DNA from: Zopfochytrium polystomum
Taxonomy: Eukaryota > Chytridiomycota > Chytridiomycetes > Chytridiales > Chytridiaceae
Assembly: GCA_025765615.1 (NCBI GenBank)
Contig: JAIVFJ010000042.1
Location: 186,001 to 250,000, forward strand
DNA: 64,000 bases
Reading direction: 5' to 3'
The translations under genes and the position numbers were made by a program. Under the pieces are notes generated by a model that was not told the DNA's origin, made no database searches, and saw nothing but the letters and a program-made list of their open reading frames with translations. This document shows positions 1 to 64,000 of this stretch, piece after piece. Position 1 is the stretch's first letter; every line of letters begins with the position of its first letter.

Positions 1-358
1 TAACCCCGGTTACACCTAACTCAGCGGTTAGAAATGCTTGTAAACCTAACCTTATCCCAACCTGGGCCATGTGTGAGATTTGCCTGCTATCCAAACTGCG
101 ATTTTTCTGGTTCAGGTTAGGTTACAGTTTAAACCTGCTAACCCTGTACCTTATGTCAGGGGTCCAAAGTAGCTGTTTTTTTTTTTTTTTTTTTTTTTTT
201 TTTGTTCCTGTGGCTGTAGGATTCTCACATACACGCACGCACCTGTGGTTACCATTACATCTCCATTTTGCATTGGGTCTCAAGGCGTCTCCTGATGTAT
301 AAGCGGAAAGTCCGTATTCCTGATCGGCTGGTGCTCGCTAAACCAGCAATCAGGTTTC
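1..358. other. Gene-free left edge
   Basis: I see no convincing gene here. A pure T run lies at about 177-203, as in the A-rich tail of a retroposed repeat read in reverse. Near the left end (about 17-33) there is a stretch resembling a tRNA A-box, so a decayed tRNA-derived SINE is possible but unproven. Confidence 0.4.
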
Positions 359-774
359 GGCACTTGTACATACACGAATAGGGTTGGGGGGACTTAGAGC
401 ATTTGTGGTGGATGCTTCAAGTCAGGGGTTGACTTGTCAATTTCTCTCTCTCTGTTTTTGGGCCATTTCTCTTTTTCCTCTTTTCTTCAATCTGATTTCT
501 GTCCTTTGGCACCAATACAGAGTCCCTTCAAATCCATCTGGCTCATGAGGTGAGGGTAGTGAGAGATGGTACACACCGGGTGTGTACATGGTCCCTTAGT
601 GGGGCTCCTCTTAAGGAGCCAGGTTGCACCCTCAGGAGTGCACTTCCATTTCCCCTTCCACCAGCCCAAGGCCAAGGCCACATGAGTCATCAGTGTGGGC
701 ACCGATCCTTCAGAGGAATGTCCCTCTGAACCTTCATTCTTTGTGTTTGAGACCCCTGTTAGACAGATCAGTAG
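359..774 (+). repeat. Dispersed repeat R1, short copy
   Basis: This segment is highly similar to 41411-42399: both begin at the same GGCACTTGTACATAC word and end at the same AGACAGATCAGTAG word. The copy here lacks an internal block of roughly 570 bp present in the other copy (about 41680-42240). No coding capacity. The long copy has a TATAAA-like word and an AATAAA near its end, so R1 could be a solo LTR or another non-autonomous element; termini and target duplications were not resolved. Confidence 0.75.
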
Positions 775-1440
775 TGCTTGGCTCGCTCTCCTATTTCTGG
801 GCGTGTGCGAAAATTTTTGTCAGCCCACTAATCAACAATTATCCCACTGTACAACAAAAGCCACTTATTTGCCAATATGGAGCAAACGAATTTTTCCTGC
901 CAAGAGGTGGAAGCTGTTCACTCAGGTATTTATTTGAGCTCTGCAGGTCACACAACAAATTTGTTATTACTCACGCTCACTGTCACTTCTGACTGATATA
1001 GCCGTGGTTAATGCCAGCAAGCTCGCATTTTTTTAGCCACTGCCACATTCGCTTTCTCTCACTCGCACAGTCACCATCAGATAGCGGCAGCTTTGCCACC
1101 GCTAGATTTACGCCTTCCTACAGTATAATGGCAGCAGCAAGTGCCGTAATTACTTTGCAACAGCCGCGGTCCAAAGCACAATTTTCCGCCACTCTCGTTG
1201 GGCTTGCCCAGCAGACTGCAGCGTTTGGCCGAGATCTCATCATTGTTGTTAACACGATAATGGCTAGCGGGTCTCCTTTGAGCTGCTGCCATATTTTGGG
1301 GGGGGTTTTTTTTTTTTTCCAGTTATTTCTCTTTCTCGTAATGGCAGCCAATTGATGATATACCGAGCTTTTTTTGCGGGCTACCACAAAGTAGGGATTT
1401 TGAAAGAATTTTTGGGGAGGAATAGGAGTTCAGGCCGGGT
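775..1440. repeat. Spacer with reversed R3 double-hairpin repeat fragments
   Basis: Two stretches (about 980-1037 and 1069-1113) match the reverse complement of the double-hairpin repeat R3 found at 39.2-39.4 kb and 42.5-43.0 kb, including the AGCGGTGGC/GCCACCGCT arms and the neighbouring TATATCAGTCAG word. A GCGAAAATTTTTGTC word at about 805-820 recurs at about 61315-61330. No gene is visible. Confidence 0.5.
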
Positions 1441-2342
1441 CACGGTTTGCGAAAAACGAGTTTGGTCGCAGTTCCCGTGGTTTGCTCACAGACAAGGAAG
1501 TCCAAAAGAAAAGATAGAAGAGAAGTGATCACTGTTTCGTGTATCATTTCACGCGGAACCATCGGGCATTTGGCTTAAAAATAATACATAACAAAGATAC
1601 AGTGTTTAAAAATGCTTCGCTACCTTTCGGGCGGCGGTGTAACGACGATTGCCCTTACAACAAGCCGCATTACACACCCACCCACCCACTCACCCAAACT
1701 GAAGAGAACAGCTTAGCTGGTCAAGACATTCAATCGCACAACATTCCAAGCCAAGCCATCATTCAAGCCGCAGCCGCTTGCGGAACGCGCTCCTGTCCAC
1801 TACCACCGAGGGGCCAACGGGACCAGCGGACAGCGACTGACGGCCGTGGCTGTCGCCGTCGCCGTCGCCGTCGCCGTCTTCGTAACCACGCCCTCGGGCG
1901 CCGTGCTGCTCGTGCTGGCTGCGGTCCCCGTTACGCCCGCCAACGCTGCCACCGCCACCTTCGCGCGACTCGCGCCACGCGGCAGTCCCCGTTGCAAAGT
2001 CATTGATGCTGCTACTGCCAAAGCTACCGCCGCCGACTCTAAGCGAGACAAAACGCGACCCGTTCCCCACGGCGTACTCGGGAAGCCTCTCGCCCCGACT
2101 GAGTTCCGGAAGGGCAGAAGCCCCAAGCTCGCACACACCGCCGCCGCCGCCGTTCCCGCGCCGGAGTCTCCGTGTGGGTGATGCAAGGAAGGGGTCGTCA
2201 TTGACCATGGACGCTCCTTTTGCACGTCCGGGCCCGCAGGTTTCTGCGTGTGGTGATACGTTTTACGTGTGTGTTTTGTTTGTGTGTGAGGTCGGGGGCG
2301 GGTAAGTATGTTTAAAGTAATAAAAGAAATCCTGGAAACCAC
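1441..2342. other. GC-rich low-complexity DNA, no secure gene
   Basis: Open frames exist on both strands, notably a plus-strand frame at 1846-2181 with an Ala/Val-rich N terminus and a minus-strand Gly-rich frame at 1759-2208. All are driven by a GCC/GTC-type trinucleotide repeat around 1850-1885, and none has a recognisable domain. An AATAAA-like word at about 2317 would suit a plus-strand transcript. The minus-strand frame might be 3' UTR or an alternative last exon of the next gene. I do not call a gene. Confidence 0.3.
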
Positions 2343-4591
2343 TCAACTTGACCCAAAGAGCGGCGAACGAAGCGAGGATCCCTTTCTTGGCGTTGTGACC
2401 GGTACTCTTCGGGGCTTTCTGGGGCTCAGTAGTATCCCCTCACCGATGCTGCCGCTTCGACCGCACGTGCCACCCGCGGCGCCGACCAGTCCCCCAGCAG
2501 AACGAGCGCTGTCGTAGCCCAAAAGACAACAGCCACCGCCACCCCTCGGAGTGCCTGCTGCGGCCATGGCGGTTGCGATGACAGCGGTGGTGGCGGCGGA
2601 GGTGTTGCTGGGTGTGGAGGCGGCGGCGGCGGAGGTGGACCCCCACTCGCCAGTGGCCGCCACGCGCTCCCTCACGCGCCGCGCAAAGCCGCTCGGCAAC
2701 GCCCACGCCCGCCTCCCCGCCAGAACGAGCATACCGCAAAACTGTGCCGGGACGTCCAGCCCTGAGTTGGCGCGGGCCGGCGTCGCGGTCGGCGGCGCCG
2801 GTGGGAGCAGCAGGCGCCCGAACGCGGAAAGGAGCATGCCACGCGCGCGCGGCGCCGGCGGCGCCGGACGGCGCTCCCGCAGATGCTGAGGGGTCGTCGG
2901 AGCCGTCGGTGTGGGTGCTGGTGAATTGGAAGAGGCCGGGGGCGGCGTGGTCGATGGCGGGACGTCCGTCGGAGGTTGGACCAGTACGGTGATGAAGTCG
3001 ACAATGTACTGGTGGGCGGAGTGTGTGTGAGCGTTTTCCTTGGGCAAGGTTAGAGCGAAAGAGCACGAGTGCGGGGGGCGCACTCATTTTCGCCCAGGCA
3101 CAAACTCTCGCAGCTCTTGTTCCTCTCACACTCTCTCCACCTACAACCATCTGTAGTCGTACCTGAAGCGTTGCCCATACTTCACGTTCGACGCCGACGA
3201 TGATGAGGCACCGCAAAAGTCCGACGGCAGCATCCGTCGGTGATGCCATACCCCAACCCGAAGCACGCGTTCCCGTCGCATTGTTGAGAGCGAGGATAGC
3301 TGGCAGCAAATGGTTACTGAAAGAGGAACATAGCGGAAAGAACTGCGCTTACCTCGAACAGCCGCCCAAACGTCTCCCGCGTCCCCCCTGAATATCCCGC
3401 CAAACCCGTCCAGCCACTCTAGAATCTCTCCTGCTGCGGCCATGACCGACTCTTGCTCACCCCGCACTGCCCGCCAAAACACAGACACATCGCCCGTGCC
3501 ACTCAGCACCGTCTTGACGCGCGACACGAGGCCGTCGGGGACGCCGACGGCAATGCTGCGAAGGACAGGCGGCGGCAAGGATGAGGGTACAGGACCGACG
3601 TGCCCGTACGTCCTCGTAAACGCGCTCGAGTGGAAGTTAGCGTGATGGTGGTTGTGGTTCTGGTTGTGGTTGTGGTTGTGGGGAAGGTGGCGGTCCATAC
3701 TGTGGCTGCGTTCGTGTGCACGCATGTCCGACAGCGATTGTCCCGCAATCGCTGTTGCTCCGTCAAAGGCTGCCGTTCCAGGGAGCCCATGGCGTACCTC
3801 GCCCGCCACTGCCGCCGCAATTGATCTGCCTCCTTCCCCAACTCCTCCTCCTGCCCCCGTCTGAGCCATCCACGGAGGATATGCCCCCCCAGGCATATTG
3901 AGCGCGGCGAGGAAGGCTGCGGCCGCTGCCTCCGCTTCCCCGCTGCTGCTGGTGCTGCCCGCCGAGACCAACGGCTGTTCAGCGCCAATCGTGCTGCGAA
4001 ATGGTGGAAAGCCGCGGGCGCCGCGGCAAACAGCGGTTTCGAGATCGACAAAAAGCATCCGAGAGATGCGCGCGACTGCAAGTGAGCGCGCTGGAAGGCG
4101 ATGCGATTCAAAGAGAAAGAGACCGGTCAGTACGTGCGTAGGTGATGTGTCCGATGGTTGCATCTGGGGTGGGGGGGGTGGGTTGCGCAACCCCCGTTTT
4201 CCCGATCGACCCTACCAGCTTTCACAAACTCCGGCCCCAGATCGTGCACGGTCATCGTCGCCGAAGCCGTCCCTACGGCCGGCTGCTGCGGGTCGTCGTC
4301 CAAGTCGAGATCCATCTGGACGTCGTCGTCATTCTCCAAGCCCGCAGAGACGCCGCCAACGTCCTCGCCGATGCCGCCGCCGCCGCCACCGTCGTCGTCC
4401 TCGGGCAGATCCTCCCGCCTCCGCTTCCGCGAAAAGAGTGGTGTCGAGGGCGATGCTGCTGATGCCGGGTACCCGAGGACCGCGTACGCGGCGGGTGGCG
4501 GTGTGCTTCTCGATGCCGCGGCGGCGACCGCCGCCGTCGACGCCCAAGAGGGCTGTCGAGACCGAGTCCAGACGAGGTCGTCTTGCTCCAT
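2343..4591 (-). CDS. Uncharacterised four-exon protein with His/Asn- and Pro-rich linkers
   Basis: Function unknown. The model has exons 4591-4216, 4090-3353, 3299-3163 and 3038-2343, all with GT-AG introns and consistent phase, giving 648 residues. The start is MEQDDLVW. The first 110 residues are acidic and contain a KRRR basic patch (possible nuclear signal). Exon 2 carries a helical-looking block beginning LGPEFVKAARSLAVARISRM, an Asn-His repeat, then a conserved-looking segment (RSIAVGVPDGLVSRVKTVL to GDVWAAVR). Exons 3-4 continue with hydrophobic helical stretches, a Pro/Thr linker and an Arg-rich helix near residue 540. The alternation of compact blocks and low-complexity linkers suggests a nuclear or scaffold protein, but I recognise no family. 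It lies on its own, convergent with nothing. Confidence 0.55.
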
Positions 4592-5557
4592 GGGTGCAGA
4601 GCCAGAGCCGCGCGGGGTTTTTTCGAACGCCGCCCGTTCGGACCCCGACGTCGAATCAAAATTTTAGGCCCCCACACACGCACACCTATGATCAGGCTCA
4701 CACTCTCCGTCCGGCACTCGGCTCTAGTAGACGTGCACAAACCCGCCTCTTGAGGCCACGTAGGTCCCCATGTATTATCAGCGCGCTTTTCTTTCGGCCT
4801 TACCCGCGCTGAGTAGAGGTTTTGGCTTCAGCAGGAAGGGGGGTTTGAAGTGTGAGGCATTCCGAAGGGGCGTTTGCGCACATTACTCAGAACTCGCACA
4901 GCACTCCCCACACGCTCACACATAGCCTCACACAGACGCAAAGCTTTCCCCTCTTTTTCTCTCACACTCCCTTCCCTGCTCTGCTCAAAACCCGCGCAGC
5001 CACGCGTTCAACTAGATTGAGTTCAATTCATTCGATGGAATCACTCCATTTGGCCCCCCTCCCCATTAAGCAAACATCGCATTGGAATCACCTCTCTCTC
5101 TCTCTGTCTCCCTCCCTCTCTCTGTCCATCTAGCTAACTCACCCTCTAACCATCTCGCAACTTCAGTCTGTGGAAATTGAGCACTTTTGCAACGTGATCA
5201 AATGGGCTAAAGAGTGCATGAGGCAAGGGACAGAGAGAAATCAAACACAGAGCCAGAGACAGAGCGTCTGAAAACGCGAAGCCAAGCACCAGCCATTTAA
5301 GGCGGACCCTAGATTTTCGTGGCGGGTGGTGGCGCACCGTGTCTTGTTGTCGCTCCGCCGCTCCCTCCGCTCTTTCCCCCAGCAGCCCCCTTCCCACCTT
5401 CCCCTTAGATCTCTTCTCGCCCGCCCCCGCCGAGCGCGCAAAACCTGACCTTGCCCGTTTTCCGCTTCGATCGACCGATATCCCCATTGCTGGGCTGCTT
5501 TCTTCTGCTGCTGTAGGACTGCATTTACAGTGCCCCTTCCCCCCCGTTCTTCCCACG
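4592..5557. other. Divergent intergenic region between the 2.3-4.6 kb gene and the Cys-rich gene
   Basis: This is the shared upstream region of two divergently transcribed genes. It contains CT-rich tracts around 5095-5125, typical of promoter-proximal DNA in this window, and no secure open frame of its own. Confidence 0.5.
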
Positions 5558-6847
5558 ATGCGATTCTCTCCGACAACCGCACTGCTTGGCGCCATCGCCT
5601 TGGCCTTCCCTCTTTTGACAATAGCTGCGCCCGGAACCGCCCCTCGTCTCAGTCTCAACGGTTCCCCCCTGACAACAACTGGCGATCCTTGCATTACCCA
5701 GTCAGACTACTCGTGCGGCCTAGACACTCTCGGTCGCGATTCCATAAACATTTGCGCTCTTGACGGCAACGGAGGTACTGTGTTCACTTTATTTGATGCA
5801 TTTCGTTCAGTGACGAAACCTTGACCAAGCCCTCCTTTTCTTTTTTTTTCTCCTTTTTCTTTCGTTCCTTCGCTCCACGGTTTCCTTTCATAACCACAGC
5901 GCTCGTTTGGACACATCTCGACGCATGCGACCAACCTGGCTCCACGGCGTGCCAAATGCTGGGCGGTAAACCTTACTGCGTCGCCCCCGCTTCCCCTCCA
6001 CCCACAGCATCGGCAGCCGCCGCGTCCAAGCAGGCCGTGGGCGGGGGAAAGGCAGGCGCGCCGCAAGTCCAAGCCACGACCGCCCCGACGAAAGCGCCCG
6101 CAGACTGCCAGTTTGCGAACCAGTTCCTGTGCCAGACCCAGTGCGGCAAGGTCCTGATCCAATGCACCGGCGCCGGCACCGGCGCCGTGCTGCCCCCCGC
6201 TCGACGAGGACCAGGCCGTCTGCAACAACGGCCAGATCGGCTTTGCGGCAAACTGCCAGGCCGCCGCGGCCGGAGGCGGAAACGCCGGCACCGGCGCGGG
6301 TGGCAGCCCGGCAAAGACCGCGCCGCCACCGCCGCCGCCGCCCGCAAATAATCCGCCGCCCGTCGCGGGAAAGACCGCCGCAGACTGCCAGTTTGTGAAC
6401 CAGTTCCTCTGCCAGACCCAGTGCGGCAAGGTCCTGATCCAGTGCACCGGCGCCGGCGTCGGCGCCGTGCTGCCCGCGCTCGACGAGGACCAGGCCGTCT
6501 GCAACAACGGCCAGATTGACTTTGCGGCAAACTGCACGCCCGCCGCAGGGCAGTCGCCGCCGCCGCCGACGCCGGCCTCGCCCGGCACCATCCCTGGAAC
6601 CGCCGCCGGCGGCGCCAAAGCCGCCAAGATGCCGCCGGCGGCACCAAAGCCGGCCGCGGGGGCGGCCAAGACCGCCGCAGACTGCCAGGTTGCGAACCAG
6701 TTCCTCTGCCAGACCCAGTGCGGAAAGGTCTTGATCCAGTGCACCGGCCCGGGCGCGGGCGCGGTGCTTGCGCCGCTCGACGAGGCGCAAGCCGTATGCA
6801 ACAACGGCCAGATTGACTTTGCGGCAAACTGCCGTACTCAAGCGTGA
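5558..6847 (+). CDS. Secreted Cys-rich protein with three tandem repeats (frameshift in repeat 1)
   Basis: Two exons: 5558-5774 and 5900-6847, joined in phase across a 125-bp GT-AG intron. The first 25 or so residues are a signal peptide (MRFSPTTALLGAIALAFPLL). An N-terminal Cys module (about 45-90) resembles the short chitin/carbohydrate-binding modules of fungal chitinases: YSCG, then a DACDQPG element, then GKPYC. Three repeats of about 50 residues follow, each with DCQ..NQFLC, QTQCGKVLIQC and VCNNGQIDFAANC (six Cys), separated by Pro/Ala/Gly linkers. A run of six C at 6193-6198 in repeat 1 has one base more than repeats 2 and 3 need; the downstream frame is otherwise perfect (387 residues). 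It is either a sequence error or a real frameshift. Probable extracellular matrix or substrate-binding protein; the binding role is inference. Confidence 0.7.
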
Positions 6848-7178
6848 ACGGTGTTCCTTTTGTTTTCTTCACCTGCGTGTGCACCTTTTTCTTTTCCCGA
6901 TGTTGTCGGTAGTTCTCTCGCCCTCGCTTTCCTCAGTTGTATCCGCCCGCCTTTGCGTTTCGCGAAACCAAACACCCATCCCTCTCGCGTTCCCGTTTCA
7001 ATGCCTTGACGCCTTCGACGTTTGGGCAGCTCTTCCCCAATCAGCAAAAGTGAAAATCAAGAAGATACGCCCGTCTCCAAATTACTTACAATTCTGTCCT
7101 CTTCTCCCTTCCCTCTTGCCAGCAGCCAGTGTTCCCCATAAGTTTAAAGTTTTTTAAAGTAAGCAAACTTGCGTTCCA
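6848..7178. other. Convergent 3' intergenic region
   Basis: Short spacer between the convergent Cys-rich gene and topoisomerase II. A minus-strand open stretch at 6838-7047 is rich in Lys/Arg and could in principle be an alternative topoisomerase II C-terminal exon (a GTAAGC word lies near the annotated stop), but an in-frame stop comes first and I treat it as 3' UTR. Confidence 0.4.
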
Positions 7179-10100
7179 TTAATCAGACTCCAAAGCGGCA
7201 ACCCGCTTACGTCTGCCCCCGCCCACCTTCTTTGCAGCCACCGCGGTCGTCGCGGCGACGGTCCCGGTCTTGGCTTTCCTGTGATCGTCGCTCTGAAGCC
7301 CTTTCTCGAAAGCCTGCGAGAGCGAGTTTGGTTCAGCGTTGTCGGGCAAAAAAAAAAGGTTTCTCTGCCCCCTCCGCGAACCTCATACTGCTCAGCAAAC
7401 GCGTCCAGGTCGAGCTTCCAGAGGTCTGCCGGAGATTGCATGCGAAGGCTGGTCATCTCTTCTTGTTTCTTGTCCCGCTCCTGCTTCAATTGATTCACCT
7501 GAATTCACGCGAGACAGGCCAAAAAAAAAAAAAAAAAAAAAATAGAAGAAATTAAGAAATATCGGCAACCGCAAGCAAACCCACAGTCTCCAGTTGGCCT
7601 GCAAAACACACGTACCCGCTCCATCGTTAAACTCCATATGGGCATGCTCAACAGATAGTCATACTCCGCCGTACCATCCACCGCCGCTTTGCCCGCCGCT
7701 CCGGCCACGCCCTTGCCGTCCTCGCGGTGGTTCGCCGCGTCCACGACGCCGCCCGCCGCTACGGCGGTTCGCTTCGCGCCGGGGGCCGAGAGCGCCGACG
7801 CGGGCACGTACCCGCGCTGCTCGAGGTCCGCAAGCACGTCCGCCTTCTTGCGGTTCTGCACGCGCAGCCCGCCGCCCACGACGTCCACGATGAAGCGAAC
7901 GCGGTTTTCTAGCCGCGTCCACTCTGCGGTGAGGCGGGCGAGGATCGCGTCCTGGTGTTTGGCATGCGGGGCGCCACCAGTTATTTAGAAGAGGAAACAT
8001 GTCGCAAAAGGAACATAAACGGGAAAGAAAATTGGCGGATGGAAAAACGAGGACGGTGGGAGGGAGGGGGGTCTTTCAAACCTTTCGCAGTTGGTAGTAC
8101 TTCAGTCGAATAGGATAAAAGTCTTCAATCAACTCTTCTGGGGTGTCGTACTTGCGGATTCGGCCGTGCAAATCAAAGGTCACGAGGTTGGACGTGTTGA
8201 CGGTCGAAACCAGCTTAAACCTTTTTTCCAAGCCTTCCTCTTCGGCAGCTGCCATATTCTCTTCGGTGAGTGTTACGACAAAGTCGACGTGGGTATCACT
8301 ATGATGCTCTTTGAAGTCCTATTATCGGCGCAAAGTCGTGTGTGTGTGTTTGAACAGTCGGGCTGTTACGAGCTTTGTCAAACGAAGAAAATAAGCAAAG
8401 CCAAACCTTTATCCACGCCGGCTGCTTCTTCAAATCGTCCCCGCCCGTCATCCACCCGTCCAACATCTCCTTGTACGAATGCGTCCACATCTTTACCGGA
8501 AGCTCCGTAATGCGAACCTGGGTCTCTGAAACCTTCTTGATCACCCCCGTCGAGCGGAACTGGCCCTCCTTCTCTCCAGGCTCGATCGTGCCGCGAAACC
8601 CCCGGTACCAAGGCTGCATCGGGACGGTGCGCTCGCCGCCCATCAGCCGATAAAGGTTTTCGACAATATCGCGGGGGCTGGATGGGAAATCGATCCGCGC
8701 TGTAAGATACGACAGGATGCTCCGACTGGGTGGGCTTACTTGTAATTTGGGATGGTGGTGGACCACCCCGTTCCGATGCCGTCCGCGCCATTGACGAGAA
8801 TCATGGGAAGGATCGGCATGTACCTTTTTCGCGCAATGTTTCCGATCCCATCTTAAAAAAAAAACAAAAGGAGCCGAGCCGCCTACCACTCAGGCTCAAT
8901 GTCCTGTCCGTCGTCGTTCAGATACTTTAAAAGCTCATCGTCGTCCGGATGGTATATAGTTCGCGCGAGCGGATTTAGCATTGTGAAGATGTAGCGAGCG
9001 CTGGCGGCGTCTTTTCCACCCTGGCAGCAATGATAATTCAGCACAACCGAAAAGGAAAGCCGAAGGTCGGGTACCTGTAACCTGGTTCCAAACTGCCCCC
9101 GCGGCTCCAAGAGGTGGATGTTGTTTGATCCCACAAAGTTTTGCGCCATTCCAACAATGGTCGAAAAGAGACTGGCTTCACCGTGATGGTATGCCGAGTG
9201 TTCAGACACGTAACCGGCTAGTTGAGTGACCTGAAGGGTTCATTGAGTGGGCTTGCGCAAGGCCAAAAAAAAAGAAAAAAAAGGCAAGATGGACACCTTA
9301 ATTTCGGATTTGAGGTTGCGTTTGAAGCAGCAGTACAGGATTTTTCTGTGGCCCGGTTTGAGTCCATCGATAGAAGACGGGATGGATCGAAGATTATCCG
9401 CTTGAGAAAACAGGATGAATTCCTTGTTGACGAACTCGGAAATAGGGATTTCTCGAACGCTGTGGTCCATGTAAGTGCCAGGCTATGTAGAATGTCAGCG
9501 CATCCAAAGCAGTCGTTGTAATATACCTCCAATTCTTGCAACCACTCTTTTCTTTCGTCCGCCTTCTTCTTGTTGAAAGCCATGTCAAGGAGGTGCCGGT
9601 CTTCATCGTTGAGAACTTTGAACTCTTTTCGGTGCAAATCCAAGTTGGAAAAGTACGCCTTTGCATCCTCGGCGGTTGAGGTACCCAGACCCTAAGGCGT
9701 TTTCGTATTCAGTAAACCGGCGTTGCACAGTCTTGGATTTTTGGATTGAAACCTTGTAGTATTTCACCGTCCAGCCTTTGCCATCAGCATTGTTCTTTTT
9801 CCAATGCTCGAACTCAGGGATGGTGAAGAAGTTTATTGGTTTGTGATGCGTCGTCCTTGCTTTCGGTGTGACCTGAAGAGAAGTGTGTCGAAGAAGGTAT
9901 GGCCAAACCGTCAAATCAAAGTCGATTCGATGTCTCCAAATTTGCTTACTCTTATAATAGGCGTGATAAATTCCAACAAAAAGCCTGGAATTTTCAACAA
10001 ACTGGGCCAAAAATGCTCGAAAAAATTGATAATCAAGCCCTTGATATGAGACCCGTCGTGATCCTGCCAATCAAAACAATGCCCCCGGTTTTGTTAGTCA

Positions 10101-11987
10101 AGGTCAAAATGTGCAAGCTGGGAGAGGAGGCAGCCAACCACACCCTAAAATCACCTGATCCGTCATAATCATAACATGTCCGTACCGCAGCTCCTTCGTA
10201 GATGTGTATACTTTTCCCTGCTGCAACCCAATGATCTGCTTCAACGCCGTGATCTCCGCGTTCCCGGCCACCTGAGCGTTCGTCGCGTCCCGCACATTGA
10301 GCAGCTTCCCGCGGAGCGGAAATACGCCGTACTCGTTGCGCCCGACCACCGACAGGCCCGACACCGCCAACGACTTCGCCGAGTCCCCCTCGGTCAGGAT
10401 GAGCGTGCAGTCCGAGCCGGCGCGCGTCCCGGCCAGGTTCGCGTCATCCAGCTTAGGGATCCCCGAGATGCGCGTTGCCTTGTGGCCGTCCGTTTTGCGC
10501 AGCGCTTGGTCGGACTTGAACTTTGCGAAGGCGAGAATGTTTTCGATGACGCCCGTCTTGGAAACTATTGTTTGGTTTGTTCCCCATGAAGAACAGCGGA
10601 AAATAAGGGAATGTTCCCTAGGTTTAGTGCCACAAAAGGATAGTTTTTGCCACCCAACCTTTTTTAATAAAGTCTTCCGAAACAGTGCACTTTGATCCAA
10701 ACTTTGTAGCCTTCAGTGTCATGCACTCTTTGGTCTGCGAATCAAACGTCGGGTTCTCGACCAAGCAATTTACAAACACCGACAGCTGGTTTTTGACAGC
10801 CGACGGTTTGACACCGGTTCCCTTCTTGTCCTTTTTGTTTGCGATTTCCGCCAGACCCGCTACGATGGGATCGACGACGTGCGAGACGTGGGTGCCGCCC
10901 TTAGACGTGCATATGGAGTTGACGAACGAGATTTGTTGGAACGACCCGTCGCTGCTTGGGGCGACTGCAATCTCCCATCGGTCATTCACGCGCTCATAAA
11001 TGACTGTTGGCGCAGGCACAGCGGCAGCGTTGGGATCGACCGAGTTGCTCGAGCTTGACCGGAGAAACATGTTTACATAGTCTTTAAAGGACTTGATTTT
11101 AATGCGCTCGCCGTTCAAATATACAGACACGCCGGGGACGCAGCCAGCAACGTCGAAGACCCGTTTATGGAAAAGCGCGACAATGTCATCATCCAGCGCC
11201 GACATTCCAAACTTTTGGAAGTCCGGCTTGAAGGTGATCCGCGTGAAGTCCTCGGCTTTTTTGACGTTTGTGATTTTTGGCGAATTCGTCTTGCTCATGT
11301 TGTCGGAAAAAACCTTCGAGACGAGCTAGTCAGCAAACAAGGGAAGAAAATTCCTGCACCTCCACCCTTCAAGACCTGCTTGTACTTTAATCCTCGCGAC
11401 GAGTCGCCCGTCTCCACAATAAACTCTTTACTGAATATGTTGCATAGCTTTGCTCCGAACCCGTTCCGACCACCAGTGACTTTGAGCTCAGAGTCGTCGT
11501 AGTTGGACGACGTGAGCAAATTCCCGAATATCAGCTCCGGTACATGCATGTTCTCTTTTGAGTGGAACTCAATGGGAATCCCACGGCCATTGTTGTAGAC
11601 GGATATACTTCCTGCCTCCCGGTCGACTGTGATTTTGATAGTATCCATGGCCGGGTCCCGAACCTTGTTGTCGGCGGCTTCCGCGGACGGGGCGTGGCGT
11701 GCGCGGGGTAGATGGATGGCGGGGTGGAAGAGTAAGGGGGGGCCAAGGGGTGAGGGGAGTTGCGCTCGACTAAGTTTCAACACAGCAAAAGCGCACTCAC
11801 CGTTCACCAGGATTTCGTCGAAAATTTTGTACAGCCCGGGCACCCACGAAACGACCCTGTACGACAAGTCCGCCCCGCCGTCGTTCACCCACATTGGCCC
11901 GGTCTGCCTTTCCACCGACCCAACGTAGGTGTCTGGTCTCAGGAGGATGTGTTCTCGCTGCGTCTTTTTCTGATAAACCTGCGGATC

Positions 11988-12019
<32 letters not shown>

Positions 12020-12492
12020 AAGAGAGCGTCTCACGGTCAATACTCACACGCACGGCGCCTGCCCTTGTTTTTACCTCCTCCACCGTCTTGCGGCCCGCTT
12101 TCCGTTGCGGGGGATCCGCGTCGTCGAGCGCTTTGGCCGCATCGCCGGGGCGCGCTGCAACCTCGTCGTCGTCGGGCTGGCTGTCGTGATCGCTCCTCTG
12201 GGTAAGGTAAGGGTTGGTTGGGTTTGGAGTGGTTGGTTACGGGGCGAGTGGGTGCAGAGTTACTGGAGTGGGCGCTCACCCGCGCGGCAGTCGGCCGCCG
12301 TCGGCCAGGCCTCCCCGCCGAAGCCGACCCCGCCAATGCTGCTGCAGTCGACGATAGCGGACGTCTATGCACGCTCCCGAGGCATGGCGGACGCGGCGGT
12401 GGCGGCGGCGTCGGCGCCCGAACAAGACGCAAGGCTTCGCGAACAGAGAGGAATCTGCCCGCCGCTGCCGAACGCACGGTGGCGGCGTGCAT
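7179..12492 (-). CDS. TOP2: DNA topoisomerase II (type IIA, ATP-dependent)
   Basis: Nuclear enzyme that passes one DNA duplex through another. Eighteen exons, roughly 12492-12280, 12197-12075, 11978-11801, 11677-11376, 11313-10659, 10564-10155, 10063-9950, 9872-9753, 9691-9527, 9482-9297, 9230-9075, 9020-8887, 8823-8740, 8677-8407, 8319-8082, 7951-7616, 7498-7382 and 7292-7179, about 1,300 residues. Visible in order: GHKL ATPase (QKKTQREHILLRPDTYVG, EILVNAADNK, NNGRGIP, TGGRNGFGAKL), transducer, Toprim (EGDSAK near 548; DQDHDGSHIKG near 626), and the winged-helix cleavage domain with the active-site Tyr in ASARYIFT near 881. The N terminus (exons 1-2) is acidic and low-complexity; its start is tentative. 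After the final coiled-coil exon only about 38 mostly basic residues remain, so the usual long C-terminal domain is missing or lies in an exon I cannot recognise. Confidence 0.93.
11997..12027. repeat. (GA)n microsatellite in a TOP2 intron
   Basis: Plus-strand GA dinucleotide repeat, i.e. a CT-rich polypyrimidine tract on the coding strand just upstream of the exon 3 acceptor. It may help define that acceptor. Confidence 0.8.
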
Positions 12493-13449
12493 CGTTCAAT
12501 CTCCTTGAGCAAGGCGGCTGCTGACTTGTCCGAAGTATTGACAAGTTCCCCATTACGGAACACGTGTTCGTTCATGTTCATGTACAATATTTGTTCCGAA
12601 CAGCCTCAATTTCCCCGCTCCCTTCCCGCGCACTGCTCCCCTCCTTGCCAGCCTCCCTCCCCCCTTCGTTGACGCAAACGGCGTTCGCCGCCCATCCACA
12701 CACACACACACGGGACCGGAAGCTCGATAGCTTTCCGCGCCCGGGCTCCCGCAAACAACAGGCAGAAACGGAAAGGTTTGTCCGTGGAGGCGTGTTCTTT
12801 CGGAAGCTGCTTGTAGTAGCGACATCGATTCCAAATCGATTTCTATCTGGAAGTGGGAGCGGCTTTTTTCCTTTTTTTTTGAGCTTTAAATCCGTTTTAT
12901 TTTTTCCTTTTTTTCCTCAAGGGGGCCTCGTCCCTCCGAAAGTACAAAAAAAAAGAATAAGGTCATGGGCGTTTTTGGTTGGTGGCGGGGCAAAAAAGAA
13001 AAATAAGGTGTATGAGAGGAGATGGGGGGCGGAAGTTATGAGGTGCGACCGCAGCTGACACCTCACAACAAAAGCTTTTCATAGGAACCTCTCAGAGGAC
13101 GGGACGGAAATCTTCGGAACACACTGCGGGTGGTTGGGGAGGGGAATAGACCTTGTTTGGTAAGACACATTCGATGGGATGAGGAAGTGAGGGTGCGTGT
13201 ATGTGTTGGCGTGGAGCGTGGGGGCGGAGGCAAAAAAGGCTTAAGAGAACGGCCATCGATTTTTAATATTGGAGGAAAACTTCTTTCTTGGTGGAAGGGG
13301 AGGGAAAGGGGTGGGTAAACACTTGTATTGCTCGGGTGACCCGAGCGGCGGAACAAAAAGCAGAAGAAAACAAACCAGGAAAAAAAAAAAAAAAGGAAAA
13401 CTGGGGATTGAAGTGTAAGAAACTTTATCATCGCTCCCGTCTAGGAAGT
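12493..13449. other. Intergenic region between TOP2 and the pectinase gene
   Basis: Spacer with AT-rich blocks (T-runs around 12865-12915) and no supported gene. It must hold the TOP2 promoter and the 3' end of the pectinase gene, both minus strand. Confidence 0.5.
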
Positions 13450-16400
13450 TTATAAAAGTAAGGCGAAGCCAAACGCAGCAACGAGGGCGGCCGCGCATGG
13501 CGAGAATCCAGTGGATCCGCGAGCCGCGCCGCTGTACAGGATGCCGCTGGGGCTGTCCGTCGGCTTGCTTCCGTTTGTGCTTCCGCCGGCCGAATCGCCG
13601 TTGTCCGAGCCGCCATACGGCGTTGAAGTGCTTGCGTCCTCCTTGCCGCTGCTTGCGCCGCCGTTGTTCCCGCCGTAGGTGTACGTGCTGGCGGTGGCGG
13701 TTGGAGAGCTGCTGGATGCGCCGTTCGATCCGGAGGACGAGGTGCTGGCGCCTCCGTTGCCACCACTGGAGCCACCGTAAGTGGATGGAGTGGTGGTTGC
13801 GGTACCTCCGGAGGTGGGTGTGGCGGTCGTGGTCCCTGGCCCGCCGTTCGGCCCTGAAGACGAGGTGCTGGCGCCTCCACTGCCACCGCTGGAACCCCCG
13901 TAAGTAAGTGGAGTGGTGGTTGTGGTAGGCGTTGTGGTCGTCGTGCAGGTAGTAGTGGGAGAGGTTCCGCCGTTGCTTCCGCCAGTGCTGCCACCGCTGG
14001 TACCCGTAGCGGAAGTCGACGAGGAAGAGCCAGTGGGGCTGGTCGTTCCTGTTGGCGAGGAGGAGCTGCCGGTTAGCTGGGTGCTGGAGCTCGTCGTTCC
14101 AGTGGCAGTGCTTCCGCCTGTGCTGGCAGGGGTGGATGTTGGGGTGGACGTTGGGGGTGCCAGTTCCACTGGAGGATGGCGGCAGCTGCGCAGTGCAACC
14201 CTCGGGAAGCGGGCTAATTCCGGTGCAGTTCGGGCGTATAGGCTGGACGTTGATTCCAGTGAAGGTGAAATTGCTGCACGCGCCGTCGGCACACAGAATG
14301 TAGACGCTGTACTTCGCGTCGCTGGTGATGGTGCCAGAAATGTTGGTCAGGAACACATTCGACACCGGAATACCACCTGTCGGGACGCCGATAGGGCCTC
14401 CGTTCAAGTAGTCCTGTTGAATGTCAATGCCGTAGATGGTGATGGCGTCTAGGATGACGTTCGAGTAGTGAATGTTCCGGACGTATCCGTTGGTTGCGTT
14501 CACAACAGTCTTAATGCGGACACCGTTCTCGCTGTTGGCGATGGTGCAGTTGTCCACGAACACACCGTCAACGGTCGCTCCGGTGCTAATCGACCCAATC
14601 GAGATACCGTGACCACCAATGCACGTGTTGTTGAAGAAGTGAATGTCACCACCCTTGTTGACAGCCATGCAGTCGTCCTGGTTGCGGATGTACGAGTTCT
14701 TGATAGTGATGTTGGTCGCCGAAACGTCAAATGCATCCGTGTTGTGGCCAACTTGCTGGCCGTTCACTGGGTCGCCGTCGGTGTTGTCGACCTGGATACC
14801 GTCAAGGGTGTTGTTGTTGCCGGCAATGCTGAAAATGTGGATCGGAGAGTTCTTGATCGTGATACCCTTGATCAAAGAGTTGGTCGCCTTCACGCGGAAG
14901 AACTTTGGCTTCGGCAGACCACCGTTTGCGCCCAATCCATCCCAGTACTCCTGTCCGTTTCCGTTGAAGCGACCTTCAGAACCATCGAAAGTGATTTGGT
15001 CACCGCCGAGAGTGAACAAGAAGTACGACTTGTTGAAGCTGGTCGAGTGGGACCACGTCACTTCGCCATTCACCTTCACATTCGATCCCGGAAGGAGGTT
15101 GGAGTAGTCAACCAGCGTCTCGTTCGGCACCAGGATAGGTCCCTGAATGACAATGTTCGTCGACTTCAGGCAGCCGGCAAACTCGGCGTACTTCGTGACC
15201 GTGCAGACCGTGGACGAAGGGGTGCTGGTCGGGGCCGTGGACGTTGACGTCGTCGTTCCGGTCGAAGCGGGAGTGGACGTTGCTGTTGTGACCGGCGGCG
15301 AGGACGACGGTGTTGCAGTCGAGGTCGACGTGGCAGACAGCGTTGGTGACGACGGCACGGTCACGGTGCAGACCTGAGGCAGAGGGCTGATACCCGTGCA
15401 GTTTGGACGAATCGGCTGGATGTTGATGCCCGTGAAGTTGAAGTTGGTGCACGCTCCGTCGGCGCAAAGAATGTACACATTGTAGAGTGCTTGAGGCGCG
15501 ATGGTTCCGGTGATGTTCGTCAAGACCACGTTCGAGATGGGGATTCCACCCGTCGGGACTCCAATTGGACCACCGTTCAAGTAGTCCTGTTCAAATGCGG
15601 GTGAGAACAGACGCAAGCACGTGCAAACAAAGATCACAAACTTGTTGGATGTCAATCCCATAGATGGTGATGGCGTCCAGAATGACGTTTGAATAGTAGA
15701 TGTTCTTGACGTAACCATTCGTCGCGTTCACCACAGTCTTGATTCGCACACCGTTCTCACTGTTGGCGATGGTGCAGTTGTCAACGTAAACACCGTCGAC
15801 CGTCGCTCCAGTGCTGATAGATCCAATCGAGATACCGTGACCACCAATGCACGTGTTATTGAAGAAGTGAATGTCACCACCCTTGTTGACAGCCATGCAG
15901 TCGTCCTGGTTGCGGATGTACGAGTTCTTGATAGTGATGTTGGTCGCCGAAACGTCAAATGCATCCGTGTTGTGGCCAACTTGCTGGCCGTTCACTGGGT
16001 CGCCGTCGGTGTTGTCGACCTGGATACCGTCAAGGGTGTTGTTATTCCCGCCAATGCTGAAAATGTGGATCGGAGAGTTCTTGATCGTGATACCCTTGAT
16101 CAACGAGTTGGTCGCCTTCACGCGGAAGAACTTTGGCTTCGGCAGACCGCCGTTTGCGCCCAATCCATCCCAGTACTCTTGACCGTTTCCGTTGAACCGA
16201 CCCTCGGAACCATCGAAGGTGATTTGGTCGCCGCCCAGAGTGAACAAGAAGTACGTCTTGTTGAAGCTGGTCGAGTGGGACCACGTCACTTCGCCATTCA
16301 CCTTCACATTCGATCCCGGAAGGAGGTTGGAGTAGTCAACCAGCGTCTCGTTCGGCACCAGGATAGGTCCCTGAATGACAATGTTCGTCGACTTCAAGCA

Positions 16401-19400
16401 GCCGGCAAACTCGGCGTACGTCGTCACCGTGCATGCAGAGGTCGTCGGCGTGCTCGTCGGCGCGGAAGAAGTCGGCGAAGTGGTGGGGCTTGTGCTGGTG
16501 GCGGTTGTGGCCGTCGGCGAGCTTGATGGGGAGGAGGAGGAAGTCGTAGTAGGCGTTGTTGCCGGGAAAATCGGTCGGCGGAAGTACCCGGCGCCTTTTT
16601 TCACACTCTTTCCGTACAACGTCACCGACTTGAGCCAGGTTGTATCGCCGGTGAAGAAACTGTCGAACGTTGGGCCGGACGTGATGCGTGTCACCCACGC
16701 AGGCCGGCTTGAAATGGTGTCGGCGCCAGGTCCGTAGTTTGTCGTAGTGACCTCACGATACTGCGCGTCCGATGTGTAGTTGATCGCAGAGCTCATGTAC
16801 GTCCAACCTGCCGCCGGAACGCTGTCCGGCATGTACACCGCGTCATAAATCGCCGCTGATCGCTGGCCCCAGACGCGGCCAAGATAGGCTGCAATCCCCG
16901 GGTCGACCGTGATCGTCGAGTTGAACAGCCAAAAGTCAGAGTTGGCCCGCGAGGCAAAGTCGCCACCGTTGGCAACAATGTATGCGCTCTTGCTGCCACG
17001 GACAGTGAACTTGATGTTGTCGACATGGTACTCCGAGTCTTCGAATATAGCGCGGCCGTATCCCCAGATGAAGTCGGTTTCTCCTCGGATGTAACAGTTC
17101 TTGTACCACTGGTTTGTTCCAGAGTAGACAAGGAGAGTGTCCTGGAGCGACAGGAAAGCACAGTTCTCGACGTACAAGTTGTTGCCGTTCATGTAGAAAG
17201 CAGGGGCCTGACCACCAGAGGACAGGGTCGGCGCGGTGTTTTCGAACGTCAAGTCGAACGCCTTGAAGTAGTTGCCGTTCACACGAACAGTGGCGCACTC
17301 AGCGCTCGCGCCGTTGCTGCTTCCGGTGACGTTGGTGTACAGCGCGTTGTAGTACATGTTGGAGATGATGGTCTTGTTGAGGCCATCGCCGACAAGGGTG
17401 ACGTAGTCCGCTGTGACATTGACCTGCTGACCCGAGTAATTACCTGCCTTGATGTAAATGACGACTTCCTTCAAGTTCGGCTTGACAATAGAGTCGAGGG
17501 CAGCCTGGATTGAAGTGAATGCACCGGACCCGTCCTGCGCGACAATCAGCGCGCTGGCGGGGAGGTTGTCTGGGGCTGGGTACGAGGTTGGGGTGGGGCT
17601 TGGCGACGATGACGGCGAAGTCGACGCCGACGAGGAAGTGGGAGACGGTGAGGGTGTCGGTGCGGACGTCGCAGTGGTAGGCGTGCTTGATGGCAACGAC
17701 GAGCTCGCAGTGGAGGTGGGTGTGCTTGACGACGAAGACGAGCTGGTCGCTGGTGCTGCGGTGCTTATGAACGGACGGCGGAAGTAGCCGTCCCCTTTGT
17801 TCACACTCTTTCCGTACCGGGTCACCGATTTCAACCAAGTTGTGTCCCCACTGAAAAAGGTGTCGAAGGTCGGGCCTGTGCTGACGCGCTGAACCCACGA
17901 CGGCCGGGACGCAATCGTTTCGGATCCTGGTCCGTAGTTGGTGGTCGTCACTTCACGGAACTGAGCGTTTACGGTGTAGTTGATCGCAGAAGTCATGTAA
18001 GTCCATCCTGCTGCCGGAACGCTCTCTGGCATGTAGACCAGGTCGTAAATAGCAGCGGAGCGTTGACCCCACACTCGGCCAAGGTATGCCACCATACCAG
18101 GATCAGCTAGAAAGCAATGAAGTGAGAACGCGAAGTAAGACCAATAATGATCACAACGTACAGGTGATTGTGGAGTTGTAGAGCCAGAAATCCGAGTTGG
18201 CCCGCGAGCCAAAGTCACCACCGTTCGCAACAACGTATGCGCTGGACGTGTTTCGCACAGTCAACTTGACATTGTCAACGTGGTACTCCGAGTCCTCGAA
18301 GAGGGCTCGACCGTAACCCCAAATGAAATCGGTTTCTGGTTGATTTATGGGAGATTAGCTCTGGAAGATATCAATGCTTCAAAAAAAAGTAAATGCCTTA
18401 CCTCCACGAATGTAGCACTGGTGAGAAGGTGATGAATTCATTGGAAGCACGTTAATACTCGGTCATTCTCCGTCTCTCACAGCATAATGCACTTACGTTT
18501 TTGAACCACTGATTCGTTCCCTTGTACGAGAGCAGAGTGTCCTGAAGGGACAAGAACGCACAATTTTCGACGTACATGTTGTCACCGTTGATGTAGAACG
18601 CCGGCGCCTGTCCTCCAGAGGACAAGGACGGGGAGGTGTTTTCAAAAGTCATGTCAAACGCCTTGAAATACTTTGCGTTCACACGAACGGTCGCCGTCTC
18701 CGCGCTGGCGCCGTTGCTGCTTCCGGTCACTGTCGTGTACAGCGCGTTGTAGTACAAGTTCGAAATGATGGTCGTGTTGATGCCGTCTCCGACGAGCGTA
18801 ATGTAGTCAGTGGTTACGTTGATCTGCTGGCCCGAGTAGTTTCCTGCCTTGATGTAAATGACGACTTCCTGGCTGTTGGGCTTTGCGACTGAGTCAATCG
18901 CGCTTTGGATCGAGGAAAAGTTGCCGGTGCCGTCCTGCGAGACGACGAGCGCGTTGGCCGGAACGTTGTCGGGATATCGCTTCGCGGGTGTGGCGCTGGG
19001 CGTCGGCTGTGCGCTCGATGTCGGCGTGGTAGGCGTGGGAGACGCGACGGGAGAGGACGACGCGGGCAGAGACGACGACGGTGTCGACGCCGACGTTGAC
19101 GCCAACGATGACGACGACGACGATGTTGACGTTGAGGTTTGGAGATCTCCAGCGGTGCAGCCCTGTGGAAGGGGTGAGATGCCGGAGCAGTTTGCACGGA
19201 ACGGGCCAATGTCGATGCCCGAGAACTGAAAGTTTGAGCACGCGCCGTCCGCGCAGAGGACGTAGGTCGAGTACGTTGCTGCGCTGGAGATTGTGCCGCG
19301 GACGTTCGACAGGGTGACATTGGAAATGGGGATACCGCCGGACGGCACGCCGGTGGGCCCGCCGTTGAGGTAGTCCTGCTCGATGACGATGCCGTAGATG

Positions 19401-20946
19401 GAGATTGCGTCGAGCAGGATGTTTTGGTAGACGACGTTGCGGACGTAGCCGTTTGTTGCGCCCTGGACAGTCTTGATGCGCACGCCGTTCTCGGAGGCGG
19501 CGATGGTGCAGTTGTCGACAAAAACGCCGTCGACGGTCGCGCCGGAGCTGATGGAGCCGATGGAGATGCCGTGGCCGCCGATGCAGGTGTTGTTGACGAA
19601 GGAGATGGAGCCGCCCTTGTTGACGGCGAGGCAGTCGTCCTGGTTCTGCACGTACGAGTTTTTGATTGTGATGTTTGTGGACGACACGTCTGGTTTTGGT
19701 TGGTTTTGGTTGGTTGGTTGGTTGATTGGTTGTTATTAAGCGAGAAGGGAGGGCACACGTCAGTGCGGGGGCACGTGCGCATTTTGTTGTTGTTGTTGTT
19801 GTTGTTGTTGTTTTTTGTTTTTTTTGGTTTTTTTTTGTTGTTTTTGTTCATTTGTTTGTGGGTTTGCGAGCGGTCAGTGATTGGTGGTTGCGCGGACGCG
19901 CGCACAGCAGCGGCGCGTGAAAAGACAAAAACGGTCGGACGGGGGTGGGGCACGAGGTCCACGTGGAGGGCGGTGGAGAGGAAAGGAAATCAATCCCAAA
20001 AATGGGCAAGGCACAAACACACACACACATTGGCAGTTGGTCAGGCCCGGCGCCACCATGCAATGCAATGCAGGCAACAGACATCGAGGGACAGGGACAA
20101 GCCCAGCCTCCCGCGGGGGCCTTATGGTCGGCGCAGCCAGCCACACACACACACACACACGCACGCATACACACACAAACTCACCAAAGGCGTCCGTGTT
20201 GTGGCCGACCTGCACGCCGTTGACGGGGTTGCCGTCGACGTTGTCCACCTTGATGCCGTCAAACACAGAGTTGATGCCCGCCACGCTGAAAATGTGGATC
20301 GGCGAGTTCTTGATCGTGATGCCCTTGATGTACGAGTTGGTCGCCTTCATCTTGAAGAACTTGGGCTGTTTGTTTCGCGTTACATCACAAAGTCAGAGGA
20401 GAGAGCGGATCACACAAAAAGCAAGTGAAGAAGGAAAAAGAGAAAAAACAATATGTCTACCTTGTTGTCGATTCCATTCGCGCCCATCCCGTCCCAGTAG
20501 AGCTGTCCGTTCCCGTGGAACACGCCGTTGGTGCCGTCAAACGTAATATGATCGCCGCCGAGCGTAAACAGGAAAATCGCCTTTGTAAAGTTGACGCCTT
20601 TCGCCCACGTAATCGTGTCCACCACCGTCACCGTCGTGTACGCCTTGAGCGACGACATGTCGATGACGCTGTCCGCCGGCACCGTGAACGGTCCTTGCAG
20701 CACAATGTTGGTCGACGACAGGCACGTCGATACGCCAGAGTACGACGTGATCGTGCATGGCGTCGTTGACTGCGCGCGCGTGAATGTGTCGGCGGAGAGG
20801 GTCGGGAAGAGGAGGACGAGGGCGAACGCGAATTGGAGGAGGAGGCGGGGAAGGCTTGCTGCTGCTGCTGCTGCTGCTGTTGCTGCTGTTACTGCTGTGG
20901 TTCTGCCGGCGGCCATCTGCCGCGGGGTTTGCCGCAGCACTCGCAT
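13450..20946 (-). CDS. Giant secreted multi-module pectinase: GH28-CE8-CE8-GH28-GH28
   Basis: Predicted extracellular pectin-degrading protein joining polygalacturonase (GH28) and pectin methylesterase (CE8) modules. Exons: 20946-20461, 20365-20185, 19689-18497, 18417-18402, 18335-18162, 18106-15642, 15586-13450; about 2,216 residues once one extra base in the GGGGG run at 14153-14157 is allowed for. Signal peptide: hydrophobic stretch LLLQFAFALVLLFPTLSA. Each GH28 shows HNTDAFD, NQDDC, GGHGIS and RIKT. Each CE8 shows FLSLQDTLL, GETDFIWGYGRA and YLGRVWGQ. Modules are joined by Ser/Thr/Pro linkers, likely O-glycosylated. The last 100 or more residues are a Ser/Thr/Gly stalk ending in a hydrophobic tail (AAALVAAFGFALLL) typical of GPI-anchor signals, so the protein may be wall- or membrane-anchored. 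CE8 would strip methyl esters so GH28 can cut the chain. I am sure of the domains; the single-polypeptide model rests on unbroken frame and phase. Confidence 0.88.
14180..15215 (-). other. GH28 module 3 (intronless)
   Basis: Almost the same protein sequence as module 2, with scattered conservative changes only. It is followed by the Ser/Thr/Gly stalk and the GPI-like tail. Confidence 0.88.
15375..16440 (-). other. GH28 module 2 (one private intron)
   Basis: Near-identical to GH28 module 3 but carries a 55-bp intron at 15587-15641 between the GIDIQQ and DYLNGG codons. Modules 1 and 3 have no intron there. Confidence 0.88.
16560..17565 (-). other. CE8 module 2 (intronless)
   Basis: Pectin methylesterase module with the same catalytic motifs as module 1 but no introns at the corresponding positions. 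Confidence 0.88.
17800..18960 (-). other. CE8 module 1 (with three introns)
   Basis: Pectin methylesterase module. It is split by introns at 18418-18496, 18336-18401 and 18107-18161, the first two flanking the 16-nt micro-exon. It retains Gln-Asp (QDTLL), the nucleophile Asp (TDFIW) and the Arg of LGRVW. Confidence 0.85.
18402..18417 (-). other. 16-nt micro-exon in CE8 module 1
   Basis: The coding-strand exon TGCTACATTCGTGGAG is flanked by CAG upstream and GTAAGG downstream. It supplies residues CYIRG plus one base, restoring the CYIRGETDFIW block seen uninterrupted in CE8 module 2. Confidence 0.85.
19150..20770 (-). other. GH28 module 1 (with two introns)
   Basis: Polygalacturonase fold, interrupted by an intron at 20366-20460 and a 495-bp intron at 19690-20184. 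The latter splits the NTDAFD motif and is rich in (GT)n, read on the coding strand. Clearly more divergent from modules 2 and 3 than those are from each other. Confidence 0.85.
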
Positions 20947-21144
20947 CGCTGAGTGCGTCGTCTACGCTGCTGTGGTGCTGCGGTTAGGGCTGTCCAGTCT
21001 ATCTCCACTCTGTCGTGTGGAGGCGGCAGCCTTTACTATACGTATGTATGTGTTTATGAAATATCAAGAGGAGGATCCGCCTTCGACCGCTTCCGTTTAT
21101 AAACTGTTCTGCGAATGCTCGAAAGGGAAAAATGGAGAGGAGGG

Positions 21145-21201
<57 letters not shown>

Positions 21202-21697
21202 CACGGGAGGGGCGTGACGGATCGGAGGCATTGGAGTAGTGGAGGAAAGGATGGTTTTTGAAGGATTATTTGTTTTAACTTTTGTTATTTCTTGGTGGAA
21301 TGAATTTCTGCCGCCGCGCGGATCTGGCAGTCTGTCTGTTGGGCTTGTTGTTTCTGTTCGTCTGCGCTGTCTTCCCTGTCTCTCTCCCCTCAGTCTCTGT
21401 CTTTTTGTCTGTTACGATCGACAATGCTTCTGTCTGTCTGTCTGTCTGCCTCCAATGCACACTGCTCGGGTGAGAATGGAGGACCAAATGGAGACTGGCA
21501 TGGAAGATGCCTATTTCATTTTTCAATTGTCCATTCTTTCTCCCTTGTGGATTTGCCCTTTTTTGGTTTGTCCGATGTGTCTCTGTCTCTCTGTCCCTCT
21601 CTCTCTCTCGCTCTCACAGCAACAGCAAACCACAGCCGCTTGGGAGTCATGCAAATGTGTTACAGCACAATAGAGGGTGGGAGAGATGGAGAGAGAC

Positions 21698-21741
<44 letters not shown>

Positions 21742-21775
21742 AGCGGACTTTTGCCGCTCCACGCGCAATGTGTCG

Positions 21776-21806
<31 letters not shown>

Positions 21807-21892
21807 CGAGAAAGGCATCAATTTTGACTGATTGAATCGATTGATTGGTTGAACGGGCACATGACCTCCTTTTTGGTAACGCGCAAAGCACC

Positions 21893-21935
<43 letters not shown>

Positions 21936-23981
21936 CCAACCCATTCTCCACACTCTTCCACACTCATCACCAATCATCATCGTTCAAGTCGCCACTTCGA
22001 CCCCTCTCGATTCTCTTTTTCTTTTCTTTCTTTCTTTCTTTTTTTTTTTTTACTGCAAAGAGCTCCAATAATTCGCTCCTTCTTTGTATTTTACACCACA
22101 TTGAAAGTGACTATCACGACGAGGCGCATGTTTAGAGGAAAAGGTACAGCAATCCACCAAGAACATTGCATTTTTTCAAGATCGGATCAAAAAAAAGAAC
22201 TTGAAAATAAAGTTGATCCCAATATGAACAAAACCTGCGTGGCAGCACCGAGGCGCTTCCTTCGCTTCTTATGCATCTTTGAGCTACTGTTGTGTTTTGG
22301 GAGTCTTTACCTTTGTGTTTCGCTCTGTTTGCAGTTTGGTTTGTTGGAGTTCGAGTGCAGAGAGAGCATCCACAGCGTTTCCCTTCAGGTTGCAAGTCCA
22401 TCTTCTGCCAGGGTTAGGTAGTCCTGTGGGACTGAATTTCGACTTCTACCACTTTGTGACATTCACGTCCTTACTCTCAGCTGCAGCCATGACCAGACCC
22501 ATCACAAGTCCCCCTGCAAACCATTGGAAAAATCAAAGAAAAAAAATATAATTATTTTTTCTTTTTAATAATGCTCTTCCTGTTCAAACTGGCATTCGCT
22601 GTGATGAAAGAACAACTCTTGGGCAAATGCCTTTCAATAACAAAAGCGCGAAAAGAAAGTGCTCCGCATTTTTATAGGCTTTTGATTTGAAACGGTGATG
22701 GAAAAGGAGAAGCAATGAAGAGGAGAGGGTGACCTCCGAAACCCCATTTACTTTCATATACTTTTGTGGATCAAATAAAAAGATCCAGGTGGGATCAATT
22801 TGTTGAGCGACTTGAGTCTGTCTCTTGACCTTTTCTTTTTGATAGTCTGCGGCAGATTATAAATTTTGTTCCATGTCATATACTGCGGTTTTGATATGTC
22901 ACGTCCTCACACAAACCTGAAAACAGGGTTGAACCACTAACAGAAAGGAGATAGTGAACATGTTTTGCAATACAACTGCCATAACGCTGCATCCACCGCA
23001 ACATTTAGCATCATTAAAGTGCTTTCAGCAACGATGTGAGCACGCTGACGGTGAGATAATGATCTCAGCTGTAAGTTGATTTTCTACAGAAACCAAATTT
23101 TCGATTTTGAATAACTTTGATGAGCTGCACCGTGCACTTCGGTGAATACGTTTTTCCCGCGTCGTGGCAACAATCGTTTGATTAGCTGGCTGGCAGCAGG
23201 CGACCAAGACTGTGGGGCTGCTGCTGCTCAAGGGCTGAAAGAGTGAACGTATATACTGTATATTAAAACATGCGATATCGTCCATGTTATTGGGGTTCCC
23301 ACTCGAGGAGCTCGACTTATTGCTTGAAGGAGTCCGCTACTGTTGCTGTTGCAGGCTGTCCACCCCGCTCAAGCTGTGTTTTTATCCATTACTATATACC
23401 CGCCTCCTTCCCTCCCTCCCTACCTCTTCTCTACCCAAGTTTTGGTAATCAATCCAAGTCCAAGTCCCCTTGCACGTATGCATGTTGCCTGCCAGTGAGC
23501 AGGGTTGTGGGTGCGTCCCATTGGTATAACAGTAGTTTCCACGACGCAGGAATTGTCAGTCAAACCAGCTTCCGCATCGCCACGGGTTCGTATTCGTGCT
23601 GCTCTCTCTTGCAAGCTCCAAACACTCGAGGAGTTTGAATTTTTCTTTTTTTTTGTTTCGATTCCCCTTGTCTCTTCTTCGCACAAGCTCCCTCCCCACC
23701 CCATCACTCACTCGTACTACTTGCGATTCAACCACCACAAGACGCGCACGCCCGCAGTCTGGACAGAGTCAAGGGCAAAGGGCAGTAGTACGGGGAGGGA
23801 GGAAAGGGCAGGGGAGGAGGAGGAGCCGATCACCACAGGCACTACTGGCCGGCAGCGATCACACCTCCTAGTCATCAAACCCTTACCTCCGCCTTGCCCA
23901 CCCACCACCAGCCCACTCACCTCGACTCCGCTACCTACCGCTGCTGCTGCTGCTGCTGCTTCTGCTGCTGTCGCCGCTGCC
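20947..23981. other. Three-kilobase gene-free spacer with GA microsatellites
   Basis: No supported gene. Long (GA)n tracts lie at about 21150-21201, 21701-21737 and 21899-21928, and a TCTG tract near 21425-21450. The stretch 22440-23300 is AT-rich and featureless to my eye. A CTG-type triplet run at 23939-23970 lies in the 5' leader of the next gene. Confidence 0.55.
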
Positions 23982-25265
23982 ATGAGACCTGCGACTCGTT
24001 CCTCCTCTCCCAGCACGTCCGGCGGCAGTGGGGCAGGAGTTGGTGGTCGGCAAGCCGTCGGCATCCACCATGACAAACCGCCCGTTGGCAACCCCCGACT
24101 GCCACAGCCGACCTTCCATCCCACGGGCGGGGCTGTCGGCGGCGGTGGAGCAGGAGGACTCGGAGCAATCGTCCGCCCCGGCGACCACTACCCCCAACCG
24201 CCCGAATCGGCTTGGAACCACCACCATCACCAGCACCCCGCCGGCCCCGCCCCAGGCGGCACGTCCATCCAGTTCAGCTCGTACCAGTTCCCTCCCCCCG
24301 CCGCGGGCGGCGGGCCGCCCCCTGCAAGCGCTCGCACCAGCATCAGCGCGACCACCACCCGCCCACTGCCCCCGCCCGCCCTTGCCACCGGCGGCGGCGG
24401 CGGCGGCGGCGGCAGCGTCGCACCACCAGACTCGCGCAGATCGTCCCAGTACCGGACATCGTTCTCCCACGTCGACAACTCCCTGTACAACGCCGGCGGC
24501 GGCGCCGCACCGCATCCGCCGGACTCGCGCCACGAGTCGCTGGTGTCACGGCGAAGTTCCGAGGTGTACCGGTTCCCGCCGCCAGCGGGCGGCGTCGGCG
24601 GCGGAGGAATGAGTTCGCGACGCCGCTCCAGCATCGTCACGCACTTTTCGCAGCTGGCCGCCGCCGCCGGCTACCCGCCGGCCGCCGCTGGCACGCCGAA
24701 CCGCCGCCGCTCGTCCTTCATCATCGACGCGGCGCTGCAGATCGGCGCAAACAGCGCGCCGCCCGTCCCCGCCGTGCTGTCGCGCTCCGCCTCGCAAAAC
24801 ACAAACACCGAAACCCTCGGCTCCGCCATGGACCTCCAGCCGCTCTCCGACCGCTACTTCCGCTCGCCGCTCTACGCCCTCATCGACCGCAACACCTCGT
24901 CCACCCGCAACCAGCTGGCGGTCTCCGCCGCGTTCTTTGCGCTCAACCTCCTCGGCCTCGTCGTCATTGTAAAGTGCGTCTTCAACGTCAACATACCAGG
25001 AATATGGGCATTCAACTTGGTCCACTTGGTCCTGTCGCTGCTCGCAAAGAACCTGATGGCGAACGGCACCGAGCTGGCCCACGTCTCGGCAAAGGCGCTC
25101 GTCGCTGCGAGCCTGGTCAAGACGCGTCTAGGCGTGCCCCTGTCGTCCGTCAGCTACCACTTTGGCAAGCTCAACCCGGCGAACGGACGCATCCCGCGCG
25201 CCGTGCTGTACGCATCCATCATTGCCCTCGAGGTTGTCATCTGGATCCTTCAGTACCAAATGGTT

Positions 25266-25312
<47 letters not shown>

Positions 25313-27041
25313 GTGCGCGTGTGTGCGCGTGGATTTGGTCTTTGTCTTTTATTGTATCCACTGGTTTGTCGTCTTCGTGTCTTTTTCCCTTGCTGACACA
25401 TACTCCTTTGTTGGCCCCTTTGGAACTTGCTCGAACGACCACATCGCCGCCACACACGCGAATAATCCGCTGTTGTCGTGTGATTGCTGATCACACACAC
25501 ACCCACACATACACACACCCACACATATACCACGCACGAACACACACACACCCACACACACACACACACACACAAACGCACACATTTGCACACACCCGAC
25601 CTTCAAGGAATGGTACCCAGTGTTCACCTACGCCGGAACGTACCCGTGCATCCCCGCCGTATACAGCAACGTGACCATTTCCGAGGACCAGGAGCCCACG
25701 GCAGAAGACCTCCGGACTTACCTCTCCGGCACGGCCAACTTTGGCTCCATCTACTCTTACGGCCTGCCGCTCGGCGACGGCCTCGTGGGTGGGTACTCCG
25801 CGATCCCGCTCGCGGCACCCAGCAACCCATTCCACATAGAGAGCCGCGGCGTCATCTACACCGTCAAGGTCCTCTGCAGCACCGCGGTCCCCGTCGTCCC
25901 ACCGCGGTCCTGGCCCGTCGGCGCGCCGACAAACAAAGTCCTCTTCCGCCTCGACAGCAACGAGATCTGGTCCGCCCTCGTCACCAGCTCAATCACAATA
26001 TACTACCCGGCCTGGGCCCACACCGACCTCGAAAACGCGGCAAGAGGACTGCAACAGGAGTGCTCCTTCCTGGTCCAGTTCCGCCAGGCGGACCGCATCG
26101 TCTACAGCTACCGCGCCGACGAGTGGCTCCGCAACGACGGCGGCACCATCTACGAAGTCGCCGTCGGCGACGCCGTCATCGACCGCCGCATGGACGACAC
26201 AGTCTACGCCGGCTTGTTCCTCGACCCCACCCTCGACACCGACCCTATCCTCGCCCAATCCTCCCCCTCCACTTTCCTCCTCCCCCCCGCCACCGAACAA
26301 ACCCTCATCGCCGCCGTTGGCCGCGACGTCAAAAAAGTCTTTGCCGACGCCACCTGCGACCCGCTCGCCCCGCGCTCGACTTGCGGCATCCTCAAGTGGT
26401 CCGCCCGCCCCGACGGCGCCATCGACCCCACCCGCTCCGACAAGGCCGTCGCCGCCATCGCCGCAAACATCGCCCGCCGCGTCCTCGCGGAGGGAATGAC
26501 CTTTGCCCGCGACGCCTGCCGCTACTCGGCCGAAACGGGGGCCGGATACGTCGGCGCCCCGCTCTGGGTCGAGAACTTGGTCTTCCTCTGCGTCGCCGTC
26601 GCCGCCGCCGTCGGATCCCTCATGTGCTTGCACTACTACGTCGCCGTCGGTAGCGAAGTCGCGGCCGTCGACCGCGCGGGGAGGATCCTCGAGGACCCCT
26701 TACGGCTGCTGTACGCCGTGCGCGACGGCCTCGCCGCGCTCGTGCCAAAAGTCGCCCCGCCGCCCCCCAGGCCGCCACGCCGTCGCCGCAGGATGAGCAG
26801 GATGAGCGCTGGCGCCGCCGCCGTCGTCGAGGAGGAGGACGAGGACGGGGACGGGGACGAGGACGCCGCCCCGCGCACAAGGGCGGACTGGTGCTCCGCC
26901 GCGAGGCTCAAGATGCACATGGAGGGCATTCTGGTGCGGTTTGGCGAGCTCAAGGCCACTCGCGGCGACGAGGTCGGCCGGCTCGTCCTGGACAGCGTGG
27001 GGAATACCGTCAAAATGCGCAAGGACAGAGAGTACGAGTAG
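23982..27041 (+). CDS. Multi-pass membrane protein with long disordered cytoplasmic N terminus
   Basis: Function unknown. Two exons, 23982-25262 and 25608-27041, 904 residues. I chose the first ATG after the upstream triplet repeat; the frame is open further upstream but low-complexity. Residues 1-290 are Gly/Pro/His/Ser-rich with several RRxS sites (RRSSQ, RRSSE, RRRSS) fitting basophilic kinase targets. Membrane segments near 311-333, 341-360 and 405-427 precede a folded, probably luminal or extracellular region of about 320 residues (Cys at the start and end). One more membrane helix (about 748-772) follows, then a cytoplasmic tail with a basic Pro/Arg patch and an acidic stretch. The 345-bp intron has (GT)n at its 5' side and (CA)n at its 3' side. 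No known family recognised. Confidence 0.72.
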
Positions 27042-27513
27042 TTGGCGCGGTCGCTCGAATGAGTTTTTGAATGGCGTTCGGGAAGGCTTGACTTGTTGGG
27101 CCAACGTCCAATGTTTTACGTGGCGCGGAGGGGGAGGCAGCGGTGACAGGGGCTCTTGGTACAGCTCCTTCCAGATCTCCACTGCGTCGTTTCTTATTAC
27201 TATTTTTCTCTTTATTTTCGCGTTTCCCTGTTACCAAAACACCTTTCCCAGTCTCTTGATTTTTTTTTCTTTTTTTTCCCCCTCCTTTTTTCGGTCGGCG
27301 ACACACTCAGTTGCTGAACGACAGCGTGACCTCACTGACTTTCCTTCCCCTCATTCTGTCACTCGAACGAAAGGGGGAGGAAAAAACTATTGAATAAACT
27401 TCATTTCGAAGATGGCGAAAGTAGTAACTGTGAATGTCGATTGCATGATACGGTGCACATAGTCCACACAAAATGAGGATATATGTTTGTTGGCGTGTCG
27501 AACCGAACCGGGA
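27042..27513. other. Convergent intergenic region
   Basis: Spacer between the plus-strand membrane protein and the minus-strand coiled-coil gene. It holds an AATAAA-like word near 27393 and T-rich tracts; no gene seen. Confidence 0.5.
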
Positions 27514-29788
27514 TTAAGGAAAGGAGCCCAAACGGCTCGGTGCAGCCTTTCCCGCTTTCGCCGACACGCGGTGCTTTTGCGGAAGGAAACGCTCTATCCT
27601 TCCCACCAAAGAAATAAAGCGAAAAGCACGTGCACTGAATCTATAGTGTTTATCCAATGTCATTTTCCCCCGGAAAAAAACCGATGCCACAGAAGCCACC
27701 ATTGCAGAGAACGAAAAGCCGTAGCCCCCTACCTTCTCGACAAGCTCTCCATCAAAGATTTCTTTCGTCCCATACACGGCAACCAACTTTCGCTTCACCT
27801 CCGTGCCTCCAATTAATCCCGGCATGATGACCACGCACCGGCCTTTGGATACTTTCCCGCTTTCAATCGTGTCAACTTGGCTGAAGTAATCCGGACAAAA
27901 GCTGAACGAGAGCGGGGGCTCCACGAGTGCAGACTCCACGGACACCGCCAGGAGGCTGCCAATCGCCTCGAGCAGAGAGCCGTCCCAACCGTATCGAGGC
28001 GTTTTGCCTCGTCGTCCAGTCGTTCCCATCAATACCTCAAGAGTTTCTTTAACGTTTTTGTCAATCTGCGTGAGTGCCGGTTCCAAAGTAATGGACGCGG
28101 CAACGCCGTCGCTGCATCCGGAATAACCTAAAGACTCGGAATAGGCGTTCTTCTCCAGTCTCAATCTCTTGATCAAGTGGAACAGCAGTTGGCGGACTTG
28201 CTCAGCCGAGCTCGCCTGGAGGAAGCCGGTGATAAGTTTCTCTGAGCGGTCGTGGACTTCTGACCCTTCATTACTGTGGCTTGCGTCAGGAGCTCCCATT
28301 AGTCGGGCAATCTGCTTTCGGCGGGCAATAACAGACTGATACCCAAGCTCAAAAACAGACGACCAAAGTTGCTCCCAGTATTCAATGGCTCTGAACTCTG
28401 AGAGGCTCAAGAACGAATCGGCCAAATGTCGACAGAGATCAAATGAGACTCCAACTGAGTGAGTGTCGAGCGACCGCATCTGCCCGCTCATGGTGGCGAT
28501 TTTTGAAAGCAATTCCCCATGATCTTCTCTCAGATTTCTCAGTTCGACTTCGCTGTGTTCAGGTGAGACTTTAAGATGATAGTTAAGACCTTCGTACCTT
28601 CGTACTTTGTGTTCTTTGAGCGAATTATTTTCCATCGAGATTGAATCAATCTTCACTTTAGCCTGATTGAGCCAGTCTTGGAGTTTGGCTTCGTTTTGTT
28701 TTAAAGCCGTGAGCTCGCTCTGAAATTCTAAAACAGCGTGATCGTATTGCTGAGTCAGAGTTCCAAGGCCAGCTTGAAGAGTTTTTGCTTTCCTGAAATT
28801 AACACTTCAGCTCAAAGAAAGTTTTGATCACGCGAAGCGCTCAAGCACCCTCACATTTGAAGGACGATATCTGTCTCGAAGCTTTTAATCTGGTAGTAGT
28901 AAGCGGCGAGAGTCGTTCCGAAGATATCGATGGCGCGCTGTTTTCCAACTTTTAAATGTTTGCATTCCTTGAAGCGCTCCTCCTCACGCTCTCGCAATGC
29001 TTCTCTGCCAAAAAAAAAAAAAAAAGAAAAAAAAAAAAAAACCAAACAAAAACCAATGAGGAGAAAGTTAAAACCACGGCGACGAGAGTCCCAACAAGCC
29101 CAGGGCATACGAGTACCTCAAAAAGTTTCGAATGCTTGGTTGCGCTTCCCGCGAAATCGGCCGACGCAAACAGCAGCTCCACAAACGGGTCGATCCAGCC
29201 CTCGTGGAAGTCCAGCCAGGACCACGCGAGGATCGACTGGCCGGCGAGTTTCACTCGCTTCGTCATGAACAGCACCGACTGCTGCTCGTCGCTGTAGCCG
29301 TCCGACGGCGACGACGACGACGACGGCTCTGGCCGCTCTGGCCGCCGCCTCCGCCGTAGGATGCCTCGAAGCCCCGCGCACCGCTGTAGGCTGGCGACGA
29401 GCTCGGGATGCGCGTTGGCTGCGGCGGCGGCGCAGCAGACGGTGTGTCGGTCGTTTCCGGCGTCGCTGGTGACGAGCGTAGCTTTTTTTTGGCTGTCCGC
29501 CCCCACCGCCGCGGGTTCACCCGCTTCGTGTCCCCTCCTTCCTCTTGCTCCTTCTCCCGATGCTTCTTCGCCGCGGTCGGCTCCGTACGCGTGGGGCTGC
29601 CCTCCTTCAGCAACAGGCCCTTCGCCTTCATGATCCATCAACGTCGGTGCGGCGGTGGCGGGCTCGCAGGCTTCTTCTTCGGCTGCGGTGGCTGATGGTG
29701 CGGGTGGTGGTGGTGGTGGGTGTGTTGCTGCTGCTGCTGCTGCTGCTGCTTGGTCGCCGCCGTCGCCGCTGCGGTCTCGCACGTGCAT
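27514..29788 (-). CDS. Coiled-coil protein, paralogue G1 of a divergent Hsp70-linked pair
   Basis: Unknown family; clear paralogue of the gene at 30425-32388. Exon 1 (29788 to about 29120) has an Ala/Pro-rich start, then a conserved block (KRVKLAGQSILAWSWLDFHE, then WIDPFVELL). Exons 29004-28855, 28792-28598 and 28552-27514 encode a coiled coil (EREEERF; ELTALKQNEAKLQDWL) and a conserved C-terminal domain (HGELLSKIATMSGQMRSLD; KLITGFLQASSAEQVRQLL; LMGTTGRRGKTPRYGWDGSL; CVVIMPGL). Exon 2 is 150 nt in both paralogues, but here its best acceptor is out of phase with the exon 1 donor, so this copy may be damaged or use a site I missed. The C-terminal 60 residues differ from the paralogue. The neighbouring Hsp70 exon starts 435 bp away on the other strand, implying a shared promoter. 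Confidence 0.6.
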
Positions 29789-30031
29789 TATTTATGCTTT
29801 GTTGTCTGCCAATAATATTAATATTAATAGATCGACCGCGTTGATTCACAAAGAAAGAGAGCGATCGATTAGATCTGAAAAAAAAAAAAAAAAAAGCGCG
29901 TTCCTCTTTCCTTTCGTGGGTGGTGCCACCGGCAAAGCCCAGGCAAGTGCTTGGACTGCTGTTGCATGATGGCTGTTACTCCCTCACTCCCTCACTCACT
30001 CGCTCACTCACTCACCCACTCTCTCTCTCTT

Positions 30032-30093
<62 letters not shown>

Positions 30094-30222
30094 ATGGCCT
30101 CTTCATTCTTTTTGGTCGGTTCAACTTATATTCGCTTCGCGGCACGCAGCCCCCTCCCGGCCGCAACCAAACAAAAAAGATACCAAGTGCCCATTTCCCC
30201 CCGCAACGGTGCCGAGGCAGAC
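29789..30222. promoter_or_regulatory. Candidate bidirectional promoter of the first G/H pair
   Basis: A 434-bp gap separates the divergent starts of the coiled-coil gene and the Hsp70 first exon. It contains a long (CT)n tract at about 30017-30090 and an AT-rich stretch near 29810-29830. The equivalent gap in the second pair is similar in size. Confidence 0.5.
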
Positions 30223-30326
30223 ATGCCAGGCCAAGACGCTTCATCAGACGTTTTCGCCAGCCAGCTCGACCCTCCCAAGCACCACAAGGTCATCGTCGCG
30301 GTAGACTTTGGCACCTCGGGTTCTGG
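30223..30326 (+). pseudogene. Orphan first exon of an HSPA12-like Hsp70 (H1)
   Basis: This codes for a short N terminus ending in KVIVAVDFGTSGSG, the phosphate-1 loop of Hsp70-type ATPases, followed by a good donor (GTGAGT). It matches exon 1 of the complete gene at 32767 (both end in DFGTSGSG plus two bases of a Gly codon). Only about 100 bp separate it from the 3' end of the next minus-strand gene, so the other six exons are absent locally. It is either a remnant left by tandem duplication or an alternative first exon spliced to the exon at 33022, with which it is in phase. Confidence 0.7.
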
Positions 30327-30424
30327 GTGAGTGAGGGAGTGAGGGAGTGGGTGAGAGGTGTGAGTTGCTGGGAAAAAAAGTCTACCGGCACAAAGGGCCC
30401 ATGAAAAAGAAAGGGCAACAATAA

Positions 30425-32388
30425 TTAAAACCCAAACCACGACGTTAAAGTACGGTTGCCGCCGCCTTTTTTCCCAGGCTCCAGAGTGGAGTCTGTTTTC
30501 GTTCCGCAGACGGCCACCAACTTGCGCTTCACCTCCATCTCTTCAAGCAAACCAGGCATGATGATCACGGGCGAGCCTTTGGCCACTTTCCCACTTTCAA
30601 CCACGTCGACAGGCTTGCATTCATCTGGCTTGAATGTGAACGAGAGCGAAGGCTCCACAAGCGCCGCCTCCACGGCCACTTTGAGAAGGCCCTCAATCGC
30701 CTCGAGAAGAGACCCATTCCAACCTAAAAAGGGTGTTTTCCCGCGTCGTCCCTTTGTTCCCATCAAAATGCGGAGGGTTTCCATAGCGTTCATGCTTATC
30801 GTCGCAACAGCGGCTTCCGACGCCACTGATGCGGTGACGCGGCTGCTTGCAATGACCGAGCTCAACTTTTCGGTGTACGCGTTCGGTTCGAATTTCGCAA
30901 CGTGGTTCAAGTATAACAGCAGTTGGCGGACCTGCTCGTCTGCGCTCGCCTGGAGGAACCCGGTGATGAGTTTCTGCGAGCGGTCGTAGCTTTCCGAGGA
31001 TCCTTGCCCTCTCTCGTCGCCGCCGCCGTCGATCTGACTCGATTTAGGTGCGACCATGAGCAGGGCAATCTGGCGGTGGCGGGACTCTACGGATTCATAC
31101 CCGAGCTCGAACACAGACGCGCACAGCGGCTCCCAAAACTTGATGGCACGGTACTCTGAGATGAGCAAGAACGCGTCGACCAGTTGTCGCGCGCGGTCGA
31201 ACGAGCCGCAGACCGCTTGAACGTCGAGTGTGCGCATTTGCCCGCTCATCGTCGCGACTTTGGACAGCAGCTCGCCGCGCTCGTCGCGCAGCTTCCTCAG
31301 TTCGAACTCACTTGTGCAAGTATCGTGAGAAAAGTTGATTTTTGCCAAATACGGCAGGCAAACCTTCGCAACTTTTGCTCTTGAAGGGAGGCAACCTCCG
31401 CTTGAAGGGACACGTGCTGTGCGCGGAGAATCTGTAACCGCTTTGCGACGTGCCTCGTCTGCTTTTGTTTCTCCGACATGGCTCTTTCGTGATTCCGCCT
31501 CAGGGCTTCATTCTCACCCTCCATGAATTTCGCATTCCTTTGTGTTAATTTTTAAAATGTCAGACCCTCGGCTTGTCGGAAGCTGCGAGACGCTAACCTT
31601 TTCAGGACCAAAATTTCCTCTAAATATTTCACTCGATTGCAGAAAGAGGCTGAAGCACTCTCGTCGGTGTCGATGCATTGCCATGCTCCTTCTTGTGACC
31701 TTTCGAATTCCTTGCTTCGAATTTTCTCGTGCAACAGGAGAATTTTTCTAATTGAGAAGTGTTAAAAACCGTTGCGTTCGTCGCTAACCACCACGCATTA
31801 ATACCGCAAATATTTACGAGTGGCAGCTTGCAGGGCGGAGACGCTGGGAGTCTGAACCGCCCAACCCGCCGACAAAAGCAGTTCGTTTACGAGAGGGTCG
31901 ATCGAGCCGTTCTCGAATTCCGGCCACGACCGGTTCAAGATCAAAGCGGCCGCGCACGACGCGTGCTTGGTGACGACCAACTCAACCTTTGCCGGGTCGT
32001 TGTCGAGGTGGTTGCGCCGGTCGAACGGTTGTTGCTGCATGTGCGCGAGGATGCGGGCGAGGAGTTCGCGGCCGCTGTGGGTCGACTGGCGAATGTTCGT
32101 GTCGTCGTCGTCGTCTTCGTCAGAGTCCACGCGCATGGGGTCTTCCTCGCCGCTTTTGGCCGGAGTGTCTCCTCCTCCATCCTCTCCTTCTGCTGCAGCT
32201 GCCGCTGTTGGCGCAGCAGCTCGATCCGACGGCGTTTTCGCGAACGGTGGGGGGGGCGACGACGTGGGCGGCGTGGGCTGAGAAGCAGCAGCAGCAGCCG
32301 CGGAGGCCGCGGCGGCTGCTTCGGAAGCGCGCGCCGCATCCATCGCGGCGATCGCGGCGTAGTCGGATCTGGGGTGGGTGAGGACCAT
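30425..32388 (-). CDS. Coiled-coil protein, paralogue G2 of the Hsp70-linked pair
   Basis: Unknown family. Exons 32388-31805, 31747-31598, 31537-31373 and 31310-30425, all GT-AG and in phase, 594 residues. Residues 1-110 are Ala/Pro-rich with an acidic DEDDDDD stretch. A conserved block follows (ELVVTKHASCAAALILNRSW, IDPLVNELL), then a long Arg/Gln/Glu-rich coiled coil (exons 2-3), then the conserved C-terminal domain shared with the paralogue at 27514 (RGELLSKVATMSGQMRTLD; QKLITGFLQASADEQVRQLL; LMGTKGRRGKTPFLGWNGSL; VIIMPGL). Its start faces the HSPA12-like gene 379 bp away. The paired duplication suggests co-regulation and perhaps a functional partnership with the chaperone, but that is inference. 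Confidence 0.75.
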
Positions 32389-32766
32389 CGCGGGGGGTGA
32401 TTGTGTGGGATGACGTTGATGACGATGGAGGATGGAAGGGGAACGAAAGTGGAAGAGAGAGACAGAGAGCGAGCGAGAGAGAGAGGGAGAGAGAGAGAGG
32501 GAGAGAGAGCTGTTTTGTTTGAAATATTTATTTTTTTCCCCCTTTTTTTTTCGTGTTTCCTTTCTTGTGTTTATGCATCTTTCTCTTCTCCTTCTGTTTT
32601 CGCGCCAATTCATCCATTGGTGGCACCTTTCCCACCACACAAAAACCCGTCCCCACACATACAAACAAAGAGACAAAGACCAACAACTCTTCCTTCTTCG
32701 CCGTCGGCCAAGCGCGCGCGCAACGACGGGACGCTCGCACACGCACCCTCAAACCAAATCAAATCA
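32389..32766. promoter_or_regulatory. Candidate bidirectional promoter of the second G/H pair
   Basis: A 378-bp gap separates the divergent ATGs. It contains a (GA)n tract at about 32455-32512 and a pyrimidine-rich leader before the Hsp70 start. No canonical TATA box stands out. Confidence 0.5.
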
Positions 32767-34992
32767 ATGAGCGATACCAACTCGGCCGTGTTTGGAAGGC
32801 AGGTCGACCCGGCAAGGGACCACAAGGTCGTCGTCGCGATCGACTTTGGCACGTCGGGGTCCGGGTGAGAGCTCACCGCGTGTGGCGGCGTGTACACACT
32901 GACAGAGCTTGATTGCGGGCGTGGGTGCGTGCACGTGCTTGTGTGCATGACCATCGGTTTGCATGTCTCTGGCCCAGCGAATCCTGCTGTCTAACCACTA
33001 GCCCCCGCCCTCTCCGAACAGGTATGCCTACGCCTTCACAAAGCCAGGAAAGAGATTGAACCCGACCGGGGACGTGTTCGCGCAAAAGTGAGGAGATGCA
33101 TCCTTGTTCATTTACCTCCATTCTCCTTTCTCAAACCGACAGGGCGACAGACCATGGCCGATGACGGACGGCGGCAAAACGTCCACAGCGATTCTGTTGA
33201 GGAAAGTCGCGAACGCTTGGAAGATAGTGTCCATTGGAAAAGAGGCAGTGATCGACGTATCAAAACTACGCAACCACGAACGCCAGCAGCACTTCTTTGC
33301 TCGCAGCTTCAAGATGAAGCTGTATGAACCTTTCAATGGTCCGGAAAATCTCATGATTAAGGACGATCAGACTGGCTTTACGATCAGAGCAACGGATTTG
33401 ATCGGCTTCTTTTTGCGCAAAGTAAAAGAGGGTTTGTACGCCGTGTCGAAGAGATTCTTTGGCCTGTGTGCTAAAATTTCCTGTTTCTGATTGACGTCAA
33501 GCTGCACTGAAGCAGATTATAGGCGCCACATCTTCCACCATTTACGAGACAGACATCCTCTGGGTTGTGACCGTCCCAGCCATTTGGCCTGAACCTGCAA
33601 AATGGATCATGCGGAAAGGCGCCGAGCTCGGCGGAATCATTGCACCCGGTCGCGAAGCGTCGTTGATGCTTGTCCTCGAGCCCGAAGCCGCATCAATGTG
33701 GTGTCTTGCAAACCGAGCGACAAGCTTTTCGGCCGGAGAGACGGTCATTGTCGCGGACTGCGGCGGGGGAACAATCGATGTGACGGTTCACAAAGTGACA
33801 AACGATAACGAGACAACCATGAAAGAGGGTGGGTAGAGAGAGGCGGCCCCAGGAACCAATATCAGCGATTCCTAACATTGCTGGACAATCCGTTGCAGCC
33901 ATTCCGAGCGCAGGTGGCGCTTGGGGGTCGACCGTCGTGGATAGGGCCTACTTTAAGCTTATTGGTGACCTTGTGGGCACCGAAACCGTTTCTGAGTTTG
34001 CAAAGAAACACCCGTCAGATTGGATCGATTTTGTCGATAATTGGGAGCGTGCAAAGTGCTCTTTTGATGGACACCGCAGCTCGCCAGTGAAACCGCCGCC
34101 TGAAATTGCAAAGATTCTTGCCGGTTGGCTTGCATTCGCCAGACGACCGGCCCGCAAATTGATGCTTTCTCCCCCTGCCCACCAGAAAATCTCAAGGATT
34201 ACAATGAACTCTTTGGCACCGACTTCGATTTCGAAGACGGTCGGTTGTACATCGAACCCGAAGACATGGCGAATTTGTTCGACGCTGCAGTCAAGTCCAC
34301 TGTGGATCACGTTCGGGCAACCTTGAAGAGGGCTCCTCAAGCGAAAGCTGTTCTCCTGGTTGGAAACTTTGCAAACAGCTTCGTTTTGCAGGACGCATTT
34401 CGCAAAGCTTTTGAGCCTACTCGACGCGTGATTGTTCCATCACAGCCGGGGGACTGCGTACTGAAGGGCGCGGTGCTCTTTGGCAACTCGCCCGAATGCA
34501 TTGCTGAACGTGTTTCGAAGTGCGCCTTTGGCATCAGATGTGTGGAGCAATTTAATCCCCTTTTTCATTCCCCGGACTTTGTGGAACTCATAGAAGGGAC
34601 TCTTTACGCGTCTGACCAAGCGAGCTGGTTCGTTGAATACGGCGAGAGAATCCCGTTTGGAAAGACCATCACGAGAACTTTTTTTCCAACAAGGACTGGG
34701 CAAGACCTTATTCGAGTTCAAGTGTTTGAAGGTCAAGAGCCGGGTATGACGTACATCCCGGACTCCACCAAGAGCGCAAAGAATCTGGGTGGCTTCAATA
34801 GCGAACGGTTCGACCCCACCATCCTTAAAGAACGCGGGTCAGTAAAAGCGTGACCAAAACAAGACTGAACCCTGCTGACACGTCACCTCTCGCAGCGTGA
34901 AAGTCAGTATGCTATTTGGGTTTTCCGAGCTGCTTGTAAAAGCGGAGCTGCCGAACGGTCACATCACGTCAAACAGTTTCACATACCAATAA
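32767..34992 (+). CDS. HSPA12-like Hsp70-family ATPase (H2)
   Basis: Atypical Hsp70 of the HSPA12 type, probably cytosolic. Seven exons (32767-32864, 33022-33087, 33151-33431, 33502-33828, 33899-34123, 34186-34837, 34896-34992), all in phase, 581 residues. Phosphate-1 loop AIDFGTSGSG (residues 25-33), the HSPA12-typical LWVVTVPAIWPEPAKWIMR and LEPEAASMWC (exon 4), phosphate-2 ADCGGGTIDVTVH near 235-247, GGAWGSTVVD (exon 5), adenosine motif AVLLVGNFANSFVLQDAF near 385-402, and the family end FGFSELLVKAELPNGH. Like other HSPA12 proteins it lacks a classical substrate-binding domain. Length and motifs are complete, so it looks functional. It is transcribed away from the coiled-coil gene G2. Confidence 0.9.
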
Positions 34993-35025
34993 TATTGTTC
35001 TGCCCCTGCCCCTGGTTGGTGCCTT

Positions 35026-35382
35026 TCAACAAAAATGGAATTGGACTCCTTTAGCATCCCAATATTTAGCCAAAATGTTCCTAAATCGACTGGAGTCATC
35101 ATACAAGCGAGTTGATGTGGCTTTTGCAACCAAAGGTGGCAACCATGAATAGCGCCCAGTGAGACTATCATTCAAATACCAACTCTTAGCGGCAGATTCA
35201 AAATTGGATGGGCCGACTGTTGCAAGCAGCATGTGGAATCGTTGCTTTGGAAGAATCTCTTGCAGACCAGCCAGTAAATCCAATGTAAACTCTGATTGAT
35301 CACCGTTACACCCGGCTGAGTACTCGTAATCGGTTTCCGTGTGCTCATTTCGATAATGCCTTGTGCTCACAGCTTTTGACAT
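35026..35382 (-). CDS. Small hypothetical ORF downstream of the Hsp70-like gene
   Basis: Intact minus-strand frame of 118 residues starting MSKAVSTRHYRNEHTETDYE and ending VQFHFC. Its composition is balanced (not low-complexity, unlike random frames here), with a middle part that reads like a folded protein (DLLAGLQEILPKQRFHMLLA). No family recognised and no introns needed. It could be a gene fragment, since the reading quality drops after about residue 95. It converges tail-to-tail with the Hsp70-like gene only 33 bp away. Confidence 0.35.
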   Translation of the reverse strand: MSKAVSTRHYRNEHTETDYEYSAGCNGDQSEFTLDLLAGLQEILPKQRFHMLLATVGPSNFESAAKSWYLNDSLTGRYSWLPPLVAKATSTRLYDDSSRFRNILAKYWDAKGVQFHFC

Positions 35383-36639
35383 TTTTCCCCCCCCTTCTCT
35401 ACCTCCGACGGTGCCCCATCCAGTCGCTTGCGGCGTACTGGCGCTTCGGCGCTTAGAGGGGAAGAAAGCAGATAACAGCTCAATTTCAATTCTCAGAGAT
35501 TCTAATCATGGCATTATAGGTGGGGCTTAGTGCATCTTTGTATGCTGAAGAGAGAAATTGTAAACGAAGGTTCAGGATTGGAGCTCATGATGAATAAGGC
35601 GAGAGCAAAGGAAAGAAGGACGAGACGGAGAAAATGTTACCGGAAGATGGTTAATCCTTTTGTACCGTGGTCCCAAATGTGGGATTTTTAGGAGAATTTT
35701 CTGTTGCCCATCCCGATAACTTTTGTTTTAAGGGGTTGTGTCCCTGCCTTCATACCAAAGCTTCCCTCAGTGAATCTTCAGCTGCTGCTGTCAATTCCAT
35801 AAAAACATTTGAAAAATTAAACTAACTGGATGGCAAAGCTGGTACCACCTGTGGCCCTTTCATTTTTCAGTGGCATATTTGGGATATTTCCGTAATTGAT
35901 ATTTGGGCTCCGAGGAGCTGAAAAATTCCTATCACCTACCACCCTACAGGCTTTAATGAAAAGTGAAGGTTGGTGCTTAAAACGGCTGGAACAACGCTGC
36001 TCCCGGAAAATTGCTTGCTGGATTACCAATATCCAAGCGTGGCAAGGTGTGTGGCAATGCTATCCATTTCTTAAAACCAAGACAATGACCACTTGTGAAA
36101 AGATGATTGCCTGAGACTCAGCTCTCCAAATCTCCTCACCCTAGGCAAAATAAGTAGAAAATGGACCCAAGTACCAATCCTACTAAGTGAAGCAAATGCG
36201 AAAGTAGGTGTTTTTGGGGAAACTAGACGGGACAGTGTATATGGAATCATAAGAAGCTATGAGATCTTCGTATCGAATCTGGTTGTAGCATCTAGAGTAG
36301 GGGAACTCTAAACTAAGACTCACACATTGTGACAACTACCTAACAGTCTGGCAGCGGCGCTCGCCAGAGTAGAAGGAATGTGGCATCTCTCGATATTAAC
36401 AGGAATCGCACGCGGCGTTATTTATTACAGTTTTCCGCACATGGGTGCGTGGTCAGAGGTTCGTTATCGCACGTAGCGTTGTTCATTGTTAGTGTCCTTG
36501 CGTGAGCAAGGTCGACATGCACTGGTACAGTACCAGCCCTGCGCGGTCGCAAGGAGTCCATTCCAATGAAGGGCAGCTGGGGCTTGAATTTACAGGAGGT
36601 CCAATGGGAAAGGGGTAAGGGGGGTTTCAGTAAGAAAAC
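35383..36639. repeat. AT-rich repeat-island start, with repeat R4 copy a
   Basis: No gene seen. At about 36271-36336 a segment (GAATCTGGTTGTAGC to AAGACTCACACATT) matches 38541-38620, defining a short dispersed repeat (R4). Confidence 0.45.
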
Positions 36640-37415
36640 AAATCTAATTTCTTAGAAATGGCATTTATTGAAGGTTTGATTGGTTGTGTAAAGAGAGATT
36701 AATGAGGCTGCTTCTCCAAGGGCAGCTATTTATATGGAGAGTAGAAGGAAGATAAATGTTTGAAGAAAAATGAAAGGAAGGAAGAATGAAAAATTAATGA
36801 CAAGGGAGAAAGGTAAGAGATACAAGGTTATGTGCACATTTGGAACAAGGGCAAGTTACTCAGTCCCTAATAGTAACTCAAGAGCCAAATAGAGCTCTTC
36901 CTCACTATCAAAGATAGTGAAATACAGCGCAAATTTTCTAAACAGACGTGGTTTGGATTGCGGATAGGTTGCATTTAGAGCAATTTCTAACCGAAGGGTA
37001 AGGTGTAAACAGTCTACTCTGAGTGAGTGAGTGGAAGGAGTGAATGAAGTGGAGATGTGTGTTTGTGGGTCCTTCTCCCCAACTTGGAGAGAAAGAGAAA
37101 AAACCCTGTTATGAATTATTGATACATGATGATGATAGGCACGCTGTAATAGTTGCTTGGGAAGCGTGACTGGCACAGGGTAAAAACCTCTCCTATATTA
37201 TCTGCTTGAGCAGAGGAGGAGGAAAACTGTTGACACCAGGTTTCTGTTCCACTTAATACTCAGAGTATTTGTCACCAGTGCAAGCCAGCGCCCAGGTCTG
37301 CATTGGCGGTGGCTTGCTCTCCCATGGGCATTGTGAGAACGATAACTGACAGTAACAATAGGTTCAGGTTCGTCTTGTGCCTCTTGCTGCTAACCAGTAG
37401 TTCTGCCTAACATAA
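36640..37415. repeat. Dispersed repeat R2, long copy
   Basis: The right part (37006-37415) is collinear and highly similar to 60786-61195. The left part matches 43170-43430 (TTAATGAGGCTGCTTCTCC, then GGAGCCAAATA) and 39062-39106 (AATCTAATTC to GCATTTATTG). It therefore belongs to one larger element present in at least four full or partial copies. On the minus strand, TGGTGTCAACAG near 37222-37235 resembles a retroelement primer-binding site, but no pol-like frame is visible. Confidence 0.7.
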
Positions 37416-37747
37416 GGTTTAACTGGGGAGCCCATTGGTGAGATCCCACTTAGTTAGTCTAGGCAACAAACTTGTCCAACTTGGTTACTGTAAGAAGATT
37501 TTACCTTTTTAGAGAGTTTTTGTTCAGGACAGGATTGGCTTAAAGGCCTTTTAGCCCTATTTTAACCAAACAGCCAGTGGGCCAATCAACTTACGAGAGG
37601 AGGGGCATAATTACAAGATAAGGTGCAGATTTCTGGTCAAATACAGTCAAAGGTACAGCTCTACTTCAAGCGAAACCACGCGAAGGAAGTGCAGGAGAAA
37701 GCAGGAGAGTTGGATTTCAGCCGGCGAACTGATACACTCTGGAATAG

Positions 37748-38145
37748 GGCTCTCCACGGTAGAGATAGGGAACGGACCAAAAAGAGCGCCGCTCCGGGTC
37801 CGTTCCGCGAAGCGTGCTTTCGGTCCTGGAGTCTGTGCTGTCTGCAAAGTGGAGCGGTCCGGTCTGGGCCGGGACCAGCAGGCAACTTTCAGTCAAATTT
37901 TGAATGAAGTGTGCGTGGTCAAAGCTTCAAGTTAAAAAAAAAAGCATTTGAAGGTTTCTAACAGGTGTAGGTAGGAGAATTTGCGTGGCTTAACCACTTT
38001 TCATGGTTTTCTAGGCCCACGGATCCGACCGTTCCGCGTCTGAAAACGATGGGTCCGGTCCGATGGCCAAAGCGAAAAATGGACTAAGGTCCGTTCGGTT
38101 CAACCAGACCTGAACGGTCCACCAGAACGGGCCGGTCCGTGGAGA
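37748..38145. repeat. Foldback-type element with GGTCCG-rich arms
   Basis: The ends are inverted: GGCTCTCCACGG at about 37748 and its reverse complement CCGTGGAGAGCC at about 38134. Both arms are full of CGGTCCG/CGGACCG words, so the single strand can fold into a long imperfect hairpin. It is non-coding, so a MITE or foldback element is likely. The target duplication was not clear. Confidence 0.5.
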
Positions 38146-38415
38146 GCCTTACTCTCCACAAGAGCCCAGCGCTGTCACTCAAGGGCCCCGGGTTCAAGTC
38201 ACTATGCCAGCTGTTGAAGGCAACAAGAAAGAGCATGGTCTTGAATCACAAGGAGTGGTGCGGTGGACATGCCTGACAACCCTGTAAGTCTGTAGTGCAT
38301 GGGGTGGGTTTGCTGAGGTGATACCTGGACGTAGTCTATATCAGTTCACTGTTGATGGCGCTTTCTCTTCCTGTTGGCCCTTTGGGGCTGGAACAATATA
38401 AAAATAAAAAATAAA
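38146..38415 (+). repeat. SINE-like segment with B-box and A-rich end
   Basis: A GGGTTCAAGTC word at about 38190 resembles a tRNA B-box, with an A-box-like AGCCCAGCGCTG upstream. The segment ends near 38395-38416 in an ATAAAA-type A-rich stretch. This is the usual layout of a tRNA-derived SINE, but only one copy is seen here. Confidence 0.3.
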
Positions 38416-38540
38416 AAATCTCCAAATGGACGAAAATGAAGACAAAACTGGAAAAGTAAGACTATATGAGTCTCTCTGTTTTATACAATTATTATGTTTT
38501 GGGACATAAGCCTTGAATTGCAAGCCCTTATATGTTATCT

Positions 38541-38620
38541 TCAATCGAATCTTGCTACAGCGTCTAGCAGTGGGGAAACTACAGCGTAGGTGCGACTACC
38601 AGACTCACACATTCGTAATT
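38541..38620 (+). repeat. Dispersed repeat R4 copy b
   Basis: Matches 36271-36336 with a small insertion. The spacer from here to 39238 shows no gene. Confidence 0.5.
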
Positions 38621-39238
38621 ACAACTCCGGTCTGGGCATCTGTGAATGTGGAATACTCAACCACATCCAACCGCATCTCACTCTATCAACATCAACTCGA
38701 AGCCATCAGCCTTATATCTGCTTCCATTGTCGATGATGATGGCATCCGATCTTGCCTCTGTCATCTTTCTATGATCGTCGGCGCTATGTGACGTTGGCGT
38801 TGTATCTTGCCTCCGTCATCGCTCATGCAAGGCCGGAGTTCTATCTCACGACGTTGGAGTTCTATCTCGCTGTCGCATCACGGACCCACGGTGCATCTTG
38901 GACGGCCAGAGGTTCTCCCTGAGTGTTTTTTTTCTCTCACAGTGAGCGTAGCTTGTGCGAATATGTACCAAGCCAGCGACAGCTGGTTGGAGAGGCCACG
39001 CAGTCTTCCTTTAAAGAGAGGGAAAGAAAGGGTTCAGCTTGGCAGCACTGTCGGAGTAGTCCAAATCTAATTCTTTAGAAATTGCATTTATTGGTAGGGT
39101 TGGTTGTCACAAGCCCGCAACAGGCAGGTGAGTACTTTGAATCCACAAACAAACAGACCCCAGCTACTGACAAGTCCCCAGATTTCATCCACCAATCTAA
39201 ATTCGAGTTGCAACCCCAAACCTCATGAGGGCGACGCT

Positions 39239-39562
39239 TATGGTGTTGAAATTAAATAGTAGATTGCGGCCGAAGGTTGCAAATCTAGCTGCAGCTTTGC
39301 TACTGCTATCAAGTGGCAGTGATGTAGAATTACAGAGAAAAAAAAATGCTTATATTTTTTGAAAATCAATGTTAGATTGCAGCCAAAGGCTGCGAGCGAA
39401 TCTAGCGGTGGCTTAGCCACCGCTATATCAGTCAGTAGTGATGGCAATAGCAAGAAATAAATTTTTGGGCTATCTCCAGTCAAACTCAATTAGCTGGGGA
39501 AAAAAATATAGCTTCCAGTTTTTGGCAGGAATAATGCCATTTGTTCCATTTAGCAAGCAACA
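39239..39562 (+). repeat. Duplicated segment carrying two R3 double-hairpin units (copy 1)
   Basis: Collinear with 42780-43085, including flanking words TATGGTGTTGAA at the left and GGCAGGAATAATGCCATTTG at the right. It includes R3 units at about 39262-39332 and 39374-39444. The Tc1 element is inserted at its right end. Confidence 0.75.
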
Positions 39563-41029
39563 TACAGTGGCTCACAAAATTGTGCCAATTTTTTTTCCGT
39601 TTGACTGTCCAACCCCCTCCTGAGCGCACCAGCAAAGATTTCTTTCTGCACACCCTCAGCAGAAGAAGATTGAGGGATTCAAATGATCTTGATCCGTTGG
39701 CACAGTTTTGAGCGTTTGCGTCAGAATGAAGGAGAGTTTGTTGGTGCAAACCTCCACCCTGTTGGATTCATCCTGCTCTGAAAAAAATTCATGAAACCCA
39801 TACCACTTGAAAAAAAAATTATATCTTAAATCTCCTTGACCAAGTCCACTCAGGTTGCGAAATTTCTGCCAATGTGAAGGTGAGAATGCGTACTGTTTAC
39901 TGCATTTGCACAGCAGAGCGTCCAGGCATTGAAAACATTCCTCCGACATCCAAGGAAGCTCTCCCCTCTGCAAAAATGTCAATTTGTTTTGGTAATTGCA
40001 TTTGGCGAGGCTAAAACTGCAGTGCACCTGACCCAGATGCATGAACAAGACACTGGGGAGACTGCCTCACCTGAGACAGTCAGGCGCTAACTCTGAGAGG
40101 TCAGTCTCAAAGGTTTATAGAAGAAGAAACAGTCAGCTCTGTCAGCGAAACAGAAAAACACTTGCTCAAGTTTGCCCTTCAATATCAAAACTGGGCAGTT
40201 GAGAACTTTAAGTGCGTTATTTGATCGGAGGAACCAAAGGTCAATATGGAGGGATCGCACAGCATAATGTTTGCTTGGAGAATTCCTGGAACACCACTTC
40301 AAGAACGTCACATTCAACCAACAAAAAGGATTGGTGGCAGATCACAAATGGTTTGGGGTGCCATTACGGGATCTGGTGGCTTGCAGTTTGCCTTCATGGA
40401 AGGCACAATTAATTCTGAGCAATATGTGACTATTTTGGAGAACAATCTCATCCCTAGTCTTGATGAACGCAGACTGGAAGTGCAGGTGTTAAATTCCAGC
40501 AGGACAATGGCCCTAACATACATTCAAATACACCAAAGAATGGTCAACAGCAATGGATTTCATGTTATGCAGTGGCCCTCTCAGTCCCTGACATCAGTTC
40601 CATTGAGCACATTTGGAACATCTTGAAGCAGAAGCTCAATTCCTATGAAACTGCACGAAAGTCAAACTTGGAACTTTGTGAACAAATCAGGAAAGAATGC
40701 AGGAATTTTCCAGCCAAAATGTGCAGAAATTTGGTTGAAATTATGCCTAGGAGCATTGCAGCAGTCATTGCAGCAAAGGGAGGGAACATAGATTACTGAA
40801 AAAAAATTTTCACATCAACACACAAAATTGTGCAAATGCATAGGTCACATGTTCAACTCCGCCTCTCGCATAATATGTACAGTACAGCCGTGGCACTTTA
40901 GCAGCAAATAGAGCATATCTCTGAGAGTAACTGAGCCGAATTTCATGTCTGTACTGCAATTATTGTGTGTGTTTGAGCAGAGACTGTCATTGTAGCAAAT
41001 CTATTGGCACAATTATGTGAGCCACTGTA
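39563..41029 (+). mobile_element. Tc1/mariner-type transposon, complete ends, dead transposase
   Basis: Terminal inverted repeats of about 25 bp (39565-39589, starting CAGTGGCTCACAAAATTG; 41003-41027 in reverse) lie inside TA dinucleotides at 39563-39564 and 41028-41029, the target-site duplication typical of the superfamily. Element length is 1,463 bp. The inside encodes a decayed Tc1-type transposase. The paralogous segment at 42780-43085 shows the site without the insertion. Confidence 0.88.
40150..40799 (+). pseudogene. Tc1-type transposase remnant (DDE domain half)
   Basis: The frame from the NWAVENFKCVI block through WRIPGTPLQERHIQPTKRIG and MVWGAITGSGGLQFAFMEG to the last block (LEQ-type helices, MPRSIAAVIAAKGGNIDY) follows the order of Tc1 transposases. 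There is a stop codon inside the first conserved block (after KCVI, about 40219) and frame shifts around the second catalytic Asp region (about 40480-40570) before the WNILKQKLNSYETA helix. The N-terminal DNA-binding half upstream is unreadable. It cannot make a working enzyme. Confidence 0.85.
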
Positions 41030-41410
41030 TTCTGCTTAGTTCTGCATTTTCGCAAGTGAGAGCAAAGCGAAAAGTAAAAGTGGTAATGGCACAAGCTCCG
41101 CTGCTGCCAATATGGTTTTGAAAAGGATATTCGCAAAAACAAGCATACCTGTCATAAAACCGCAAGGATCGGGACCCCTATTATTGCTCCCGGTTCTTTA
41201 GTTTCCAAGGCGTTATCAAAGTGTATTTGCGGCTAACCTGTCTTTATTATTGGGTCTGCTTTTACTACTTTCGTCTTAACAGTTTCTGTTGCACCAGGGT
41301 TTTCTCAACATATTTTCTTTTTCGGTGACTAACGGAGACTGCCCAACTGCCTAGGGATGGGGTGCCTGATAGGCCGTACCCCAAGCCTGCCTAATTTATT
41401 ATTTATTTTT
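41030..41410. other. Spacer between Tc1 element and repeat R1
   Basis: AT-rich, no gene or clear repeat seen. Confidence 0.4.
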
Positions 41411-42399
41411 GGCACTTGTACATACATGCATAGGGTTGGGGGGACTTTGAGCATTTGTGGTGGATGCTCCAAGTCAGGGGGGTTGACTTGTCAATTTTCT
41501 CTCTCTCTGTTTTTGGGCCATTTCTCTTTTTCCTTTTTTTTTCTTCAATCTGATTTCTGTCCATTGGCACCAATACAGAGTCCCTTCAAATCCATCTGGC
41601 TCACAAAGGTGAGGGTAGTGAGAGATGGTACACACCCGGGTGTGTACATGGTCCCTTCGTGGGGCTCCTCTTAAGGGGCTGTGGGTGGGGAATGCAGCTG
41701 GCCCCACCAGCGACTGTGTGACATTGCCGGCTCTGTGTTGGAGTGAGGATCACAGGTACTCGCCCGCCGCAACAACGTTGGTGGTGGTGGCGACGACGAC
41801 GGCGTCGTCGTCCCCAACCTTCCCGTCCCCGTGAGGGTGTTGTTGGCCGCACTTGGTGCAGCCTGCGACACCTGAGAGTTCGATCTACGAGTGCCTGCCT
41901 CGGTCCTATTGCTGTGAGAGTGAGATGCGTGAGTACGAGTGCGATGCGATAAAGCCTGTTGGTCGAGTGATCATGCCGACGCAGCCCGGTGGGGTGCGTG
42001 TACGATTGCAGGTGTTTCTGTGTGCGAGTTCCCTGCTGGCGACCTTCCGACCCCTACATAGTCAACTCCCTTCTCTCTCTCCCCCCCGTTGCTGGCGACG
42101 ACAAGGGCTCCCGCAGCACCGTCCGCGACGAGGGGCGCTAGGTCGCACCCTGTCCATCCCGTCGCTATAAACCGCTCCCATTGTATTTGAGATTAGGTTC
42201 CTGAGATAAAAACCCCTGTTTCCCTCTTCTCTCTCTTTATTCTGCGGTTGTGTTGCGCCCTCGGGAGTGCCCTTCCGTTTCCCCTCGCATTGGCCCGCGG
42301 CCACGCGAGTAATCAGTGCCCTGGCACCGATCCTTCAGAGGATTGTCCCTCTGAATGTTCATTCTTTGTGTTTGAGACCCCTGTTAGACAGATCAGTAG
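41411..42399 (+). repeat. Dispersed repeat R1, long copy
   Basis: Partner of 359-774, with an extra GC-rich internal block (about 41680-42240). Near the right side are a TATAAAC word (about 42165) and, just beyond the repeat, a CAATAAAG word (about 42462). A solo LTR is one reading; no protein-coding potential. Confidence 0.7.
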
Positions 42400-42541
42400 G
42401 GATACTTCGTGGACTAGGCAAGTAGTAGGGTTGAAACACCCCCTAGACAACAGCCCAATAAAGTTAGTTTTAGCCTATTATTTGCTTTCCCTCACTCTAG
42501 GGCCCAGATCCCAGGGTCAAAGGAGTGAGCATAGTCTCACA

Positions 42542-42975
42542 ACCGCAGCCAAAGGCTGCAAATCTAGCGCCAGCTTTGCCATTGCTATATCAGTCAGCTG
42601 TTATGGTGACTGTCAGACTGAGAAAAAATGAGTGTGGCAATGGTCAATGAAAGATGAGTTGCTACCACAAAGGTTTTGAAAATGATGATTCGCAGCTGTC
42701 GGCTGCGAATCTAGCGACAGCATAGCTGCCGCTTATCAGGCAGCAGTGATGGTAAACAGAGAATTAGCTAAAACACAATTATGGTGTTGAAGTTGAATAG
42801 TAGATTGCAGCCTTCAGCTGCAAATATAGCTTCAGCTTTGCTACCACTATCAGGTGACAGGGATGTAGAATTCACAAAACAAGTGGATAATGTTGACAAT
42901 GAGTAGATTGCAGGCGAAGGCTGCGAATCTAGTGGTGGCATTGCTGCCACTTATCAGTCGCAAGTGAAGGCAAGA
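42542..42975 (+). repeat. Cluster of four R3 double-hairpin units
   Basis: Units at about 42542-42609, 42690-42752, 42803-42869 and 42905-42975. Each has two short palindromes in the order GCAGCC-loop-GGCTGC then AGCGGTGGC-loop-GCCACCGCT (arms vary by compensating changes), followed by TATCAG and AGTGATGG-like words. The units are spaced about 100-150 bp apart. Confidence 0.7.
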
Positions 42976-43085
42976 GTGAGGGATAAGATTTGATTGGGTA
43001 TCTCCAGCCGAGCTCAATTACAAGGGAAAAGGACCAGAGTTTTTGGCAGGAATAATGCCATTTGCTCCATTTTTGGCAAGCAAAA
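42780..43085 (+). repeat. Duplicated segment (copy 2), empty of Tc1
   Basis: Collinear with 39239-39562 and continuing where the Tc1 insertion interrupts the other copy. Confidence 0.7.
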
Positions 43086-43169
43086 TAGTTTGTTTAATGC
43101 AGCATTTTATCCTGGATTATTGTTATACATGGGGGTGAGTCGCAAGGCTCTGCCTTAAGATATCTTACA

Positions 43170-43430
43170 ATTGAGCTTAATGAGGCTGCTTCTCCAAGGG
43201 CAGCTAGAAAGGTAGACAAGTGTTTGAAGACCTTCCTTTCATTTTTCGTCAATGACAGGGCAACACTGATAAGGAAGAACAGATATGAGATGAGAAGCAT
43301 TCACATGATTATGTAGGGTATAACAGGAATATTATGTATGCATATAACAAGAGAGGGCTCCAAGGCAACATAGATCCGTTTGTAACCAAGGAGCCAAATA
43401 ACTGTTTCATTATCACAAAGATAATGACGG
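43170..43430. repeat. Partial copy of repeat R2
   Basis: Matches the left part of the 36640-37415 copy in order, with gaps. The remaining DNA to 43693 is the promoter region of the next gene, with a G-rich tract at about 43549-43570. Confidence 0.55.
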
Positions 43431-43693
43431 GGGCGCTGCCTGCCATCACTGATATCATTTGCTTCTGTTGCCCGTTGGCTTCATGCCGGTGCTTGTGCCA
43501 AGTCTTGCCCGCCGCAGATGTCCATACCTTCTTTTGCCACTGCTGTTGTGGGGGGGGAGGGGGGTGGGTTGTTAGGTCTTTGATACTGCAGTGCAGCGAG
43601 GTGTGTTGGATAAGAGCAGGACGAGGAGAACGAAACGTGCAGGGTTTTTCCAAAAAGGTGGGGGGGAAAAATACAATAAGTAAACAACCGAAA

Positions 43694-44602
43694 ATGGCTC
43701 CGCCCGCGTCGGTTCTGCTTTTGTTTCACCTCATCGTTGTCGGCATCGCCCTCGCGCTCCCCGACGTCGGCGACGGCGGCCTCGGCGGCGTAGGGGGCGA
43801 TCATCATCACCGCATCCACGTCGTCGATCCCTTTGCCGTCCTGCCGCCGCCCGACCCGCCGACCACCACCACCACCGCCGCGGACCGGCCGCTCACCGTA
43901 GCCCTCGTGATCGGTTCGTCGCGGCCGCACCGGCTAGGCCTCCGCGTCGCAAAGTTTGTCCGCGCCGCGCTCGCCGCCGCGAACCACACGGTCGTGCTGG
44001 TCGACCCCGTCGAGCACCCGCTGCCCTTTCTCGAGGAAAAGTACGAGGACCTGAAGCGCAGCGGGCGCGAATGTGAGGAACAGTTATACAGAGAGACAGA
44101 GAGACCTTTTTTTGGGCGTCACGCTTGATCTTCCCTGACCGCTCGAACAGACCCGAAATCCCTCGACGCGCTGCACGCCATCTTCACCGCGAGCGACGCG
44201 GCCGTGATCGTGTCGCCCGAGTACAACAGCGGCCTGTCGCCGCCGCTGGCCAACATGCTCAACTACTACTGGCTCGAGACCTTTCTGGGCCGCGCCGCCG
44301 CCGTCGCCACCTACTCGCCCAGCTCCATGGGCGGCGCGCGCGCCGCCGTCGCCCTCCGCCCGTACCTCGCCACCCTCGGCTTGGTCTCGGTGCCCGAGGC
44401 CCTCAGGGTGCCATGGGCTGACCGCGTGCTGGACGAGGACGGCGCGTTGGTCGAGCCGGACGACGGAGCGGGGGGGCTGGGCGAGGGGGTTGTGGAGGAG
44501 GTGAGGGAGAATGCGAGGGAGATGGTTAGGCAGGTCGGGTGGTTTGGGCGGGCTCTGCGGGCGGAGAGGGAGAGGGAGGCGAGGGCGGATGGCGGGGCGT
44601 GA
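43694..44602 (+). CDS. NADPH-dependent FMN reductase-like flavoprotein with signal peptide
   Basis: Flavodoxin-like fold of the NADPH-dependent FMN reductase family, expected to reduce FMN or quinone-type acceptors. Exons 43694-44072 and 44151-44602, in phase, 276 residues. The flavin phosphate loop reads VIGSSRPHRLGLRVAKFV, and the second family motif reads IVSPEYNSGLSPPLANMLNY. The first 22 residues (MAPPASVLLLFHLIVVGIAL) look like a cleavable signal peptide, followed by a 40-residue Pro/Thr linker before the domain. That is unusual because the family is normally cytosolic. The tail is a charged helix. It stands alone between a repeat island and a minus-strand membrane protein. Confidence 0.85.
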
Positions 44603-45059
44603 AACATGGATTGCTGGCGTAAGGGGAACGTCGAGAGCGTGTGTGTGGTCTTGCCTGATTTTTTTTTTTAATTTTTTTTTTATTGGTTGTTCCTTCTCCA
44701 TCGCGTACACAACTACCCGAACATGAACGACTGCGAAAGATACAGAGAGAAGAAGTAGGAAAAAGGGAGAGCGAAAAAGCAGAAGCGGAGGTGGAGGAGG
44801 AGGAGGGTGAGCGGATAAAGGCACAGGGAGGGAATGGGTCGAGCCATGAGGAAGGCGAGAGCAAGCGTGTGAGCACACAAAAAAGGAACACTGGATTTGG
44901 ATGAGAGACGACTCGTCGGGGATGCGGGGGGAGTGTCGTAAAAAGGTAGAGGCGGCGGAAAAGCAAGGCTCAGAGGGCGCTTTGGCGTCTGAGAAAAGAC
45001 AAAGAAAAAGTCATGGTAGAAGAAGGAAAAAAGAGCGCGCAATCGCCCCCCACAGCTCG
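44603..45059. other. Convergent intergenic region
   Basis: Spacer between the FMN reductase-like gene and the minus-strand membrane protein. It holds T-runs (about 44659-44682) and purine-rich DNA; no gene. Confidence 0.5.
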
Positions 45060-46938
45060 TCACGACTGCAGCAAGGCCTGCCTCTCGTCGTCCTCCTCCG
45101 ACACGCGTTCCCCGCAGCACCACAGCTTTAAGCTTCGCCACCCGTCCATGACGGACCATCCGCAGCAGCACGTGGTGAAAATGGACAAGAACGAGCCGAT
45201 CACGAGCAGCGTCAGCAGCGTCCTTATCGGCGCATACACGACGGCCCGCCCCTCCATGTTCACGGTGCCCTGCAGCACGCCCGGGAAGTCCGGTTCCACG
45301 CCGTCCGCGTTGACGTAGACCACGTGCTTGAACGACCGAGTGCCGTCGAACAGCGCCGGGGGGGCGTCCGCGTAGACCGCGCACGGCTTTGACGAGAGCG
45401 CCGGGCACACTTTGATCGGGGATCGCAAGGAGTACGTGCGCGTCCGCACCGACGTGATCAGCTTGCCCGGGTTGACGTCCGGGTTCAGGCCGGAGAGGTT
45501 GTTGGTCACGAAGAGGACCACGTGGGGGCCGGCCTTTTCGGCGGTGAGCCGGATGGAGCCGTAGTAGCCGCCAGACAGGTAGCTACGACGCAAAGCAAAG
45601 AAGCAGAGAACGCAAAAAAAAAGAAAGAGCGAAAAGCGGAGAGAGCACGCATTAGATATGCAGAATGGGGTTGTGGTGCAGCAAGTAAGGAAGCAACCAA
45701 GCGAGGGTGTGTCTCGTACTCACATGTCGTCGATGGACTGCACTTGCACGCCGTCAGAGAGAGTGGACGGCACACGAACGAAAAGCAACGAGATCTTTGA
45801 TCGGGTGGGCACGTTCTTGTCTGCGCCCGACGGAAGCAAGTACTCCAGGGTAATCTGCACACGATGGAAAACGGCGCATCCGCAGTACGGTTAATGAAGG
45901 AGGGAAAGAAAAAAAGAAAAACGAAACACGCAAGATACGAACATTTCCGCCCGCCTCCAGGCCGTACAGTCGGTACATAAAGCCGGCGTCCTTGCCGTCG
46001 TCTTCCGCCGTTGTGCGATGATGATGTTTCATTAGCAAGGCCCGCACGGCCGCGTCCGACTGGTTGGCTTGCACTGGGGTCCACGCTCCAAAATCCGAGA
46101 GGGTGGCGTACGCGGCAATCTTGTCGAGCGCCGGCTGTTCGGCAAAGAGGTACGCCGACACCTCGGAATGCGGCAGAAGGGTGAGGGACTTTGTGAAAAG
46201 CGGATGGTAGTGGACGAGGCTGGGGGGGGGCGAGGTAGCGGTTAGGATCTCGATTCCATGGCTTGCATCTGGCGGGATCGAACGAAGTGGAGGATCGACG
46301 TACCGGCGCTCAACAGGAGCAAACCAATGCGGGGAATCCCCATCTGTTGGCAGGGATAGCCATACAAAGAAGCTGATGATCAAGGCCAGAAGCCACAGGC
46401 AGCAATACCCTGCGGACACCCACGAAGGGAGGCGTTAGAGAAGAGAGAGAGGGATAGAGAAGGAGAGCAGAGCAAAAAGAGTCCCAATCCGGAAATCGTT
46501 TGAAGGAACCCCAAAAACTCAACTGCAACCACGCCCTCTGTTGTACTTTCGCCTGGCTCGCTCCTGCAGGTACTGCTGGCGCAGGCGCGGAGCGTTGAAA
46601 GGGTTCCCGCCACGGCCGTTGAGGGCGGCGACGTCAACGTAGATGATCTGCGGAGGCGGCTGCTGCAGGCTCTGGGGCGGCGGGGAGTGGTACGACGAAG
46701 CGCCGTAGACGGGGTCAAGCGTGCCCGTCGGGACGGCAGGGGAGCGGCGGTCGGCGGTTGCCGAGCGGGCGCCGCCGGTGCTGCTACGGCTGCGATTGCT
46801 GCTGGGTGCCCTGCGGGCATCGTTGCCGCTGGTGCTGGCGGGGATGGCGGCGGCGGCGGGCCCCGGCGGCGCTACTGCTACGCTGTAAGGCGGCGGCGGC
46901 GGCTGTGCGGCGGCGGCGGTTGACGACGAGGACGACAT
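45060..46938 (-). CDS. Two-pass membrane protein with PPxY, NPF and acidic dileucine motifs
   Basis: Unknown family. Exons 46938-46524, 46409-46304, 46219-45943, 45854-45724 and 45582-45060, in phase, 483 residues. The cytoplasmic N terminus (about 1-138) is Pro/Ala/Ser-rich and contains PPPPY (WW-domain ligand type) and NPF (EH-domain ligand type), then an Arg-rich juxtamembrane stretch. TM1 is about 142-160 (LWLLALIISFFVWL). About 250 residues outside the cytosol, with NQS and NLS glycosylation sequons, look folded. TM2 (TLLTLLVIGSFLSIF) is followed by a Cys-rich tail ending DDERQALLQS, an acidic dileucine sorting signal. The motif set points to the endosome or vacuole route; this is inference from motifs only. 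Confidence 0.75.
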
Positions 46939-47178
46939 TGGTGTTGGTGTGTGATTCGTGGGGCAACTCTCGAGAGCGTCTGTCAGTCTGGCTGTCTGTC
47001 TGCCTGCTTGTCTATCAGTCTGTCTGTCTGTCTTTCTGTCTGTCTGTCTGTCTTGCCCTATGTCTGCCTTTCTCTCTCTATCTCTCTTTCCTCACAGTTG
47101 TCAATAAAAGGAGCTAACCACAGCCCCCAATCTTCAAACCCAAAAATATAATAGTGATTGAGACCAAACAAAACGTAT
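46939..47178. repeat. Spacer with (TCTG)n microsatellite
   Basis: Imperfect CTGT/TCTG repeats at about 46980-47055, upstream of the membrane-protein gene and downstream of the next minus-strand gene. Confidence 0.6.
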
Positions 47179-50100
47179 CTACGCCTTTGGATGGACTTGG
47201 ACCGGTTGACTAGTTGCCGCCCCCGCCCGCTCAAGTCTTCGCCGCCCCTCTTGCTGCTGCTGCTGGTGCCGCGCGACCGCGGACTTCACCGCCAGCATCG
47301 CGTCCAGATCAACCTGCTGCTGCTGCTGCCGCCGCCGCCGCCAGTCGTAGTCGAAGCCGGCGTCATCGTCGTCGTCATTGTCGTCATTGTCGTCGTCGCT
47401 CTCTGCCGCCTCGCACGCCCAGCACGACACCGGCCCGTCGCGTACCCCCGTCCCCGCCGCTGCTCCCCCCGCCGCCGTCCCCGATGCCGCGGTCCCCGCA
47501 ATCCCGTAGAAACCGTGGCACCGGAACCCCGCCGCCACCGCGCCGCCCCCCGCGGCGACACGCGGGCACTCGCCCGCACGTCGCGACCACGAAGATGACG
47601 AGGATGACGACGACAAAGGCGGCGGTGGCGGAGGCGGCGGCGAGGTAGAGAAGGAAGTGGAGGCGGGCGGTGGAGGAGACGGCGGAGGTGGTGACGGCGA
47701 TGTGGCGTAGAACGGGTCGTTGTCGCTGAGCGGCGCCAGCGCGAACGGCATTAGCAGCAGGCTCTCGGACAGCCCCATGCCGTCGATCGACCGCGACGGC
47801 TGCGGCCGGTGGACCTGCTGCTGCTGCTGCGACGATGGAAGCAGCGGGCGACGGCGCGGCGTCGTTGGCGACGGCGGCAATGATGACGACGATGCCGACC
47901 GGTGCAAGGCCGCGCCGCCGCCGCCTGACCGGCGAGACGACGACTGCTGCCGCGGCGACGACGCCAAAGGCGCGTGCGATGCGGCGGCGGCGGCCGCCGC
48001 CGACGCGCGACTGGGCCGGCTGGGCCGGAGCCGCCGCGTCGGTGACCCGGTGGCGGATGCGGGCGTCGTGGGCGACGGGTACGGGTGGTAGGCGGAGGAC
48101 AATGACGACATAGACGACGAAGACGACGACGACGATGAGGACGTGGAGGAGGAGGAGGACGGCGACTGCGTGGTGCACGCGGGGGTGGCGGGGAGCGCGT
48201 CCGTGCGGGCCGCGCGGCGGCGGGACGAGCGGGTTGTCGGCGGCGGCGGCGGCGGCGGCGGATGGGTAGGAGGCGGAGGGCTGTCCGCGCCCTCGGCGGG
48301 AGCCGGCGACGGCGGTGATGCGGTGGACGGCGCATCGGTGCGGACGCGCAGCGCGGGCCGTTGGCGCCGCGGCTGTGCCTGCCGCGGCGGCGGTGGCGTC
48401 TGCGGCGTGGGCGAGTCCGGCGCCTCGTCGCTTCGCGCCGCCGCAGCTGCCGACCGGCGGTTCCGACGCGTTCTTGGCGTCGAATCAGAAAAGGTGGTGC
48501 TCGACCGAGTGGACGACGTGCACGAGGGCGGGGTGGTGGTGGTGGTCGAGCTGGATGCGAGGGACGACAGCGACGACGATGACGACCGCATCGCCCTTCG
48601 GAGCGACGCCGACGGCGGTAGAACCGGCCTGGAGGTGCTGGCAGGAGGCCGCCGAGCACGCTTCCATTCGGAAGGCCCCGACGCCGAACCTGTAGCGCCG
48701 TCGTCGTCGTCTATCTCCTCGTCTGAGTCGCTTGGCCCAGCGGTGCTGTCCTCGTCCGGTGCGTTCCCGTCCACGCCCTCGCAACCACCTTCCTCCGCTT
48801 TGCCTTCCTCCTCCTTCTCGTCTACTTCCATCTTGCCCTCGTCCTCCGGCAACTGAAGGTGGTCAGGGTAGGCCTCGTCGTCAAACACATCTCGCCACAT
48901 CTCGCGCTGGCGGCGGAGCGTGGCGGCACTGGCAGACTTTGACGGGGGCCCGCCAGGCGCCCCGGCGCCGTTGGTCTCGCTCGCGGCGGCGCACGGGCCT
49001 TGCCCGCCCTCTCCCGCCGCAACCGTGACTCGCTCGGCCGACGGCGCGAGGAGCGCCACCGGCGCCCCGCTCCGCGCCGCCACCCCCAAGTCGCTCGCGT
49101 CCCCTCCGGCGGCGGCGCCCGTGCGCGCGGGCTTGCCGGCCGACAGTGGCTGGGCGGCTGGCAGCGGCGATTGTGCCGCCGACAGCGCGCAGGCTGGTTG
49201 TGGAGGGTGCACGGGATTGATGCAAGCCGTACCGAGCGTCGTCGGTGGGCTGGTCGTCGCTGCTGTCGGTGCCTTTGCGGCTGCCGACCTTGTGGTGGTG
49301 GTGGTGGCTGGGGCTGCGCTTGGGGCGTTCCGCGTATTGTAGTAGCAGTCCTTTCGCAAACCAGTCGTCATCATCGACCGACGCAACGCCTCGGCTCGTT
49401 GTACGACGGTGGCGGCGACCAGTTCTTCCTGAAGGTGGGAGGGGGAGGGGGGTTGGACGGGGGGCGGGTGTGCAGTAAGGAAAGTTGTTTTGCGGGCAAA
49501 ATCGGAGCGTTGGTTGTGGCCGAGTGAGCGCGCTAATTGTTCGGACAAATGTTGACAAACCCCGCGCGCCGGAAGAACACACAAACAACAAACACACATC
49601 GACTTCCAGCGCTACTCTCCCCTTCGCTTTCCCTTTGGAGCAACGCGCGGACACACACACACACACACACACACACTACCCCGCACCAGCTGCATCTCGC
49701 TCGCACGCGCCGCCGCCGCCGTCGCCGTCGCCGCGTCGACGGGCTTCTCTCGACCGTGGGCCGAACCCCGCGCGCCGGCCCCGCTCTCCTCTTCCTCCTC
49801 CGTCTCCGACCCGCGAGGGCGCGCGAGCAGCGGGCCCACCCAGCCCGCGCGAGCCGGAGCGACGGAGCTGTGCCGAGGCCCGCAGATTGCCCACTGCGAG
49901 CCCGTGCCGGATCCCGCTGCGACGGCTGTGGTGGCGGCGGCGACCTCGACGGGGTGCGCCGGACGGCGGAAAATGACGTTCGCCGCGCCGTGGCGGCCGT
50001 AGGCGCCGCTGCTGCTGCTGGTGGGGCTGGTGACGGTGGTGGTGGGTGGGGCGGCGGCGGTGTCCCCGGTGCGGACACCGGTGACGGTGCAGTCCAGAAG

Positions 50101-50331
50101 TAGGTGCAGCGTGCGGCGAGCGGCTGCCAGGCTGGGGTCTCCTTCGCAGTCGTCCAAGCCGTCGTCGCTGCCGTCGTAGAAGCAGTAGGGGAGGCCGTCG
50201 CCGTCGTCATCGTTGTCGTGGTAGTTGTCGCCGTGAGTCGGGGCTGTGGTGGTGGTGGCGGCGGTGCGACCGCGCACGGGCGGCGGCGCCGGTGCAGCGA
50301 GCGACCAGTCGTCGGTCATATTTCGTTCCAT
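47179..50331 (-). CDS. Large low-complexity Ser/Pro/Ala/Gln-rich protein
   Basis: Function unknown. Exons 50331-49687 and 49428-47179, in phase, 964 residues, start MERNMTDDWSLAAP. Islands of ordinary sequence sit in long disordered tracts: an N-terminal block (PYCFYDGSDDGLDDCEGDP), a helix at the start of exon 2 (EELVAATVVQRAEALRRSM), an acidic region, then (MWRDVFDDEAYPDHLQLPED), an acidic stretch, SR-rich tracts, a short block (MGLSESLLLMPFALAPLSD), and a C-terminal part with a CxxC (CWAC), Asp runs and two polyQ tracts. It is likely a regulatory or nuclear protein, but no domain is recognised. The 258-bp intron begins with (GT)n. The unbroken 2.2-kb frame of exon 2 supports it being real. 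Confidence 0.6.
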
Positions 50332-50360
50332 TTTATTGTTTGTTGCCTTTTCCCTTTCCT

Positions 50361-50395
<35 letters not shown>

Positions 50396-51840
50396 TTGTT
50401 GAAAACAATTCAAGTTTTCATTTTACTGGAACAATTTCTTTCTCGTCTTGCATCTTCGCGCCTCCCTGCATTGACCTTGCTGTCCAACACACTCTCTTTT
50501 GCTTCCAGTACCTGCCATCGCACTCTTCCATTGAGCACGTTCCGCAACTTCAAAGGAAATGTTGAGGGCAAGCCGTTTAGCAACATACCATTTATTTACA
50601 TCAGGTTGCCATGGGCCAACACTGTCTAGTAGTCCACACGCACCGCTACACATCCGTGATTATTCATTTGGAGACTTGTCTTGGTAGAGTCCATAGGTTC
50701 ACGAATTTGCTTTTGCTTTACCCCGTCACCAAGATCAGGTCACCACTTATGAGCAGGGCATCCCCATGATTGTTTACTTAGTAGGATTCTCAAGTAAATA
50801 CACAGTTTTGGTTTTTGAGCTCTCACTGTTCCATGGTAGCCAAAGGTAGGGGATAACACACTTTTATTTTCCTTTTCCTTATTTTACATGAAAGTGGAGG
50901 GTTGCAGGGGAAAGATGCACGTGTCTCGTTGCACCAATCAGACGTGGAGCAGTTTACCCACAAGGAATGGAGACTGACGCAAGGACTGACGCATGGCGCC
51001 TGGCGGGAACCCAGTGGGAGCGATGTGAGCCCATGAAGGAATTGAAATCTGCCAACGGTGGAGACAGGTGTGGGGCGCCTGTTAACTATGTAAGCTGAGT
51101 CTGAAAATAGAGAGTGCAGAGTGTGCACAAACTCCTGGTTCTTAGGGCCAGTACCCTGGTGTTGGTGTTATGACTACTCTCTACATATGTTCTGAAAGCA
51201 CAGTTATACTAATCAGTAACTGTCATGAGTCATTGCTGACTCGTGAGTGCCATAACAGCCATGGACAGACTGTTGTTTTATTGATTTGGAATGTGACGAG
51301 AGGCAGGGAGTAACTTGTCCTTTACAGAGTGTACGGGGGTATTTAGCGTAATGTGAGGTGCAAAGCCATTAACCAACATTCGAGTTGGGCTCTGGAGGAT
51401 TTATTCCTTATGTCACCAACTGTGGCGACTTGTGACTGGGCTGTAGATAGAGCTGTCGCTAGGGATAATGTGGTTCACTTCTGTCTTTATTGAGGACAGA
51501 GTGACCAAGTGGAGTTGCTCAGTGAAGAGTACCCACAGGCCCAAGTTCAAGCCCTGACTGTCCAAGATGGTGATGATCAAGTTGAAATCATGGTCTAATA
51601 AGCCCTCAGCCAGATGGAATCACTGGATGGCAATGCTACACAGTGAGAGCTGCTAAGTGGGATGGATATCATGCTAGAAGCACCACGCAGCTGCTGAAGT
51701 TAGCAAAAGGGAATGGAAACCTCACCCCAGCTTGGCATACACACACTGGCCTGCGGAAATCTTACCTCAACTGGCATGATCTGGGAACACTGGCCTAGGT
51801 GCTAGTAATTGGAGTCTACTTGTTATGAATCAAACCTCTG
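50332..51840. other. Spacer with poly(T) tract, no gene seen
   Basis: A run of about 32 T lies near 50363-50394 directly upstream of the minus-strand gene. The stretch from 50640 to 51800 is AT-richer and holds short decayed open frames only. Confidence 0.5.
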
Positions 51841-51938
51841 GAACCTTCTAGAACATTCCTTCATGGAACCTTCTGGAACCTTCTGGAACCTTCTAGAACA
51901 TTCCTTAATGGAACCTTGTGGAACCTTCTGGAACCTTC
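51841..51938 (+). promoter_or_regulatory. Phased heat-shock-element array
   Basis: Alternating GAA and TTC blocks with two-base gaps follow the HSE rule nGAAnnTTCn: four blocks at 51841-51858, eight at 51866-51903 and six (one imperfect, TTG) at 51911-51938. The three clusters keep the same 5-bp phase (offsets 25 and 45 bp). A further GAA block lies at about 52011. Such arrays bind trimeric heat-shock factor cooperatively. The array can also be read as a degenerate GGAACCTTCT tandem repeat. Confidence 0.65.
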
Positions 51939-52048
51939 TTTGCTTTCCTGACTTGTCTTGTTGTCATTGGTATCATTGGTATCATTGCATTACTAATTGC
52001 TCTTTCTGGAACTTTCTTTGAGTCTTGACAAGGAAGACTCTCAAAAGG

Positions 52049-52056
52049 TATAAAAG
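52049..52056 (+). promoter_or_regulatory. TATA box downstream of the HSE array
   Basis: TATAAAAG lies about 110 bp after the last strong HSE block, at the right spacing for a heat-inducible promoter. No long open frame follows; the next 150 bp are CT- and GT-rich. Confidence 0.55.
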
Positions 52057-53783
52057 GGGATGGGGGACCTGTTCCATCCCTCTAGTGAATTATTGTTTCC
52101 AAAACAATCATCACTCCTCTCAGTTCCTTGTCTGCCTTGTCCTGTCCTGCCCTGTTCCTGACATTGTGTGTGTGTGTGCGTAGTGTGTGTGTGTTTGTGT
52201 CATTGTGAGACCATCCCCACCAATTATGGAGGCTCTTTTTGCTCCCTCACGAGTCACCATGCTCGACGAATGATAATGACTTCAACGTACACCCTAAAAT
52301 TGTCGCTAGGTAACCGTAACTTACACAGGAAACTTCCATTATAATTGTCTGATTGGCAGCGGAGCAAAGCCTAAGCCCCACACTGCATCATGGTGAGAGA
52401 GAAGCAGCATATCAGAACATCATTGAATAAATTACCCTCCACCCTAATTGTCTCTACAGCTTCAAATCGATACGATATCACGTTAATTGGCCTCGTTTAG
52501 GTATTGTACCGGTGATAGCGAGCCAATTCAAAGATCCAACATTTTACTGGGAACTAGTAGTGTGAGTGAATTTGTTGTGCAATGGTAAGTTGTAAGATCG
52601 CGTTTTTCTGAGTGGCAGCACTGGGATAACTTTTAACTCCACAGACTACAATTGGTCCAGCATTAGCTTGCTTAGCAGCAGTTGGTATATAGAGGTAATT
52701 TGGTGAAAGTGCTTCAGCAGCCTTGGGCTCTGGCGTGCTGTTCTCACCATTTTGGCAGTGCAGCCAGAAGTGCCATCTGTGCCACTGGTCCTTGGGTTGA
52801 CGTGTGACATAAGTATGGTTGGCCCTGTCATTGCAGAAGGTCTGCTTGAGAGGAACAGGTCTGTTTGTGTTATTAGATTAGAAGTCTCATAATCCTGTTT
52901 AAAATCTTCTCTTTATCTTCAGGGGCTCATCATTTAAGTGCCTGATGATGCAGCCCCTGAGAGGTAATTTACATTTAAGTCAGGGTTCAACTTTGAAAGC
53001 CTGAACCGGCTCCTCACCTGCCTATGATCACATGATTGACTTGGCTGAGGACACTCAATGCTCCCGCCTAAAAAATGGTGTATTTTTCCTATTTTTTATT
53101 TTTTTCCCCCCATATATTCGCTTTGGCATTTTTGTCTACTTAATTCTTAGATTCTTCGTTCGTCTGTTCCGGTTTCCGCACAGTCCCACACTGAGGCGGG
53201 TTTGATTGGAGGCAGTTTGTCTTATTGGCTTATCCTTCTTCTTGTCACTCTGTTTTCCGTCCGAAGGCGGAAATGGTCAAACAATTTATATTTCGTTGCA
53301 TGAGAGAGAATGAGAGCGAGACGAGACGGGTGAGTGACAAGGAGAAAAAGAGAGCGAGAGCGAGAGAGGGAGAGAGAGAGGCCGACAGACAGACAGAATT
53401 ACTGGACAGACCACCCGCCGGGGGACACAACAAAAGGAGAAGCAGAGTCTGCGTACGTGCGCAGACTTTTTCATTTCCAAATATGGATGGTCATGCAGAC
53501 AGACAAGGCGCCGTCCAGAAGGGGAAGAACGGGAGAGAGACAGAGGAAAGCGGACCTGAAACAACACATCCTGGGGGAATTGCCGCGATTGGTCGCACGA
53601 GGAGAGAGGGGGTCCGCAACACGCGTTCAAAAACATTCGTGCTCTGTCTCTCTCTCACTGTCTTTCTCTCTTCTTGCTTCTCTCTGTCTGCAGGCTGCTC
53701 TCTCTTCCACAAGAATTCAGTGGTGGTGGTGCTTGCGTTCAGTCTCTGCCCAATCCCTGCGTCATCTCACACACACGCACACA

Positions 53784-53857
<74 letters not shown>

Positions 53858-54399
53858 ACAATCACTCTCACTCTTCTCTCTCCGTCTCCCTCATCTCTCC
53901 CTCTCTCCCTCTCTCTCTCCTCTTACTTTCCCCCCCAATTAATCGGCCGCACAAAGAGAGCGTTGTCGGCTGCCGGCCCACCGACGACGCCGCTTCCCTT
54001 TCCCTTTCCCTTTCCCTTTCCCTTTCCCTCACCCCCTCACTCGCTCACCCCCTTCACTCGCTCGTTCTTCCTCTACCCTCCCTCCAGCTTTGCCGCCAGT
54101 TTGAACCTTCCCCCGCTCCAGAACGGACCACCACCACCCGCTTACCTCCGTTAATCTCTTCAACTCGTCGACCTGCCACCCAGCCAGAACTTGTCGGTGC
54201 GGTCAGGCACTTACCGACAGCAGCATCGGCAGCACCATCGTGATCCAGCGGCCCCGGAGTGAGGAAACCGGATAAGCACAAGCTCAACGCCACCCCTTCC
54301 TCGAGACCAGGACCTTTTTCAAGTTTCCACCACCAACCTTTCGAGCAACATTGGTTGCGGCAGGCCCGTGACCTCGCTCAGCTCAATTGACCTCCAGCC
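52057..54399. other. Spacer and 5' region of the LRR gene, rich in microsatellites
   Basis: No supported gene. (GT)n at about 52164-52200, (GA)n at about 53340-53390, (CA)n then (CT)n at about 53768-53930, and a TTTCCC hexamer tract at about 53994-54028. The last 400 bp are pyrimidine-rich like other gene leaders here. Confidence 0.5.
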
Positions 54400-57300
54400 A
54401 TGGTCTGTTTCACTCCGTTAGCCCTTCAGAATATACCCGCTCCTCCCACCGCCCTTCTTTTGTGCCGTTCAAGGCCAAAGAAACCTTTGCTCTTTGTGGT
54501 TTTGACCATCATCTTCACCCCTTCCAACTCGATGTTGCCTCTATCCTCAAAAAGGCACAGAACCCCGACTGCGCGGTCCTGCAGGGGATGTTCCCCAAAA
54601 GTATCCCCGGAAACTGCTGTGCGATGACGGGCATCTTTTGTGATGCGACGGGATCTTACATCTCCGAAATGTGAGCATGATAGAGGTGGTGCGGAATAAT
54701 TAGAGCCGAGGGGCGTCTTGCAAATATGAGGCGTCGAAGGGACCTTGTCTCGATCTCAATCGCTCACTGTTTTCACAGTGATCTAAGAAACGTTCCACTA
54801 AACGGACCGTTGACATCAAACATAACAAAACTCAACCGCCTTGTATCCATGTAGGGACAGTCGTTCAGTTTGAATTTTTAGCCTTTTTCTTTTCGCCATC
54901 TCCTAATCCCAACGGAAACTCCACTCACTACCAATTTTCAACCGTTCTGTCCGATCTACCCCCGATTTTGGCAATTAGGTCCTTTGGTGGAAACGGAATA
55001 ACTGGAACGATTCCTCCTGAAATTGGTCAGATGTCGTCGCTGCAGAACCTGTGAGTTGTTCCTATTTCGCGGGTTCGTTGCGCGCACCTCACACGGGTCC
55101 ATGACTCTTTGTGCCGCAGCGCGATATGGAACAACAGCCTCACGGGCAGCATTCCGGCAGAGATTGGACAGCTTTCAGGCTTAACGCAACTGTTCGTTCG
55201 ACAACCCGCTTCTTTCGGCAATCCCTGAACCGTCCCTCTTGTTTTGGATCAGTGATCTCGACAACAATAGGTTAAACGGAGCCATACCGGACTCGATAGG
55301 AAACCTGTCCAACCTTCAGTTCCTGTGAGTCTTTCGATTTTCTCAAGCAAATGCATATCTTGTCGCTTCAGTCCCTTGACTAACATGCCAAAAAACCCGC
55401 AGTTTTCTGTACCGAAACTACCTTAACGGCGGAGTGCCGACGACGATCGGAAACCTGAAACTTCTGAAAACTTTGTACGTGGAGAGCGAGCCGCTAGGAC
55501 GAGGGGTGCACATAACACATATCTCTCTACTGACTACGGGGTTCTCGCCGTGTAGGGATTTGGGAGCCAACGCCCTTTCAGGAACGATTCCCACTGAACT
55601 GGGAAAGCTGCAAAACCTCCAGCAGCTGTACTTGCCTTTTAATTTTTTAAGTGGATCCATCCCCGCGTCGCTAGGCTCCTTGCCTCTGCTTGCAAACTTG
55701 TGAGTGGTCGTTCTGTTTCCCTTGTCGCCCAGTAGCCCCGGTTCTTCTCACGAATATGCGAAACTTCTTGGTAGAGGGCTGCAATGGAACGGGCTAACCG
55801 GACCCATTCCGCCCGAATTCGGTTCTATGCCCAGTTTGGTCCAGCTGTAAGTGAAGCATAGCCATTCTGTTTCCCCGGCTGCCCTTTCCGGGCTCCTAAC
55901 TTAACGTCCTTCTCCCACCATTCGAAACAGAGTACTCGATGGCAACCAGCTCAGTGGACAAATTCCCATGCAGCTTTTGCAGCTTAAACAGCTACAAGTT
56001 TTGTAAGCGTCATTTCCATTTTTATTAATTTTGCTTTTTTTTTTCCCTTCGGTTTTGGTCCTCTAATCACTTTCATCTGCAACACTAGGAGCGTATTTCA
56101 AAACTCGCTGAACGGCAATCTTCCTCCCCTTGGTGCATTGACGAAATTGCAGTTCTTGTAAGTAGTGCGACAAACTACCCGTCTATTCGTCGTTTCGGTC
56201 CGCTTACCCTTCGTTCGCAACGCCCGGGCGAAAAGAGACGTTACCAGCAATTTCTTCACTGGCGCCCTGCCTGATCTGAGCAACTGCACTGCATTGCAAA
56301 CGGTGTAAGTTTTCTTTTCTCGCTCTTCTGATGGCTTTCTTTTTCGAATCCGCCGCGCCAAAATAATAATCTTGTAATGCAACCAGGCATTTCGGATTCA
56401 ACATGCTTTCAGGTGAGATCCCTTCTAGCTACGGGAGCCTGCCGAGCCTGATAGACATGTGAGTGAATACGCTCTTGGAAGAGATTCTGTGGCTCATAAC
56501 GAGGACGTACACAATCAAACAGAAATCTTGCAAAAAACCAGTTGACGGGAACGATTCCAATTCAGTTGCAGTATGCGAACAACTTGCTGTCGGTGTAAGT
56601 CCAGTGCGCTACCGCTCGCACCATTTCTTTTTTTTTATTTTTTGTTGGGCGCTTTGCATTAATGCTTCTTCTCTATCAAACGGAACACTACAATCATTAC
56701 AGTGATCTTAGCAACAATAGCTTGACAGGCACCATTCCTCCCGATTTCGGCAAGCTGGGGAAACTTCAATCCTTGTACGTGCTTCGCAGCAACATTTTTG
56801 CCATTTCTCCTAAATCGTCCGCCCCAAATTTTCACAGCAATGTCTCATGGAATTACCTCACCGGTTTCACGCCTGCCATTCCTAGACTGGGAAGGTGTGT
56901 TCATGATTCCTTCTGGCATCGTCGTTTGAGTACTGATTTGTGCGAATGTTCAACCATTGTCTGATTATTAGCAATTATATCGTATCGTTCAACTGCCTCT
57001 CTGACGCCAATAACCAGCGCATTGCTACTGACTGCCGTGAGTGATTTCGCCTGACTTTCCAGGAGTGCTTTGTGTTTGTATGCTTATTTTTTGCACAGAG
57101 AATGGACCCCCCGGATCAGGAAATGGTTCGAGCATCCCAGTACTGCCCAGTATGTAGAGCAGACTTTTTGTGTTTCCTCATCCTCACTGCCAACTCGTCC
57201 CAATCCCAGTTGCCCTCGGCGTCGTCGGCGGAGTCATCCTCCTCGCCGGCATAATTTTTGGCGCCATCTTCTTCCTACGCCGCCGCGCGCGCGACGAGGA

Positions 57301-58601
57301 GGAAATAAAGTCGATGGCCGTCGCCGCAGGCACCACCAATCTCTTCCGTGGCAACTCTGTCCAGTTCTCCGTGCACTCCGTGGACGACTCGCTACGCTCC
57401 TCCGCCAGCCTGCGCTCCAACACTCGCTCCGACGCCCGCCTTTACCCCAACTCCCCGCTCCACTCCGCCGCCTCACCCGTCATGCCCACGTACCACCCGA
57501 ACAACGCAGCTGGCGTGTCCCCGGCCTCCTTCGGCCCCGCCAGCAGCAGCAGCTTCGGCAGCTCCACCGCCACCTCGCCGCTCGCCGCCTACGCGAAAAT
57601 GCAGCACCAGTCGCTGCAAACGGGCGGCGGAGGCCCCGGCGGGTCGCAGCTGTTTGCGGCGTACACTCCCGGCCGCGTCCAGCCGCAGCAGCAGCAGTAC
57701 CTCCGCGACGCGGGCATCGTTCCCGGCGGCGACTATGCGCGCCGCGTGGTCACCGCGTCCGGGGCGCCGGCGCAGCGTATCGCGGGATGGCAGCAGCAGT
57801 CGCCGTCCAGAGCTATGTCGCTCAAGGCGGATACGAAGGCGCTCGGCGGGGAAAAGTTTTTCGGTGGGTTTGGGTGTGTGTGTGGGTGTGTGTGTGCGTG
57901 CGTGTGTGTGTGTGTGTGTTTGTGTTTGGCGAGTTGGCAGCCTCGTTTCTTCCAGCCTGTACTATTGCTCACGCACTCTACCACTCCGCCGTCTTCGTAG
58001 GATTCGTTCCACCGCCGGCCGCATCGGTCTCGGAGCAAGACATCAAGTCCAAGCTTCGGATGGGCGGCGGCGGCAGCGGCGGTGGGGGCGGCGCGCAGCC
58101 CATGTGGCACTCGGGACCGTCGCCGTCGCCGTCGCCCGGCGGCGAGCCCGCTCGGGTGGTGGACGTGCGGTTCGTGCACGAGCGCGGGCCGGTTGCGACG
58201 TGGTCGCATATGACGGTCATGGACTGGGCCCTCGCCCGCCGCGTCGGCGACGCTGTACTCACCGTGTTTGCCAGTTGAGTTGTTTCTTCTTCTCTACCAC
58301 CTTAAAGCCGCTCGTAAACCCACCACCATCCCCCCACCCGACAGACAACGGCTTCGACGGCCCCACGCTCGTCGCGCTCCGCGCTGAGTCCGTCGGCAGC
58401 GGCATCGGCTCGCAGATGGCCGACGCCCTGCGCGCGACTTTTGGCGTCGTCGACTTTGACACGCGCCGCCGCATCGTCGGCGCCGTCGCCGGCCTGGCCA
58501 TGGCGGAGTCGGCGGTCGCCGAGGCGGCGACTGCCGACGCCGCGTCTGCGGCCGCGGCGGCTGCCGCGGCGCCGCCCATGTACCGGCCGTCAGATTCGTA
58601 G
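54400..58601 (+). CDS. LRR receptor-like membrane protein with SAM-like cytoplasmic domain
   Basis: Cell-surface receptor-like protein without a kinase. Eighteen or more small exons. Exon 1 (54400-54670) encodes a hydrophobic start (KKPLLFVVLTIIF) and a Cys-capped LRR N-cap (NPDCAVLQG, GNCCAMTGIFC). Exons at 54779-54850, 54979-55050, 55120-55191, 55253-55324, 55403-55474, 55556-55699 (two repeats), 55775-55846, 55931-56002, 56089-56157, 56236-56304, 56387-56458, 56523-56594 and 56703-56774 each encode one 23-24-residue plant-type LRR (LxGxIPxxxGxLxxL), all phase 2. A partial repeat (56838-56894), Cys cap and Pro/Gly/Ser linker follow (56972-57036, 57099-57149), then the TM helix (GVVGGVILLAGIIFGAIFFL) in 57210-57863, a disordered Ser/Pro/Gln tail, and a SAM-like domain in 58001-58273 and 58345-58601 (MTVMDWALARRVGDAVLTVF to RRRIVGAVAGLA). 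The signal-peptide frame and LRR frame in exon 1 differ; see findings. Confidence 0.85.
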
Positions 58602-60785
58602 GATGAGGTTTGAATTGGGAGTGGGCCATGAGGATGCGGGCTGGATCCGCGAAGGGCACGTGTGAAAAAACAATGGGTCGTAGGTAGTTTTGTGTTTGCG
58701 GTTGATTTCTGGCTCATTTTATATTCCCCCCCTGCCGCGTGTCGTTGAGAGTGCTCTCCACTTTTCGTTGAGCGCCCCACAGTATTTCCCACCATTACCA
58801 CGAATTGGCGGGTGATCTCTAACCCAAGCCGAATATCCCCGTTCTCTCTGGCTTAGTGTAACTTGGCGCCCATGGGAGGTTCAGCCCTCGGTGCCCCCCA
58901 TTTTTGGACGCTACTAGCCGCCTTCCTTTTCTGTTACTTGCTCCCTTCTCCCGTCCCTGTCCCTGTTTCTTCTCCACCGGTTGGGTTTTCGTGCGTGCAC
59001 TTTCTGCCTTTATGGTTTTCTGTCCAAATTGCATTTTACAAGACTGAAAAGAAAGTTTTAACCCTTTCGACCCCAAACATCCTATACAGTAAAAAGGTTT
59101 TTTTATCACACTTTTTCGCTGGCGGGTAGCGTTGTTCGTGCAGTATTTAGTTGTCACTCAATTCGCCTTGCATCCTTTCTCAGAAGTTTTTCGCTGAGAC
59201 CGCCCGCCACTGCCCGCATTCTCTCTGTCCACAGGCCTTCCTGCCACGCCATAACTATTTTTGGCAAAAGAACTTGTCAGGCGACAAGGTCGTTCTGTCT
59301 GCCCGCTCTGTCAGGGAAAACTTTGGTTGGAAAAATTCCAATTTGCAATTTGTGACGGCGCAGGATTACAACTGATTTCTATGTTTTCCCACTGCGCCCG
59401 CTGGTACAACGTGAAAGCTTTGGCTGGGTCTCAACTACTGTGCACCAGAAAAAAATATTTTTCCCTCTCAACTAAGTCGGTCTTTTTGAGCATTGTTGTA
59501 GAGGACATTTGTATTGTTCATTTGGTAATGAGTTCCGTGAGGTTCGGTTCACCAAAGACCCCAGGGAATATTTCAACGAGACTTTGAGTTATTCCAATTG
59601 TTTCATAGTATTGTATTCAGGTTTCTATATGAAAAAATTCACCTGTCTCCCCTCTTTTGAATGCGCTATTTCAGTACGCTAGCACATCCTTGTAGCTGTG
59701 TGTGAAAGTCGAGGGGCGAAATGCTTTTTTTAGGATTCTGTCTCCGTGGTTGAAAGAACTAAGGTTCCCGATATCACTCTACTTAGGGCGGGCCAGGACT
59801 TCGCTCCCACCGGTGCCACATGACCTAAAATTTTCTAATGTACTTGTAGGCATATTTTTTGGACTAATTTTCAGTTTCCTGCTCTAATTGCACTTTCCCC
59901 ACTATCTTCCCCATTCTGGTACCTCCACTTGGGTCTAACACAAATAAACTTGAACGGAAAAATCTGCATTTAATTGAAAATCAAATCAAGTCAAATCAAA
60001 CAGTTATTTTTCTTCAGACCATTTGGACTCGAATCAACGAAATTTAATCAGCAAATCTATTCTCCCCAAAATTTGCAGGGATTTGTTAAGATCTCCGTTG
60101 TTGTCTGCAGGTTCGTCAGAATTGCTAGAAAATTCCGATATCAAAAGACTGATAATACAGACCCGATGAAGGGAGTGCTCGACTTGACAAAATCCGAATG
60201 TTGCCAAATTCAACAAACAGTGGAAAATTTGCTAATTAAAAATTTTCGAATCGAACTGTCAGGAATTCTCATTTGATATTATTCAACTTTTCGAATCGAG
60301 TCCAAATTTCACTTTTTTTTCATTTGTTTCAATTAGTGTAAAACCCTGCTGTGACATTTTCAGGCTGCCCCAGAAGTTAGAGGAATCATTTATAAAAAAA
60401 TTTCGAAATGTGCAAATTGGTAACTCAATTGGCTCAAAGCACCTCTAATCAGACAGAACCTGCGTGCGGCTCACCAACATCACTTTCAAGCACTCCATTT
60501 CTCCAGCAGTGTCGCTAAGCTTCAAGTTGGAAGGCATTGGAGTTTTTGAGAACATTAGAAACAGCACATCTGCAACTGGATGCGGTGTTCTGACCTGTTA
60601 CACTGCTATACTGCTGTATCCCGAAACCTTTGGGCCGACCAAGTCTGCCTCTGTCTGTCTCTGTCTCTGTCTCTCGGTCTATCTGTCGCTCAATGGTTGC
60701 TGGGCAAGAATTGAAAAACATAAAAACAAATCAGATCTGATAAGTTCTTCCACTAATTGGTGAGAAGATTTGCGAGCAACATGTG
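58602..60785. other. AT-rich gene-free spacer
   Basis: Only short open frames without family features. An imperfect TCAAA repeat lies near 59980-60000, and a TCTG-type tract at about 60645-60680. I see no RNA gene or repeat shared with the rest of the window. Confidence 0.5.
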
Positions 60786-61195
60786 AACAGTCTACTCTGA
60801 GTGAGTGAGTGGGAGAAGTGAATGATGTGGGGATATGTGTTTGTGGGTGGTCCTTCTCCCCAACTTGGAGAGAAAGAGAAAAAACTCTGTTATGAATAAT
60901 TGATACATAATGATGATAAGCATGCTGTAATAGTTGCTAGGCAAGCATGACTGGCACAGGGTAAAAACCTCTCCTATATTATCTGCTTGAGCAGAGGACG
61001 AGGAAAACTGTTGACACCAGGTTTCTGTTCCACTTTATACTCAGTGTATTTGTCAACAGCGCAAGCCAGAACCCAGGTCTGCAGTGGCGGTGGCTTGCTC
61101 TCCCATGGGCATTGTGAGTATGATAACTGACAGTCACAATAGGTTTGGGTCCATCTTGTGCCTCTTGCTGCTAACCAGTCAGCTCTGCCCAACAC
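60786..61195. repeat. Dispersed repeat R2, short copy
   Basis: Collinear with 37006-37415 with only scattered differences and small indels. Confidence 0.8.
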
Positions 61196-61216
61196 AACAA
61201 TGGGGGGGTGGCTTGC

Positions 61217-61263
61217 CCACAATCTTTTTACATAGTGGCCACTAAGTAAAAAGATTCTGTGGC
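61217..61263. repeat. Short perfect-looking inverted repeat
   Basis: Arms of about 15-17 bp (CCACAATCTTTTTAC and GTAAAAAGATTCTGTGG) flank a central TAGTGGCCACTA, itself palindromic, so the whole site folds into a long hairpin. Confidence 0.65.
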
Positions 61264-61299
61264 AAAAAGTCGCTTGGAGCCAACAATTATGCAAACTAC

Positions 61300-61745
61300 T
61301 GTAATTTTGGGGGGTGAGCGAAAATTTTTGTCATCCCACTGCACAGTTGTGGGAAGAACGTCTTTGGACGGTTCAAACCTCTTTATTGACATATTCCAAT
61401 AATGAAACAGTAAAAGGTGTGTAAGTCCTCTTGAGAGTCCATTTTCATGTCAATATAGTCTAGAAAACCCTCAAACTCCACATCCAGATTGCTTGCTTGA
61501 TCATGATGAAGTCACTGATCGCTCCAAGGCTCCATCCCTTCTTATGAACGTTGACCACTGCCTCACATGTGGCAGCATTGTGCTTTGTGTGATGCTTCTT
61601 CTCCATGCCAGGTTTGGTGTGATCTGATTTGGGCAACTGCGATCCTGGGAGGTGTCTCGGATCATGTGGTGGCGGCAGCGGCAGGAGGACTTGCCAAGAC
61701 TGTTTTACCCCCCCCCCCCACTGTACTGTACTGTACATGCAAAAC
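61300..61745 (-). mobile_element. Possible remnant of a second Tc1-like element
   Basis: A minus-strand frame contains a helix-turn-helix-like NVHKKGWSLGAISDFI stretch, the kind found at the N terminus of Tc1 transposases. A GCGAAAATTTTTGTC word near 61315 also occurs near 805. The remainder of a transposase is missing and clear terminal repeats were not found. Confidence 0.3.
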
Positions 61746-61905
61746 ACTGAAAGATGAATAATTCCAAAAGCCTGACGAAGTTTCTTACAAATTGGAGTCG
61801 GAAGGCCCTGCTGTTTCGCTTTGCACTATTTGCCTTGGACTGATGACTCGGCACAGCCTCACTGAAAACGATCGAATCATCCGGAGAAGACAAAGGGTTT
61901 TGAAA

Positions 61906-61907
<2 letters not shown>

Positions 61908-61946
<39 letters not shown>
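61908..61946. repeat. Poly(T) tract
   Basis: Nearly pure T run of over 30 bases just upstream of the acyltransferase-like gene. Confidence 0.9.
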
Positions 61947-61987
61947 GTGGAAACTGTTTCAAAGGATTGTTTACTTTTTTTACGCAC

Positions 61988-62029
61988 ATGTTCGGAACAG
62001 CCGCCACGGGGAGGGCGGCCAAGGCGGCC

Positions 62030-62068
<39 letters not shown>

Positions 62069-62276
62069 GGCCAAGAAGAGCAAGTAGTAGAAGATTGCCG
62101 CGGCGGCGGCGGCGGGCGCAAGGGCCGCACCCTGAGTGAGACACAGACAGAGAGAGAGAGAGAGAGAGAGAAAGAGACACAGAGAGAGAGTGGGAAAGAG
62201 GGAAAGAGTTCAGAGAAAGAGAGAGACGGAGAGAGAGAGAACGCCTCGCTCACGATCTAACTGCATTCAACACACA

Positions 62277-62321
<45 letters not shown>

Positions 62322-64000
62322 AGGCCTGCACGAACGCTACTCTGTCGCGCGCCGGCACATTGGTTCCCCACCCGTCGTGGCGATCGTCGCCCACGTCCCG
62401 CACCTTCGCCCCGCCGCCCTCGCCGGCCTCGTCGAGCCGCGCATCGCCGCCCTCCTCGCCGCCTACCCCTTGCTCGCATGCCGCGTCGACAACCCGGCCT
62501 CGCGCGCCGCCGCCTGGGCAGAGATCGTCCCGCCACCCTCGGCCGCCGCCATCCTCCACCGCTACTACGATCACGGCAAGGACGACAGGAACGATGGCGA
62601 CCACGCAGCCGTCCACGACATCATCGCCAACGAGCACCGCTTCGGCGCGGACATTGACTATGCGCGCGGTCCGCTCTGGCGCGCCGCCGTGTACCCTCTC
62701 CCTGCAAGTCTGCGCACCGGCGGCGCCGGCGGCGCCGGCGGAGCGCTCTTGGCGGTCACGATCGCGCACGTCGTGGGGGACGGCAAGACCGCGCTCCACC
62801 TCCTCCACGCGCTGCTCTCGGACCGGCTGCCCGAGGACCCACACGCCGTTGTCGTAGAACCGCCGACGACGACGACGCAGCAGCGGCAGCAGCAGCAGCA
62901 AGCGCCGCCGCCGCCGCTGGTGCTCCCCGCCCGTTGCGAGGACACGATCCCCGAGTATCGCCCGTCGCTCGGAACTATCGCCGCCAGCGTCGCCTCGGAA
63001 CTCCTCGTGCCTTTGCTCCCGGCGTTCGTGCAGCCGCTGTTCAAGCCGCCGACCGTCTGGCCCGCGACCGTCTCCGCCGCGGACGACGCGGACGCGTCCC
63101 TAAAAAGGCCAATCGACTGCCCGCCGCGCGTCGTCAGCCTCTTTGTGCCGGCCGATACCGTCGCGCGGCTGAAGGCGGCTGGAAAGAAGATTGCGAACGC
63201 GGCGGCCGCGGCCGCGGGAGGCGCTTCGGCGGCGGCGCCGCTCGCGACGCTGAACACGATGCTGCACACGGCCGTGCTGCTCGCGCTCATGGTGTACACG
63301 GCCGAGGACGTGCAGGGCGGCCTCGGCGACGGCGGCGATGTGGACCCGAGCCGGGGCCCGCCGCTCGCGACATACACGGCCATGTCGCTGCGTCGCGACG
63401 TCAGCAGCGCCGCCGCCTCGGCGCCGCACCCGCCGCCGCACCCTCGGCTGACGGGCAACTACGTCGGCGCGGCGTCGTTCCGCACCCCCTCATCGCGCGC
63501 GGCGCTCTTCTCGCAGCCGGTCGCGGCGCACCTGCGCGCGTACGAGGCGCGCGTGCACTCTGTGGCGGGGCGGCGCGTGGCGGCGGCGGCGCTGGGCGTG
63601 CTCGCGTTCGTACCGGACGACCCGCGCGACGACGGCGACGGCACCGCGGCGCTGCCGGTCGCGCTGCCGCCGCGCGCGGGCGACGGCGCGGTCGTGTGGG
63701 TCGCGCGGCCGACCGGGTGGGAGCGCATGTGGTGGGACAAGGCGGCGGCCGGCAAGTACTGGGGCACGGCGGAGCTGTCGAACCTCGGCGCGCTGCCGCG
63801 GCTGGTGGGTGGCGGGAAGGTGGGGGCCACGGAGGCGGAGGTGGGGGGCGTGTGGTTCTCGCAGACGCCGCCGGTGGTCGGCGACGCGTTTATTGTGGAC
63901 GCGGTCGGTTGCGGTGCCGGGGTCGGGCTGTGCGTGTCGTGGCGCGACGGCGCGGTGCCCGGGCCGTCGTCGTCGTCGTCGCTGTTGTTGCCTGGCGGAG
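61988..64000 (+). CDS. Alcohol O-acyltransferase-like protein (3' truncated by window)
   Basis: Condensation-superfamily acyltransferase resembling fungal alcohol acetyltransferases (transfer of an acyl group from acyl-CoA to an alcohol). Exon 1 (61988-62135, start MFGTAATG) is Ala/Thr-rich and ends in GRKGRTL. A 188-bp intron made largely of (GA)n and (CA)n follows, and exon 2 runs from 62324 through the window end without a stop. At the exon join the text reads LSLHERYSVARRHIGS, the family's typical N terminus. The catalytic HxxxD motif is HVVGD in VTIAHVVGDGKTALHLL near residue 190. Later blocks (RLTGNYVGAASF, VWFSQTPP) fit the C-terminal lobe. An in-frame ATG at 61967 is an alternative start. 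Ala/Gly-rich expansions make it longer than usual. Confidence 0.8.

Follow-up and report, generated by a model that had tools for sequence, protein, structure and literature searches.

The locus analyzed here raises the question of whether a zoosporic fungus, Zopfochytrium polystomum, encodes a chain of five pectin-active enzymes in a single gene, and whether such a chain would be held at the cell surface. We addressed it in the window, the whole stretch of 64,000 nucleotides that was analyzed (contig JAIVFJ010000042.1, positions 186,001 to 250,000), to which all coordinates below refer. Judging from its predicted translation, the gene probably encodes a secreted, bifunctional multi-catalytic pectinase with the order GH28-CE8-CE8-GH28-GH28. 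Each of its enzyme modules is ordinary, and the chain of five is unusual for a fungus.

Results

The gene (14159-20946, minus strand) comprises one open frame of 1,981 amino acids interrupted by six GT-AG introns, with exons at 20946-20461, 20365-20185, 19689-18497, 18417-18402, 18335-18162, 18106-15642 and 15586 onward. The first-pass annotation had described five pectin modules in one spliced minus-strand frame and had proposed a Pfam search of the translation as a check; this search, together with the splice model, recovered GH28, CE8, CE8, GH28 and GH28 in this order from the N- to the C-terminus, joined by Ser/Thr/Pro linkers, which bears out the predicted arrangement. Two or more pectin-active catalytic modules sharing one reading frame, as found here, define a multi-catalytic pectinase. 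Pfam matched neither a dockerin nor a scaffoldin domain, as expected of a component of a cellulosome-like non-covalent complex, in the four sequence pieces scanned. All six introns fall within modules, and the alignments of GH28-1 with GH28-2 and GH28-3, and of CE8-1 with CE8-2, run without internal gaps over all six splice junctions, thus providing an independent check on the introns. As a gene model read from the sequence, the five-module protein is real, and a single predicted polypeptide with five intact catalytic modules and a signal-peptide-like start is well supported. Translation and hydropathy place the start codon and this N-terminus at aa 1-51 (20794..20946, minus strand; alternative Met at aa 11), with a hydrophobic, signal-peptide-like core at about aa 34-48 (hydropathy peak at aa 37-47) that follows a long Ala-rich n-region; the protein is probably secreted.

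The four linkers, all on the minus strand, lie within exon 3 (linker 1, 18974..19150, 66% Ser/Thr/Pro), exon 6 (linker 2, 17574..17768, 82%; linker 3, 16443..16568, 87%) and exon 7 (linker 4, 15212..15367, 78%). They are about 45-66 amino acids long and differ in sequence. Single-domain GH28 is the rule among the fetched genes of this genome, and the locus could accordingly be read as several separate genes, each translated independently; this reading is nearly refuted by the linkers themselves, none of which contains a Met or a stop, and by the position of all four module joins inside unbroken exons.

All three GH28 modules (minus strand) exceeded the curated cut-off of PF00295 (22.9 bits). 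GH28-1 (aa 61-402; 19151..20766; introns 20460-20366 and 20184-19690) scored 259.7 bits (E 4.8e-77), and GH28-2 (aa 1239-1578; 15368..16442), which has one 55-nt intron (15641-15587), scored 195.7 bits (E 1.4e-57) for its exon 6 part. The intronless GH28-3 (aa 1631-1972; 14186..15211) reached 263.9 bits (E 4.7e-77) as a module alone; the E of 1.8e-89 given by Pfam belongs to a sequence piece made of GH28-3 plus the end of GH28-2. In a phmmer search, GH28-3 matched the fungal endo-polygalacturonase 6kve (E 2.1e-73), and NTD, QDD, GHG and RIK were all matched in the alignment, with identical letters in GH28-1 and GH28-2. As we take NTD, DD, GHG and RIK to be the catalytic motifs of GH28, the claim that these motifs are intact holds for all three modules. 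Among solved structures, the nine top-ranking matches to GH28-3 bear the names endopolygalacturonase or polygalacturonase, and GH28-1 and GH28-2 share 70-94% amino acid identity with GH28-3 (GH28-2, 93.5%). The three modules are predicted to be endo-polygalacturonases.

Both CE8 modules (minus strand) likewise exceeded the PF01095 cut-off of 27 bits. CE8-1 (aa 462-796; 17769..18973; E 1.8e-38, 132.4 bits) contains three introns (18496-18418, 18401-18336 and 18161-18107) and aligned without gaps to the intronless CE8-2 (aa 862-1196; 16569..17573; E 5e-41, 140.8 bits). When CE8-2 was aligned to the carrot pectin methylesterase 1gq8, all six residues that we take to be its catalytic set (Q113, Q135, D136, D157, R225 and W227) were matched, and CE8-1 carries the same letters, so the CE8 motifs also proved intact, as had been proposed. 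Five of the six residues of this set (Q148, D149, D171, R237 and W239) were invariant across 26 sequences; the first catalytic Gln was on neither the invariant nor the 90% list. The AF2 model of CE8-2 (pLDDT 80.7, pTM 0.85) retrieved 1xg2 (E 2e-17) and 1gq8 (E 4.4e-16) in Foldseek, and 14 of the 15 matches at E<=0.001 were pectin methylesterase chains, the remaining one (rank 13) being E. coli ybhC. CE8-2 is thus modelled as a pectin methylesterase with the right-handed beta-helix fold of these enzymes.

Downstream of GH28-3, a Ser/Thr/Gly-rich tail with a GPI-like hydrophobic end (13450..14145, minus strand) had been annotated in the same frame as the enzyme. In the assembly, however, translation and the S/T/G/P content by frame place the tail one base off the GH28-3 frame, with the change of coding frame at 14145..14159, and the GH28-3 frame as assembled continues past 13450 as Arg/His/Gln-rich sequence. 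An intron bridging GH28-3 to the tail was also considered and rejected: seven GT-AG pairs are possible, but the donors of all seven are unlike those seen in the gene's six introns. The tail itself matched nothing in Pfam or NCBIfam. Because GH28-3 and the tail do not share a frame, the earlier proposal of a protein bound to the cell through a GPI anchor is unsupported by the assembled sequence; a GPI-anchored end depends on the frame offset, and membrane anchoring of the predicted protein is unproven. As assembled, the GH28-3 frame does not enter the tail; should this offset be real, the protein would lack the GPI tail and be freely secreted, its basic C-terminus being read out of frame, and decay of the gene may be setting in at its 3' end. 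We regard this as possible and somewhat unlikely, because in the tail frame the S/T/G/P coding signal stays clean as far as the frame change and the GPI-like end and a stop are present, and because frame displacements of 1-4 nt occur in conserved coding sequence of 5 of 23 other GH28 genes. Such displacements indicate either base errors in the assembly or some broken family members. Two of the displaced genes belong to the C443 cluster and have near-identical copies on C50 and C121 that showed no displacement in the same comparison, which makes sequence error a fair alternative without proving it.

The introns of the gene set its modules apart. GH28-1 keeps intron sites typical of the single-domain polygalacturonases of this genome (intron 2 at the same site as in these paralogs, and intron 1 two bases downstream of theirs), whereas GH28-2 and GH28-3 lack these introns. 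The single intron of GH28-2 is private to it, as none of the 22 paralogs evaluated has an intron at exactly that position; in L025 and L028, an intron lies six to nine residues upstream of it. In the tree, the three GH28 modules form one clade (UFBoot 87), within which GH28-2 and GH28-3 are joined (UFBoot 100). At the DNA level, these two modules share 89% identity, which reaches 100% in places; the identity is patchy (88-100% over the first 200 codons, then 62-88%). The modules diverge under purifying selection, with dN/dS values of 0.075 (GH28-2 versus GH28-3), 0.22 (GH28-1 versus either of them) and 0.094 (CE8-1 versus CE8-2).

Assemblies are prone to error where a locus contains near-identical repeats, and this locus holds three repeat families, so that two or more adjacent pectinase genes, or fewer modules, might have been mis-joined through the GH28-2 and GH28-3 repeats. 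We consider such an artefact very unlikely. Synonymous divergence (0.47 between GH28-2 and GH28-3, and 1.1-1.3 for the other pairs) is too high for the reads of one module placed twice. Besides, the four linkers are distinct and all open in frame, GH28-2 has its private intron, and the tandem GH28 genes in the C50, C121 and C443 clusters are separated by stops and by at least 0.8 kb. No other GH28-CE8 fusion and no second allele of the gene were found in the Z. polystomum genome. The gene content of this genome also supports a fungus that has chitin synthase and radial-spoke genes. Elsewhere in the window, a palindromic element considered at about 25.26-25.6 kb was dropped; the reading frames there resemble GT/CA microsatellites.

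Discussion

The predicted action of this protein, in which methyl esters are removed before the chain is cut, follows from established GH28/CE8 enzymology: the two CE8 modules would strip methyl esters from homogalacturonan, the three endo-polygalacturonase modules would then cut the freed stretches, and tethering would hold the product and the next enzyme together. The single precursor might instead be cleaved near the linkers after secretion, yielding a set of single-domain enzymes, in which case the fusion would merely keep their ratio and secretion together. Each module is complete by itself, the linkers are long and of low complexity, and dibasic pairs border three of them (KR ending linker 1, and RR ending each CE8 module, before linkers 2 and 3). 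Nonetheless, linker 4 lacks a dibasic pair, and linkers of the Ser/Thr/Pro kind are a usual feature of secreted multimodular enzymes that are stable; we deem cleavage unlikely.

The gene, in which one half carries family-typical introns and the other half does not, is a record of module duplication. A divergent CE8 gene may have fused with an endo-polygalacturonase gene of the expanded local family; modules would then have been duplicated within the gene, losing their introns, to give CE8-2, GH28-2 and GH28-3, and exchange between GH28-2 and GH28-3 would have come last. No close bacterial source of CE8 was found by single-sequence search, and the best 80 bacterial CE8 relatives in the alignment-based search are only 26-35% identical, so a recent transfer from the bacteria compared is not supported.

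Going further, it is tempting to speculate that the protein is a "pectinosome", a covalent and surface-tethered fungal counterpart of the cellulosome. Its five catalytic modules, with two activities on one GPI-anchored chain, would act at the rhizoid wall to remove the methyl esters of pectin and cleave it, and it would have arisen by module duplication with intron loss and be confined to some zoosporic fungi. We hold this broader view to be doubtful. A flagellated fungus with a five-module polygalacturonase/pectin methylesterase chain would offer a natural setting in which to ask whether methylated pectin is better attacked when de-esterification and cutting are covalently coupled.

Individually, the modules have known counterparts. 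GH28-3 aligns near full length with the fungal endo-polygalacturonases 6kve, 1nhc and 1czf (E 2e-73 to 2e-63), although their solved chains are single catalytic domains of about 335-360 residues. CE8-2, as modelled, shares fold and catalytic residues with the pectin methylesterases 1gq8, 1xg2 (tomato) and 5c1e (Aspergillus niger), but these are single-domain enzymes with 24-28% identity to it, and CE8-2 has LGRVW where 1gq8 and 1xg2 have LGRPW. The pairing occurs elsewhere too, since at least 6 of the best 80 bacterial CE8 loci have a GH28 in the same reading frame. Like the Zopfochytrium protein, the Planctomycetota proteins L081, L103 and L123 (also L090, L099 and L102) carry pectinesterase and GH28 on one polypeptide, and in the first three, which were scanned with Pfam, both domains scored above the cut-off; they differ in having two modules, in the order CE8-GH28, and their CE8 is 28-30% identical to CE8-2. 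L087, L089 and L092 were not counted as fusions, their GH28 profile scores being weak (E 4e-4 to 9e-4) on CE8 frames of 327-329 aa.

Regarding published enzymes, one report describes a PmeC5-type multidomain pectin methylesterase of Butyrivibrio fibrisolvens D1 (CE8-PL9, 2,089 aa; PMC12109409), likewise a very large secreted pectinase that combines CE8, a chain-cutting pectinase and attachment domains; it is bacterial, however, and its cutting module is a PL9 lyase instead of a GH28. A survey of fungal multi-activity enzymes also deals with several catalytic domains per protein, but its scope is cellulose, xylan and chitin enzymes and LPMOs; multi-activity proteins are there called "extremely reduced" in fungi relative to bacterial degraders and mostly assemble similar domains, Orpinomyces being a notable exception (PMC5428031). 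No fungal GH28-CE8 fusion was found in titles, abstracts and text passages of the open-licence PMC literature, and the earlier statement that no five-module anchored pectinase had been described is consistent with that text. Given the CE8-GH28 proteins of Planctomycetota and the published CE8-PL9 enzyme, related fusions are already known, and the five-module fungal arrangement is a new variation on them.

Results

The five-module pectinase gene model on the minus strand (14159-20946) is real and well constructed. In our splice model its exons lie at 20946-20461, 20365-20185, 19689-18497, 18417-18402, 18335-18162, 18106-15642 and 15586 onward, and the six introns (95, 495, 79, 66, 55 and 55 nt in order) are all GT-AG; the spliced frame of 1,981 residues reaches 14159 without a stop. 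With the polygalacturonase (GH28) and pectin methylesterase (CE8) modules numbered from the N-terminus, the GH28-1/CE8-1 join falls within exon 3, the CE8-1/CE8-2 and CE8-2/GH28-2 joins within exon 6 and the GH28-2/GH28-3 join within exon 7; each lies inside an exon, and the joins are therefore independent of the splice prediction. The introns are checked by the alignments of GH28-1 with GH28-2 and GH28-3 and of CE8-1 with CE8-2, which cross every splice junction without internal gaps. Within the first 800 residues, Pfam-A matched GH28 over aa 87-390 and CE8 over aa 470-755; exon 6 gave CE8 plus most of GH28, and exon 7 gave GH28 again (263.9 bits for GH28-3 alone). This search of the translation, which the first-pass annotation had proposed, thus returned GH28 and CE8 matches along the whole order GH28-CE8-CE8-GH28-GH28, and the five modules in one spliced frame that it had described are borne out. 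The four linkers measure 45-66 aa each (slightly shorter under an alternative delimitation), with a Ser/Thr/Pro content of 66-87% and no Met; at the N-terminus an Ala-rich stretch precedes a hydrophobic core (about aa 34-48).

The catalytic motifs, likewise described as intact, appear so at the sequence level. GH28-3 aligned with fungal endo-polygalacturonases (6kve, E 2.1e-73) with NTD, QDD, GHG and RIK matched, and these four motifs are present in 3/3 GH28 modules. CE8-2 aligned with carrot pectin methylesterase 1gq8 (E 5.8e-19) with matches at all six of Q113, Q135, D136, D157, R225 and W227, which we take to be the catalytic residues; CE8-1 has identical letters at these positions, five of which are invariant in a 26-sequence alignment. 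An AlphaFold2 model of CE8-2, built from an alignment that included 25 bacterial relatives, reached a pLDDT of 80.7 and a pTM of 0.85, and 14 of its 15 Foldseek matches at E<=0.001 were pectin methylesterase chains, the remaining one (rank 13) being E. coli ybhC.

Protein identity is 93.5% between GH28-2 and GH28-3, 69.5-71% between GH28-1 and either of them, and 81% between CE8-1 and CE8-2. The corresponding dN/dS values (Nei-Gojobori) are 0.075, 0.22 (GH28-1 against each) and 0.094, and such low values indicate that the modules have been kept under constraint since duplication. The DNA identity of GH28-2 (15368-16442) and GH28-3 (14186-15211) is patchy: windows of 20 codons give 88-100% up to codon 200 and 62-88% beyond, a pattern that suggests exchange by gene conversion over about those first 200 codons.

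The single frame from the start to a GPI-like tail is not borne out by the assembly. Past GH28-3, in the interval 14159-14145, the coding signal moves into a frame offset by one base, and it is in this other frame that the tail (14145-13450, minus) is read. No convincing intron bridges GH28-3 to the tail: seven GT-AG pairs are possible, with donors (GTCCAG, GTTGCA, GTGGAA, GTCCAC) unlike those of the gene's six introns. The offset may be a sequence error or genuine, and the GPI anchor is an unproven candidate, its tail being out of frame as assembled. Inside conserved coding sequence, 5 of 23 paralogous GH28 genes (two on contig C443, locus L019, plus L029, L039 and L043) show frame displacements of 1, 1, 4, 1 and -2 nt (tblastn, GH28-1 pieces). 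Comparing the C443 genes with their copies on C50 and C121 (92-98% identical) reveals several gaps, some a single base long (exonic and intronic positions pooled). Single-base breaks, whether errors or decay, are therefore not rare in this family of the assembly, which bears on the tail offset as a hint only.

Downstream, at about 8000-12240 (minus), lies a gene that, judged by its motifs, is a putative type II DNA topoisomerase; a DNA relative at C2:424551-428193 is about 65-76% identical in pieces, and the genome seems to hold two such genes. Two adjoining frames of unassigned function, 27514-28806 and 30425-31507 (minus), share about 67% DNA identity and represent a local duplication.

The genome (80.16 Mb, 761 contigs) gave 21 exon matches to chitin synthase and 8 to a radial-spoke protein (7 above the cut-off), and thus belongs to a flagellated fungus. 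It holds at least 82 exon-level GH28 matches and at least 9 of CE8; among the matches listed, the two occur at one place on C42, the contig of the five-module gene, only, and C15 carries both about 370 kb apart. We fetched 27 loci (22 GH28, 5 CE8), excluding weak GH28 places on C71, C7, C478 and C232; the gene comparison covers 23 GH28 genes at 17 loci, excluding the divergent L026, L027, L037, L040 and L042 and a weak second match in L029. On C50, C121 and C443 the adjoining GH28 genes remain separate: stops and at least 0.8 kb of sequence lie between them. They form a three-gene tandem cluster in triplicate (L017, L018 and L019, respectively; DNA identity 92-99%), and L032/L034 and L033/L035 are further near-identical pairs; these are either haplotypes or recent segmental duplications. 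In contrast, the search for a further copy of the five-module gene in the genome was negative: DNA 13500-18100 matched only itself at full length, and searches with the flanks (6000-12500 and 23000-29000) found no second haplotype.

In a maximum-likelihood tree of the three modules and 22 of the 23 genes (L041 was dropped for gaps), whose rows were projected on GH28-1 with possible bias, the modules form one clade (UFBoot 87) with GH28-2 and GH28-3 paired (UFBoot 100), inside a wider group (UFBoot 90) with L025, L028 and L038. The L028 relative (L028:1919-3900) is a single-domain polygalacturonase with an Ala/Thr/Ser-rich linker and, beyond it, an extra Cys-containing C-terminal stretch.

Discussion

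The enzyme kinds in this gene are ordinary. For a fungus, it is unusual in chain length, in combining two activities and in its intron history. At the GH28-1 intron-2 site, 20 of 23 genes carry at least 50 nt of extra sequence, with GT-AG at the exact place and phase in 11; at the intron-1 site, 21 of 22 evaluated genes carry at least 45 nt, with GT-AG two bases upstream in 17. GH28-2 and GH28-3 have neither intron, CE8-2 is without the three introns of CE8-1, and the 3' half (CE8-2, GH28-2, GH28-3) is intron-poor; its origin may plausibly have included a cDNA-derived step. None of the 22 evaluated genes (gapless in 20) shares the 55-nt GH28-2 intron at its exact site. L025 and L028, which are among the closest relatives of the modules, are continuous at the site itself and have an insertion the size of an intron further upstream (by nine residues in L025 and six in L028), so that the intron may equally well have been gained or be an old one that shifted position.

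A methylesterase and a pectin cutter on one chain are already known in bacteria, as follows from an in-frame CE8-GH28 pair in at least six of the best 80 of 208 relatives (26-35% identical) found with a four-sequence CE8 alignment and scanned with a GH28 profile built from genes of this genome, and from a Terriglobia MAG protein of 1,270 aa (L074:4698-8507) that combines CE8 with a GDSL lipase and a pectic acid lyase. Four of the six are titled Planctomycetota (L081, L090, L099, L102), one Phycisphaerales (L103) and one Humisphaera (L123), the last two also members of Planctomycetota; Pfam confirmed the three of the six loci searched. Like the five-module gene, these proteins hold CE8 and GH28 in one frame, but with two modules.

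The available parts of the literature describe a secreted CE8-PL9 protein of 2,089 aa (PMC12109409), an extreme reduction of multi-activity proteins in fungi, where most combine similar domains and Orpinomyces is the exception (PMC5428031), pectinase families in Gonapodya and other zoosporic fungi (PMC4494064, PMC6690862) and a classification of fungal GH28 (PMC8952511). No multi-catalytic pectinase is named in those parts of PMC4494064 or PMC6690862; the terms "multi-domain", "multimodular" and "fusion" are absent from PMC6690862, as are "fusion" and "domain architecture" from PMC8952511, and the portions available of PMC11131199, PMC3124978 and PMC9926174 hold nothing decisive.

Near three of the bacterial loci (L081, L099 and L103) lie additional GH28 frames, which suggests pectin-utilisation clusters.
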